Below, in pieces: positions 1 to 43,617 of a DNA stretch of 43,617 nt. The position numbers and the translations under genes are program-made. Numbering within the stretch: position 1 is the stretch's first letter; every line of letters starts with the position of its first letter. Origin of the DNA: Comamonadaceae bacterium (lineage in GTDB: Bacteria; Pseudomonadota; Gammaproteobacteria; Burkholderiales; Burkholderiaceae_C); the NCBI GenBank assembly GCA_947373245.1, contig CANBWY010000012.1, forward strand, positions 1-43,617, written 5' to 3'. Under the pieces are notes generated by a model. It was not told the DNA's origin. It did no database searches and worked only from the letters and a program-made list of their open reading frames with translations.

Positions 1-431
1 ACATGCTTGATGTGAAACTGGTCAATCAAGGCATCGGCCTTGTCGCCCAAGTTGGAATCGCTGGGCGAGAACATGCGGCTGAACATGGTGCCTTGGTGTT
101 CTTGCGCCGCCACGATCAAGTTGTCGCGCACGGTCATCTTGCCAAACACTTGCAAGGTTTGGAAGGTGCGGCCTACGCCCAAACGGTTGAGTTCCAAGGG
201 GCCCAGTTGGGTCACATCTTGGCCGTTGAGTTCAATCTTGCCGGCGTCCGGTGTGATCTGGCCCAACATGCTGTTGAACAGCGTGGTCTTGCCAGAGCCG
301 TTGGGGCCAATGACGCCAAAGATTTCGCCGGGACGCACCTCAAACGACACACCGCCCACGGCTTGAATGGCACCGTATGCCTTCTTCAAGTCGGTGACTT
401 TGAGAACGGGTTGAATGTTTGAATTCGTCAT
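1..431 (-). CDS. livG: Liv-type ABC transporter ATP-binding protein (partial)
   Basis: ATPase of a branched-chain-amino-acid-family (HAAT) importer; it powers uptake at the cytoplasmic face of the membrane. Reading from the ATG at 431, 143 residues are visible and the C-terminal half lies beyond the window start. Residues about 8-30 give the usual LivG opening (KVTDLKKAYGAIQAVGGVSF), followed by a Walker A motif GPNGSGKTT near residue 43 and the Q-loop region GRTFQTLQVFGKMTVRDNL. The start overlaps the livM stop by four bases (ATGA), so the two are translationally coupled. The Walker B, signature and H-loop cannot be seen here. A LivF partner is expected further left. The substrate may be an aromatic or dicarboxylic acid rather than an amino acid, judging by the surroundings, but that is inference. 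Confidence 0.9.
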   Translation of the reverse strand, partial: MTNSNIQPVLKVTDLKKAYGAIQAVGGVSFEVRPGEIFGVIGPNGSGKTTLFNSMLGQITPDAGKIELNGQDVTQLGPLELNRLGVGRTFQTLQVFGKMTVRDNLIVAAQEHQGTMFSRMFSPSDSNLGDKADALIDQFHIKH

Positions 432-1411
432 GCCTTCACTCCTGATTGGCCAGCCGCTGCGCGCGCCGCTGAGGCTTCACGCGACAGACGTTTTGCGCGC
501 ATGCGGTCTGGAATGCTCAGCAAACCATCGGGCAACCAAATCATCAGCATCACCACGGCCGTGCCGAACACAAACAAATACCAAGCCTGTGCAAAGCGCA
601 ACCACTCCGGCAAGATCACACCCACGGCCGCACCCAGCAAGGGACCTAAGAAATAGCCAGGGCCACCCACCACCACCATGAGGTACATCATGATGGACGC
701 CTCCACCGTGAACGGTGCAGGATCAATGAACTGCACCATGGAGCCAAACAAACCACCGGCAATACCGGCATAGGCCGCACCAATGGCAAAGCTCAACAAG
801 GTGTAGCCGCGAATGTCCACGCCCAAACTTTCGGCACGGATGGGGTTGTCGCGTAAGGCGGTGAATGCTTTGCCCCAAGGTGAGTTCAGCAAACCCCACA
901 AGAGCAAACCAAGCACCACGGCAAAAGCCAGCACCAAGTAGTAGTAAGCCAAGTTGCCGTCAAAACTGACGCCGAAGGCTTCAGGGCGTGCAATGTTGTT
1001 GATGCCAAACGTGCCGCCCGTGAGCCACTCTTCGTTGCGCATCACCAACCACACGGCGGTGTTGAAGCCCAGCGTGGCAAAGGCCAAATAAATGGTCTGC
1101 ACGCGCAGCGCGGGAAAGCCCAAAGCCAAGCCCACCACAAAGCAGCCCAAGGCCGCCAAGGGCATTCCCAGCCAAAAGCTGTAGCCCGCTTGCATCAAAA
1201 TGGCCACTGTGTAGGCACCGATGCCAAAGAACGCGGCGTGTCCCAGTGACTTTTGACCGGCATAGCCCACCGTGAGGTTCAAGCCCATGGCAGCGATCAC
1301 ATAAATCAACCAATAGGTGAACAAATAAATGCCGTGATTTTTGAGCAGCGTGGGCACAAAAATACAAGCGACCAGCCCCAAGAGGCCAGCAAGAATTGCG
1401 AGCTTCTTCAT
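428..1411 (-). CDS. livM: Liv-type ABC transporter permease LivM
   Basis: Inner-membrane permease, 327 aa, of the same HAAT importer. The sequence is a chain of hydrophobic segments beginning MKKLAILAGLLGLVACIF, and it contains the LivM hallmarks LNLTVGYAGQKSLGHAAFFG (about residues 45-64) and a cytoplasmic loop with RVQTIYLAFATLGF. The conserved EAA-like loop GINNIARP and the C-terminal WLPDGLLSI fit full length for the family. The start shares four bases with the stop of livH (ATGA), and its own stop overlaps livG in the same way, so H, M and G are one coupled unit. It would pair with LivH to form the translocation pore. Assignment is by motif; substrate is unknown. Confidence 0.93.
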   Translation of the reverse strand: MKKLAILAGLLGLVACIFVPTLLKNHGIYLFTYWLIYVIAAMGLNLTVGYAGQKSLGHAAFFGIGAYTVAILMQAGYSFWLGMPLAALGCFVVGLALGFPALRVQTIYLAFATLGFNTAVWLVMRNEEWLTGGTFGINNIARPEAFGVSFDGNLAYYYLVLAFAVVLGLLLWGLLNSPWGKAFTALRDNPIRAESLGVDIRGYTLLSFAIGAAYAGIAGGLFGSMVQFIDPAPFTVEASIMMYLMVVVGGPGYFLGPLLGAAVGVILPEWLRFAQAWYLFVFGTAVVMLMIWLPDGLLSIPDRMRAKRLSREASAARAAAGQSGVKA

Positions 1412-2283
1412 ACTTTGCGCTCCACCTTTTTACCGAGCAAGCCCTGTGGCTTGAACAAAATCACGACCATGAAGATCACCAGTGCCACCGCATCTTTGTA
1501 GGCGGGCGAGATGTAAGCCGCAGCCAAGTTCTCGCTCACGCCCACCAACAAGCCGCCCAACAAAGCGCCACGCGAGTTGTTGAAGCCGCCGATGATGGCC
1601 GCGAAGAACGCCTTGTTGCCCAGCGATGCGCCCATGTCGAACTTGGCGAGGTAAGTGGGCGTGACCAAAATGGCCGCCGCCGCCGCCAACAAAGCATTAA
1701 TCGCGAAGGTGTAAAAAATCATGCGCGGCACGTTGATGCCCAACACCGAAGCGCTCTCGGTGTTTTGCGCCACCGCTTGCATGGCGCGACCGGTGACGGT
1801 CTTGGCCAAGAACGCTTGTGTCACCAACACCAAGGCAATCGCGAAGACGAAGGTGCCAATGTCGGTGGCCGAAATGGTCACACCCGCAATGTTGTAAACC
1901 TCATCTGGAAACAGATTGGGGAAGGGTTGTGGCTCAGCGCTGTAACCGGCACGCACGGCGTTGCGCATGGCGATGGACAAACCAATGGTGGCAACCACGA
2001 TGGGCATCATGCCGAACTTGAAAAGGGGGTCCACCACGCCGCGCTTGAACAACCAGCCCAAGACGATGACCGACAACACACAACTGGCGGCAAAGCTCAA
2101 CACCAACGGAAAACCCGCAGCCATGAAGCCCAGCATCATGAAAGCAGGCAGCATCACAAACTCGCCTTGCGCGAAGTTGATGGTGCCCGAGGCTTGCCAA
2201 AGCAAGGTAAAGCCCAAGGCCGCTAGCGCATAAATGCTGCCGGTGGCGAGGCCACTGAAAAAGAGTTGTAGGAAGTCGGTCAT
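1408..2283 (-). CDS. livH: Liv-type ABC transporter permease LivH
   Basis: Second inner-membrane permease, 291 aa, full length for LivH. It opens with FLQLFFSGLATGSIYALAAL, followed by the typical LLWQASGTINFAQGEFVML (residues about 27-46). A later loop reads AQNTESASVLGIN, the EAA-type contact with the ATPase. It lies 13 bases downstream of the binding-protein gene and overlaps livM by ATGA. No separate promoter is visible, so it is probably co-transcribed from upstream of the binding protein. The assignment to the family is secure; which solute is carried is not shown by the sequence. Confidence 0.93.
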   Translation of the reverse strand: MTDFLQLFFSGLATGSIYALAALGFTLLWQASGTINFAQGEFVMLPAFMMLGFMAAGFPLVLSFAASCVLSVIVLGWLFKRGVVDPLFKFGMMPIVVATIGLSIAMRNAVRAGYSAEPQPFPNLFPDEVYNIAGVTISATDIGTFVFAIALVLVTQAFLAKTVTGRAMQAVAQNTESASVLGINVPRMIFYTFAINALLAAAAAILVTPTYLAKFDMGASLGNKAFFAAIIGGFNNSRGALLGGLLVGVSENLAAAYISPAYKDAVALVIFMVVILFKPQGLLGKKVERKV

Positions 2284-2296
2284 GTTGATTCAGGCG

Positions 2297-3442
2297 TTAC
2301 TTCTTGGCGTTCAAAGCTGGCAAAGTGGCGGTGACCACTTGGCGACCGTTTTTCACTTCAATCAAGAAGCTCTCACGGTCGAGGTCGCCATTGGCATCAA
2401 AGCTCACATCCATGATGACGCCAGGGTACTTTTTGGCGCTGATGTTGATGCCATGCAAGGCTTGCGCCACAGCTTTGCGGTCGAGTTTGCCCACTTTTTC
2501 GATGGCGGCTTTCAGCACATACACGCTGGTGTAGCCCTTGATGCCGTTGTGGTCCGAAATGCTGCCGTAGGCTTGGTAGTACTTGGCCTTGAACTTCAAC
2601 ATTTCTGGGATCGGTGCGTCCACAGTCAAACCGACGTGCGCCATCGCGCCGTTGGCGGCGTCGCCTGCCAACTCAATCACTTTTTGACCGGTCAAGGTGG
2701 TTTCACCAATCACGGGCTTGGTCCAACCTTGCTTCTTCAACTCGCGCAACAAACGTGCGGACTCTTCTTCGTTGGTGTAGGCAAAAATCGCATCTGCATT
2801 GCTTTGCTTGGCTTTCAACACAGCGGCTGTAAAGTCGACCTGACCTGCATCGGTCGAGATGTCTGCCACCACTTTGGTAGGGCCATCAGCCAGCAACTTC
2901 GCCAAGGTGTCGCGACCGCCTTTGCCGAAGTCGTTGTTCACGTAAATCACCGCCAAGGTCTTGGCTTTGGTGTTGATGAACTTGGCGAGCTTAGGAAATG
3001 AACTGCTTTGACCAAACGCGGTGCGGAACACATAGGGGTTACCTTGTGCGGTGATGGATGCGGCTTCGCCGCCGGTGAAGTTAGGCACTTCGCCGCGCTT
3101 GCTCTCGGCCATGGACACCATGATGGAGCCCGAATACACAGGACCAAAAATAGCGAACACGCCATCGTCCACGGCCTTTTGGGTCAAGCCCTTGGCCACG
3201 CCTGGGTTGGTTTGTGTGTCTACGGTGTAGCTCTCGATTTTTTTACCCAAGATGCCGCCGTTGTCGTTGATCTCTTTGACCGCCAACTCGACCCCGTTTT
3301 TGAACACCGTACCGGCTGTAGTGCCAGGACCCGAGAGCTCAACGATGTTGGCAATCTTGATGGTCTGCTGAGCATGTGCGATGCCTGCTAAAGCAAAAAT
3401 AGCGGCCGCTGCAACAGCTTTCAGGGTGGAACGTTTATTCAT
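2297..3442 (-). CDS. Periplasmic ABC substrate-binding protein (LivK type)
   Basis: Periplasmic solute-binding protein, 381 aa, of the Peripla_BP_6 family that delivers ligand to LivHM. A clear signal peptide (MNKRSTLKAVAAAAIFALAG, cleavage probably after AHA, residues 22-24) precedes the mature start QQTIKIANIVELSGPG. The two-lobed pattern is complete, including VYSGSIMVSMAESKRGEVPN and the hinge ALKAAIEKVGKLDRKAV type C-terminal helix. A good ribosome site (AGAGGAG) sits just before the ATG at 3442. It is first in the livKHMG unit and divergent from an IclR regulator, so that regulator probably controls it. Members of this family next to aromatic genes often bind aromatic acids; that is inference here. 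Confidence 0.9.
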   Translation of the reverse strand: MNKRSTLKAVAAAAIFALAGIAHAQQTIKIANIVELSGPGTTAGTVFKNGVELAVKEINDNGGILGKKIESYTVDTQTNPGVAKGLTQKAVDDGVFAIFGPVYSGSIMVSMAESKRGEVPNFTGGEAASITAQGNPYVFRTAFGQSSSFPKLAKFINTKAKTLAVIYVNNDFGKGGRDTLAKLLADGPTKVVADISTDAGQVDFTAAVLKAKQSNADAIFAYTNEEESARLLRELKKQGWTKPVIGETTLTGQKVIELAGDAANGAMAHVGLTVDAPIPEMLKFKAKYYQAYGSISDHNGIKGYTSVYVLKAAIEKVGKLDRKAVAQALHGINISAKKYPGVIMDVSFDANGDLDRESFLIEVKNGRQVVTATLPALNAKK

Positions 3443-3605
3443 GGATGTCTCCTCTTTGGGGGTTGAGTTGAGCCAATGTCGGGGCGGCTCGGGGTGATGA
3501 AATCAGCGGCACAGCGTCCAAAGGCATGGACGTGTGAAATTTAATTGAAAATGCTTGAAGTGCTGCATAAATAAACCCAAGGCGCGCGATTAACGAACGT
3601 CTTTG

Positions 3606-3622
3606 TGCGATCATCGATCGCA
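3606..3622. promoter_or_regulatory. Candidate PcaR-type operator
   Basis: A perfect inverted repeat, TGCGATC - ATC - GATCGCA, lies 25 bases before the ATG of the IclR regulator and between it and livK. With the preceding G at 3605, the 15 bases GTGCGATCATCGATC differ at two positions from the reverse complement of the Pseudomonas putida PcaR box as I remember it (GTTCGATAATCGCAC). The site argues against a TTG start at 3603, which would put the operator inside the gene. Binding is inferred, not shown. Confidence 0.55.
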
Positions 3623-3647
3623 TCACGGGTTTCCCCTTGGGCAGGTT

Positions 3648-4430
3648 ATGAACACACTTTTGGCGCAATCGACGGGCATGGACAAGAAGGACTGGATCGC
3701 TGGTCTGGACAAGGGTTTGGCCATGCTGCAAACCTTTGACGAACACAACCCGCGTTTGACTGCCACACAAGCCGGCCAACGCTGTGGCCTCACGCGCACC
3801 GCCGCGCGCCGCTATTTGCTCACCCTCGCCCACTTGGGCTTTGTGAGCAGCGATGGCAAGTTGTTTTGGCTCACGCCCAAGGTCATGCGCTTGGGCCAGT
3901 CGTACTTGGAATCGGCGCGCTTGCCGCGCATCGTGCAGCCCTCGTTGCAGCGGCTGGCGATGGGCACACAAGAAATTTCGTTTGTCGCCGTGCTCGATGG
4001 CTACGACTTGGTCTACATCGCACGCAACGGGCAAAACCGCAGCATGAACACCAGCTTCGCGCTGGGTGCGCGTGTGCCCTGTCACCTCACCTCGGCAGGC
4101 GTGTTGTTGCTCGCGCTCATGGGTGAGGAAGCCGTAGACGCGTGGCTGGCCGCGCATGAATTGAAAGCCTTCACGTCGCACACCATCACCGACCCCAAAC
4201 GCATGCGTGCCGAGTTGGGCCGCATACGTGCGCAAGACTGGGCCTTGTCTGAGCAGCAACTCGACTTGGCGTACCGTGGCGTGGCCGTGCCCTTGCGTGA
4301 TCACAAAGGGAATGTGCAAGGCGCATTGACCGTCAGCATGCCCATTCAGAACGAAACGTCCAAGGAAGCGGTCAACCGTGTGCTGCCCGTGTTGCGCGAA
4401 GTGGCGCAGAGTTTGCGCCCGTTGATTTGA
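3648..4430 (+). CDS. IclR-family regulator, PcaR/PobR-like
   Basis: DNA-binding transcription regulator, 260 aa from the ATG at 3648. The opening after MDKKDWIAGLDKGLAMLQTF is typical of the PcaR/PcaU/PobR branch of IclR proteins, which sense aromatic-pathway intermediates such as beta-ketoadipate or 4-hydroxybenzoate. The helix-turn-helix covers about residues 35-70 (TATQAGQRCGLTRTAARRYL), followed by RLGQSYLESARLPRIVQP and the effector domain with ALGARVPCHLTSAGVLLLAL. An alternative ATG is at 3678; a TTG at 3603 is rejected because the operator-like repeat lies just after it. It is divergent from livK and probably controls it and itself. No protocatechuate 3,4-cleavage genes occur in the window, so its effector may belong to another pathway. 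Confidence 0.88.
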   Translation: MNTLLAQSTGMDKKDWIAGLDKGLAMLQTFDEHNPRLTATQAGQRCGLTRTAARRYLLTLAHLGFVSSDGKLFWLTPKVMRLGQSYLESARLPRIVQPSLQRLAMGTQEISFVAVLDGYDLVYIARNGQNRSMNTSFALGARVPCHLTSAGVLLLALMGEEAVDAWLAAHELKAFTSHTITDPKRMRAELGRIRAQDWALSEQQLDLAYRGVAVPLRDHKGNVQGALTVSMPIQNETSKEAVNRVLPVLREVAQSLRPLI

Positions 4431-4450
4431 CGTTGCGGTTTTGGTGATGA

Positions 4451-4535
4451 CCAAGTTGGGCTGCCTGTGCGCACAGCAGCTCCTCTTCGCTTCGCTCAGA
4501 ATGTCGCTTGCTGCGCGCACAGGCAGCCCAACTTG
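4451..4535. repeat. Long inverted repeat (about 26-bp arms) between convergent genes
   Basis: The arms 4451-4476 and 4510-4535 are reverse complements with one mismatch in 26 (left arm starts CCAAGTTGGGCTGCCTGTGC). The loop is about 33 bases and contains a small tandem CTTCG/CTTCGC stretch. It sits in the 133-base gap between the stop of the IclR gene (plus) and the stop of the TIM-barrel gene (minus). It could act as a bidirectional transcription barrier, although there is no T-run after either arm, or be a dispersed palindromic repeat element. Copies elsewhere cannot be checked from this window. Confidence 0.8.
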
Positions 4536-4563
4536 GCGACTGTTGTGAACGTGGCGCGCTAAT

Positions 4564-5373
4564 TCAGGCATAGCCTAAAGCCTTCTTAGTTGCATTGAGG
4601 CACAGTTCGGCCCATGCTTTGTCGCCCATGGGTTTTGATCGTTCTAGGTTCACGATCTCTACGCTCACAGGGAGGTCTTGGGGCAAGGTGGCAAACAAAC
4701 CTGTCACATCAATGTTGCCTTCACCTGGCAACAAACGTTCTTGTCTTGCGGTGTGGATCAATTCTTCTGTCGTGAAGTTCAAACCTGCTTGTGCATCGCA
4801 CATCTGCGCGTAGTGCAACAACTCGCGTGGGATAGCGGCGATGTCTTGCAAGGTCGTGGTGGAACGACCAAAGTGCAAAGCGTCTACCAGAATGCCAGCA
4901 TTGCTAGGGCGTCCTGCCAACTCAACCACGCGCATGGCGGACTTGGCGTCTTTCACGGCGGTCCATGGCATGAACTCCAAATCGGCGGTCAAGCCGTAGG
5001 GGCGCATGGCATCACAAAGCGCAGCGTAGTTGTCGGCCAAACGTGATTCATTGGCGTCGTCTGCGGCAATCAACACTGCTTTGGCACCCAAGGTTTGGCC
5101 GATGTCCATCAACGCGGCATGGTCAGACACTTTGAATTGTTCACCAATGCGGATGATTTCTAAGTCATACACCCCTACCCCTGTGTCACGCATCACCGCT
5201 TGGGTTTCGCGCAACACAGCAACATCGCCAATCAAGGTTTGAAAGGGTGCACCGGGTCCGTTGGGTTGCACACGCAAACCCACATAGGCATAGCCCAACT
5301 CCGCCGCAATGCCAATGGCTTGCGGCACGGTCGACGCGTTGGCCGTTAAGTACGCGAGTGAATAGGGACGCAT
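4564..5373 (-). CDS. Sugar-phosphate isomerase/epimerase-type TIM barrel (dehydroshikimate dehydratase-like?)
   Basis: Cytosolic TIM-barrel protein of the AP-endonuclease-2/xylose-isomerase-like superfamily, 269 aa from the ATG at 5373 (a GTG at 5391 is possible). Candidate metal-site residues stand where the family has them: E133 in LEFMPW, D164 and H167 in VDALHF, Q190, and E239 in SVEIVN; a RLLPGEG motif follows at 213-219. The superfamily includes sugar isomerases, 2-keto-acid isomerases and bacterial 3-dehydroshikimate dehydratases, which make protocatechuate. It is the last gene of a minus-strand unit with an IclR regulator and a flavoprotein, opposite a shikimate-dehydrogenase-like gene. 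A dehydratase role is therefore attractive but unproven; the exact reaction cannot be read from sequence. Confidence 0.75.
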   Translation of the reverse strand: MRPYSLAYLTANASTVPQAIGIAAELGYAYVGLRVQPNGPGAPFQTLIGDVAVLRETQAVMRDTGVGVYDLEIIRIGEQFKVSDHAALMDIGQTLGAKAVLIAADDANESRLADNYAALCDAMRPYGLTADLEFMPWTAVKDAKSAMRVVELAGRPSNAGILVDALHFGRSTTTLQDIAAIPRELLHYAQMCDAQAGLNFTTEELIHTARQERLLPGEGNIDVTGLFATLPQDLPVSVEIVNLERSKPMGDKAWAELCLNATKKALGYA

Positions 5374-5406
5374 GGTGTGACGCCTTGACACGTGGCTTGA
5401 ATGGCT

Positions 5407-7824
5407 TTACTTCAAAGGCGAAACCGCAGTGGGCAAGGCGATGGTGGACACCATGTGGGTCGTCAAATGAGCAGGGCCGCCTTTGGGTGGCCAGATGCCT
5501 TGGGCCACGGCGTCAGTGCGCGCTTTGCTGCGTGCATCGAGGGTGGGGTAAGCCCAGATGTTGGTGAAGCGCAAGGGGCCATCCAAAGCCACCATCGCCA
5601 CCACGCACGGCGAAATTTTGTCGCGTGCGGGAATGGCTTGCTCCCACAAATCAATCGTGGGTTGCACGCCACCGGGCTTGATGCCGTAGGTGCGAATTTC
5701 GTACACAGGACCGTTGATGCCGCTCTCGGCGCTGGGGCGCACGGGCTTCATCCAAGGGAAGCCTTGGTAGCTGTGTTGCGCCAAGCTTTGGAAGATCTCG
5801 CCACAGCCAAAGGGGCTGGCGTTGTGTTGGGTGCGGTGGCGTTCGGCTTGCAAGGTGGCCAAGTCGTCAAAGCCACGCATCACAATCATTTGGTTGAGCA
5901 CACCGATGTCGGTGAACCAGCAGCCCAGCAGTTCACCTTGGCCTTGGGCACAAAAAGTTTGCACGTTGGCAGCGGCTTGGGCGGCGGTGCCAAAAGGCAG
6001 CGTCAGGGTGGCGAGTTCGTAGTACATGGGAGAAGTCCTTTTCAAAAATGGATGTTCGGATGATGAAGCGTCTGGCGAGAAACCGGCCGCATGGTGTGCC
6101 GCCAAATAACCAAAGGTCATGGCGGGGCCAAGGGTGATACCGCCACTCGGGTAGTTGCCGCCCATCACGCTAGAGAGATCGTTGCCACCAGCATACAAAC
6201 CATCGATGGTTTGGCCTTGGGCGTCGAGCACTTGGGCGTGTGCGTTGCAGCGCAAGCCAGCAAATGTGCCCAAACTGCCCGCCACAACGCGCACCGCATA
6301 GAACGGGCCATCTTGGATGGGTGCCATGCACGGGTTGCGCCCTTCGTGGGCGGCGTCCCCTTGCATGCGGTTGTAAGCGGTTTGGCCTTTGGCAAATTCA
6401 CCGTCGTAGCCAATGTCGGCTTGTGTGTTGTAACGCGCCACGGTGTTTTGCAAAGCCACGACGTCGATACCGCATGCTTGCGCCAATTCAGCCAGTGTGT
6501 TGCCGCGTTGCAAATAACCATTGGCCAACATGCCGTGCATAGGCACAGGTGCAGGCTTGACCGCACCCAAACCCCAGCGACGGATGAAGCGGTGGTCCAC
6601 CACCAACCACGCTTGCACAGGCTCGCCCTGATGTTCTTCAGAATGCAGCGCGTTGATCAAGCCTTGCATAAAGTCGTGGTACGAGTCGGCCTCGTTGACA
6701 AAGCGTTTGCCAAACCGTGTCACGGCGATCAAACCAGGTTTGCCGCGCTCAATCAAATGCGGGAAATGGGCGTTTGCGCCCCCTTCAGCGCCACGCTGAC
6801 GTGGCACCAAAGAGACGGGCGCCAGCGCTGCCGCGTGCTTCAAATCAGTGGCGACAACGGCGCCCACCGATTCGCCCAAACGCAAACCATCGCCGGTGTT
6901 GCCGCGAGAGGCTGCGGAGAAATGTTGTTGCCCTGTGGGATCGTGTGGCAAGCGTTGGCTTTTGCGCTGTGGGTCGTGCGGGAAGCCACCAGTGGCCAGC
7001 ATCACACCGCGCTTGGCGCGAAGGGTTTGCTCTGCCCCGTGGTGCATCACCACGGCGCCGCGCACTTTCTGTGTGCCGTCTTTGCCATCCTCGGTCACCA
7101 ATCGCACGGCCGGGCTGTTCACGCGAATGTCCACCCCCGCATCCAACGCGGACTTGGCCAACGCCGCCACCAAGGCATTGCCATTGACCAGCTGCATACC
7201 TCGGCCATGCAGCGCCAAGTCGAACACATGGCGTGTCACGCGCTTGGCCACATGAACAAACGAGCCCCATGAACGCAAGGCATTGAAGAAATGGCGAATG
7301 TCTGTGCCCGATGCAATGCCCATGCCCCAGAAGGTCATTTCGTACAAAGGCGTTTTGAGTTGCTTGATGCGATGCCCCAGCAAGCGGCCATTGAACGGCG
7401 CAGCGCATACCGAGCGCCCCCCCAGTGCCGCATCTTCGGTGCGGCCATGAAAGTCGGGAATGGCATTGCCGTCGATGAACTGCAACGCCGTGTGTTCTTG
7501 AAAGAAGCGCAACATGCGCGGGCCGTGTGTGAGGAAAGCACGCACACGCACTTCGTCAAACTGCTCACCCAATTCGTGGCGCAAGTACGAGAGCGGTTTT
7601 TCAATCGGCTCCGTGATGCCGCCCCTAATCGCAAGCGGATTGCGCGGAATCCACATCCAGCCGCCCGACCAAGCGGTGGTGCCGCCGTAGTGCGGGTCTT
7701 TTTCCACCACGATGACTTTGAGGCCCAAATGCGCCGCCGTCACCGCCGTCGACAGCGCACCTGCGCCTGAACCCACGACGAGCAAATCGCAATCCCACGG
7801 TGTCGACGTGCTGGGGTCGCTCAT
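5407..7824 (-). CDS. KstD-like FAD dehydrogenase fused to a NIPSNAP protein
   Basis: An 805-aa protein with two parts. Residues 1-590 form a FAD-dependent dehydrogenase of the 3-ketosteroid-desaturase/fumarate-reductase fold: dinucleotide motif VVGSGAGALSTAVTAA near residue 17, EKDPHYGGTTAWSGG, RFVNEADSYHDF, and a C-terminal YPSGGITLGPAMTFGYLAA. The Y-x-x-x-G of that last motif matches the tautomerising Tyr/Gly pair of KstD. Residues 600-805 (from 6027) are a complete double NIPSNAP module starting MYYELATLTL with a second repeat at VYEIRTYGIKPGG. These are usually separate genes; here no stop codon separates them, yet AAAAGGA lies 8 bases before the internal ATG at 6027. The gene begins three bases after the IclR stop. 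Likely role: desaturation of a cyclic ketone or alicyclic acid; substrate unknown. Confidence 0.85.
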   Translation of the reverse strand: MSDPSTSTPWDCDLLVVGSGAGALSTAVTAAHLGLKVIVVEKDPHYGGTTAWSGGWMWIPRNPLAIRGGITEPIEKPLSYLRHELGEQFDEVRVRAFLTHGPRMLRFFQEHTALQFIDGNAIPDFHGRTEDAALGGRSVCAAPFNGRLLGHRIKQLKTPLYEMTFWGMGIASGTDIRHFFNALRSWGSFVHVAKRVTRHVFDLALHGRGMQLVNGNALVAALAKSALDAGVDIRVNSPAVRLVTEDGKDGTQKVRGAVVMHHGAEQTLRAKRGVMLATGGFPHDPQRKSQRLPHDPTGQQHFSAASRGNTGDGLRLGESVGAVVATDLKHAAALAPVSLVPRQRGAEGGANAHFPHLIERGKPGLIAVTRFGKRFVNEADSYHDFMQGLINALHSEEHQGEPVQAWLVVDHRFIRRWGLGAVKPAPVPMHGMLANGYLQRGNTLAELAQACGIDVVALQNTVARYNTQADIGYDGEFAKGQTAYNRMQGDAAHEGRNPCMAPIQDGPFYAVRVVAGSLGTFAGLRCNAHAQVLDAQGQTIDGLYAGGNDLSSVMGGNYPSGGITLGPAMTFGYLAAHHAAGFSPDASSSEHPFLKRTSPMYYELATLTLPFGTAAQAAANVQTFCAQGQGELLGCWFTDIGVLNQMIVMRGFDDLATLQAERHRTQHNASPFGCGEIFQSLAQHSYQGFPWMKPVRPSAESGINGPVYEIRTYGIKPGGVQPTIDLWEQAIPARDKISPCVVAMVALDGPLRFTNIWAYPTLDARSKARTDAVAQGIWPPKGGPAHLTTHMVSTIALPTAVSPLK

Positions 7825-7827
7825 GGT

Positions 7828-8643
7828 TTAGGCCGCGTAAATGGGTTGCAAACGCACACGGCTGGTGCCACGCGCCAACATGGGCGAAGCGCCACTGGCC
7901 GCGGCCAACTGCGCCGCACAGGACAACAAATCAGGCGCGAGTGCCAACATGCGATCGCGTGTCAAACGTGCCGAAGGGCCCGCCACACTGATGGTGCCCA
8001 TGGGCAACTGCCCCGCCAAACCCACAGGTGCAGCAATGGCGTTCAGGCCTGCGGTGTAGGTTTCTTCGGTCAAGCTAAAGCCTTGTTTGCGGGTGTCTTG
8101 CAAGACCTTGAGAAAGGCTTTCAAGCTCTTGGGGGCATTGGGGCCGAAGTCTTGCGGCAAGCCCAAGCCTTGTTGTGACACCAAGGCCAAAGCGTCGTCG
8201 TCTTTCATGGTGGACAACCAAGCCAAGCCCGAAGACGAGCAGCTCAAACGGGCAATGCTCCCCATGTCGGGGTCGTAGCGCAGGCCTTGGCGTGCGCCTT
8301 GTGCGCGTGCCACCCACGTCAAGCGGTCGCCATCCACCACCGACAAACGCACCAGCTCGCCGGTTTGCTCAGCCAAACGGTCCAGCAAAGGCTGAGCCAC
8401 ATCAACAACACCGGTTTTGCTGAGGTAGCTTAAGCCAAGGGACACGAGTTTGGTGGTCAACACGTATTCGCCCAAGTCTCGGGTTTGGCGTACATAACCA
8501 AAACGAATCAGGTCTGCCAACAGTCGGTGTGCGGCGCTCTTGGGCATGTTGAGCTTGTCAGCCAACACCGCCAACTCGACGCCCTGCCCCTGTTGGGACA
8601 AGAGCTCCAAGATGCCCAAAGTTCTCTCAAGTACGCCGCTCAT
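7828..8643 (-). CDS. IclR-family transcription regulator
   Basis: Transcription regulator, 271 aa from the ATG at 8643. It opens MSGVLERTLGILELLSQQGQ, with the winged helix-turn-helix at about residues 20-60 (AVLADKLNMPKSAAHRLLADL) and an IclR effector domain containing GYVLTTK-like EYVLTTKLVSLGLSYL and the conserved GLNAIAAPV near residue 200. An in-frame ATG at 8670 would add nine residues, but the best promoter for this strand (TTGAAC, 16-base spacer, GATAAA at 8680-8675) would start transcription about there, so 8643 is preferred. It is the first gene of the unit with the flavoprotein and TIM barrel, so it is probably autoregulated and also controls the divergent dehydrogenase gene through the repeats at 8687-8718. 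Confidence 0.88.
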   Translation of the reverse strand: MSGVLERTLGILELLSQQGQGVELAVLADKLNMPKSAAHRLLADLIRFGYVRQTRDLGEYVLTTKLVSLGLSYLSKTGVVDVAQPLLDRLAEQTGELVRLSVVDGDRLTWVARAQGARQGLRYDPDMGSIARLSCSSSGLAWLSTMKDDDALALVSQQGLGLPQDFGPNAPKSLKAFLKVLQDTRKQGFSLTEETYTAGLNAIAAPVGLAGQLPMGTISVAGPSARLTRDRMLALAPDLLSCAAQLAAASGASPMLARGTSRVRLQPIYAA

Positions 8644-8674
8644 GGTGTTGTGTGGAAATGAAGATGGCATGGAC

Positions 8675-8734
8675 TTTATCACGAAAAACGAAATTCGTTC
8701 AAAAGTTGAACGTAGTTCTATTTTTAGATAAACT
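8675..8734. promoter_or_regulatory. Mirror-image divergent promoter with nested operators
   Basis: A perfect inverted repeat GTTCAA-AAG-TTGAAC at 8697-8711 supplies a TTGAAC -35 box on each strand. On the plus strand it is followed after 17 bases by TAAACT (8729-8734); on the minus strand after 16 bases by GATAAA (8680-8675). Two further perfect repeats touch it: AACGAA-A-TTCGTT (8687-8699) and GAAC-GTA-GTTC (8708-8718). This fits IclR control of both the iclR-flavoprotein-TIM unit and the shikimate-dehydrogenase-like unit. Promoter strength and binding are inferred. Confidence 0.6.
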
Positions 8735-8767
8735 GCGCCACATTCATCCACTCGACTTTGAATCACC

Positions 8768-9562
8768 ATGCTTGAAAACTTCAGCGGCGCCACACGTGTT
8801 TACCTCATCGTGGGCGACCCGATTGCCCAAGTGAAATCACCGTTTGGTGTGACCCAAGCCTTTGAATCGCAGGGCCGCGACGCCATCTGCGTCCCCGCCC
8901 ACGTCGCCCCCGCTGATTTGAGCGCTTGGTGGGCTGGCACCCAACGCGCACGCAACATCGACGGCCTGATCGTCACGGTGCCGCACAAATTTGCATGCAC
9001 CGCGTTTTGCGACACCTTGTCAGAGCGCGCCGCTTTTCTGGGCACCGTGAACACCGTGCGCCGCAATGCACAAGGCCAATGGCATGGCGATATGTTCGAC
9101 GGCTTGGGCTACGTGCGTGCCATGGAAAAGAACGGTTGCACCTTGAAAAACAAACGCGCCTTGCTCGTGGGAGCTGGCGGTGCAGGTTCGGCCATTGCAC
9201 ACAGCTTGGTGCTGGCGGGTGTGCGCGAATTGGCCATTCACGACCCCGACGCACAACGCCGTCAGTCATTGATCGACCGTCTCAACAGCTTGAAGTTGGG
9301 CCAGGTCAGCCAAGGCAGCCCCGACCCCACAGGGTTTGATGTGGCCGTCAACGCCACGCCCATTGGCATGAAAGAGAACGACCCCACGCCGATTGACACC
9401 AGCAAAATTCACGGTGACATGTTCATCGGCTGCGTCATCACCGCACCGGCCATCACGCCCTTAATTGCGGCGGCACGTGCTAAAGGATGTCAAACCGTCA
9501 CAGGCGCCGACATGTTTGCGCAAGTGCGTGAGCTGATGGTGCAGTTCTTGTTGGAGGCCTGA
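8768..9562 (+). CDS. Shikimate dehydrogenase-family protein (AroE/YdiB-like, altered pocket)
   Basis: NAD(P)-dependent dehydrogenase of the shikimate/quinate dehydrogenase family, 264 aa, full length. The catalytic Lys is K74 in TVPHK and the catalytic Asp is D111 in MFDGLG; N95 in GTVNTV is kept, and the nucleotide-binding motif is VGAGGAGSAIA at about 134-144. Two substrate-carboxylate or ring contacts differ from E. coli AroE: the first Ser of the SKS motif is Val (QVKSP, residues 21-25), and the Thr before the catalytic Asp is Phe (F110). It is therefore probably a catabolic paralogue acting on a different alicyclic acid. It begins a unit with the second KstD-like flavoprotein, three bases downstream, and is expressed divergently from the iclR unit. 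Confidence 0.85.
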   Translation: MLENFSGATRVYLIVGDPIAQVKSPFGVTQAFESQGRDAICVPAHVAPADLSAWWAGTQRARNIDGLIVTVPHKFACTAFCDTLSERAAFLGTVNTVRRNAQGQWHGDMFDGLGYVRAMEKNGCTLKNKRALLVGAGGAGSAIAHSLVLAGVRELAIHDPDAQRRQSLIDRLNSLKLGQVSQGSPDPTGFDVAVNATPIGMKENDPTPIDTSKIHGDMFIGCVITAPAITPLIAAARAKGCQTVTGADMFAQVRELMVQFLLEA

Positions 9563-9565
9563 ACC

Positions 9566-11368
9566 ATGCACGACACCATAGACGACACCTTGCCCCCACT
9601 CGCCCACCACATCAACACCGATCTGTCGCAACTCAAAGACCAAGACACCGTAGATTTGGTCGTCATCGGCTCTGGGGGCGCAGGCTTCTCGGCGGCACTG
9701 AATGCTGCGATTGACGGCGCACGCGTGCTGTTGGTCGAACGCATGGCCCACGTGGGCGGCACCACGGCTTTGTCGGCCGCCACCACGTGGGTGCCCGGCA
9801 CGAAACGCGGTTTGCAAGTCAACCCCGACGACACGCCCGAGCGCGTGGCCACGTTTTTAAACCTCGCGGTGGGCGAACGCTCTGACGCCAAACTGCGCCA
9901 AGCGTTCATCGACAACGGCCCCCACGCCATTGCCAAGCTTGAAGCCCACAGCGCACTGCAATTTCAAGTGCGCATGTTGCACCCCGACTATTTGTCGGAG
10001 CTCGACGGCGCGGTGTTGCGTGGCCGCGCAATTGAGCCACAACCCTTCGATGGCAAATTGCTCGGCCCCAACCTCACTTTGGTGCGCAACCCCATCCCCG
10101 AGTTCACCGTGCTCGGCGGCATGATGGTGGACCGCGATGACATCTTCCATTTGTTGCGTTTGACGCAAACGTGGAAGTCATTCAGCTACAGCGTGCGGAT
10201 CATCGTGCGCCACTTCCTCGACAAACTCTTGCAGCCACGCAGCACACGCTTGGTCATGGGCAACGCCCTGATTGCGCGCATGCTCTACAGCTACATCCAG
10301 CGCAACGGTATGTTGGTGACCAACACCGAAGCCACGCAACTCTTACAAGACGGCAACGCCATTGAAGGCGTGGTGCTGCAACAAACCTTGCCCGATGGCA
10401 GCGTCGTGAAACGCACCGTGCGCAGCAAAGGCGGCGTGGTCATGGCCAGCGGCGGCTTCAACCGCCACGCCACACGCCGCGCAGACATGTTGCCCGGTGC
10501 CAAAGAAGCGTGGTGCCCCGCAGGCCCGGGCCACACCGGCAAAGCCCAAGATTTGGCTTTGCAAGCGGGCGGGCAACTTGGCAGCGGTGGTTTGAGCCAC
10601 GCGTTTTGGGCCCCTATCTCCACACGCCAGCGTGCCGATGGCAGCAGCGCCGTCTTCCCACACTTTGTGATGGACCGCGGCAAGCCCGGCATGCTCACCG
10701 TGGACAGCCAAGGTCAACGCTACGTGAACGAATCCACCTCGTACCACTTGTTTGGCATGGCCATGCAAGCGCACCACGCCACCACACCCAGCGTGCCTTC
10801 GTGGTTGGTCTGCGATGCCGCCGCGCTGAAGCGCTATGGCATTGGCATGGTTCGTCCCGGTGGCAAAGGCTTAGCGCCGTTCTTGGCCGATGGCTATTTG
10901 AAACAAGGCCACACCTTGGCCGATTTGGCGCAACAGCTCAAGGTGCCCGCCGACAAACTCAAAGCCACCGTCGACCGTTTCAATGCGTTTGCTGACCAAG
11001 GCGTGGACGAAGATTTCCAACGCGGCACCACCGATTACCAACGCGCCAATGGCGACGCCACATGGCCCGGCCCCAACCCATGCTTGGGTGCATTGCGCGA
11101 AGGCCCCTTCTATGCCGTGGCGCTCTACCCCGGCGACATTGGTGCCGCCACAGGCTTGGTCACCGATGGCGATGCGCGCGTGCTCAACGCACAGGGCCTT
11201 GCCATGGACGGCCTGTACGCCTGCGGCAACGACATGCATTCCATCATGGGCGGTGTGTACCCTGCCCCGGGCATCACCATTGGGCCGGGGGTCACGTTTG
11301 GTTATTTAGCCGCCAAGCATGCCGTGGCAAGGGCTGGCGTGGCAAGTCATGGCATGCCTAGGCCTTAA
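9566..11368 (+). CDS. KstD-like FAD-dependent dehydrogenase
   Basis: Flavoprotein of 600 aa in the 3-ketosteroid-desaturase/fumarate-reductase superfamily, a paralogue of the flavoprotein half of the 5407-7824 gene. The FAD motif VVIGSGGAGFSAALNAA is near residue 32, then ERMAHVGGTTALSAATTWVP, RYVNESTSYHLF near residue 390, and the C-terminal YPAPGITIGPGVTFGYLAAK. The Tyr and Gly of Y-P-A-P-G match the KstD residues that help enolise a ketone. The start has a GGAGG site at 9553-9557 inside the end of the preceding dehydrogenase gene, so translation is coupled. Its 3' end overlaps the opposing fumarylacetoacetase gene by 11 bases. Likely role: introducing a double bond next to a carbonyl in a six-membered ring; substrate unknown. 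Confidence 0.87.
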   Translation: MHDTIDDTLPPLAHHINTDLSQLKDQDTVDLVVIGSGGAGFSAALNAAIDGARVLLVERMAHVGGTTALSAATTWVPGTKRGLQVNPDDTPERVATFLNLAVGERSDAKLRQAFIDNGPHAIAKLEAHSALQFQVRMLHPDYLSELDGAVLRGRAIEPQPFDGKLLGPNLTLVRNPIPEFTVLGGMMVDRDDIFHLLRLTQTWKSFSYSVRIIVRHFLDKLLQPRSTRLVMGNALIARMLYSYIQRNGMLVTNTEATQLLQDGNAIEGVVLQQTLPDGSVVKRTVRSKGGVVMASGGFNRHATRRADMLPGAKEAWCPAGPGHTGKAQDLALQAGGQLGSGGLSHAFWAPISTRQRADGSSAVFPHFVMDRGKPGMLTVDSQGQRYVNESTSYHLFGMAMQAHHATTPSVPSWLVCDAAALKRYGIGMVRPGGKGLAPFLADGYLKQGHTLADLAQQLKVPADKLKATVDRFNAFADQGVDEDFQRGTTDYQRANGDATWPGPNPCLGALREGPFYAVALYPGDIGAATGLVTDGDARVLNAQGLAMDGLYACGNDMHSIMGGVYPAPGITIGPGVTFGYLAAKHAVARAGVASHGMPRP

Positions 11369-12629
11369 GCACCGTGGCCGTGCATTCACCAAATCCAATG
11401 CGCCGAAAGCCTGGTCTTTCGCAAACGCCGCGCAACGTGATTTGGTCGCCGTCGCGCAAGAACGTGCGTTGCTCCCCGTTCTTCAATGTGATCGCACGCT
11501 TGCCGCCCTCGGACAACTCGAGCAATGAGCCCGCGCTGTCTGGCGTAGGCCCAGACAAAGTGCCCGTGCCCAACAAATCGCCAGCCGACAAACTACAGCC
11601 CCCTACCGTGTGGTGGGTCACCAATTGCGCAATGGTCCAGTAGGCGGCTTGCGAGAAGTTGGATCGACTGATGACTTCGGGCGCGATGCCTGCTTGACGC
11701 ATGTGTTCGGTTTGTAACGACACTTCAAGGTCAATGTCGATCGCCCCAGATTGCGTGTTCTCCAACGATTGCAAATAACCCAGCGGCTGCGGGTCGCTGG
11801 CGTCGCGCACAAAGGCTTGGCGAAACGGTGCCAGCGCTTCGAGCGTCACCATCCAAGGCGACACGGTGCTGGCGAAATTCTTAGACAAAAATGGGCCCAA
11901 GGGTTGGTATTCCCAAGCCTGCACATCGCGTGCGCTCCAGTCATTGAACAAGGTGACGCCAAACACATGCGCCTGCGCTTGGTCCAACGCAATGGGTTCA
12001 CCTTGCGCGTTGGGCGTGCCAATCACCACGCCCAACTCCAATTCGAAATCGAGCCTTTGTGTGGGCGTGAGTGTGGGCACCTCACTGTCTGCGGCTTTGG
12101 TTTGCCCCATCGGTCGTTTGAAGTTGTGGCCACTGACTTGAATCGTCGAGGCCCGACCGTGGTAGCCAATGGGCACCCACTTGTAGTTGGGTAGCAAAGG
12201 GTTATCAGGGCGAAACAATTTACCCACGGCCGTGGCGTGATGAATGCCAATGTAAAAGTCGGTGTAGTCACGAATGTCACATGGCAAACCCATCGTGACT
12301 TCTTTTTGTGAATACAGATGCTTGGCCCAGCTTGTCTGCTGGCTGCTGCCCACAGCCAAACCTTCGCTCAGTGCCCGACGCACCGCGATGCGTGCGGTTT
12401 GGCCAAGGCCCATAAAGCGGTTCATGTCTTGGGTCTGAACCAGACCTGCGCCGTGCACATCTAAGACGAAGTCCCCAATGGCGACACCGATGCGCCAGTC
12501 GGCATCATGGGCCAAACGGAACCGGCCGAAGGGCAAGTTTTGAATCGGAAAATCAGTGCCTGGGGCATTGGCAGAGGCCACCCAGCTGGTGAGTTCTGGG
12601 TGGTGTGTGGCGTCAATCATGGCGTTCAT
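11358..12629 (-). CDS. fahA: Fumarylacetoacetase
   Basis: Hydrolyses fumarylacetoacetate to fumarate and acetoacetate, the last step of the homogentisate pathway. The protein is 423 aa from the ATG at 12629, matching the two-domain family. Recognisable stretches are RDYTDFYIGIHHATAVG, PIGYHGRASTIQVSG with RPMGQ after it, and FNDWSARDVQAWEYQPLGPF; they hold the catalytic His and metal-binding acidic residues of mammalian FAH. The SH3-like N-terminal domain is present (residues 1-110). The start overlaps the upstream VOC stop (ATGA), so it is the last gene of the MBL-monooxygenase-DUF2783-VOC operon. Neither homogentisate dioxygenase nor maleylacetoacetate isomerase is in the window, so the natural substrate may be a related acylpyruvate. 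Confidence 0.9.
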   Translation of the reverse strand: MNAMIDATHHPELTSWVASANAPGTDFPIQNLPFGRFRLAHDADWRIGVAIGDFVLDVHGAGLVQTQDMNRFMGLGQTARIAVRRALSEGLAVGSSQQTSWAKHLYSQKEVTMGLPCDIRDYTDFYIGIHHATAVGKLFRPDNPLLPNYKWVPIGYHGRASTIQVSGHNFKRPMGQTKAADSEVPTLTPTQRLDFELELGVVIGTPNAQGEPIALDQAQAHVFGVTLFNDWSARDVQAWEYQPLGPFLSKNFASTVSPWMVTLEALAPFRQAFVRDASDPQPLGYLQSLENTQSGAIDIDLEVSLQTEHMRQAGIAPEVISRSNFSQAAYWTIAQLVTHHTVGGCSLSAGDLLGTGTLSGPTPDSAGSLLELSEGGKRAITLKNGEQRTFLRDGDQITLRGVCERPGFRRIGFGECTATVLKA

Positions 12630-13162
12630 GCGGTGGACTCTTGTGGGTGCATCCATGCGGCGTGGCGCGGTGCGCGTTTGGTTTTGTCCCACTCGTTGAG
12701 CATGTCCCACTTCACATCATCGAGCTTGGCATACATCTCTGGCGTGCCCACATCGCAGGCCAACTCCAAGCGATGGCCGTTGGGGTCAAAGAAGTAAATG
12801 GACTTGAAGATGGTGTGATTGGTGGGGCCCAAGACCTCAACGCCTGCGGCTTGAAGCCGCGCCTTGGCCGCCTCTAAGCTTTGCAAGCTGTCCACTTGGA
12901 ACGCGATGTGCTGCACCCAATCTGGCGTGTTGGTGTCGCGCCCCATCTCGGGCGAGTTGGGCAATTCGAAAAAGGCCAGCACGTTGCCTTGGCCCGCATC
13001 CAAAAAGACATGCATGTAGGGATCAGGTGCTTTGGTACTGGGCACCAAGTCTTCGGCAATGGCCAACACGAAATCCATGTTCAAGTGTTTGACGTACCAC
13101 TCGACGGTGGCCTTGGCGTCCTTGCAGCGGTAAGCCACGTGGTGAATGCGGTTGATTTTCAT
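12626..13162 (-). CDS. VOC-family protein (glyoxalase/extradiol dioxygenase fold)
   Basis: Single-chain vicinal-oxygen-chelate protein, 178 aa, with two beta-alpha-beta-beta-beta modules: IHHVAYRCKDAKATVEWYV at residues 6-24 and WVQHIAFQVDSLQSLEAAKA at 82-101. Putative metal ligands are H8 (or H7), E66, H85 and E133 in HRLELACD. A charged tail of about 40 residues follows the core. The ribosome site GAGGT precedes the ATG at 13162. It overlaps fahA by ATGA and follows a DUF2783 gene. In an operon with an aromatic hydroxylase and a fumarylacetoacetase it could be the ring-cleaving dioxygenase, but lyase or isomerase activity is equally compatible with the fold. Confidence 0.82.
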   Translation of the reverse strand: MKINRIHHVAYRCKDAKATVEWYVKHLNMDFVLAIAEDLVPSTKAPDPYMHVFLDAGQGNVLAFFELPNSPEMGRDTNTPDWVQHIAFQVDSLQSLEAAKARLQAAGVEVLGPTNHTIFKSIYFFDPNGHRLELACDVGTPEMYAKLDDVKWDMLNEWDKTKRAPRHAAWMHPQESTA

Positions 13163-13180
13163 GTGTGTGACCTCGGTTGA

Positions 13181-13441
13181 TTAGTCGAGTTTGACGCCGA
13201 CTTGGGTGATCGCTGGGTGGCCTGCGAGCGAAGCTGTGCTGTGGGCCGTGCTATTGGCCTTGCCACGCGCCAGGGTGAAGGCCTCTTTCAAAATGGCAGC
13301 ATCACCAATGTGGTTACAAAGCAGCAACACGAGTCGCGCATTCATAGCGTGACTGTCTTCAGTGCTTAGGTCTTGATGCGCAGAAATGAGTGCCTCATAG
13401 AAGTTGTCATACGAGGGCATGTTGGGTCGGGTGTTCAACAT
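13181..13441 (-). CDS. DUF2783-type small protein
   Basis: Small protein of 86 aa starting at the ATG at 13441, with an AAGGA site about ten bases upstream. The sequence FYEALISAHQDLSTEDSHAM (residues 13-32) and NARLVLLLCNHIGDAAILKE is the pattern I recognise as DUF2783, a family of unknown function often found beside FAD-dependent aromatic hydroxylases. It is predicted to be mostly helical, with no signal peptide or membrane span. It lies 16 bases after the monooxygenase stop and 18 before the VOC start, so it belongs to the same operon. A role as an accessory subunit of the monooxygenase is a guess from context. Confidence 0.8.
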   Translation of the reverse strand: MLNTRPNMPSYDNFYEALISAHQDLSTEDSHAMNARLVLLLCNHIGDAAILKEAFTLARGKANSTAHSTASLAGHPAITQVGVKLD

Positions 13442-13457
13442 TCGGGTGTCCTTGGGT

Positions 13458-15107
13458 TCAAACGGAGTGAGCGGTGGCCGTGGCAAGTGCTGCCTGCACA
13501 GCGCCAAGCGAAGGCTGACGCCAGCGGGCACACACGTGCTGGTCTGGACGTATGAGGTAGGCCGTGCCCGGTTGCGCATCGAGTCGCGCAGCCACCAGCC
13601 CTTCGACATCGCGCAGGTCGTGCCCCATCGACAGCGTCGTGGTGTGCGCCAACTGGCTGGCCCACGGCGGTGCCTCACCAAAGACCAACAACGTGAACTC
13701 ATGGGACAGCTGCCTGAGCAACCAACCCGTGTTGCCGTTGTGATCTTCGATAGGCGCATCGGTCAAAGGCGCGCCCGGCACTTGTTGCCCTGCAAACGCA
13801 TCCACATCCGCCGTGTTCAGCGCGGAATGGCTGAGCACAGCCGGCACAGAGAGTCGGCCACTGTTGACAATGCGGCGCGCAAATTCATGGTCTTTCGCCA
13901 GCACCAGCGTTTGGTTTCTGAAGAGCAGGCTGATGTCGCTTTTGGGGGTGATGAAGTCCGTGGCACGCGTCGAGTTCAAGATGTTTTCATCCGCAGCGAA
14001 TTCACGCTCTGCGCCATACGAGTTCAGCAGGGCGACGCCTGCGCGGCCTTTGAGAATCCAGTCAAGTTTCCAGGCCAAGTTGTCGGTGTCTTGAACCCCA
14101 CTGTTGGCGCCGCGTGCACCAAACGGGGAAACGCCATGCGCCGCGTCCCCCGCAAACACCACGCGGCCGTGGACGAAGCGATCCATTCGCAAACAAGCAA
14201 ACGTGTAGACACTGGCCCATTCCAAGGTGAAATCTGCATCGTTGCCCAGCAGCGCTTTGACGCGTGGGATGATTTTTTCGGGTTTCTTCTCTTCTTCTGG
14301 ATCGGCATCCCAACCCAGCTGAAAGTCGATGCGCCACACATTGTCTGGCTCGCGGTGCAACAACACGCTTTGGTTGCGATGGAACGGCGGATCGAACCAG
14401 AACCAGCGTTCGGTTGGAAAGTCTGCCTTCATCTTCACATCGGCGATGAGGAATCGGTCTTGAAAAATGCGGCCTTTGCTCTCAAGCCCCATCAAATTCC
14501 TCACGGGTGAGCGCGACCCATCGCACGCCACCACCCATTGCGCATGGAGCTGGTACTCACCCTCGGGCGTGTCCAGCGTCAAGGTGGCACCGTGATCGTC
14601 AGGCGCGATGCCTTTGACCGTGTTGCACCACCGAATCTCAATGCCCTGGAGCGCCAGAGCACGCGCCACCAAATAGGCCTCGCAGTAATACTGCTGTAGG
14701 TTGATGAACGCGGGACGCTCATGCCGGGCCTCAGGCAACAAGTTGAACTGGTAGACCAGGTTTTCGTCATGAAACACCTTGCCCACATTCCACGAAACGC
14801 CCTTGTCGACCATGGGATCGCCCACCCCCAAGCGGTCCCAAATTTCCAAGGTGCGTTTGGCAAAACAAAGCGCCCTAGAGCCCATCGATAGGCGGTTGTC
14901 GTTGTCAACGATCAGCACCGCTTGCCCGCGTTGCGCAAGGTCAATGGCCAAGGACAGGCCCACCGGACCCGCCCCCACAATCACCACCGGGTGCGCTGCG
15001 GGTGTTGGCGAATCCTGATCGGGGGATCGCTCGTAGGCAAACTCGATCGCTTGAACTTCTTCACCGGCTCTTTGAAAAACGTCTTTTGGCAGATCTTTTA
15101 TTTTCAT
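13458..15107 (-). CDS. Class A FAD-dependent aromatic monooxygenase (MhpA-like)
   Basis: Single-component flavin hydroxylase, 549 aa, expected to use NAD(P)H and O2 to hydroxylate a phenolic ring in the cytosol. The GxGxxG motif VGAGPVGLSLAIDLAQRG starts near residue 44, after an N-terminal extension of about 40 residues. The DG motif VVACDGSRSPVRNLMG is near 210, and the GD motif VVFAGDAAHGVSPFGARGAN near 328 binds the FAD ribityl. A thioredoxin-like C-terminal domain ends with GTAYLIRPDQHVCARW, as in MhpA and phenol hydroxylases. The ribosome site GGAGGGAGGAG is very strong. It is second in the operon after the metallo-beta-lactamase-fold gene. The substrate is likely a hydroxyphenyl carboxylic acid; the sequence does not fix which. 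Confidence 0.9.
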   Translation of the reverse strand: MKIKDLPKDVFQRAGEEVQAIEFAYERSPDQDSPTPAAHPVVIVGAGPVGLSLAIDLAQRGQAVLIVDNDNRLSMGSRALCFAKRTLEIWDRLGVGDPMVDKGVSWNVGKVFHDENLVYQFNLLPEARHERPAFINLQQYYCEAYLVARALALQGIEIRWCNTVKGIAPDDHGATLTLDTPEGEYQLHAQWVVACDGSRSPVRNLMGLESKGRIFQDRFLIADVKMKADFPTERWFWFDPPFHRNQSVLLHREPDNVWRIDFQLGWDADPEEEKKPEKIIPRVKALLGNDADFTLEWASVYTFACLRMDRFVHGRVVFAGDAAHGVSPFGARGANSGVQDTDNLAWKLDWILKGRAGVALLNSYGAEREFAADENILNSTRATDFITPKSDISLLFRNQTLVLAKDHEFARRIVNSGRLSVPAVLSHSALNTADVDAFAGQQVPGAPLTDAPIEDHNGNTGWLLRQLSHEFTLLVFGEAPPWASQLAHTTTLSMGHDLRDVEGLVAARLDAQPGTAYLIRPDQHVCARWRQPSLGAVQAALATATAHSV

Positions 15108-15146
15108 GATGTCTCCTCCCTCCTCTTGCTTTTTAATGCGTCGGTG

Positions 15147-16103
15147 TCAGCCCTCTAGGGCTTGCCACATCTGAATGTCACGCTCAGCGGTCCAGACGCG
15201 AGGGTCTGGGTACTGCGTGGCTTCGTCGTACGCACGTGTGACATCAAAGGGCATGCAATGGTTGAAGATCACCCAATGGCCATATTTAGGTTGCAGCTTG
15301 GCCATGGTCTCTTGGTAGACCGCGCGCAAATCTTTGCCTGCGACTGCGGCGTCTTTCACGCTGCTGTACACATCGGAGACAAATGAGCGCGTGCTGTCCA
15401 AACCGGCCATCACCTGAGCCTCGCCCATCAACGCGGGGCCGCGACCTGGCACCAAGGCTTGGGGTTTGAGTGCTGCAATGTTGTCCAGCGTGTGTGGCCA
15501 GTCTTTGAAATAAGCGTCACCGGCATACGGTGTGGCATCGAACTCGACCAAGTCGCCAGAGAACATGACCTTCTCTTGAGGCAACCAAACCACGGTGTCG
15601 CCTTTGGTGTGGCCACGCCCCAATTGCAAGAGCTGGACTTCGAGATCGCCCATCCACAAGGTCATCTTTCCAGTGAAGGTCATGGTGGGCCACGTCATGC
15701 CTTGAGGAACTGTTTCTACGTTCTGGAACAAACGGGGGAAGCGTCCGATTTCGCTCGCTTTGTCCGCCTCACCGCGCTCGACGATGAGGTCGTAGGTATC
15801 TTGGCTCGCCAAAATTTGTTGTGGCTGATAGGCGCTGGCACCCAACACGCGCACGGCATGGTAGTGGGTCAACACCACGTATTTGATCGGCTTGTCGGTG
15901 ACTTCACGGATGCGTCGAATCACATCGGCCGCCATGGCAGGGGTGGCTTGGGTGTCGGCCACCAACACTTCGTTCTCCCCAATGATGATGCCGGTGTTCG
16001 GGTCACCTTCGGCGGTGTAAGCCCAGGCATGCGCTGAGATTTGGGTGAAGCTGACCTTCTTTTCTTCAAGATCGGCTGCTGAGGCAAAGGTTTTGGTTGA
16101 CAT
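15147..16103 (-). CDS. Metallo-beta-lactamase-fold hydrolase lacking the second metal site
   Basis: MBL-fold protein, 318 aa from the ATG at 16103, with the site AGGAG seven bases upstream. The usual HxHxDH motif reads H80-Y-H82-A-V84-R85, so the second-site Asp and His are Val and Arg. H165 (GRGHTKGD) and D184 (FSGD) are kept, but the late His of PGHG is Arg221 (PGRG). The first metal site is therefore complete while the second is lost. Hydrolysis of an ester, lactone or thioester on one metal is possible. It is the first gene of the monooxygenase-DUF2783-VOC-fahA operon and divergent from an IclR regulator; it may open a lactone intermediate, which is inference. Confidence 0.85.
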   Translation of the reverse strand: MSTKTFASAADLEEKKVSFTQISAHAWAYTAEGDPNTGIIIGENEVLVADTQATPAMAADVIRRIREVTDKPIKYVVLTHYHAVRVLGASAYQPQQILASQDTYDLIVERGEADKASEIGRFPRLFQNVETVPQGMTWPTMTFTGKMTLWMGDLEVQLLQLGRGHTKGDTVVWLPQEKVMFSGDLVEFDATPYAGDAYFKDWPHTLDNIAALKPQALVPGRGPALMGEAQVMAGLDSTRSFVSDVYSSVKDAAVAGKDLRAVYQETMAKLQPKYGHWVIFNHCMPFDVTRAYDEATQYPDPRVWTAERDIQMWQALEG

Positions 16104-16120
16104 CTGAACTCCTGGTGAAA

Positions 16121-16144
16121 ATTTGTAATTGGCAAATACGTTTG
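16121..16144. promoter_or_regulatory. Candidate IclR operator between divergent genes
   Basis: Two overlapping inverted repeats lie in the 92-base gap between the MBL-fold gene and the IclR gene: ATTTG-N7-CAAAT at 16121-16137 and CAAA-TACG-TTTG at 16133-16144. Their position between the divergent starts suits an operator for the IclR regulator at 16196. No convincing -35/-10 pair could be assigned. Function is inferred from position and symmetry only. Confidence 0.4.
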
Positions 16145-16195
16145 CAGATAGCGAATAATACATGCACGAAAATTCTTGTCAAACCCATTCTGTGT

Positions 16196-17020
16196 ATGCC
16201 CCGTCAAAAAACAACATCCGCGCCAACCCTAGGCGTCAAATCTGAGGACAAAGCCCAACGCGCCGTGCAATCGGTGGAAGTGGGTGGCCGCCTGTTGTTG
16301 GCTTTGGCCAACAGTGGCGCACCGCTTGTTTTGAAAGATTTGGCCGCACGAGCCGACCTGTCCCCCTCACGGGCCCACCCCTACCTCGTCAGCTATGGCC
16401 GACTGGGGCTGATCGAGCAAGACGCGGCAGGCCGCTATGACTTAGGGCCTGCGGCTTTGAAAATTGGCTTGGCCTGTCTGCAAAGGCTGGACCCGCTCAA
16501 GGCCGCCGAACCGGTGGTTCGCGCGCTGGCCATGGAAACCGGCCACATGGTTGCCTTGGCGGTGTGGGGCAATTTCGGACCGACGGTCGTGCGCTTGATA
16601 GAGGCACAACAACCCTTGCACGTCGCCATGCGCATTGGCACGGTGTTGTCTTTGTTTGACACGGCGACAGGACGCGCTTTCGCCTCGGCCATGCCCCTGG
16701 AACGGCTCAAAGAAGCCGTTGCAGGTCCGCTAGGCGGCTTTATCCCAGCCGACACATTCAAGGCGAACCTGCGAGAGCTCAGCACCTACAAGGCTGAAAT
16801 CAAAGCGCATGGCTTCACACGCGCCATTGGCAGCCCCATTCCTGGTGTGAATGCATTCAGCGCCCCAGCCTATGACCTAGAAGGGGCCCCAGCCTTGGTG
16901 CTGACGGTGATTGACAACCAAGACAGGCTGCCCAGCGCTTGGAGCTCGCCCGTCGCGCGGGCCTTGCGCGAGGCGGCAAATGAAGTCACAACACGGCTGG
17001 GCGGCAAACGCCCTGAATAA
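16196..17020 (+). CDS. IclR-family transcription regulator
   Basis: Regulator of 274 aa from the ATG at 16196; the reading frame is open upstream but the preceding residues look non-protein-like. The DNA-binding part spans about residues 22-85, with VVEVGGRLLLALANSG-like SVEVGGRLLLALANSGAPLV and then DLAARADLSPSRAHPYLVSY as helix-turn-helix. The effector domain includes MVALAVWGNFGPTVVRLIEA and IGSPIPGVNAFSAPAYD, the usual IclR ligand pocket. It is transcribed away from the MBL-monooxygenase-VOC-fahA operon and probably controls it. The low similarity to the other two IclR proteins of the window suggests a different effector. Confidence 0.87.
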   Translation: MPRQKTTSAPTLGVKSEDKAQRAVQSVEVGGRLLLALANSGAPLVLKDLAARADLSPSRAHPYLVSYGRLGLIEQDAAGRYDLGPAALKIGLACLQRLDPLKAAEPVVRALAMETGHMVALAVWGNFGPTVVRLIEAQQPLHVAMRIGTVLSLFDTATGRAFASAMPLERLKEAVAGPLGGFIPADTFKANLRELSTYKAEIKAHGFTRAIGSPIPGVNAFSAPAYDLEGAPALVLTVIDNQDRLPSAWSSPVARALREAANEVTTRLGGKRPE

Positions 17021-17060
17021 GCCAAGGCAACGTGTTGCATGAGGTAAATTCAAACAAAGC

Positions 17061-17072
17061 TGACATATGTCA
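17061..17072. promoter_or_regulatory. 12-bp perfect palindrome upstream of the methyltransferase gene
   Basis: TGACATATGTCA is a perfect palindrome in the 113-base gap before the methyltransferase gene. It could be a regulator site near the start of the 17134-20586 unit. The flanks are AT-rich but no clear -10/-35 pair was found, so the assignment rests on symmetry and position alone. Confidence 0.3.
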
Positions 17073-17133
17073 AGTTCAATTCAAGCACCGCTCCTCAGAA
17101 TGAACCCTCTTAGAAATAGATGGGGAACGTGCT

Positions 17134-17976
17134 TTGAATCAAGTCGGCATTACAACTGCGTGGCACAAGCTCGGGGCCATTCCCAGCACCTTGCTTATCC
17201 CACTCGCGGCCCGAGCCAAGGGCGCTGATTTATTTCCACAGTTCGATCCCCACGACCTGTGTGCCAATGAACTCTTGACGTCATTGCGTACCAATGTGCA
17301 AAGCTACTTGAATGACTGGGTCTGTGTTCTCAATGTGTTGTGGCGCACAGACCTCATCAAGACCATGGGCGGCAACTTCTTTGAACATCACCCGAACAGT
17401 CACGGCGTGAACTTGGGCGCGGGCTTGTCGCATTACTTTCAGTGGTTAAGCAACGGTGACAACCATTGGTTAGATACCGATTTGCCAGAGGTCGTTTTGC
17501 TGCGACAACTGCTTTTGCAAACGCTGCCGCCACACTGCCGAGTCAAAGAACTCAACATCACGCAGCCCGGTTGGTGGCAGCGACTTGGGTTGCCACATGG
17601 CAAACGTGCGCGGCCCGTGCTGTTGATTTGTGAGGGTGTCTTGATGTACTTGACACATGCACAAGTCAACACCATTTTGAAAGAGATCAGCGAGAACGCG
17701 CCACCAGAATCTGAATTCATTTTTGACTTTATTTCCCCGCTGGGCATTGGGCATGCCGCCCATCAAGCCAGCGTCTGCGGCACGGGCGCGGAGTTCACTT
17801 GGGGCCTTCACAACGCAGCGCAACTGGTGCAAGCGCATCCACACCTAGAAGTGCTGGAGCAACGCAGCGTGTCTGAGGCTTATGGCCTGAGTGGCAGCAT
17901 GGCCGAGTCGTTTTTCAGCCCCATCACAGGCGGCCCCATGTATGGGTTGATTCGCTTGGGCGTGCAGCCGTCTTAA
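17134..17976 (+). CDS. LCM-type (PPM1/TcmP-like) class I SAM methyltransferase
   Basis: SAM-dependent O-methyltransferase of the leucine-carboxyl-methyltransferase-like family, 280 aa. The SAM-binding glycine motif is VNLGAGLSHYFQWL near residue 90, followed by the acidic DTDLPEVVLLRQ (about 114-125) and the family signature LLICEGVLMYL near residue 170. The only suitable start is TTG at 17134, with GGGG at 17122-17125 eight bases before it; the first downstream Met is far inside the SAM fold region. Bacterial members methylate carboxyl or hydroxyl groups of small molecules, and the target here is unknown. The next gene starts 13 bases later (or 4 if its GTG is used), so the two are probably co-transcribed. 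Confidence 0.8.
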   Translation: MNQVGITTAWHKLGAIPSTLLIPLAARAKGADLFPQFDPHDLCANELLTSLRTNVQSYLNDWVCVLNVLWRTDLIKTMGGNFFEHHPNSHGVNLGAGLSHYFQWLSNGDNHWLDTDLPEVVLLRQLLLQTLPPHCRVKELNITQPGWWQRLGLPHGKRARPVLLICEGVLMYLTHAQVNTILKEISENAPPESEFIFDFISPLGIGHAAHQASVCGTGAEFTWGLHNAAQLVQAHPHLEVLEQRSVSEAYGLSGSMAESFFSPITGGPMYGLIRLGVQPS

Positions 17977-17989
17977 CGCAGTGAAATGT

Positions 17990-19195
17990 ATGTCAGCCCT
18001 CGCCCGCCCTCTCTTCACCGCGATCTGGATAAGCGCGTGGGCGTGGTGCGCCAATGCCGCCGCACAAGACGCCGTGCCACCGCCTGCACAGGGCTTGGTG
18101 TTTTTATGCACCGCCGATGCGCGCGCGTCCTTGTCCTCGGCCATGACCGACTACTTACGCGAACTCAACATCGATCCCAATTGGGTGGTGCGAACCGACA
18201 GCCCCAATCAAGCCCTGCGCTTCACACTCAAAACGGACAGCAGCAACACCTTGGACTTGGTGCAGCGCCAAGCTCGTCACACGCCCACCGAACAGGTCGT
18301 GCTTCCAGGCCCCAAAGGCCAATCACGCAAAGTCAACACCGTGTCAAAACAAGAAATTTTGTTGGCCTTGATGCACCCCGGACGCAACACGCAATTTGGC
18401 GCGGAGTCTTGCCACATCAACGCGTTACGCGAACACATTGGGGTGCGACAAAACATCGTGGCATGGGTCGAGCAGCTGCATTGGGTTTGGCCTGATGGCG
18501 GCGAAGCACACTGGAACACCCACCGATGGCACCAAGGTACGCCACAAGACCTCAGCCACCTCGACGAGGCTTTGCTAGATGCTTTTTTCCACCAACAAGA
18601 CTATGCCTTCGGTTGCTATACCGCCAGCAAACTGAGCTACGCACATGGCATTTTGGACTACTACCAACGCGTGCTTCAATCGCCCGAAAAAGCGCAACTC
18701 GTGCGTCAACGCCTGCTCAGTGACAAAGATCCCCTCATCAACATCGAACCCTCAACCACTTGGAACTTTGGAAACACTGAAGATGCCAACCAAGCGCCGA
18801 TCGCAGGCAAATTGCTGACGCTGCAACGCGGCATGGCCAGTACCCATTTTGTGCCCGGCGATTGGATTTACCTGCAAAACACAGATCCCAAGACCCAGAA
18901 TAAAACGGGCTACGAAGGCTCGAATGCCATCTACTTGGGTCGGGGAAAGTTTGACGACTTTTACAACGACCATCGCCACGCCTACACCCTGAATGAAAAG
19001 TTGGATGAGGTCTACCAATGGCGACACGGGGTGTTCAGTCGCACCGAGGATGCCAAAAAGATTCGCCCCTTGTCGGCACACGACTATGAACGGCTGAGCC
19101 GAAATACAGAAGACGGTGGCTTGCTGCGGAACTTCCGGCTTGCGCCCTATTTGTTTGGCTACGAAAAGCTCCCCCTCAGTGAAAGTGCGCCATGA
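17990..19195 (+). CDS. Secreted Tgl-like (Bacillus-type transglutaminase) protein
   Basis: Exported protein of 401 aa from the ATG at 17990 (a GTG at 17981 adds three residues). It begins with a signal peptide, [20 protein letters not shown], with probable cleavage after ANA. Residues about 200-325 resemble Bacillus subtilis Tgl as I remember it: [12 protein letters not shown] aligns with the Tgl catalytic-Cys stretch, putting the nucleophile at C209, and [12 protein letters not shown] followed by [11 protein letters not shown] aligns with the later Tgl block. The Glu and His of the Tgl catalytic site do not line up with Glu and His here, so activity is uncertain. Bacillus Tgl crosslinks spore-coat proteins; a spore role is impossible here. 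Its stop overlaps fumC (ATGA). It could also be a non-crosslinking cysteine enzyme. Confidence 0.6.
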
Positions 19196-20586
19196 CAGAC
19201 ACCCGCCTTGAACACGATGCCTTTGGCGACATTGAAGTCCCCGACGCGCACCTGTGGGGTGCGCAAACGCAGCGCTCCATGGCGCACTTCCACATCTCAT
19301 GCGAAAAAATGCCCATCGAAGTGATGTTGGCACTTGCCAAAATCAAAGCCCTCTGTGCGCGCGTGAATGGCGAACTGCGACTGCTGTCCCCAGCCAAAGC
19401 ACAAGCCATTGCGGCAGCGGCAGAAGAGGTTTTTGCAGGCCAGCACCCCGATGAATTTCCACTCTCGGTGTGGCAAACCGGGTCTGGCACGCAAAGCAAT
19501 ATGAACATGAACGAAGTGCTGGCCAACCGTGCATCCGAATTGTTAGGGGGCCAGCGAGGCCGTGATCGACGCGTGCACCCCAATGACGATGTGAACCTGG
19601 GGCAATCGTCCAACGACATCTTCCCAACCGCCATGCATGTGGCAGCGGCCACCGAAATCAGCCAAGCCTTGCTGCCCGCGTTGACACGCTTGACGCAGAC
19701 CTTGCACGCCAAAGCGCAGTCCTTCCATGGCATTTGCAAAATTGGGCGCACCCACTTACAAGACGCCACGCCCCTCACCTTAGCGCAAGAGTTTTCTGGC
19801 TATGTGGCGCAGCTGACGCACGCACAAGCGTGCATCACACAGGCGTTGACATCGCTTTATCCCTTGGCGGTCGGTGGTACGGCGGTCGGGACCGGGCTGA
19901 ACACGCATCCTGAATTTGGGGACCGTGTGGCTGCGGCACTGTCAAACGTCACAGGCCTGCCCTTTGTGAGTGCACAGAATAAATTTGCAGCACTGGCGTC
20001 GCACGACGGTTTGGTCGCCGCGCACGGTGCCTTGAAAGTGCTGGCCATCGCGTTGATGAAAATTGCCAATGACATCCGCTGGCTCGCCTCGGGGCCGCGT
20101 TGTGGCCTGGGCGAAATCACCTTGCCTGACAACGAACCCGGTAGCTCCATCATGCCGGGCAAAGTCAACCCAACACAGTGCGAAGCCGTGGCCATGCTCG
20201 GCTGCCAAGTGATTGGCAACGACGTGGCCATCAGCTTGGGGGGCGCATCGGGCAATTTTGAACTCAATGTGTATAAACCCTTGATTGCCCACAACGTCAT
20301 GCAAAGTGTGCGTTTGTTGACCGATGGCATGAACAGCTTTGAGATGCATTGCGCGCGTGGCATCACACCGCAACGCGAACGTATCGCTGAATTGCTCAAC
20401 CGTTCCTTGATGTTGGTGACGGCCTTGGTACCGCACATCGGCTACGACCGCGCCGCCCAAATCGCCAAACAAGCCCAACGCGATGACACCAGTTTGAAAG
20501 AGGCCGCCGTGGCCTTGGGCTGGGTCAGCGCAGAAGATTTCGATCGCTGGGTCAACCCCCAGCACATGATTGGCCCAGAGACATAG
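19192..20586 (+). CDS. fumC: Class II fumarate hydratase
   Basis: Cofactor-free fumarase, 464 aa, interconverting fumarate and L-malate in the TCA cycle. The superfamily signature [20 protein letters not shown] is near residue 321 and contains the catalytic Ser. Other active-site blocks are [17 protein letters not shown] (about 101-117), [15 protein letters not shown] with the substrate-binding Ser/Asn, and [18 protein letters not shown] with the catalytic His near 190. The start ATG overlaps the stop of the preceding Tgl-like gene by four bases, and no separate ribosome site is visible, so translation is probably coupled. It is the iron-sulfur-independent isozyme. It would also take up fumarate released by the fumarylacetoacetase encoded in this window. 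Confidence 0.95.
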
Positions 20587-20651
20587 AAAAGGCACGACGA
20601 CATCGCATGCCCTCAGCTTCCTCATCACGATGTCAACCCAAGGAGAAACTT

Positions 20652-21143
20652 ATGTCAATTTTCAAAACCCCCATGGTCCGTTTGTTTTTGTCTTCCTGCG
20701 TCTTGTTATTGGCGAGTTGCGCCTATGTCTACGGCGACACCAACATCGTCAAGTTCAGCGGGCAGCTCTCAGGCATGAATGAAATCCCTTCCACCCCGAG
20801 TATGGGCAACGGCACGGTAGAAGCCATGTTCAACAAAGAAACCAATGAGCTCACATGGACCGTCACGTATTCGGGACTCACTGGCCCGGCGATGTCCGCA
20901 CACTTTCATGGCCCCGCCTCCGCAGAGGCCAATGCCGGCGTTGTGGTCGGTTTGAAAGGCCCGCTTGACAGCCCCATCAAAGGCAGCGCGATGCTGACAG
21001 CCGAGCAATCGAAAGACCTGCTGGCTGGCAAGTGGTACGTGAACATTCATACCAAAGCCCATCCCGGTGGTGAGGTTCGCGCGCAAGTGATGCCCAAACC
21101 ACAGCAACAGGCGCCCCAACAGCCCATGCGTTCTTATTACTAA
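20652..21143 (+). CDS. CHRD-domain lipoprotein
   Basis: Probable lipoprotein of 163 aa. The N-terminus ends in a lipobox LLASC, with the lipidated Cys at residue 23. The rest is one CHRD domain (VKFSGQLSGMNEIPSTPSMG near residues 32-51, then SAHFHGPASAEANAGVVVGL and WYVNIHTKAHPGGEVRAQV at the end). CHRD domains are widespread in bacterial secreted proteins, and their activity is unknown. The tail is rich in Pro and Gln (PKPQQQAPQQP). The ribosome site AAGGAG at 20639-20644 fixes the ATG at 20652. It lies 65 bases after fumC and 23 before the ferritin-like gene. The Asp at +7 after Cys does not bear on sorting, so the target membrane is unclear. Confidence 0.85.
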   Translation: MSIFKTPMVRLFLSSCVLLLASCAYVYGDTNIVKFSGQLSGMNEIPSTPSMGNGTVEAMFNKETNELTWTVTYSGLTGPAMSAHFHGPASAEANAGVVVGLKGPLDSPIKGSAMLTAEQSKDLLAGKWYVNIHTKAHPGGEVRAQVMPKPQQQAPQQPMRSYY

Positions 21144-21166
21144 CGAACACCCAATAGGAGTTGATC

Positions 21167-21625
21167 ATGTCCAATTCAAAAAATCAAAATGCGATTGACG
21201 CACTGAATGAAATCATGGAGCTGGAACTCGCGGGTGTCGTCAAGTACACCCACTATGCGCTCATGATCAACGGCTACAACCGAATCCCTGTGGTGGCGTG
21301 GATGAAAAGCAATGCACAAGAAGGCTTGATCCACGCACACAAAGCGGGCGAGATGGTGACGCTGCTCGGGGGGCACCCCTCCTTGAAAATTGGTTCTTTG
21401 CTAGAAAACGTGCTGCATGATGTCGGCGACATTCTTCGTGAAAGTTTGGAGCATGAAAAGAAAGCCCTGGCGGGCTACTACAAACTGCTGCAAATCGCGG
21501 AGGCCAGCAACTCGGTTCTACTGCAAGAGTACGCACGGCAAATGATTGTTCAAGAAGAAATGCACCACGACGAAGTTAACAAAATGCTTCGCAAGCCCAA
21601 CGAGGTCGGTGCATTTGCAGCTTGA
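21167..21625 (+). CDS. Ferritin-like di-iron protein (bacterioferritin family)
   Basis: Four-helix ferritin-like protein, 152 aa from the ATG at 21167, with an AGGAG site six bases upstream; a TTG at 21161 is less likely. Helix-bundle ligands seem present in the second half, E131-x-x-H134 in QEEMHHDEV, together with E20 and E95. In the first half, ExxH is not intact: H56 is preceded three residues earlier by G53, with E52 one position away. The haem-ligand Met found in classic Bfr is also absent. It may store iron or act as a Dps-like or oxidoreductase protein. It sits between the CHRD lipoprotein and HU genes. Confidence 0.78.
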   Translation: MSNSKNQNAIDALNEIMELELAGVVKYTHYALMINGYNRIPVVAWMKSNAQEGLIHAHKAGEMVTLLGGHPSLKIGSLLENVLHDVGDILRESLEHEKKALAGYYKLLQIAEASNSVLLQEYARQMIVQEEMHHDEVNKMLRKPNEVGAFAA

Positions 21626-21702
21626 ATTCAACTGTGCGCCGCCCATTCAGAGAATGACTTAGCAAAGCTGGCACAATTCACTCCGTTTATTAAGGAGTAC
21701 AC

Positions 21703-21984
21703 ATGAACAAAACTGAATTGATCGAAGCCTTGGCTGCTGAAACTGAAATGACAAAAGCTGATGCTGGCCGTGCAGTCGCTGCCTTGCTCGACATCATCAC
21801 CCATGCCGTCGCTAAAAAAGACGACGTGCAATTGATTGGCTTCGGCACATTCAAAGCTGCCACACGTGCTGCCCGTACAGGCAAAAACCCACGTACTGGT
21901 GAAGCACTCAAAATCGCAGCCGCGACAGTGCCACGCTTCACAGCGGGTGCTGCCTTCAAAGCAGCCGTGAACACCAAGAAGTAA
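21703..21984 (+). CDS. HU-family DNA-binding protein
   Basis: Histone-like nucleoid protein, 93 aa, that bends and compacts DNA as a dimer. The N-terminal helices MNKTELIEALAAETEMTKAD lead to the core DVQLIGFGTFKAATRAARTG and the DNA-gripping arm GKNPRTGEALKIAAATVPRF, which is the HU/IHF signature. A strong ribosome site (TAAGGAG) precedes the ATG. It is monocistronic: a 77-base gap separates it from the ferritin-like gene, and a strong hairpin terminator follows 15 bases after the stop. The lysine-poor arm resembles beta-proteobacterial HU rather than IHF. Confidence 0.95.
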   Translation: MNKTELIEALAAETEMTKADAGRAVAALLDIITHAVAKKDDVQLIGFGTFKAATRAARTGKNPRTGEALKIAAATVPRFTAGAAFKAAVNTKK

Positions 21985-21999
21985 TTTCTCGCGCTCACG

Positions 22000-22035
22000 A
22001 AAAAAGCGGCTTCGGTTTACCGAAGCCGCTTTTTT
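22000..22035. terminator. Bidirectional rho-independent terminator
   Basis: A perfect 16-bp stem (AAAAAAGCGGCTTCGG with CCGAAGCCGCTTTTTT) encloses the four-base loop TTTA. A T-run follows on both strands, so it can stop the HU transcript from the left and the lig operon transcript from the right. It lies between the convergent stops at 21984 and 22078. Confidence 0.95.
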
Positions 22036-22077
22036 ATGGCGTCATGCGCCTGCGTGCAAGGCGCTTAGACCCAAGCA

Positions 22078-23034
22078 TCACGCGTTGAGTTGCAACTCCA
22101 ACTCATGCAGCACTTTGTAGCAAGGCAAGACTTGCGCAACGCTCGAGTTGGGCTCGCGGCCTTCCTTGATCGCAGCAAAGAACTCACGGTCTTGCAACTC
22201 GATGCCGTTCATGGACACGGCCACTTGAGACACATCGATTTGCGCTTCCTTGCCGGTGAACAAATCGTCGTAACGGGCCAAGTAGGTGCCGGTGTCGCCG
22301 ATGTAACGGAAGTAGGTGCCCAAAGGGCCGTCGTTGTTGAACGACAAGCTCAAAGTACAAATCGCGCCGTTGGCAGCTTGCAACTGAATGCTCATGTCCA
22401 TCGCAATGCCTAGCGTGGGGTGAATAGGGCCTTGCACCGCATTGGCTTTGACGATGGGGCTGCCCGCTTGGTAAGCAAACAAATCCACCGTGTGGGCCGC
22501 GTGGTGCCACAGCAAGTGGTCGGTCCAGCTTCGGGCTTGGCCCAAGGCATTCATGTTGGTGCGGCGAAAGAAATAGGTTTGCACATCCATTTGCTGAATG
22601 TTGAATTCACCCGCTTTGATTTTGTTGTGCACCCACTGGTGGCTGGGGTTGAAGCGACGGGTGTGACCGCACATCGCGACCAAGCCTTTTTCTTTGGCCA
22701 CGCGCGCCACTTCTTCAGCGTCTTTCCAGCTGTCGGCCAAGGGAATTTCCACTTGCACGTGCTTGCCTGCTTTCAAGCAAGCCAAGCTTTGTGCGGCGTG
22801 CATTTGGGTGGGCGTACACAAAATAACGGCATCAACTTCGGGCAATGCCAAGCTGTCCGCCAAATCGGTGGTGATGTGTTGGATGCCGTATTTGTCGGCG
22901 ACTTCTTTGGTTTTTGCCAAATCACGGCTGATCAATGACACGACTTCCACGCCGTCGATGTTTTTGATGCCGTCCAAGTGTTTGATGCCGAAGGCACCCG
23001 CGCCCGCCAAGGCGACTTTGATGGTTTTGCTCAT
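22078..23034 (-). CDS. ligC: 4-Carboxy-2-hydroxymuconate-6-semialdehyde dehydrogenase
   Basis: NADP-dependent dehydrogenase of the Gfo/Idh/MocA family, 318 aa, which oxidises the cyclic hemiacetal of the protocatechuate ring-cleavage product to 2-pyrone-4,6-dicarboxylate. The Rossmann motif VALAGAGAFGIKHLDGI is at residues 7-23. The second domain contains TRRFNPSHQWVH and WTDHLLWHHAAHTVDLFAYQ near residue 170, with the catalytic-type His residues seen in LigC and PmdC. The ATG at 23034 is chosen because GAGGAA lies six bases upstream of it; an ATG at 23040 is too close to that site. It is the last gene of the lig operon, 12 bases after ligB. Confidence 0.92.
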   Translation of the reverse strand: MSKTIKVALAGAGAFGIKHLDGIKNIDGVEVVSLISRDLAKTKEVADKYGIQHITTDLADSLALPEVDAVILCTPTQMHAAQSLACLKAGKHVQVEIPLADSWKDAEEVARVAKEKGLVAMCGHTRRFNPSHQWVHNKIKAGEFNIQQMDVQTYFFRRTNMNALGQARSWTDHLLWHHAAHTVDLFAYQAGSPIVKANAVQGPIHPTLGIAMDMSIQLQAANGAICTLSLSFNNDGPLGTYFRYIGDTGTYLARYDDLFTGKEAQIDVSQVAVSMNGIELQDREFFAAIKEGREPNSSVAQVLPCYKVLHELELQLNA

Positions 23035-23046
23035 CTTCATTTCCTC

Positions 23047-24379
<1,333 letters not shown>

Positions 24380-24380
<1 letters not shown>

Positions 24381-25297
24381 TAAATTTTCTCCTCGGGCCA
24401 ATACAGGCGCATGGGGTTATCGACCAACAACTTGCGCTGCTGCGCTTCAGTGGTCGCGATGTGCGGAATGAAGTCCACCAGCAAGCCGTCATCGGGCATG
24501 TGGTCTTTGAGGTTGGGGTGCGGCCAATCGGTGCCCCAAATCACGCGGTCTGGGAACTCGTCCACGATGCGCTTGGCAAAAGGAATCACATCTTGGTAGG
24601 CGTTTTGCTCGCCGTTCAAAGCCTTGGGGCCAGAGACCGACAAACGCTCAGGGCACGTCACCTTGCTCCACACGTTTTTGTGTTCGCGCATGAACTTCAC
24701 AAACAATTCAAACTCGGGGCCATCGACCGGCTTGGTCACATCAGGACGGCCCATGTGGTCCACCACCACATTGGTGGGCAAGGCGGTGAAGAAGTCCCAC
24801 AGCTCGGGCAAGTCCACGGCCTCAAAGTAAATCACCACATGCCAGCCCCAGAGCTGGATGCGTTTGGCGATTTCAAGCAGTTCGTCTGTGGGTGTGAAGT
24901 CGACCAAGCGCTTGACAAAGTTAAAGCGCACCCCGCGCACGCCAGCGTCGTGCATGGCTTGAATTTCTTCGTCTGTCACGCTGCGCTTGACGGTGGCCAC
25001 GCCACGCGCTTTGCCGCCTGAGCTGACCAAGGCATCGACCATGGCGCGGTTGTCTGCACCGTGGCATGTGGCTTGCACCACCACGTTACGGGCAAAGCCA
25101 AGATGATCGCGCAAAGCAAACAGCTGCGCCTTGGACGCATCGCACGGGGTGTACTTGCGTTCAGGGGCGTAGGGAAACTCATTGCCAGGGCCAAACACGT
25201 GGCAGTGGGCATCCACCGCACCCGCAGGCAATTTGAATTTGGGTTTGCTGGGGCCGGTGTACCAGTCCATCCAGCCGGGTGTTTTTTGAAATTCCAT
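24380..25297 (-). CDS. ligI: 2-Pyrone-4,6-dicarboxylate lactonase
   Basis: Metal-independent amidohydrolase-superfamily lactonase, 305 aa from the ATG at 25297, converting 2-pyrone-4,6-dicarboxylate to 4-oxalomesaconate. The motif AVDAHCHVFGPGNEFPYAPE (about residues 26-45) and the C-terminal WGTDWPHPN with the catalytic Asp are those of LigI. A GAGG site precedes the start. A Bug-receptor gene ends 17 bases upstream. The stop TAA shares one base with the ligA start. Loss of the usual metal-binding Lys and His positions is normal in this family, so the protein looks complete. Confidence 0.93.
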
Positions 25298-25314
25298 CTC
25301 AGTCCTCTTTGTCA

Positions 25315-26280
25315 TCAATCGGGTTGAATGTTGGCTTCGCGCACCAGCTTGGCATAGCGCTGGCGTTCGGAGCGAATCAGTTGGGTGAACATCTCAGCGC
25401 TGCCAGGCACCACTTCGCCACCCACGGCGCTCATGCGCTCGCGCACTTCTTTGGTTTGCAAGGCTTTTTGTACCTCGTCATGCAGCTTGCTGACGATGGG
25501 TTTGGGCGTGGCCGCAGGTGCGACCAAACCGTACCAAACGGAGGCTTCAAAACCGGGGAAGCCCGATTCAGCAATGGTGGGCACATCCGGAAAGATGGCA
25601 CTGCGGTTGGGGCTGAGCACGGCCAACACTTTGAGCTTGCCACTCTTGACGTGGGGCAGCACTTCTAAGGCATTCACCGCCACCAATGGCAGTTGGCCAC
25701 CTATCACGTCGGTGATGGCGGGTGCACCGCCACGGTAAGGAATGTGTTGCAAATCAATGCCTGCGGCGCGTGCGAACAACTCAACCGCCATGTGGGGCGT
25801 CGAGCCGTTGCCGGGTGTACCAAACGCGATGCTGTTGGGCTTGCCTTTGGCCGCGTCGATCAATTGCTTGATGTTGGTGTAGGGTGCGCCTACGTTGGCT
25901 GCGATGACCACGGGCACACGGCCAATGAGCGACACAGCCACCAAGTCACGCTCGGCATCGAACGGTGCGGGTTGGTACAGCGCCATGTTGGCGGCCAAGG
26001 CATTGGCCGCCATCATCAAGGTATAGCCATCGGGCTCGGCGGAGATGACGGACTTCACGGCAATGTTGGTGCCTGCGCCCGGTTTGTTGTCGACCACCAC
26101 AGGCTGCCCCATGCTGAGGGACATGCTTTGGCCAATGGTGCGTGCCACCACATCCACCGCACCGCCAGCGGCATAGCCCACAACCATTTTGATGGGTTTG
26201 CTGGGATAGCTTTGCGCCAATGTTTGCCCCACCATCAACACCGAAAAAACGAAGGCACTGATACGCATCAAAAATTTCAT
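25315..26280 (-). CDS. Bug/TctC-type periplasmic solute receptor
   Basis: Periplasmic binding protein of 321 aa, Bug family (tripartite tricarboxylate receptor, TctC). It has a signal peptide (MKFLMRISAFVFSVLMVGQT, cleavage after LAQ) and the Bug pattern YPSKPIKMVVGYAAGGAVDV followed by GQPVVVDNKPGAGTNIAVK near residue 70. A GGAGA site precedes the ATG. Bug receptors usually serve TctAB membrane proteins, but none is encoded in this window. It lies in the lig operon between the SBP3 lipoprotein and ligI, so protocatechuate or a related acid is a likely ligand; the sequence does not fix it. Confidence 0.9.
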   Translation of the reverse strand: MKFLMRISAFVFSVLMVGQTLAQSYPSKPIKMVVGYAAGGAVDVVARTIGQSMSLSMGQPVVVDNKPGAGTNIAVKSVISAEPDGYTLMMAANALAANMALYQPAPFDAERDLVAVSLIGRVPVVIAANVGAPYTNIKQLIDAAKGKPNSIAFGTPGNGSTPHMAVELFARAAGIDLQHIPYRGGAPAITDVIGGQLPLVAVNALEVLPHVKSGKLKVLAVLSPNRSAIFPDVPTIAESGFPGFEASVWYGLVAPAATPKPIVSKLHDEVQKALQTKEVRERMSAVGGEVVPGSAEMFTQLIRSERQRYAKLVREANIQPD

Positions 26281-26299
26281 TTCTTGTCTCCGTTATAAA

Positions 26300-27139
26300 T
26301 TAATTCACTCGCAGCATTCCGCGCAAGCCTGCGCGTTTTGCGATCTCTTTTACCTGACCCGTTTGCTGCGCTTGCTTCGCAAAAGCGAGCAAATAAGGCA
26401 TCCCAGCATCTCGTCCTTTAGGAATGGCGATGGCCAAGTTTTCAACACCCCAGCTGTCATCTAGGACTTGAACACCGCTCATTTTTTCAGCCAATTCGAA
26501 CAAAATTCCTTTGTTGGTTGCAAAGGCATCCAACTGATGCGCCGCCAACATCTGTTGCACTTGCGTGAGCGATGGCACGGGAACAATCTGCGTATTTTTC
26601 AGACGCTGCCCTAAAACGCCCTGAGAAGAACTCCCTTGGCTCACCCCCAAACGCACATTGTGTTGGTTCAGGTCTTCAAAGCTTCGAATGGGGCTATTGA
26701 GAGGAACAAGAACGCCTAGTTCCAGTTGGATCAATGCCGGGGTGAAGTCAACGTCTTTCGCACGTGCCGCAGTGGCATTTGTAAACGTCATGTCCACTTG
26801 GCCGCGTTTCAAGGCGTCAATCACTTCTGCAACGCGTGGGTATTGAACGACTTGAACTGGCACTTTCAATTGCTGAGCCAAGGCATGCCCTAGTTCAAAT
26901 GCGACACCAGACGACACGCCCGTTTTTGTATCGAGAACCAAAGACGTTGGACTGCCCAAATAAACCCCTACGCGCAAAACACCCTGAGGCGCCAAGGCCT
27001 GCTGAGCCAATGCCGTCGCAGGCGCTAGGGCAGTAACCGATTCATTCGCCTGCAGGTGCACACCTGTGCATGCAGTCAACGCGAACTGCGCGACCCCCAC
27101 GAAGGCACAGAAGATGAGGCGATGAATTGAATTCGTCAT
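26300..27139 (-). CDS. SBP_bac_3-type substrate-binding lipoprotein, orphan
   Basis: Amino-acid-type ABC binding protein (SBP_bac_3), 279 aa. A lipobox FALTAC places the lipidated Cys at residue 24. The mature core starts GVLRVGVYLGSPTSLVLDT and contains GVAFELGHALAQQLKVPVQV and the VDMTFTNATAARAKDVDFTP block of the family. No permease or ATPase gene is adjacent, so it is an orphan receptor or a partner of a distant system. Its DNA looks more AT-rich than its neighbours: by hand count, bases 26461-26520 have 26 G+C of 60, against 39 of 60 at 28321-28380. That, and its position inside the lig operon, suggests later insertion. Confidence 0.85.
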   Translation of the reverse strand: MTNSIHRLIFCAFVGVAQFALTACTGVHLQANESVTALAPATALAQQALAPQGVLRVGVYLGSPTSLVLDTKTGVSSGVAFELGHALAQQLKVPVQVVQYPRVAEVIDALKRGQVDMTFTNATAARAKDVDFTPALIQLELGVLVPLNSPIRSFEDLNQHNVRLGVSQGSSSQGVLGQRLKNTQIVPVPSLTQVQQMLAAHQLDAFATNKGILFELAEKMSGVQVLDDSWGVENLAIAIPKGRDAGMPYLLAFAKQAQQTGQVKEIAKRAGLRGMLRVN

Positions 27140-27162
27140 TGAGCTTGCTTCCTGTCTAGCGA

Positions 27163-28149
27163 TCAATCCAAAGACACTTGGGCTTTTTTAATGATGCCGC
27201 TGTAACGCGTTGACTCTGCCTGAATGTAGGCATTCAACTGTTCACGATTCAGTGTGAAAGGCTCGTACGCAAACGATGCATACTTTTCACGCACATCGGG
27301 TTCAGCCAAAGCTTTTTCGATGTCGCGTTGAATCTTGTCGGTGACTGCCTTGGGCAATCCACGCGGCGCAGCAATAACGGTCCAGCCACTCACCTCAAAC
27401 CCTGCGGGGCCACCCGACTCAGCCATGGTGGGCACGTTGGGAAATGCGCTCACGCGCTTAGGTGCCGCCACGGCCAAATAACGCAACTTGCCAGCGCGAT
27501 ACATAGCCCCAGCCGTGGCATTGGTCCCCAAGGCGAACGAGAGTTCGCCATTGGCTACGCCGGTATAGAGCATGCTCGTTTCTTTGTAGACCACGTGCTG
27601 CATGTCGGTGCCTGTCACGGACTCAAACAAAGCAGAGCCCAAATGCACGGGGTTGCCCACAGACCACGAACCGTAGTTCAACTGCCCCGGATGCGCTTTG
27701 GCATCGGCAACTAGGTCGGCCACTTTTTTGTATTTGCTGTCAGTGGCGACCGTGACAAAAAAGTAGGTTTTGAACAAAGGTGCCAAAGGTTCGAAATCGG
27801 CTTTGGCATCGTAGGGCAACTTTTTGAACAGATGCGGATAGGCCGACAAATGCACGCTGTCGAGTTGAATCAAATCATGGCCATCGTTGGCACCACGCTT
27901 GAAGGCGTCAATGGCGATGAAGCCATTGCCACCCGGCTTGTTCTCCACCACCACCGGCTTGCCCCATGTGCGTGACAACTTGTCAGCCACCAAACGCAAC
28001 ACGCCCTCAGGACCGCTGCCCACAGGGAACGGCGTGAGGATGCGCACGGGTTTGGTGGGGAAGTCTTGGGCGCGTGCGGACACACCGCACAGCGCCAAAG
28101 CAGCCAGCGTCACAGCGGCAAGCAGTTGGCGTTTAGAGGGGTGTGTCAT
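27163..28149 (-). CDS. Bug/TctC-type periplasmic solute receptor
   Basis: Second Bug receptor of the lig operon, 328 aa from the ATG at 28149 (a TTG at 28164 is less likely). The signal peptide runs to about residue 28 (LAALALCGVSARAQ, cleavage after ARA). Then come DFPTKPVRILTPFPVGSGPE and GKPVVVENKPGGNGFIAIDA, the two Bug signatures. The variant SGPEGVLR replaces the usual GGxxDxxAR around residue 47, so ligand contacts may differ from the first receptor. It stands 26 bases upstream of ligK's stop on the same strand and 23 before the SBP3 gene. No TctAB partner is present in the window. Confidence 0.88.
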   Translation of the reverse strand: MTHPSKRQLLAAVTLAALALCGVSARAQDFPTKPVRILTPFPVGSGPEGVLRLVADKLSRTWGKPVVVENKPGGNGFIAIDAFKRGANDGHDLIQLDSVHLSAYPHLFKKLPYDAKADFEPLAPLFKTYFFVTVATDSKYKKVADLVADAKAHPGQLNYGSWSVGNPVHLGSALFESVTGTDMQHVVYKETSMLYTGVANGELSFALGTNATAGAMYRAGKLRYLAVAAPKRVSAFPNVPTMAESGGPAGFEVSGWTVIAAPRGLPKAVTDKIQRDIEKALAEPDVREKYASFAYEPFTLNREQLNAYIQAESTRYSGIIKKAQVSLD

Positions 28150-28175
28150 GGACCAAGCTTTCAAAGTGATCGAAA

Positions 28176-28859
28176 TTAATCGATGTACTTCAAACCAGCC
28201 GCAGCCAAAGGCTCGCGCATTTTGTACATATCGAGGCCCAAGATGCCTGAAGCCAATTTGTCGCGCTTCTCGCCTTCAAAGCTTTCGCGTTTTTGTGCAG
28301 CAGCCCAAGTTTCTACCGCACGTGCAGCAGGCACGCACACCACGCCATCGTCATCGGCGACGATCACATCACCTGGCGTGACCAACATGCCAGCACACAC
28401 CACGGGAATGTTGACCGAACCAATGGTGGCCTTGATGGTGCCCTTGCTGCTGATGGCTTTGCTCCACACGGGGAAGTTCATGCGTTGCAACTCTTTCACA
28501 TCGCGCACACCGGCGTCGATGATCAGCGCACGCGCGCCACGTGCTTGGAACGATGTGGCCAGCAAGTCGCCAAAGTAGCCGTCGGTGCACTCGGCGGTGA
28601 TAGCCGCGACCACGATGTCACCAGGCTGAATTTGTTCAGCCGCCACGTGCATCATCCAGTTGTCGCCGGGGTGCAAGAGCACAGTCACTGCGGTGCCCGA
28701 GACTTGTGCACCTGCGTAGATGGGACGCATATAGGGCTTGAGCAAACCCACGCGCCCCATGGCTTCATGCACCGTGGCAGAGCCCAAAGCGGCCAAGCCG
28801 TCTGCGGCTGCGCGATCTGCGCGGTTGATGTTGCGATATACAACGCCGAGTTCGTACAT
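28176..28859 (-). CDS. ligK: 4-Carboxy-4-hydroxy-2-oxoadipate aldolase
   Basis: Class II aldolase of the RraA-like fold, 227 aa from the ATG at 28859, splitting 4-carboxy-4-hydroxy-2-oxoadipate into pyruvate and oxaloacetate; the same enzymes often decarboxylate oxaloacetate. Key blocks are [20 protein letters not shown] (about residues 64-83), [14 protein letters not shown] with the substrate- and metal-binding Arg-Asp pair near 124, and [14 protein letters not shown] near 172. A GGAG site lies upstream of the ATG. It follows ligJ by 22 bases. The protein is full length for the LigK/PmdF/GalC group, and the last step of the pathway is thus encoded. Confidence 0.93.
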
Positions 28860-28881
28860 AAGAAATCTCCTGGAAATTGAA

Positions 28882-29916
28882 TTAACGGCCTTGCGACTTG
28901 AGCTTGTTGTCCAAGCGCGAGAAGACGCGACGTGCGTTGCCCTCGTACACCTGATGGCGCTCGTCGGCATTGAGGTTGAGCGTGGACTCGATGTAGCGCT
29001 TGGTGTCGTCGTAGTAGTGACCGGTTTCGGGGTCGATGCCGCGCACGGCGCCAATCATCTCAGAGGCGAACATGATGTTTTTGACCGGAATCACTTTGGT
29101 CAACAAGTCGATGCCCGGCTGGTGGTACACGCAGGTGTCGAAGTAAATGTTGTTCATCAAATGCTCAGTGAGCAAAGGCTTTTTCAGCTCTTGCGCCAAG
29201 CCACGGAAACGGCCCCAGTGGTAAGGCACAGCGCCGCCGCCATGCGGAATCAAAAACTTCAAGGTAGGAAAGTCTTTGAACAAGTCAGAGGTCAAGCACT
29301 GCATGAAGGCCGTGGTGTCGGCATTCAAGTAGTGCGCGCCGGTGGTGTGGAAGCAGCCATTGCAGCTGGTGGACACGTGAATCATGGCGGGAATGTCGTA
29401 CTCCACCATCTTTTCGTAAATGGGGTACCACGCCTTGTCGGCCAGCGAGGGCGATGTCCAGTGGCCACCTGAGGGGTCTGGGTTCAAGTTGATACCGACG
29501 TTGCCGTATTGCTCCACGCACTTGACCAATTCTGGAATGCACGTGGCGGGGTCCACACCGGGTGACTGGGGCAGCATGGCCGCAGGCACGAAGTTGTCGG
29601 GGAAAAGCTCTGCCACGCGGAAGCACAGCTCGTTGCAGATGGCCGCCCAAGTGGAAGACACCTGGAAGTCGCCAATGTGATGCGCCATGAAGCTGGCACG
29701 TGGGCTGAAGATGGTGATGTCAGAGCCGCGCTCTTTCATCTTGGCAAGTTGGTTGGTCTCGATGGTTTCGCGCAACTCGTCGTCGCTGATTTTTAAGTCA
29801 GACACTTTGGGCATAGACGCTGGGTCTTTGATGCCGGCGATTTGTTTGTTGCGCCATTCTTCCAAGGCCTTGGGCGCGGTGGTGTAGTGACCGTGGACGT
29901 CGATGATGAGAGACAT
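28882..29916 (-). CDS. ligJ: 4-Oxalomesaconate hydratase
   Basis: Zinc-dependent amidohydrolase-fold hydratase, 344 aa, adding water to 4-oxalomesaconate to give 4-carboxy-4-hydroxy-2-oxoadipate. Metal ligands fit LigJ: H8 and H10 in [10 protein letters not shown], the His of [12 protein letters not shown] near residue 178, the conserved [14 protein letters not shown] near 226, and the Glu of [11 protein letters not shown] near 285. AAGGGG before the ATG is a good ribosome site. The gene follows the ModA-like gene by 30 bases and precedes ligK by 22. It belongs to the LigJ/PmdE type, unlike the GalB type of Pseudomonas. Substrate for LigJ is the isomerised form, so a tautomerase would help. 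Confidence 0.93.
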
Positions 29917-29946
29917 GAATACCCCTTACAGAATGAAATTAGAAAA

Positions 29947-30663
29947 TCAAAGCCAGTCCATGCCTTGCTTGCGCTTGACGTCTTCCACGCCAGCCGAAGC
30001 CAAGAACTGCAAAAACGATTGCACAGCCGCCACGCGTGCGGCATCGCCCGCGATCACTGCGGGAATGCCAGACGAGAACGTGGTGATGAACGCCACACCC
30101 GCAGGCAAGGTGCCCAGCACATCAATGCCAGGCAACGCCATGAGTTCGCTCAATTGTTGAAAACCCAAAGCCGCTTGGCCATTGGCCACCAGTGCGCCCA
30201 CCGGTGTGCCGGGTGGTGGCACCACGATGCGGGCTTTCACCTCATCGGCGATGCCCCAACGCTCAAACAGTTTTTCAAGGTACACGCCGCTCGGGCCTGT
30301 GGAGTAGCTGAGGGTGGGGCTGGCTAACACGGCCGCTTTCAAGGCCGCTTCGTTGCTCAGCTCAGGGCGCGCTGCACCGGCTTGCACCGCCACCGCCACG
30401 GGTGAACGTACCCAGTCATGGCGGCTGTCGGGCATCACATGGCCAGAGGCAATCAATCGCGCAATCGCGTCTGAGGCCAGCAACACCATGTCAAAGGCTT
30501 CACCCGCTTGCACACGCTTGGCGGCATCGACACCGCCCACAGATTCAATTTGCAGCGACACGCCCGTTTGCGCCAAGTACGCCTGCGTCAAATCAGCCAG
30601 CAACGCCTTGGTGGCCATGGAGGAAATGCCGCGCAGTACACGCGAAGGGGTCAGGTTTTGCAT
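29947..30663 (-). CDS. Cytosolic ModA-like (SBP_bac_11) protein heading the lig operon
   Basis: Protein of 238 aa with the fold pattern of molybdate-type binding proteins (SBP_bac_11): ADLTQAYLAQTGVSLQIESV (about residues 23-42), FDMVLLASDAIARLIASGHV and SYSTGPSGVYLEKLFERWGI near 118. There is no signal peptide or lipobox; the sequence goes straight from MQNLTPSRVLRGISSMATK into the domain, so it should stay in the cytosol. It is first in the lig operon and divergent from the LysR regulator. No LigU/PrpF-type oxalomesaconate tautomerase is present in the window, so this protein might bind or isomerise a pathway acid. That is speculation; transport or sensing by a cytosolic binding protein is also conceivable. 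Confidence 0.78.
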   Translation of the reverse strand: MQNLTPSRVLRGISSMATKALLADLTQAYLAQTGVSLQIESVGGVDAAKRVQAGEAFDMVLLASDAIARLIASGHVMPDSRHDWVRSPVAVAVQAGAARPELSNEAALKAAVLASPTLSYSTGPSGVYLEKLFERWGIADEVKARIVVPPPGTPVGALVANGQAALGFQQLSELMALPGIDVLGTLPAGVAFITTFSSGIPAVIAGDAARVAAVQSFLQFLASAGVEDVKRKQGMDWL

Positions 30664-30733
30664 GCCGATGATTCTAGAGATTTACCCCTGAAAATCAGGC
30701 CTGCACAGCGCACTAGCTGCTATAACGTTTTTA

Positions 30734-30754
30734 AATAACGGACAATTGGTTATT
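30734..30754. promoter_or_regulatory. Candidate LysR-type operator
   Basis: The perfect inverted repeat AATAAC-N9-GTTATT lies 17 bases before the LysR start and about 70 before the ModA-like start, in the only intergenic space between the two. It has the spacing of LysR-type sites (three-base half-sites nine apart). It probably mediates autoregulation of the LysR gene and activation of the lig operon. Binding is inferred. Confidence 0.55.
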
Positions 30755-30770
30755 CAAAATCGAGAATGCC

Positions 30771-31694
30771 ATGGAACTCAAACAAATTGAATCTTTTGTC
30801 CGCGTCGCTGAGCTGGGCAGTTTCACCAAAGCGGCCTTGGCGCTGAACATCCCTCAGCCGCTGCTGAGCCGTCATGTGCGACAGCTGGAAGTGGAGTTGC
30901 ACCAAAACCTGTTGATGCGCAACGGCCGTGGCGTGACCGTGACCGAAGCGGGGCTGGTGATGCTGGAACACGGTCGCGGTATTTTGCACCAAGTGGCCGT
31001 GGCCCAAGAAGAACTGGGCTCGGTGCGCGGCGCGTTGGCGGGGCGTGTCTCGATTGGTCTGCCACCCAGCCTGTCTAGGCTGGTGACCGTGCCACTGACC
31101 ATGGCCTTTCGTAGCAAGCTGACGCACGCGCAACTCTCACTGACCGAGGGCTTTTCGGTGTTGATGGTCGAGAGCTTGCGTGCGGGCCGCTTGGACATGG
31201 CGGTGCTCTACAACCCGCCGCCCTCCCCTGATTTGGAAATGACCGTGCTGCATGAAGACACCTTGATCTTGATTGCCGGCAAAAAAAGTCAACCGCTCAC
31301 CCCCAACACCCAACTCGCCGATGTGGTGCCGCTGGCCGACTTGGCCAAGCTGCCTCTGATTGCACCCAGTCGCCCGAATGCCTTTCGTCTGCTGATCGAC
31401 ACCGAAATGCAACGCATCAACTGCAAACCCAACATCGTGCTGGAGATTGATGGTTTGAACGCAATTTTGGAGTTGGTGAAAGAAGGCTTGGGCTATGCCG
31501 TGCTGCCAGCCTACACACTGAGCAACTTTGCCAAGCCCAAAGACTTCACCACGCACCGCATCGTGCAGCCCAAGTTGCTGAGCCAGTTGATGCTGGTGTG
31601 GTCAGCGCGTCGCCCCATGACGGCCACGCACAAAGCGGCCCAGCAACTCACGCACGACATCGTCACGCAAACCTTGCAGGCCAATGTGCTTTGA
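30771..31694 (+). CDS. LysR-family regulator, likely of the lig operon (LigR/PmdR-like)
   Basis: LysR-type transcription regulator, 307 aa. The winged helix-turn-helix occupies residues 1-60 (MELKQIESFVRVAELGSFTK, then LNIPQPLLSRHVRQLEVEL). The effector domain runs from about residue 90, with GRVSIGLPPSLSRLVTVPLT and the later GLNAILELVKEGLGYAVLPA. It is divergent from the lig operon with 107 bases between, as for PmdR and LigR, which use protocatechuate or the ring-cleavage products as effectors; the same effector is inferred here. Its 3' end faces coxG, with 23 bases between the stops. Confidence 0.88.
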   Translation: MELKQIESFVRVAELGSFTKAALALNIPQPLLSRHVRQLEVELHQNLLMRNGRGVTVTEAGLVMLEHGRGILHQVAVAQEELGSVRGALAGRVSIGLPPSLSRLVTVPLTMAFRSKLTHAQLSLTEGFSVLMVESLRAGRLDMAVLYNPPPSPDLEMTVLHEDTLILIAGKKSQPLTPNTQLADVVPLADLAKLPLIAPSRPNAFRLLIDTEMQRINCKPNIVLEIDGLNAILELVKEGLGYAVLPAYTLSNFAKPKDFTTHRIVQPKLLSQLMLVWSARRPMTATHKAAQQLTHDIVTQTLQANVL

Positions 31695-31717
31695 GTCGGC
31701 GCGTTGTGCCGCCCTGC

Positions 31718-32296
31718 TTAGCTGAGCATCACCACCAGCAAGGCCAACACGGCCGAGCCCACGCCCCACGCCCAAATAGGCACGCGCACGAACCAGGAAA
31801 CGTCGGCGGACGGCTCCACAACCTCAGATGCCGCAGCCACCACAGCAGGCTCGATCACTGGGCTGATCGCCGCTTCAAAGCGGCGAAAAAAATCTTCTGC
31901 CAATGACTTGGCCGCACCATCAATCAAACGCTGGCCCAACTGCGCCAACTTGCCGCCAATGCGCGATTGCACGGTGTAGTGCAATTCGCAGCCTTGCGCG
32001 GTGTCGCTCAGCGTGACTTTGGATTCGCCTTTGCCAAACCCCGCCACGCCGCCTTGGGCGTCAAACACCAAGGCGTAGCCATTGGGGGGATCGATGTCTT
32101 GCAGCGTGACCGCGCCTGCGAACTTGGCCGAGACAGGCCCAATTTTGATGGCCACGCCCACCGCGTAGCGGTTCTCTTCGGTCAACTCAAACTTATCGCA
32201 GCCGGGAATACAGCGCTTCAACACCTCGGGGTTGTTCAGAGCGGCCCATGCCTCTTGGCGGCTGACTGGCAGTTGTCGAGTTCCTTGCATTTCCAT
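31718..32296 (-). CDS. coxG: CoxG-like SRPBCC protein with C-terminal membrane anchor
   Basis: START/SRPBCC-fold protein, 192 aa from the ATG at 32296, of the CoxG family. CoxG helps recruit CO dehydrogenase to the membrane, and newer work links it to menaquinone handling. The domain starts MEMQGTRQLPVSRQEAWAAL and contains NPEVLKRCIPGCDKFE near residue 23 and GKGESKVTLSD near 93. A single membrane segment (VPIWAWGVGSAVLALLVVML) closes the chain. It is last in the cox unit, 51 bases after coxE. The fold and place are clear; the lipid or quinone partner is not shown. Confidence 0.88.
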   Translation of the reverse strand: MEMQGTRQLPVSRQEAWAALNNPEVLKRCIPGCDKFELTEENRYAVGVAIKIGPVSAKFAGAVTLQDIDPPNGYALVFDAQGGVAGFGKGESKVTLSDTAQGCELHYTVQSRIGGKLAQLGQRLIDGAAKSLAEDFFRRFEAAISPVIEPAVVAAASEVVEPSADVSWFVRVPIWAWGVGSAVLALLVVMLS

Positions 32297-32347
32297 CGTT
32301 GTGTCCCTTTTTTTATGGTGAGGCGCGCACAGGCGCGACACGCATTG

Positions 32348-33502
32348 TCAGTGTTTTAGCAATTGCGCGAGGCCTTCTGCCAAGGTCTCCATGCGCGCCA
32401 GGTTGTGAATCGCCACTTGGGCATCGGCATAACGCGCCAGCACCTGCGGGCCACGCGCCAGGGGCTCGTAGCCGTCAAATCGTAGCAATGGGTTGAGCCA
32501 CAGCAAACTACGGCAATGCCGCTTGAGCCACTGCACCTCTTGTGTCAACTGCGCGGGCTCGCCTGTGTCCAAACCATCGGTGATCAGCAGCACCAAGGTG
32601 CGTCGGCCCACCAGCACCTGGGGGTGCTGCTGACGCAGCGCGGCCAAGGATTCACCCAAGCGCGTGCCACCGCCAAAATCGGTCACGCTGCGGCTGACGG
32701 CTTGCAGCATGTCATCGGTGTCTCGCAGGGCAAAGGCTGAGCGCAAGTCACTCAGGTGCGTGCCAAACGCAAACAGCGCACGTTGGCCCCGCTGGGTTTG
32801 GTGGTGCAAAAAAGCCAGTTGCATGCGGGCATAGCGCGCCATCGAGCCCGACACATCCAGCAGCACCAACACGGGCAAGGGCTGGGCACGACGGCGCTGG
32901 CTGGGTAAAGCCAGCACATCGCCCCCTTGTCGTGCGGCTGTGCGCAACAGGCGCGGCCAATCCACGCGCGCCCCCCTTGTGCCTGAACGCCAGCGTCGCC
33001 CCGCCACGGTGGGCCAACGCATGCGAAGCGTCTGCACTTGGCGTTGCAGTTGCGCGAACTCGTCGGCGCTGAGGCTTTGAAAATCGGCTTCTTTCAATCT
33101 CTCCCAGTGACTGGCCATGTAGCGCTCGGCCTGCGCGGGTGGGTTGGCAGGGCCCAAGCGCAAGGCGGGCGCGGGCGCGGGCTCAATCTCAGCCAGCGCA
33201 TCTTGCACGCGTTGTTTGAATGACGTGGGTTGCGCTTGCCCCAGCGCTAAGCCAAGGCCTTGTGCATCGGGTTGGTGGGATTGATGCAGCGCCGCCCAGT
33301 AGGCGTCAAACACGGCATGAAAAATCGGGCGGTCCTCGGCTTGGCTTAGCCACGTGGCTTCTAGGGCGTGGCAGACCTCGTCACGTTGCGACACATCGAT
33401 CAAGGTCAGCGCTTGCAGCCCCAAAGCGATGCGCGAACTGTCCACCGCCACACCGGCGCGGCGCAACACGCGGCCCAACCCCACCCAATGCGACACCCAC
33501 AT
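32348..33502 (-). CDS. coxE: CoxE-like VWA-domain protein
   Basis: VWA-domain protein of the CoxE family, 384 aa, which works with the MoxR ATPase CoxD in maturing the molybdenum enzyme. The N-terminal half is helical; the VWA domain begins at LPVLVLLDVSGSMARYARMQ (about residue 210), where D-x-S-x-S is the metal-ion-dependent adhesion motif. GGGTRLGESLAAL near 275 and LVLLITDGLDTGEPAQL near 305 complete the site. The ATG at 33502 is nine bases after the coxD stop. The protein is full length and looks functional. Confidence 0.9.
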   Translation of the reverse strand: MWVSHWVGLGRVLRRAGVAVDSSRIALGLQALTLIDVSQRDEVCHALEATWLSQAEDRPIFHAVFDAYWAALHQSHQPDAQGLGLALGQAQPTSFKQRVQDALAEIEPAPAPALRLGPANPPAQAERYMASHWERLKEADFQSLSADEFAQLQRQVQTLRMRWPTVAGRRWRSGTRGARVDWPRLLRTAARQGGDVLALPSQRRRAQPLPVLVLLDVSGSMARYARMQLAFLHHQTQRGQRALFAFGTHLSDLRSAFALRDTDDMLQAVSRSVTDFGGGTRLGESLAALRQQHPQVLVGRRTLVLLITDGLDTGEPAQLTQEVQWLKRHCRSLLWLNPLLRFDGYEPLARGPQVLARYADAQVAIHNLARMETLAEGLAQLLKH

Positions 33503-33511
33503 GTGCGCGTC

Positions 33512-34405
33512 CTAGTCCGCCAGGAGTTCGGGCAGCCATTGGTTCAAGCGCAAGACGTCTTCTTGCTGCTTGAACAACACACCCGAAGTTTCTTGCACCA
33601 CGTCTGGGGTGATGTGCGCAGCCTGCAAAGCCACCAAGGCTTGTGTCCACTCCACACTCTCAGCAATGCCGGGCAAGCGCGCAAAGGCATGGGCAAAGCG
33701 TTCGCTGCGCAAGCGTGCCACAAAAGCGGCCACCTGCTGCGTCAGTTGCGCACTCGCTTGCGGCACATGGGCACGCACGATGGCCAGTTCGCGATCCAGA
33801 TCGGGGTAATCCATCCAGTGGAACAAGCAGCGCCGCTTGACCGCATCGTGCAAGTCGCGGGTGCGGTTACTGGTCAAAATGGTGATGGGCGTGACACCGG
33901 CGCGGATGGTGCCCAGTTCAGGAATGCTGATTTGGTATTCGCCCAAATACTCCAGCAAAAAGGCCTCAAAGGGCTCGTCGGCACGGTCCACCTCGTCGAT
34001 CAACAACACCGCGCCGGGTGCCGGGGCTTGCAGGGCTTGCAACAAGGGGCGGCGGATCAAAAACTTGTCTTGGTAGACCTCGCGCTCTAAGTCGTCGCTG
34101 GCTTTGCTGTCGTGTGCAGCCCGCAGGTGCAGCAGCTGGGCGGTGTGGTTCCACTCATACAAAGCCTCGCGCTGTTCGATGCCATCAAAGCATTGCAAGC
34201 GCAACAACACACGGCTCAGCAAACGGGCCAAGACTTTGGCCAACTCGGTTTTACCCACCCCCGGTGCGCCTTCGAGCAACAAGGGCCGTTGCAAGCGCAG
34301 TGCCAAGAACACCGCTGTGGCCAAACGGCGGTCGGCAAAGTAGCCTTCTTGCGCAAGGGCTGCGCGCAGCGCATCGATGGAACTCAACGCGCCCACGTCA
34401 CTCAT
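33512..34405 (-). CDS. coxD: CoxD-like MoxR AAA+ ATPase
   Basis: AAA+ ATPase of the MoxR/CoxD type, 297 aa, needed to insert sulfur or copper into the CoxL active site in Oligotropha. Walker A is LLLEGAPGVGKTELAKVLAR (about residues 37-56), Walker B is VLLIDEVDRADEPFEAFLLE near 132, and the sensor region is TSNRTRDLHDAVKRRCLFHW near 174. It is translationally coupled to coxM (ATGA at 34405-34402) and followed by coxE. The full set of ATPase motifs is present. Confidence 0.92.
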   Translation of the reverse strand: MSDVGALSSIDALRAALAQEGYFADRRLATAVFLALRLQRPLLLEGAPGVGKTELAKVLARLLSRVLLRLQCFDGIEQREALYEWNHTAQLLHLRAAHDSKASDDLEREVYQDKFLIRRPLLQALQAPAPGAVLLIDEVDRADEPFEAFLLEYLGEYQISIPELGTIRAGVTPITILTSNRTRDLHDAVKRRCLFHWMDYPDLDRELAIVRAHVPQASAQLTQQVAAFVARLRSERFAHAFARLPGIAESVEWTQALVALQAAHITPDVVQETSGVLFKQQEDVLRLNQWLPELLAD

Positions 34406-35193
34406 GCCAGCGCCTGTCGCACGGCACGTTGTGTTTGCACCTTGATCAAATGAGCGCGGTAATCGGCCGAGGCGTGCAAATCGCCATTGAGCTCTTGGGC
34501 GTCAATCGACACCGACGCGACAGCCTCGGGCGTGAAGCTTTTCGTCAATGCCGCTTCTAGGCCTGCATGGCGAAACACGCCGTTGCCCGCGCCCGTGATG
34601 GCCACGCGCACACCCGCTGCGGTTTGTGCCACACACACGCCCACCAAGGCAAAGCGCGACGCGGGTTGTTTGAACTTGGCGTAGGCCGCGCGTTGCACCA
34701 CAGGAAACTCAATCGCCGTGATCAGCTCATCCGCTTCTAAGGCAGTGGTGTAGAGGCCTTGGAAAAAATCATCCGCAGCAATCGTGCGTCGGTTGGTGTG
34801 CACCGTCGCGCCGTAAGCCAAGACAGCGCTGGGGTAGCAGGCCGCGGGATCGTTGTTGGCCACCGAGCCGCCCAAGGTTCCCATGGCGCGCACCTGTGCG
34901 TCGCCAATGCCTTCGGCCAAATGGGCCAAGCCCGGCAAAGCAGCTCTCAAGCCCGCATGCGAGGCCACCTCTTGGTGACGACAAAAAGCACCGACCACCC
35001 AAGCATGACCTTGTTGGCGAATACCTTGGAGTTCGGGGACTTGCGACAAGTCGACCAATTGCTCAGGCTGGTGCAAACGCTGCTTCATCGAGGCCAGCAA
35101 AGTTTGGCCACCGCCCAAGGCTTGGCCACCGGCATCGATCAACGCCAAGGCTTGCGACAAAGAGGCGGGACGTTCGTAAGTGAAGGTGTACAT
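34402..35193 (-). CDS. coxM: CO dehydrogenase-like medium subunit (FAD binding)
   Basis: Flavoprotein subunit, 263 aa, of a molybdenum hydroxylase of the xanthine oxidase family; passes electrons from the iron-sulfur subunit to quinone or another acceptor. FAD motifs are GGQALGGGQTLLASMKQRL (about residues 22-40) and MGTLGGSVANNDPAACYPSA near 106, the second containing the conserved T-L-G-G. The C-terminal domain (residues 175-263) is of the CO_deh_flav_C type. The start lies 14 bases after the coxS stop and overlaps coxD at the other end. Confidence 0.92.
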   Translation of the reverse strand: MYTFTYERPASLSQALALIDAGGQALGGGQTLLASMKQRLHQPEQLVDLSQVPELQGIRQQGHAWVVGAFCRHQEVASHAGLRAALPGLAHLAEGIGDAQVRAMGTLGGSVANNDPAACYPSAVLAYGATVHTNRRTIAADDFFQGLYTTALEADELITAIEFPVVQRAAYAKFKQPASRFALVGVCVAQTAAGVRVAITGAGNGVFRHAGLEAALTKSFTPEAVASVSIDAQELNGDLHASADYRAHLIKVQTQRAVRQALA

Positions 35194-35207
35194 GCGTCAG
35201 TCCTCCT

Positions 35208-35675
35208 TCAAGCCTTCATGGCGGCAGCACCTTGCTGCACCGCCATGACGATGTTTTGATAACCCGTGCAGCGGCACAAATTGCCTTCCAGCATGTGGCG
35301 AATGTCTTGCGCGCTGGCATCGGGCTTTTGTTCGCACAGGTTGACGGCGCGCATCACCATGCCGGGTGTGCAAAAACCGCATTGCAAGCCATGGCAGTTT
35401 TTGAACGCTTCTTGCATCGGATGCAGACTGCCATCGGCATGGGCCAGGCCTTCAATGGTGGTGATCTGCGCGCCTTGGGCTTGCGCCGCCAACACATTGC
35501 ACGCCTTGATGGCGTTGCCATTCATCAACACGGTGCATGCGCCGCATTGAGCGGTGTCGCAGCCCACGTGCGTGCCGGTGAGTTGCATCTGTTCGCGCAA
35601 GGCTTGCACCAACAAGGTGTTGGGTGCGACATCGAGCGTGACGTTGTTTCCATTCACGGTGAAAGTGATTTGCAT
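35208..35675 (-). CDS. coxS: CO dehydrogenase-like small subunit (two [2Fe-2S])
   Basis: Iron-sulfur subunit, 155 aa from the ATG at 35675. Cys residues for the first cluster lie in VGCDTAQCGACTVLMNG (about residues 38-54) plus the Cys of IKACNV; the second cluster uses CGFCTPGM near 98 and NLCRCTGYQN near 132. It carries electrons from the molybdenum centre of CoxL to the FAD of CoxM. It starts 60 bases after the coxL stop. All eight cluster cysteines are present, so it looks functional. Confidence 0.93.
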   Translation of the reverse strand: MQITFTVNGNNVTLDVAPNTLLVQALREQMQLTGTHVGCDTAQCGACTVLMNGNAIKACNVLAAQAQGAQITTIEGLAHADGSLHPMQEAFKNCHGLQCGFCTPGMVMRAVNLCEQKPDASAQDIRHMLEGNLCRCTGYQNIVMAVQQGAAAMKA

Positions 35676-35735
35676 CAGTGGGTCCGTTTCATCTGCAAGT
35701 GAATTGATCTGTTCAGTGGGCGGTTTCAAGCGCAT

Positions 35736-38048
35736 TCAGGCCGCTTGCATCAAACGCCACAGGCGGTAAGGCGTGAGCGGCATTTGCAGCTGGGTTGAGA
35801 GATCGCTGCGGCCATGACGTGCCAAAGCATCGGCCACCGCATTGACCACCGCGGGCGTGGCACCAATGGTGCCCAACTCGCCCACGCCCTTGACGCCCAG
35901 CACGTTGTTTTTGCACGGAATGCTTTCGTCCGTGTGGGTGTCAAACAGCACCGGCATGATGTCGGCGTGCGGCACCGCATAGTCCATCAAACTGCCCGTC
36001 AACAACTGGCCAGTTTCTTCGTCGTACACCACTTGCTCGAGCAGCGCTTGGCCAATGCCCTGCACGGCACCACCGTCCAATTGACCGCGCACGATCATGG
36101 GGTTGACCACACGGCCAATGTCGTTGACCGAGGCATAGGCCACCACCTGCACTTCGCCGGTTTGGGGGTTGAGTTCAACCTCGCACACATGGCAGCCGTT
36201 GGGCCAGGTGGGGCCTTTGGCGGCTGTTTTGGAATTGATTTCAATGCGTTGCGTGGGTTGGCGTGCGGCCAATTCGGCCAGGCCAATCTTCATGTCGGTG
36301 CCTGCCACGTGGAAAGCGCCCTGTTCGTAACGTAAGTCTTGCGGCGCGGCTTCTAAGGCCTGCGCAGCCAGCTCTTGCGCTTTGTCGAGGGCTTGCTGAG
36401 AGCCGACGCTCACCGCCGAGCCCCCCGTGAACAAAGAGCGCGAGCCCGCGCTGCCAAAACCGTTGCCGCGATCGGTGTCGCCCATCACGATGCGCACTTG
36501 CGAGAGCGGCACACCGAACACATCGACCACCAATTGCGCCAACGACGTGGCGATGCCCTGCCCCATGGCGTTCACAGCGGTGAAGACCTCAATCACGCCA
36601 TCGGCCAGCACTTGCACATGCACGTTTTCTTCCAGCGCATTGCCGCCGGTCCATTCGAGGAAGGTTGCCACGCCCTGCCCGCGCCACAGACCCCGCTGCG
36701 CAGAGTCTTGGGCCCGTTGCGCAAAGCTGTCCCACTTGGATTGCACCAAGCCTTGGTCCATGATGGACTCAAAGTGGCCGGTGTCGTAGGTTTGGCCCAT
36801 GGGGTTGGTAAAGGGCATTTGCGCGGGTTGCACAAAGTTGCGGCGACGCAATGCAATGCGGTCGATGCCGCTTTGACGGGCGGCTTCGTCCATCAAACGC
36901 TCGATGTTGTAAATCGCCTCGGGACGCCCCGCACCTCGGTAGGCACCGGTGCTCGAGGTGTTGGTCATCACAGCGGTGAAATGGAAGTCAATCAACGGGA
37001 TGTCATACACACTGGTTTGCACCCAAGGGCCAATCAGCAGCTGAATCGCCACGCCCGTCATCACGGGATAGGCGCCCACGTTGGCCTGCGTGTCCACACG
37101 CAAGGCCAAGATTTTTCCTTGTGCATCCAAAGCCAAAGCCACTTGGGTTTCGATGTCTCGCCCGTGTGCGCTGCTCAAAAATTCTTCGCTGCGTTCGGCA
37201 ATCCATTTGACAGGCAACTGCAGTCGGTGGGCGGCATAGGCCACCACCACGTCTTCGGCATAAGCGCCCGTCTTCATGCCAAAGCCGCCGCCCACATCGC
37301 CCACCACCACACGCACTTGGTCGGTGGGCAAGCCCAACAAATCGCACACCGTGGTGCGCACGCCCGTGGGCATTTGGCTGCTCAAGCGCACCACCAAACG
37401 ACCTTGTTCGGGATGGGCCAACACACTGCGCGGCTCAATCGTGAAGGCGACCAAACGTTGGTTGGTGATGTCCAAGGCCACCACATGGGCCGCGTTTTCA
37501 AAGGCCTGTGCGGCCGCTTGGGCATTGCCGTAACGGGTTTCTGCCACCCGGTTATCAGGGGCATCGCTGAGCAAAGGCGCTTGCGCCGCCAAGGCTTGTT
37601 GCAGGCTCACCGCGCAGGGCAGCTCGTCAAAATCAACCATCACGGCTTCGGCGGCGTCGCGGGCTTGTTGTTCGGTGTCAGCCACCACCGCCACCACGGG
37701 CTCGCCGACGTAGCGCACGCGCTCCACCGCCAAGATGTGGCGCGTGGGAGAGGCAGCAGGCGTGCCATCGGCGCGCGTGAAGTTGACCGGCTTGGGCATG
37801 GGTTTGATGCCCTCTGCCACCAATTGCGCACCGGTGAGCACCATGCGCACACCCGGCATAGCCTCTGCCGCCGAGGTGTCGATCGACACAATCCGTGCAT
37901 GGGCGTAGGAGGAACGCACAAAACACAAACGGGTTTGCCCCAAGGGGCTCACATCGTTGGCGTAAACGCCTGCGCCTTTGAGCAATTGCGCGTCTTCCAA
38001 GCGTTGCACCGCTTGTCCGCTGCCAAAACGTGTTGTTGTAGTGACCAA
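35736..38048 (-). CDS. coxL: Form II CO dehydrogenase-like large subunit
   Basis: Molybdopterin-binding large subunit, 770 aa, of the xanthine oxidase family. The active-site loop reads AYRGAGRPEAIYN near residue 365, the form II (BMS) type, instead of the AYxCSFR loop with Cys that marks proven CO dehydrogenases. The catalytic Glu stands in GVGELGTIGATPAVVNA near 715. VVGDVGGGFGMKTGAYAEDV near 245 is the usual cofactor block. The start is TTG at 38048, supported by GGAG seven bases upstream and no better in-frame start. The gene leads the cox unit. CO oxidation is possible but unproven for form II; an aromatic or N-heterocyclic substrate is an alternative. Confidence 0.9.
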   Translation of the reverse strand: MVTTTTRFGSGQAVQRLEDAQLLKGAGVYANDVSPLGQTRLCFVRSSYAHARIVSIDTSAAEAMPGVRMVLTGAQLVAEGIKPMPKPVNFTRADGTPAASPTRHILAVERVRYVGEPVVAVVADTEQQARDAAEAVMVDFDELPCAVSLQQALAAQAPLLSDAPDNRVAETRYGNAQAAAQAFENAAHVVALDITNQRLVAFTIEPRSVLAHPEQGRLVVRLSSQMPTGVRTTVCDLLGLPTDQVRVVVGDVGGGFGMKTGAYAEDVVVAYAAHRLQLPVKWIAERSEEFLSSAHGRDIETQVALALDAQGKILALRVDTQANVGAYPVMTGVAIQLLIGPWVQTSVYDIPLIDFHFTAVMTNTSSTGAYRGAGRPEAIYNIERLMDEAARQSGIDRIALRRRNFVQPAQMPFTNPMGQTYDTGHFESIMDQGLVQSKWDSFAQRAQDSAQRGLWRGQGVATFLEWTGGNALEENVHVQVLADGVIEVFTAVNAMGQGIATSLAQLVVDVFGVPLSQVRIVMGDTDRGNGFGSAGSRSLFTGGSAVSVGSQQALDKAQELAAQALEAAPQDLRYEQGAFHVAGTDMKIGLAELAARQPTQRIEINSKTAAKGPTWPNGCHVCEVELNPQTGEVQVVAYASVNDIGRVVNPMIVRGQLDGGAVQGIGQALLEQVVYDEETGQLLTGSLMDYAVPHADIMPVLFDTHTDESIPCKNNVLGVKGVGELGTIGATPAVVNAVADALARHGRSDLSTQLQMPLTPYRLWRLMQAA

Positions 38049-38084
38049 GTGAAATCTCCAGGGAAGTCAACAAATCAAGTTTTC

Positions 38085-38112
38085 AGTGTATCGCCCGACA
38101 CACAACCCGCAA
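38085..38112 (-). promoter_or_regulatory. Possible sigma70 promoter for the cox unit
   Basis: On the minus strand TTGCGG (38112-38107) and TACACT (38090-38085) are separated by 16 bases and lie about 37 bases before the coxL TTG. The -10 is a fair match and the -35 poor, so the call is tentative. The 101-base gap to the Bug gene holds no other feature I can see. Confidence 0.3.
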
Positions 38113-38149
38113 GGGCCAAGTGTCGCGCAGGCGGCCAAATACAAAACCA

Positions 38150-39124
38150 TCAATTGGCTTTGATGTTTTTCTCTGTTGCCACTTGACGCCAAGCAACGAT
38201 TTCGCTTTGGATCATTTTTTCAAACTGCTCAGGCGTGTTGCTGGTCGGGGTGATGGCCAACACACTGATGCGTTTTTTCACATCCGGCATCTCCAGCACC
38301 TTGGTCACTTCTTCTTGAATTTTTTTCACAATCGGTGCTGGTGTGCCTGCGGGGGCCAACAAACCACTCCAAAACGACACATTGATGTCCACCCCCAACT
38401 CGGTCATGGTGGGCACATTGGGCAAGTCTTTCAAACGCTCGCCCGAGGTCACGGCCATGGCCTTGACGCGACCACCTTGCAGCGCGGTCAGCGCGGGGCC
38501 TGTGTCAATCAAGGTCATGGTCACGTCTTGTGTCATCACGGCGGTGATGGCGTCGTTGCTGCCCTTGTATGGAATGTGCTGGAACTTGGTGCCCGTTTTA
38601 CCGTTGAACAATTCGGCAATCAATTGAAACGACGCAGACGGCGCGCTGAAGTTGACTTTGTCGGGGTTTTGTTTGGCAAAGCTCACCATGTCGGCGAGTG
38701 ACTTAGCGGGGTTGCTCGCTTGGGTCAGCATCACCAAGGGAAAAGTGCCGACCAAGGTGATGGGCGCAAAGTCCTGCGGGGCATAGGGCAACTTGGCGTA
38801 CAGCACATGGTTGAACACGATGGGGCCACTGGCGCCCATGAGCAAGGTGTAGCCATCGGGTTTGGCTTTGGCAACATAGCTGGCGCCCACGATGGATGCC
38901 ACACCCGGGCGGTTTTCCACAATCACGGGCTGGCCCAAACTCAGCGTCAACTTTTCGGCCACGATGCGTGCCAACACATCGTTGGCACCTCCCGGGGAGT
39001 AGCCCACCACGATGGTGATGGGTCGGCTGGGATAGTCGGCTGCACCGCTGAGTGCAGGCAGACCACAGGCACTCAGACACATCAACCAAGTGAACCAGCG
39101 CCTAGCATTTGAAATCAGTGGCAT
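38150..39124 (-). CDS. Bug/TctC-type periplasmic solute receptor
   Basis: Bug-family receptor, 324 aa from the ATG at 39124, with AAGGTG upstream. The signal peptide (RRWFTWLMCLSACGLPALSG, cleavage after GAA or nearby) leads into DYPSRPITIVVGYSPGGAND and LGQPVIVENRPGVASIVGAS, the Bug signatures. The rest is typical, including a VPTMTELGVDINVSFWSGLL stretch near residue 245. It lies 23 bases after the TPP-enzyme stop on the same strand, so the two form a pair. The ligand is unknown; the TPP enzyme suggests a 2-oxo acid or a precursor. Confidence 0.9.
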   Translation of the reverse strand: MPLISNARRWFTWLMCLSACGLPALSGAADYPSRPITIVVGYSPGGANDVLARIVAEKLTLSLGQPVIVENRPGVASIVGASYVAKAKPDGYTLLMGASGPIVFNHVLYAKLPYAPQDFAPITLVGTFPLVMLTQASNPAKSLADMVSFAKQNPDKVNFSAPSASFQLIAELFNGKTGTKFQHIPYKGSNDAITAVMTQDVTMTLIDTGPALTALQGGRVKAMAVTSGERLKDLPNVPTMTELGVDINVSFWSGLLAPAGTPAPIVKKIQEEVTKVLEMPDVKKRISVLAITPTSNTPEQFEKMIQSEIVAWRQVATEKNIKAN

Positions 39125-39147
39125 GAGAAGAGCACCTTTATAAACAG

Positions 39148-40878
39148 TTACTGAAGACCAATTTGCACATTCAACACAGCGGCCCGGCCATCCTGTAAGG
39201 CTTGCAAACAACGGGCAATCGCCTGAGGCACATCGGCCGGATCACTGACGCATTCGCCATACGCGCCAAACGCTTGCGCGACTTGTTCGAACTGACGAAC
39301 ATCGCCTTGCAAGCGCGCTTGAAACGCATCGGCTTGCGCAGCCTCACCGTCGGGATACACACGCAGCACGGCCTCTTTGACGGCTTGCCAGCCGCCGTTG
39401 TCCAAGACCACGCTGAAGATGGGCAAGTGGTAACGCTGCGCCGTGGCATAGACCGAGGTGGGTGTGGAAAAGTGGAAACCACCATCCCCCACGATGTGCA
39501 CCACGCGCCGCTCGGGGTGCGCCAACTTCACGCCCAAGGCCATGCCCGCGCTGTAACCCAAACCACCCCCCGCGCCGCCAAGCAAGCTGAGTGCCTGGGT
39601 GCGTGGGATGTGGTTTAGGACCGCAGGTGAATTGCGAATGGCTTCGTTGATCACCACATCATGTTCGTCCAAGGCTTGGCCTAGCGCAGCGCACAGATAC
39701 GCTGGCGAAATGGCCCCCACAAGGCCCGGCTTGCTGGCGACCGCTTGAAGGCTTTGCATGCGCGTGTGTTGCTCGGCCTTGATTTGCACCATGCGTTCAG
39801 CCACACGTTGGTGAAACGCGGCATCCGCCAACGTCTGTACTTTGGCAATGACTTGGCGCAAGACCGTGGCGCAATCTGCCTGCGCGCGCGTGTCGGTGGC
39901 AAAGCCCCACATGGGAAAGTCTTTTTTGATGGCATCCACATCCACCTGCGCCCAATGCGTGTGCGGGTTGTCTTGCACGAACTTGGGCAGCCACGGCACG
40001 TCCACATCCAGCAAGAGACCCAAGTCTGCATCGACCACACCCACACTGGGATCAAAGCCTGCAAAGCAAGGCGAGGCACGCGAGATGCACAAATAACTAG
40101 GACTGAACTCAAACACACGCAGGCCGCACAGCTCGGCCAACGCCTCTAGGGCATGGACAGCCTCGGGTTTGCGCCCAAGGTAGGACGTGATCACCACAGG
40201 GCGATTCGCTTGCAACAGTCGCTCGGCCAGCGCAAGCACACGTGCCTCGTCAAGGCCCCCTGCCGCGACCGCCCCATAACGCTCAGCGCTGAATGGTTTG
40301 ACTTTTTCAGGCGCCCATGTCTCGGCCAAAACCTCGCGCGGCAAGGTCAGATAGACCGGACCTGGTGGGTCACTTTCCATCATGGCGTGTCCGCGGCGCA
40401 GCGCCTCTTGGGTGACCACACCACTGGGCAAGCTGTATTCCCATTTCACATAGGGGCGCACCAAGCTGGCGATGTCAAACGGGTCTTGCACAAAGTGCAC
40501 ATAGTTGTCACGCGAACCGGGCAACTCCCCGCGCAAGGTGAACGGCGCTTTGCCCGCAATGAGCATCACCGGCAAGCGCCCACGAAACATGTTGTGCATG
40601 CCCATCGCCGAATTGGCGGTGCCCGCATCCACGTGCACCATCACGGCTTGACCTTTGCCTGTGACGGCTGCGTAACCTGCCGCCATGTGCATGGCGACGT
40701 TCTCGTGAGGACAGAGCACCATTTGAGGATGTGGCCGGCCTTCGCGGTCCCAACGGGCAAGCTCTTCAATCAAGGACACGTGGTCCGTGCCCAGGTTGCC
40801 AAACACATACGCAATGCCCAAATCGGTCAGTCCCTCCCAAAAGTAATGTGCGGTCGTGGGGTGCGTAGAGGGTGTCAT
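39148..40878 (-). CDS. Thiamine-diphosphate-dependent enzyme (benzoylformate decarboxylase/acetolactate synthase type)
   Basis: ThDP enzyme of 576 aa from the ATG at 40878 (a TTG at 40887 is less likely). The catalytic Glu that activates ThDP is E59 in VLCPHENVAMHMAAGYAAVT. The pyrophosphate- and Mg-binding block is HIVGDGGFHFSTPTSVYATA near residue 435, ending in the VVLDNGGW Asn. The three-domain order PYR, middle, PP is complete. Family members decarboxylate or condense 2-oxo acids. Context with a Bug receptor and a divergent flavin monooxygenase suggests catabolism of an aromatic 2-oxo acid such as benzoylformate; this is inference, since the substrate-pocket His pair of benzoylformate decarboxylase was not confirmed. 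Confidence 0.85.
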   Translation of the reverse strand: MTPSTHPTTAHYFWEGLTDLGIAYVFGNLGTDHVSLIEELARWDREGRPHPQMVLCPHENVAMHMAAGYAAVTGKGQAVMVHVDAGTANSAMGMHNMFRGRLPVMLIAGKAPFTLRGELPGSRDNYVHFVQDPFDIASLVRPYVKWEYSLPSGVVTQEALRRGHAMMESDPPGPVYLTLPREVLAETWAPEKVKPFSAERYGAVAAGGLDEARVLALAERLLQANRPVVITSYLGRKPEAVHALEALAELCGLRVFEFSPSYLCISRASPCFAGFDPSVGVVDADLGLLLDVDVPWLPKFVQDNPHTHWAQVDVDAIKKDFPMWGFATDTRAQADCATVLRQVIAKVQTLADAAFHQRVAERMVQIKAEQHTRMQSLQAVASKPGLVGAISPAYLCAALGQALDEHDVVINEAIRNSPAVLNHIPRTQALSLLGGAGGGLGYSAGMALGVKLAHPERRVVHIVGDGGFHFSTPTSVYATAQRYHLPIFSVVLDNGGWQAVKEAVLRVYPDGEAAQADAFQARLQGDVRQFEQVAQAFGAYGECVSDPADVPQAIARCLQALQDGRAAVLNVQIGLQ

Positions 40879-40903
40879 GAATTTCAACGAAAAAATTATT
40901 CGT

Positions 40904-40953
40904 TAGCATGCTATCCATCAAAGCCGCACGGTGACAGCTAGGGGATTCCCTAG
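40904..40953. promoter_or_regulatory. Two palindromes in a divergent promoter region
   Basis: The 143-base gap between the TPP-enzyme gene and the flavin monooxygenase gene holds TAGCATGCTA (40904-40913), a perfect palindrome, and CTAGGG-GATT-CCCTAG (40938-40953), a perfect six-base inverted repeat. They are about 24 bases apart and suit regulator binding for both directions. No regulator gene lies next to them inside the window. Function is inferred from symmetry and position. Confidence 0.45.
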
Positions 40954-41021
40954 ACGAAAGAGAAAAACTCTCCAACACAATGCACCGCGTCACACCGCGT
41001 TGTTGAAGATTGGAAACACAC

Positions 41022-42683
41022 ATGAAGCACACCGAAAAAGCTCCCGTCTTGATCATCGGGGCGGGGCCTGTGGGACTGAGCTTGGCGATGGATTTGGCCC
41101 AACGTGGCATCTCTGTGGTGATGGTCGAAACACGCCACCGAGGTGAACCACCGAACGTCAAATGCAACCATGTGTCGGCCCGCTCGATGGAGATTTTCAG
41201 ACGTTTGGGCGTGGCACAAAAGGTACGTGAGAGCGGTCTTCCCGAGGACTACCCCCACGATGTGGCCTATCGCACCTCGTTCACGGGCATGGAGTTGTCG
41301 CGCATTCCTATCCCCTGCCGACGCGACCGTTTCACCGACACCCAAGGCCCCGATGGCAATTGGCCCACCGCAGAGCCACCGCACCGGATCAATCAAATTT
41401 ATTTGGAACCGATCTTGTTTGCGCATGTGGCGGCCTTGCCAAATGTGAAGATCTTGAACCGCACCAGCATCGACGACTTCACACAAGACGATGCGGGTGT
41501 GACCGCCGTCGGACATCACTTGGACACGGGCGAGTTGGTGTCCATCCGTTGCCAATATTTGGTGGGCTGCGACGGGGGGCGCTCGAACACGCGCAAAAAA
41601 ATCGGTGCCAAGCTCGAAGGGGTGGACGTGGTGGGGCGTGTGCAATCGACCTACATTCGTGCCCCCGAATTGATCCACCAACTCAAGGTCGCCCCCGCCT
41701 GGGCCACCTTCTCACTCAACCCCAGGCGCTGTGGCAATGTGTACGCCATCGACGGCAAAGAAACTTGGCTGATTCACAACTACCTCAAAGAAGACGAAAC
41801 CGAATTTGATTCGGTAGACCGCGACTGGGCCATTCGACAAATTTTGGGCGTGGATGACGATTTCCAATATGAGGTCTTGACCAATGAAGACTGGGTGGGC
41901 CGACGTTTGGTGGCTGACAAATTCAGAGACCGTCGGGTGTTCATTTGCGGCGACGCCTCTCACCTCTGGATTCCCATGGCGGGCTACGGCATGAACGCCG
42001 GCATTGCCGACGCCATGAACTTGTCTTGGCTCTTGGCCGCACACCTCAACGGCTGGGCCAGTGCCGGTATTTTGGATGCCTACGAGCGCGAGCGCAGACC
42101 CATCACCGAACAAGTCTCTCGTTTTGCAATGAACCACGCCATCGCACTGCAAAAAGAGCGCGATGCGATTCCCTTAGGCTTAGAAGAACGCGATGCCAAG
42201 GGCGACGCCTTACGCGCGCAAGCGGGGCAAAAACTCTATGAGCTGAACGTCCAACAGTACTGTTGTGCAGGTCTGAATTTTGGTTATTTCTACGACGCAT
42301 CGCCATTGATTGCCTACGACGGAGAAGCCCCGCCCAACTACACCATGTACCAGTTCACCCCGTCTACAGTGCCAGGCTGTCGCACGCCACATGTTTGGTT
42401 GGAGAACGGTCTTTCGTTGTATGACGCCATGGGCAATGACTACGCTTTGCTCCGTAGCGATCCCAACCAAGATGTCAGCGCCTTGTTGGCGGCCGCTAAA
42501 AAACGCAGCATTCCGCTGCGTTTGGTGGACCTCTCTGGCGCGTCTGCACACAGTATTTACAAAGAAGCCTTGGTGCTCTCGCGCCCCGACCAACATGTAG
42601 CTTGGCGCGCCAACCAACTACCCGACGACATCGATACATTGCTCGACCTGATCAGCGGCACCCCACAGGAGGTACACGCATGA
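41022..42683 (+). CDS. Class A FAD-dependent monooxygenase
   Basis: Flavin hydroxylase of 553 aa from the ATG at 41022, with GGAAA upstream. GAGPVGLSLAMDLAQRG starts at about residue 12, the DG motif YLVGCDGGRSNTRKKIG is near 183, and the GD motif VFICGDASHLWIPMAGYGMN near 306. The C-terminal thioredoxin-like domain ends with LVLSRPDQHVAWRANQLP. This is the PheA/TfdB-like or polyketide-hydroxylase type. It is only distantly similar to the monooxygenase at 13458-15107. It is divergent from the TPP-enzyme unit and overlaps a Bug-receptor gene by ATGA, so uptake and hydroxylation of one aromatic acid are probably linked. Substrate unknown. Confidence 0.88.
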   Translation: MKHTEKAPVLIIGAGPVGLSLAMDLAQRGISVVMVETRHRGEPPNVKCNHVSARSMEIFRRLGVAQKVRESGLPEDYPHDVAYRTSFTGMELSRIPIPCRRDRFTDTQGPDGNWPTAEPPHRINQIYLEPILFAHVAALPNVKILNRTSIDDFTQDDAGVTAVGHHLDTGELVSIRCQYLVGCDGGRSNTRKKIGAKLEGVDVVGRVQSTYIRAPELIHQLKVAPAWATFSLNPRRCGNVYAIDGKETWLIHNYLKEDETEFDSVDRDWAIRQILGVDDDFQYEVLTNEDWVGRRLVADKFRDRRVFICGDASHLWIPMAGYGMNAGIADAMNLSWLLAAHLNGWASAGILDAYERERRPITEQVSRFAMNHAIALQKERDAIPLGLEERDAKGDALRAQAGQKLYELNVQQYCCAGLNFGYFYDASPLIAYDGEAPPNYTMYQFTPSTVPGCRTPHVWLENGLSLYDAMGNDYALLRSDPNQDVSALLAAAKKRSIPLRLVDLSGASAHSIYKEALVLSRPDQHVAWRANQLPDDIDTLLDLISGTPQEVHA

Positions 42684-43617
42684 CCGCACACCGCCAACGT
42701 TTGCGTATCGCGGCGTGTATCACTGCCGCATGGTTGCTGGGCACGCTGAGTGCCCATGCCCAAAAGTTGGACTACCCCAACAAACCCGTGCGCATGGTCG
42801 TGACCTTTCCACCGGGAGGCAGCACCGACGTGGTGCTACGCATGCTGCTGCCACGCCTGAACGACAAACTGGGACAAGCGGTCGTGGTCGACAACCGCCC
42901 AGGCGCGGGCGGCAACCTTGGACTGAACCTCGTGGCCAAAGCGCCACCCGATGGATACACCTTAGGAATAGGCGCAGCGGGCGGTTTGTCAGCCAATGCC
43001 AGCTTGTATGCGCAAATGCCATTCGACCCCATCAAAGACCTCAAGCCCGTGAGCATGGTGGCTGCGATTCCTTTTGTCTTGATTGGACAGCCAGGCCTGC
43101 CTGCCAAAAACTTCAGCGAACTGATGGCCTATGCCAAGTCGCACCCGGGCAAATTGTCGATTGCCCATGGCGGCAACGGCACGGCCATGCATTTGTCAAC
43201 AGCCTTGCTCAACCAAATGAGCGATATGAAGCTGGTTGAAATTCCCTACAAAGGCTCAGGCCCTGCGGCCTTGGATGTGTTGACCGGTCAAGTGCCCTTG
43301 GCGATTGTGGATTTACCAGCCTCGCTGCAACACATCAAAGCGGGCAAGCTCACAGCCTATGCGGTGACCAGCTTGCAGCGTTTGTCTTCCCTGCCTGAGG
43401 TGCCCACGCTCTCGGAATCAGGGCTGACGGGTTACGACTCCACCGGTTGGTTCGGCATGGTCGCGCCCGCAGGCACCCCCAGCGCCATCGTGGCACGCAT
43501 GAACACCGAGATGACGGCTGCCCTGAATGACGACGCCATCAAAACCAGCATGCGCAACCTCGGGGTCGAACCCGCGCCTAGCTCTGTGGAAGGCTTTGAG
43601 GCCTACATCAAATCTGA
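42680..43617 (+). CDS. Bug/TctC-type periplasmic solute receptor (partial)
   Basis: The reading frame is open from the ATG at 42680 to the window end, 312 complete codons, with no stop, so only the last few residues are missing. The signal peptide ends LGTLSAHAQ; then come YPNKPVRMVVTFPPGGSTDV and GQAVVVDNRPGAGGNLGLNL, the Bug signatures. An AGGAGG site precedes the ATG within the monooxygenase gene, whose stop overlaps by ATGA. It is the fourth Bug receptor in the window. Its ligand is likely the substrate of the coupled monooxygenase, which is inference. Confidence 0.9.
   Translation, partial: MTAHRQRLRIAACITAAWLLGTLSAHAQKLDYPNKPVRMVVTFPPGGSTDVVLRMLLPRLNDKLGQAVVVDNRPGAGGNLGLNLVAKAPPDGYTLGIGAAGGLSANASLYAQMPFDPIKDLKPVSMVAAIPFVLIGQPGLPAKNFSELMAYAKSHPGKLSIAHGGNGTAMHLSTALLNQMSDMKLVEIPYKGSGPAALDVLTGQVPLAIVDLPASLQHIKAGKLTAYAVTSLQRLSSLPEVPTLSESGLTGYDSTGWFGMVAPAGTPSAIVARMNTEMTAALNDDAIKTSMRNLGVEPAPSSVEGFEAYIKS

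Follow-up and report, generated by a model that had tools for sequence, protein, structure and literature searches.

The window analysed in this study is a 43,617-nucleotide stretch of a Comamonadaceae bacterium genome (GCA_947373245.1, contig CANBWY010000012.1). The initial annotation described an IclR regulator, a flavoprotein-NIPSNAP fusion and a TIM barrel facing a shikimate dehydrogenase (SDH)-like protein and a second flavoprotein, and every one of these genes is indeed present, in two divergent arms whose internal spacing is only 15, 3 and 3 bp. The features of the locus are as follows.

428..3442, minus strand: branched-chain-type ABC transporter, two permeases (PF02653) and a substrate-binding protein (PF13458), possibly the uptake system for the island
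3603..4430, plus strand: PcaR/PcaU/PobR-type IclR regulator (272 bits, cut-off 285), adjoining the module and the Liv genes and probably associated with the module
4564..5391, minus strand: TIM barrel (AP_endonuc_2; PF01261, 46 bits), candidate metal-dependent dehydratase resembling 3-dehydroshikimate dehydratase (DSD)
5407..7824, minus strand: KstD-like flavoprotein 1 (PRK06134 family; PF00890, 309 bits) fused to a tandem NIPSNAP part (PF07978, 84.8 bits)
7828..8643, minus strand: IclR-family regulator of the module; start moved to 8643 from the original 8793
8644..8767, no strand: divergent intergenic region of 124 bp; palindrome at 8696-8712, candidate IclR operator
8768..9562, plus strand: SDH-family dehydrogenase (Shikimate_dh_N; PF08501, 60.6 bits), K74/D111 dyad kept
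9566..11368, plus strand: KstD-like flavoprotein 2 (PRK12843 family, FAD_binding_2), all four KstD active-site residues kept
22078..29054, minus strand: protocatechuate 4,5-cleavage (lig/pmd-type) genes, a possible downstream pathway of the module

The lig cluster, placed about 11 kb away in the initial annotation, starts at 22078, 10.7 kb from the module end at 11368. Its LigB (23047-24222) and LigK (28176-29054) score above a model cut-off, while the LigC and LigI labels are assignments that we have made ourselves.

The six genes are conserved as a set. Loci were fetched with an alignment of the SDH-like proteins only and the best 80 of 476 relatives were kept, the presence of a family being scored at a best-match identity of at least 45% for the SDH, 50% and 38% for flavoproteins 1 and 2, 45% for NIPSNAP, 36% for the TIM barrel and 45% for IclR. 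A neighbourhood search had been suggested as a check on the proposed cluster, and the families do co-occur: among these best 80 of 476 relatives all six are found in 50 of 80 loci, and in 36 of the 44 loci with at least 9 kb of flank on each side, with flavoprotein 1 in 63/80 and flavoprotein 2 in 68/80. Because of this co-occurrence and the nearly invariant catalytic residues described below, we conclude that the six genes are a conserved catabolic module. It spreads across Burkholderiales, Rhizobiales and Rhodobacterales, and the transporters beside the set vary. Ten loci from remoter SDH relatives served as a control (L042-L051; identity 35-41%; the contig is shorter than 9 kb in three cases), and there both flavoproteins, NIPSNAP and the module TIM barrel are absent at E <= 1e-8. 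Eight nearer relatives include two with the complete set, and the incomplete ones range from a single flavoprotein (L038) or the TIM barrel only (L039) to none of the families (L040). Fifteen annotated plasmid stretches hold the module in seven cases, QuiC without the module in five and neither in three; another three stretches were without annotation. A close LigB/LigC cluster is found at 4/80 loci (best 80 of 476 relatives), all four from Limnohabitans-like relatives.

The IclR ORF as called (7828-8793) overlaps the SDH-like ORF by 26 bp. This overlap is probably an annotation artefact, since the IclR ORF of a same-genus complete genome encodes 271 amino acids; the equivalent start here is the ATG at 8643, and this leaves the 124-bp gap. 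Within the gap lies a perfect palindrome, CGTTCAAAAGTTGAACG. Of 59 divergent IclR/SDH gaps in relatives, 30 contain the pattern TTCAA-N(0-8)-TTGAA, each of the 30 with a spacer of exactly 3, and there is one additional site with a spacer of 1; in 410-bp windows taken from the same loci, the pattern occurs in 1.9% of those drawn at random and in 3.5% of those with low GC. The single divergent promoter that had been assumed here was not recovered, as a sigma-70 consensus scan gives no promoter match.

The SDH-like protein belongs to the shikimate dehydrogenase superfamily, with its catalytic Lys/Asp dyad (K74, D111) present in 80/80 of the best 80 of 476 relatives. It falls below the model for AroE proper (TIGR00507, 139 bits against a cut-off of 200) and carries V, T and V at the positions equivalent to AroE S14, Y215 and Q244. 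We considered whether loss of Q244 accompanies the flavoproteins as a general rule and rejected it, for the flavoprotein-linked SDHs at L178 and L179 retain Gln. The nearest SDH relatives outside module loci (L138, L177 and L181) adjoin QuiC, and those stretches hold no flavoprotein.

Both flavoproteins match KstD in sequence and PDB comparison, and they share with KstD the fold family and the catalytic Tyr/Tyr/Gly pattern. We take the roles of KstD Tyr119, Tyr318, Tyr487 and Gly491 from the KstD1 literature, with the numbering checked on an alignment to 4c3x. Flavoprotein 2 keeps all four residues, as do nearly all its relatives (67, 67, 65 and 65 of 68, respectively), and thus has the full pattern of a KstD-type ketone desaturase. 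Flavoprotein 1 does not: it keeps three (Y318, Y487 and G491 in 62, 59 and 60 of 63 relatives) and differs from KstD by a Phe at the Y119 position in 63/63 relatives as well as in the window. The earlier description of both as KstD-like therefore holds, completely for the second and for three of the four residues in the first. The superfamily of KstD and flavocytochrome c includes reductases too. By NCBIfam, the two proteins belong to PRK06134 (843 bits, cut-off 747) and PRK12843 (832 bits, cut-off 758), families without a named substrate. All KstD-named models (PRK12844, PRK12845 and PRK07843) stay below cut-off, the best reaching 428 of 789 bits; PRK12844 gives 428 and 421 bits for flavoproteins 1 and 2. 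The NIPSNAP part of the fusion is a tandem of about 215 amino acids, recognized as NIPSNAP by PF07978, and its structural model (pLDDT 90.6) matches dimeric alpha+beta barrel proteins. Its top Foldseek match is an uncharacterised marine protein, followed at 9-13% identity by coproheme decarboxylase, anthrone-oxidase-like and monooxygenase-like proteins. Of the 58 relatives where both parts are found, 29 have flavoprotein 1 and NIPSNAP in one protein and the other 29 have them as separate proteins.

Sequence comparison places the module TIM barrel as a sister to the DSDs. The DSD active site comprises R64, L97, E134, L136, D165, H168, Q191, S206, R210 and E239, according to PMC7442255, and eight of these ten are matched in the window (R81, L107, E139, D170, H173, Q196, R219 and E245). 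In 29 module TIM barrels, the equivalents of R64, E134, D165, H168, Q191, R210 and E239 are found in 29/29 and that of L97 in 28/29; the differences from QuiC are Met for L136 (28/29) and Ala for S206 (29/29), the latter also seen in 4/4 separate DSD-like TIM barrels. The metal residues are kept in 58-60 of 60 relatives. In a tree built with these 29 module sequences, a hand-picked subset, and with one separate DSD-like sequence containing a stop left out, the module TIM barrels and 11 DSD-type domains form a clade with a support of 1.0, and 6 Hyi and 6 IolE sequences fall outside. The DSD Arg64, kept in the module proteins, is missing from all twelve of the latter, and no Hyi or IolE NCBIfam model matches the window protein at E 1e-3. 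Because the TIM barrel groups with the DSDs and apart from the tested Hyi and IolE, its placement among sugar or hydroxypyruvate isomerases, which the initial annotation had named, together with a lack of induction by any alicyclic acid, as fatal to its proposal, did not appear. Module TIM barrels differ from QuiC and QsuB in forming a separate clade without the HPPD-like domain; the window protein reaches 33.9 bits (residues 95-248) on the two-domain QuiC model with its cut-off of 1200, a cut-off under which the fused QuiC proteins of relatives likewise fall. In both sequence and fold, the closest match is Lmo2234 (PDB 2g0w), a protein of unknown function with 23-26% identity to the module TIM barrel, followed by IolI and then QuiC1. 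An E-D-Q-E metal motif was dropped as a marker of this TIM barrel, for it is common to hydroxypyruvate isomerases.

The module is also linked to DSD genes in the genome. Of 50 genomes drawn from the 80 loci (best 80 of 476 relatives, long flanks first, G336 entering with two identical copies), 17 have a DSD gene no further than 20 kb from the module SDH, as against 0.52 expected; setting aside the four SDH copies that have no flavoprotein within 10 kb gives 15 of 47, as against 0.44. These statistics ignore relatedness, and many of the genomes are Limnohabitans. No DSD was counted in five genomes, two of which (G318 and G319) carry short DSD fragments at contig ends. In the family sample, a DSD domain is found in 9 of 11 genomes with a module SDH versus at least 38 of 109 others (40 was tried as well), where 9 of 11 is a strict count that excludes the contig-edge fragment in the window's genome and the flavoprotein content was checked in G432, G404, G454, G466 and the window's own genome. 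The complete genome of the same genus shows the order of module, Liv genes and TRAP-DHQase II-SDH-HPPD-like-DSD, with 24.5 kb from the module SDH to the DSD, and most of this quinate/shikimate operon is present in the window's genome on another contig (C74). At L173, the six module genes, a DctP-like gene, SDH, an HPPD-like gene and DSD all lie within 20 kb, as do the module, Liv genes, an HPPD-like gene and DSD at L174; QuiC is found in L035, L113, L119 and L133. For a transporter next to one module, the shikimate-transporter model gives 276 bits, far short of the cut-off of 538.

There is in our judgement an even chance that the six genes serve as one catabolic module for a shikimate-related hydroaromatic carboxylic acid, that is, a ring-saturated, hydroxylated cyclohexane carboxylic acid. 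The SDH-like enzyme would use NAD(P)+ to oxidize a ring hydroxyl to a ketone, the KstD-like flavoproteins (one or both of them) would remove the hydrogens alpha and beta to this ketone and so restore ring unsaturation, and the DSD-like, metal-dependent TIM barrel would eliminate a beta-hydroxyl to give the aromatic ring. The NIPSNAP barrel may help flavoprotein 1, possibly in the role of a tautomerase or a small oxygenase, and the IclR protein would govern both arms from the palindrome in the gap. The product would enter at 3-dehydroshikimate or protocatechuate and be processed further by the DSD operon nearby and by the lig genes. Computed support comes from the conserved gene set, the intact catalytic residues, the kinship of the TIM barrel with DSDs, the linkage to DSD genes and to quinate/shikimate operons, and the shared palindrome; we infer the order and direction of the steps, the substrate, the electron acceptor, the NIPSNAP role and the product. 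Our best guesses for the substrate are dihydroshikimate or 3,4-dihydroxycyclohexanecarboxylate; dihydroshikimate and dihydroxycyclohexanecarboxylates are formed when microbes reduce quinate and shikimate from plants. It counts against this reading that a module ending in its own dehydratase would make a neighbouring DSD superfluous. Separately, two desaturases are unexplained if a single double bond is needed.

An unlikely alternative is that the module is another quinate/shikimate pathway, in which the SDH-like protein would form 3-dehydroshikimate (or dehydroquinate), the TIM barrel would convert it to protocatechuate and the flavoproteins would be accessory. Like quinate/shikimate catabolism (QuiB/QsuC, SDH/QDH, QuiC/QsuB), the module has an SDH-family dehydrogenase and a DSD-like TIM barrel, often occupies the same genomic region and has protocatechuate cleavage genes near some copies. 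Four loci (L088, L114, L120 and L129) hold the SDH-like gene and the TIM barrel without a flavoprotein within 10 kb. At L120 and L129 a DSD is found no more than 11 kb away, and the metagenome-assembled genome of L088 shows no flavoprotein at E <= 1e-60. However, the module has a NIPSNAP barrel and a pair of KstD-like desaturases in addition and lacks a DHQ dehydratase, the flavoproteins are found in most loci with desaturase residues kept, and the same genus owns a complete operon dedicated to quinate and shikimate, DHQ dehydratase included. Quinate and shikimate themselves, which the initial annotation cited as known sources of protocatechuate, are thus not favoured, and the desaturases of the module point to a different, ring-saturated substrate.

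Quite unlikely is an analogue of ChcB/ChcC1/ChcC2 that would aromatize 4-oxo- or 4-hydroxycyclohexanecarboxylate to 4-hydroxybenzoate. Two consecutive desaturases are reported for the 4-oxocyclohexanecarboxylate route (PMC9795900), and the aerobic cyclohexanecarboxylate aromatization reported for Sinomonas (ChcB1/B2, ChcC1, ChcC2) follows the same logic of alcohol to ketone and then flavoprotein desaturation to the aromatic ring. ChcC2 is also the top substrate-named NCBIfam model for both flavoproteins, narrowly for the second. Its scores (482 and 429 bits), however, are about half its cut-off of 900, and those of ChcC1 are 310 and 293 against 1000, so that the 4-oxocyclohexanecarboxylate analogy fails as family membership. 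Moreover, the module dehydrogenase is of SDH type and not SDR type, the DSD-like dehydratase has no place in such a route, and the linkage observed is to DSD, the family that the linkage count covered. Degradation of a cyclitol or sugar-like polyol, with Gfo/Idh/MocA and SDH proteins carrying out the oxidation, the TIM barrel as dehydratase or epimerase and the flavoproteins aromatizing the ring to a polyphenol, appears very unlikely. A Gfo/Idh/MocA family member lies near the SDH in 21/80 loci (best 80 of 476) and at several plasmid loci, and one SDH relative sits within a sugar-acid operon, but the same family is found in a clear quinate/shikimate-pca operon, and the TIM barrel clusters with DSD, Arg64 included, and not with IolE. 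Steroid or terpenoid ring desaturation in an incidental neighbourhood, suggested by the KstD matches, is highly improbable, for the module partners are not steroid-like, the set stays together across three orders despite rotating transporters, and no steroid gene cluster was noticed on reading the annotation of the 15 plasmid stretches, though one distal flavoprotein there is named 3-oxosteroid 1-dehydrogenase.

The alicyclic-acid pathway first proposed for this cluster is thus supported in part, by the conserved module, the KstD pattern and the DSD kinship and linkage; quinate and shikimate have an operon of their own, and ChcC membership fails. Returning to the ring-saturated substrate that we prefer, we suggest only tentatively that the module represents an undescribed and widespread aromatization pathway, in which ring-saturated shikimate relatives would pass through SDH-type oxidation, double KstD-like desaturation and DSD-like dehydration into protocatechuate cleavage. 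Open-licence literature searches found no work joining NIPSNAP, shikimate dehydrogenase and FAD-dependent oxidoreductase, and nothing on 4-oxocyclohexanecarboxylate desaturase or on quinate in Limnohabitans; for NIPSNAP, shikimate and operon they returned only Acinetobacter antibiotic-response work, and the matches for bacterial dihydroshikimate degradation were judged to concern other subjects. Among the components of dissolved organic matter, ring-saturated carboxylic acids are poorly understood, and such a pathway would provide a route by which those of freshwater and soil organic matter are re-aromatized and mineralized. It would also give functions to members of PRK06134 and PRK12843 and of a NIPSNAP subfamily, and name a substrate class and pathway for a gene set whose members carry, in the plasmid records read, no labels other than 'shikimate dehydrogenase', 'FAD-dependent oxidoreductase', 'NIPSNAP family protein' and either 'sugar phosphate isomerase/epimerase' or 'TIM barrel protein'.

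By ORF listing and family scans we found all the genes that the initial annotation had listed at this module, arranged in two divergent arms with intergenic distances of 15, 3 and 3 bp inside the arms:

4564-5391, minus strand, TIM barrel
5407-7824, minus strand, flavoprotein 1-NIPSNAP fusion
7828-8643 (longest ORF reaches 8793), minus strand, IclR regulator
8768-9562, plus strand, shikimate dehydrogenase (SDH)-family protein
9566-11368, plus strand, flavoprotein 2

Flavoprotein 1 exceeds the cut-off of PRK06134 (843 vs 747 bits) and flavoprotein 2 that of PRK12843 (832 vs 758 bits), two families whose sole name is 'FAD-dependent oxidoreductase'. A tandem dimeric alpha+beta barrel is the predicted fold of the NIPSNAP part. 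Between the two arms, the intergenic gap contains a perfect 7-3-7 palindrome (8696-8712). Of 59 divergent IclR/SDH gaps, relatedness ignored, 30 contain the pattern TTCAA-N(0-8)-TTGAA, in each case with a spacer of 3, and 29 do not; the same pattern turns up in 1.9% of random windows and 3.5% of low-GC ones. Judged from sequence, the palindrome is a good candidate for an operator.

An alignment of nine SDH-like proteins was used to search 84,980 species genomes, and partner families were scored as present within 10 kb of the SDH-like gene. Among the best 80 of 476 relatives, the complete set of six families is found at 50 loci, and at 36 of the 44 having at least 9 kb on either side. Of the same best 80, IclR lies near SDH at 71, flavoprotein 2 at 68, flavoprotein 1 at 63, the TIM barrel at 60 and NIPSNAP at 58, where it is joined to flavoprotein 1 as often as it stands alone (29 loci each). 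Among these 80, the named relatives closest to the window in the SDH protein are a pair of Comamonadaceae MAGs (93 and 91%), followed by two strains of Limnohabitans (89%). Among 15 annotated plasmid stretches, seven also carry the module set (Diaphorobacter, Paraburkholderia, two Rhizobium, two Paracoccus and Limimaricola), one of which ends before the second flavoprotein is complete, and the adjacent transporters vary (MFS, Liv-type ABC, TTT). Among 300 Burkholderiales genomes, 27 held an SDH-like match at E <= 1e-50, and 18 regions were inspected. Module partners are absent from all ten with distant SDHs (35-41% identity); the eight nearer ones (49-66%) hold all six families (loci L034, L037), five (L036), both flavoproteins (L035, L041), a single flavoprotein (L038), the TIM barrel alone (L039) or no partner (L040). 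One contig filed as Chitinophaga pinensis (a MAG) carries module sequences resembling those of Comamonadaceae, and this assembly is probably contaminated or misnamed.

Flavoprotein residues were read off an alignment to KstD1 (PDB 4c3x), whose four catalytic residues served as the reference. Flavoprotein 2 keeps all four in 65-67 of 68 relatives and flavoprotein 1 three in 59-62 of 63, with Phe at the fourth position in 63 of 63. The four metal ligands of the TIM barrel are kept in 58-60 of 60, and the catalytic Lys and Asp of the SDH-like protein in each of the best 80 of 476 relatives. The Q244 position is Val in all of these 80, Gln in the Rhizobium loci L138, L177 and L181, and Glu in three plasmid loci; this residue was rejected as a clean marker because the flavoprotein-linked loci L178 and L179 carry Gln.

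The SDHs of L138, L177 and L181, which lie with a Liv transporter and QuiC in stretches containing no flavoprotein, nest in our tree within the module group, adjoining L178 and L179. This placement suggests that the module SDH-like enzyme also yields a 3-keto ring acid. On a Paracoccus denitrificans plasmid, an SDH relative is part of a sugar-acid-like operon that further encodes a dihydrodipicolinate-synthase-family protein, an aldehyde dehydrogenase and an FAH-family protein, and the SDH group is therefore broad in genomic context.

A 3-dehydroshikimate dehydratase (DSD) domain is encoded in 45 of 50 genomes holding the module SDH, and in 24 of the 50 on the same contig. It lies within 20 kb of the SDH in 17 of 50, vs 0.52 expected by random placement with relatedness ignored; two of the 17 are Hydrogenophaga loci (L120, L129) with SDH and TIM barrel lacking a nearby flavoprotein. 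Without the four flavoprotein-less copies (L088, L114, L120, L129) the figure is 15 of 47 vs 0.44 expected, relatedness again ignored. These 15 genomes are mainly Limnohabitans or unnamed relatives, with Rhodoferax, Derxia, Shinella and an alphaproteobacterial MAG; outside the 50-genome set, QuiC lies about 10 kb from the module in Paracoccus alcaliphilus. The module SDH, called at 52% identity or more, is present in 11 of 120 genomes sampled from the family, and 9 of these 11 have a DSD domain vs 38-40 of the 109 others (P 0.003-0.005). One genome shows the module SDH and QuiC region twice (contigs C6 and C56) with identical scores, which may be a duplication or an assembly artefact.

In a complete genome of the window's genus (G432), the module is followed by a PcaR-type IclR, LivKHM with an ATPase, Gfo/Idh genes, more genes and then a quinate/shikimate operon (TRAP transporter DctQ, DctM, DctP; DHQ dehydratase II, SDH, HPPD-like protein, DSD), the DSD being 24.5 kb from the module SDH. 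The window's own genome (112 contigs, 2.29 Mb, 84% complete) repeats this order on contig C74 (1-3908): DctP, DHQ dehydratase II (PF01220, 96% identity to its G432 counterpart), SDH, HPPD-like protein and, at the contig edge, the DSD start, covering 188 residues. On C74, which carries a fragment of the quinate/shikimate operon, the fused QuiC is split into an HPPD-like and a DSD gene. Within 20 kb, locus L173 combines the full set of six module genes with a DctP-like gene, a further SDH, an HPPD-like gene and DSD. Therefore, quinate and shikimate probably have an operon of their own already, to whose region the module seems to have been added. Locus L172 of the complete same-genus genome has another SDH-type group at 2057-6844 (ApbA/PanE-like reductase, CoA-transferase family III, a hydroxypyruvate-isomerase/IolO-like TIM barrel and an AroE that exceeds an AroE cut-off); its DSD operon is separated from rpoD by a class III extradiol dioxygenase (16105-16941; PRK13364, 525 bits).

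It had been proposed that the module may be an alicyclic-acid pathway built on two KstD-like flavoproteins and leading to protocatechuate, which the lig cluster can degrade, or to 4-hydroxybenzoate. The conserved enzyme set and the DSD linkage favour this interpretation; that quinate and shikimate probably have their own operon weighs against these two acids as the substrate. The interpretation is partly supported and can be made more precise: the module is a possible variant of hydroaromatic-acid catabolism. KstD chemistry requires a ketone and takes off two adjacent hydrogens, and DSD eliminates a hydroxyl beta to a ketone to give an aromatic ring. Dihydroshikimate and 3,4-dihydroxycyclohexanecarboxylate are products of bacterial shikimate/quinate reduction. 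We propose that the SDH-like enzyme would oxidise a ring alcohol of a ring-saturated shikimate analogue to a ketone, that a flavoprotein would then desaturate the ring, and that the TIM barrel would dehydrate it to protocatechuate. For a dihydroxy analogue, two desaturation steps would be required and the dehydration could be skipped. Both the set of enzymes and the nearby DSD genes are explained by this scheme, in which the substrate is inferred.

Between the module and the lig cluster, 11358-16163 encodes a fumarylacetoacetase (498 vs cut-off 375 bits), a VOC protein, a PRK08132-family FAD monooxygenase and an MBL-fold hydrolase, perhaps a second, homogentisate/gentisate-like aromatic degradation cluster. 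The lig region includes three periplasmic binding proteins, a TctC-type receptor (25315-26280), an amino-acid-type protein (26300-27166) and a weak ModA-like match (29947-30663; 22.6 bits), and at 32348-38048 there are molybdo-flavoprotein subunits (glyceraldehyde/CO dehydrogenase-like) with a MadC-like VWA protein close by.
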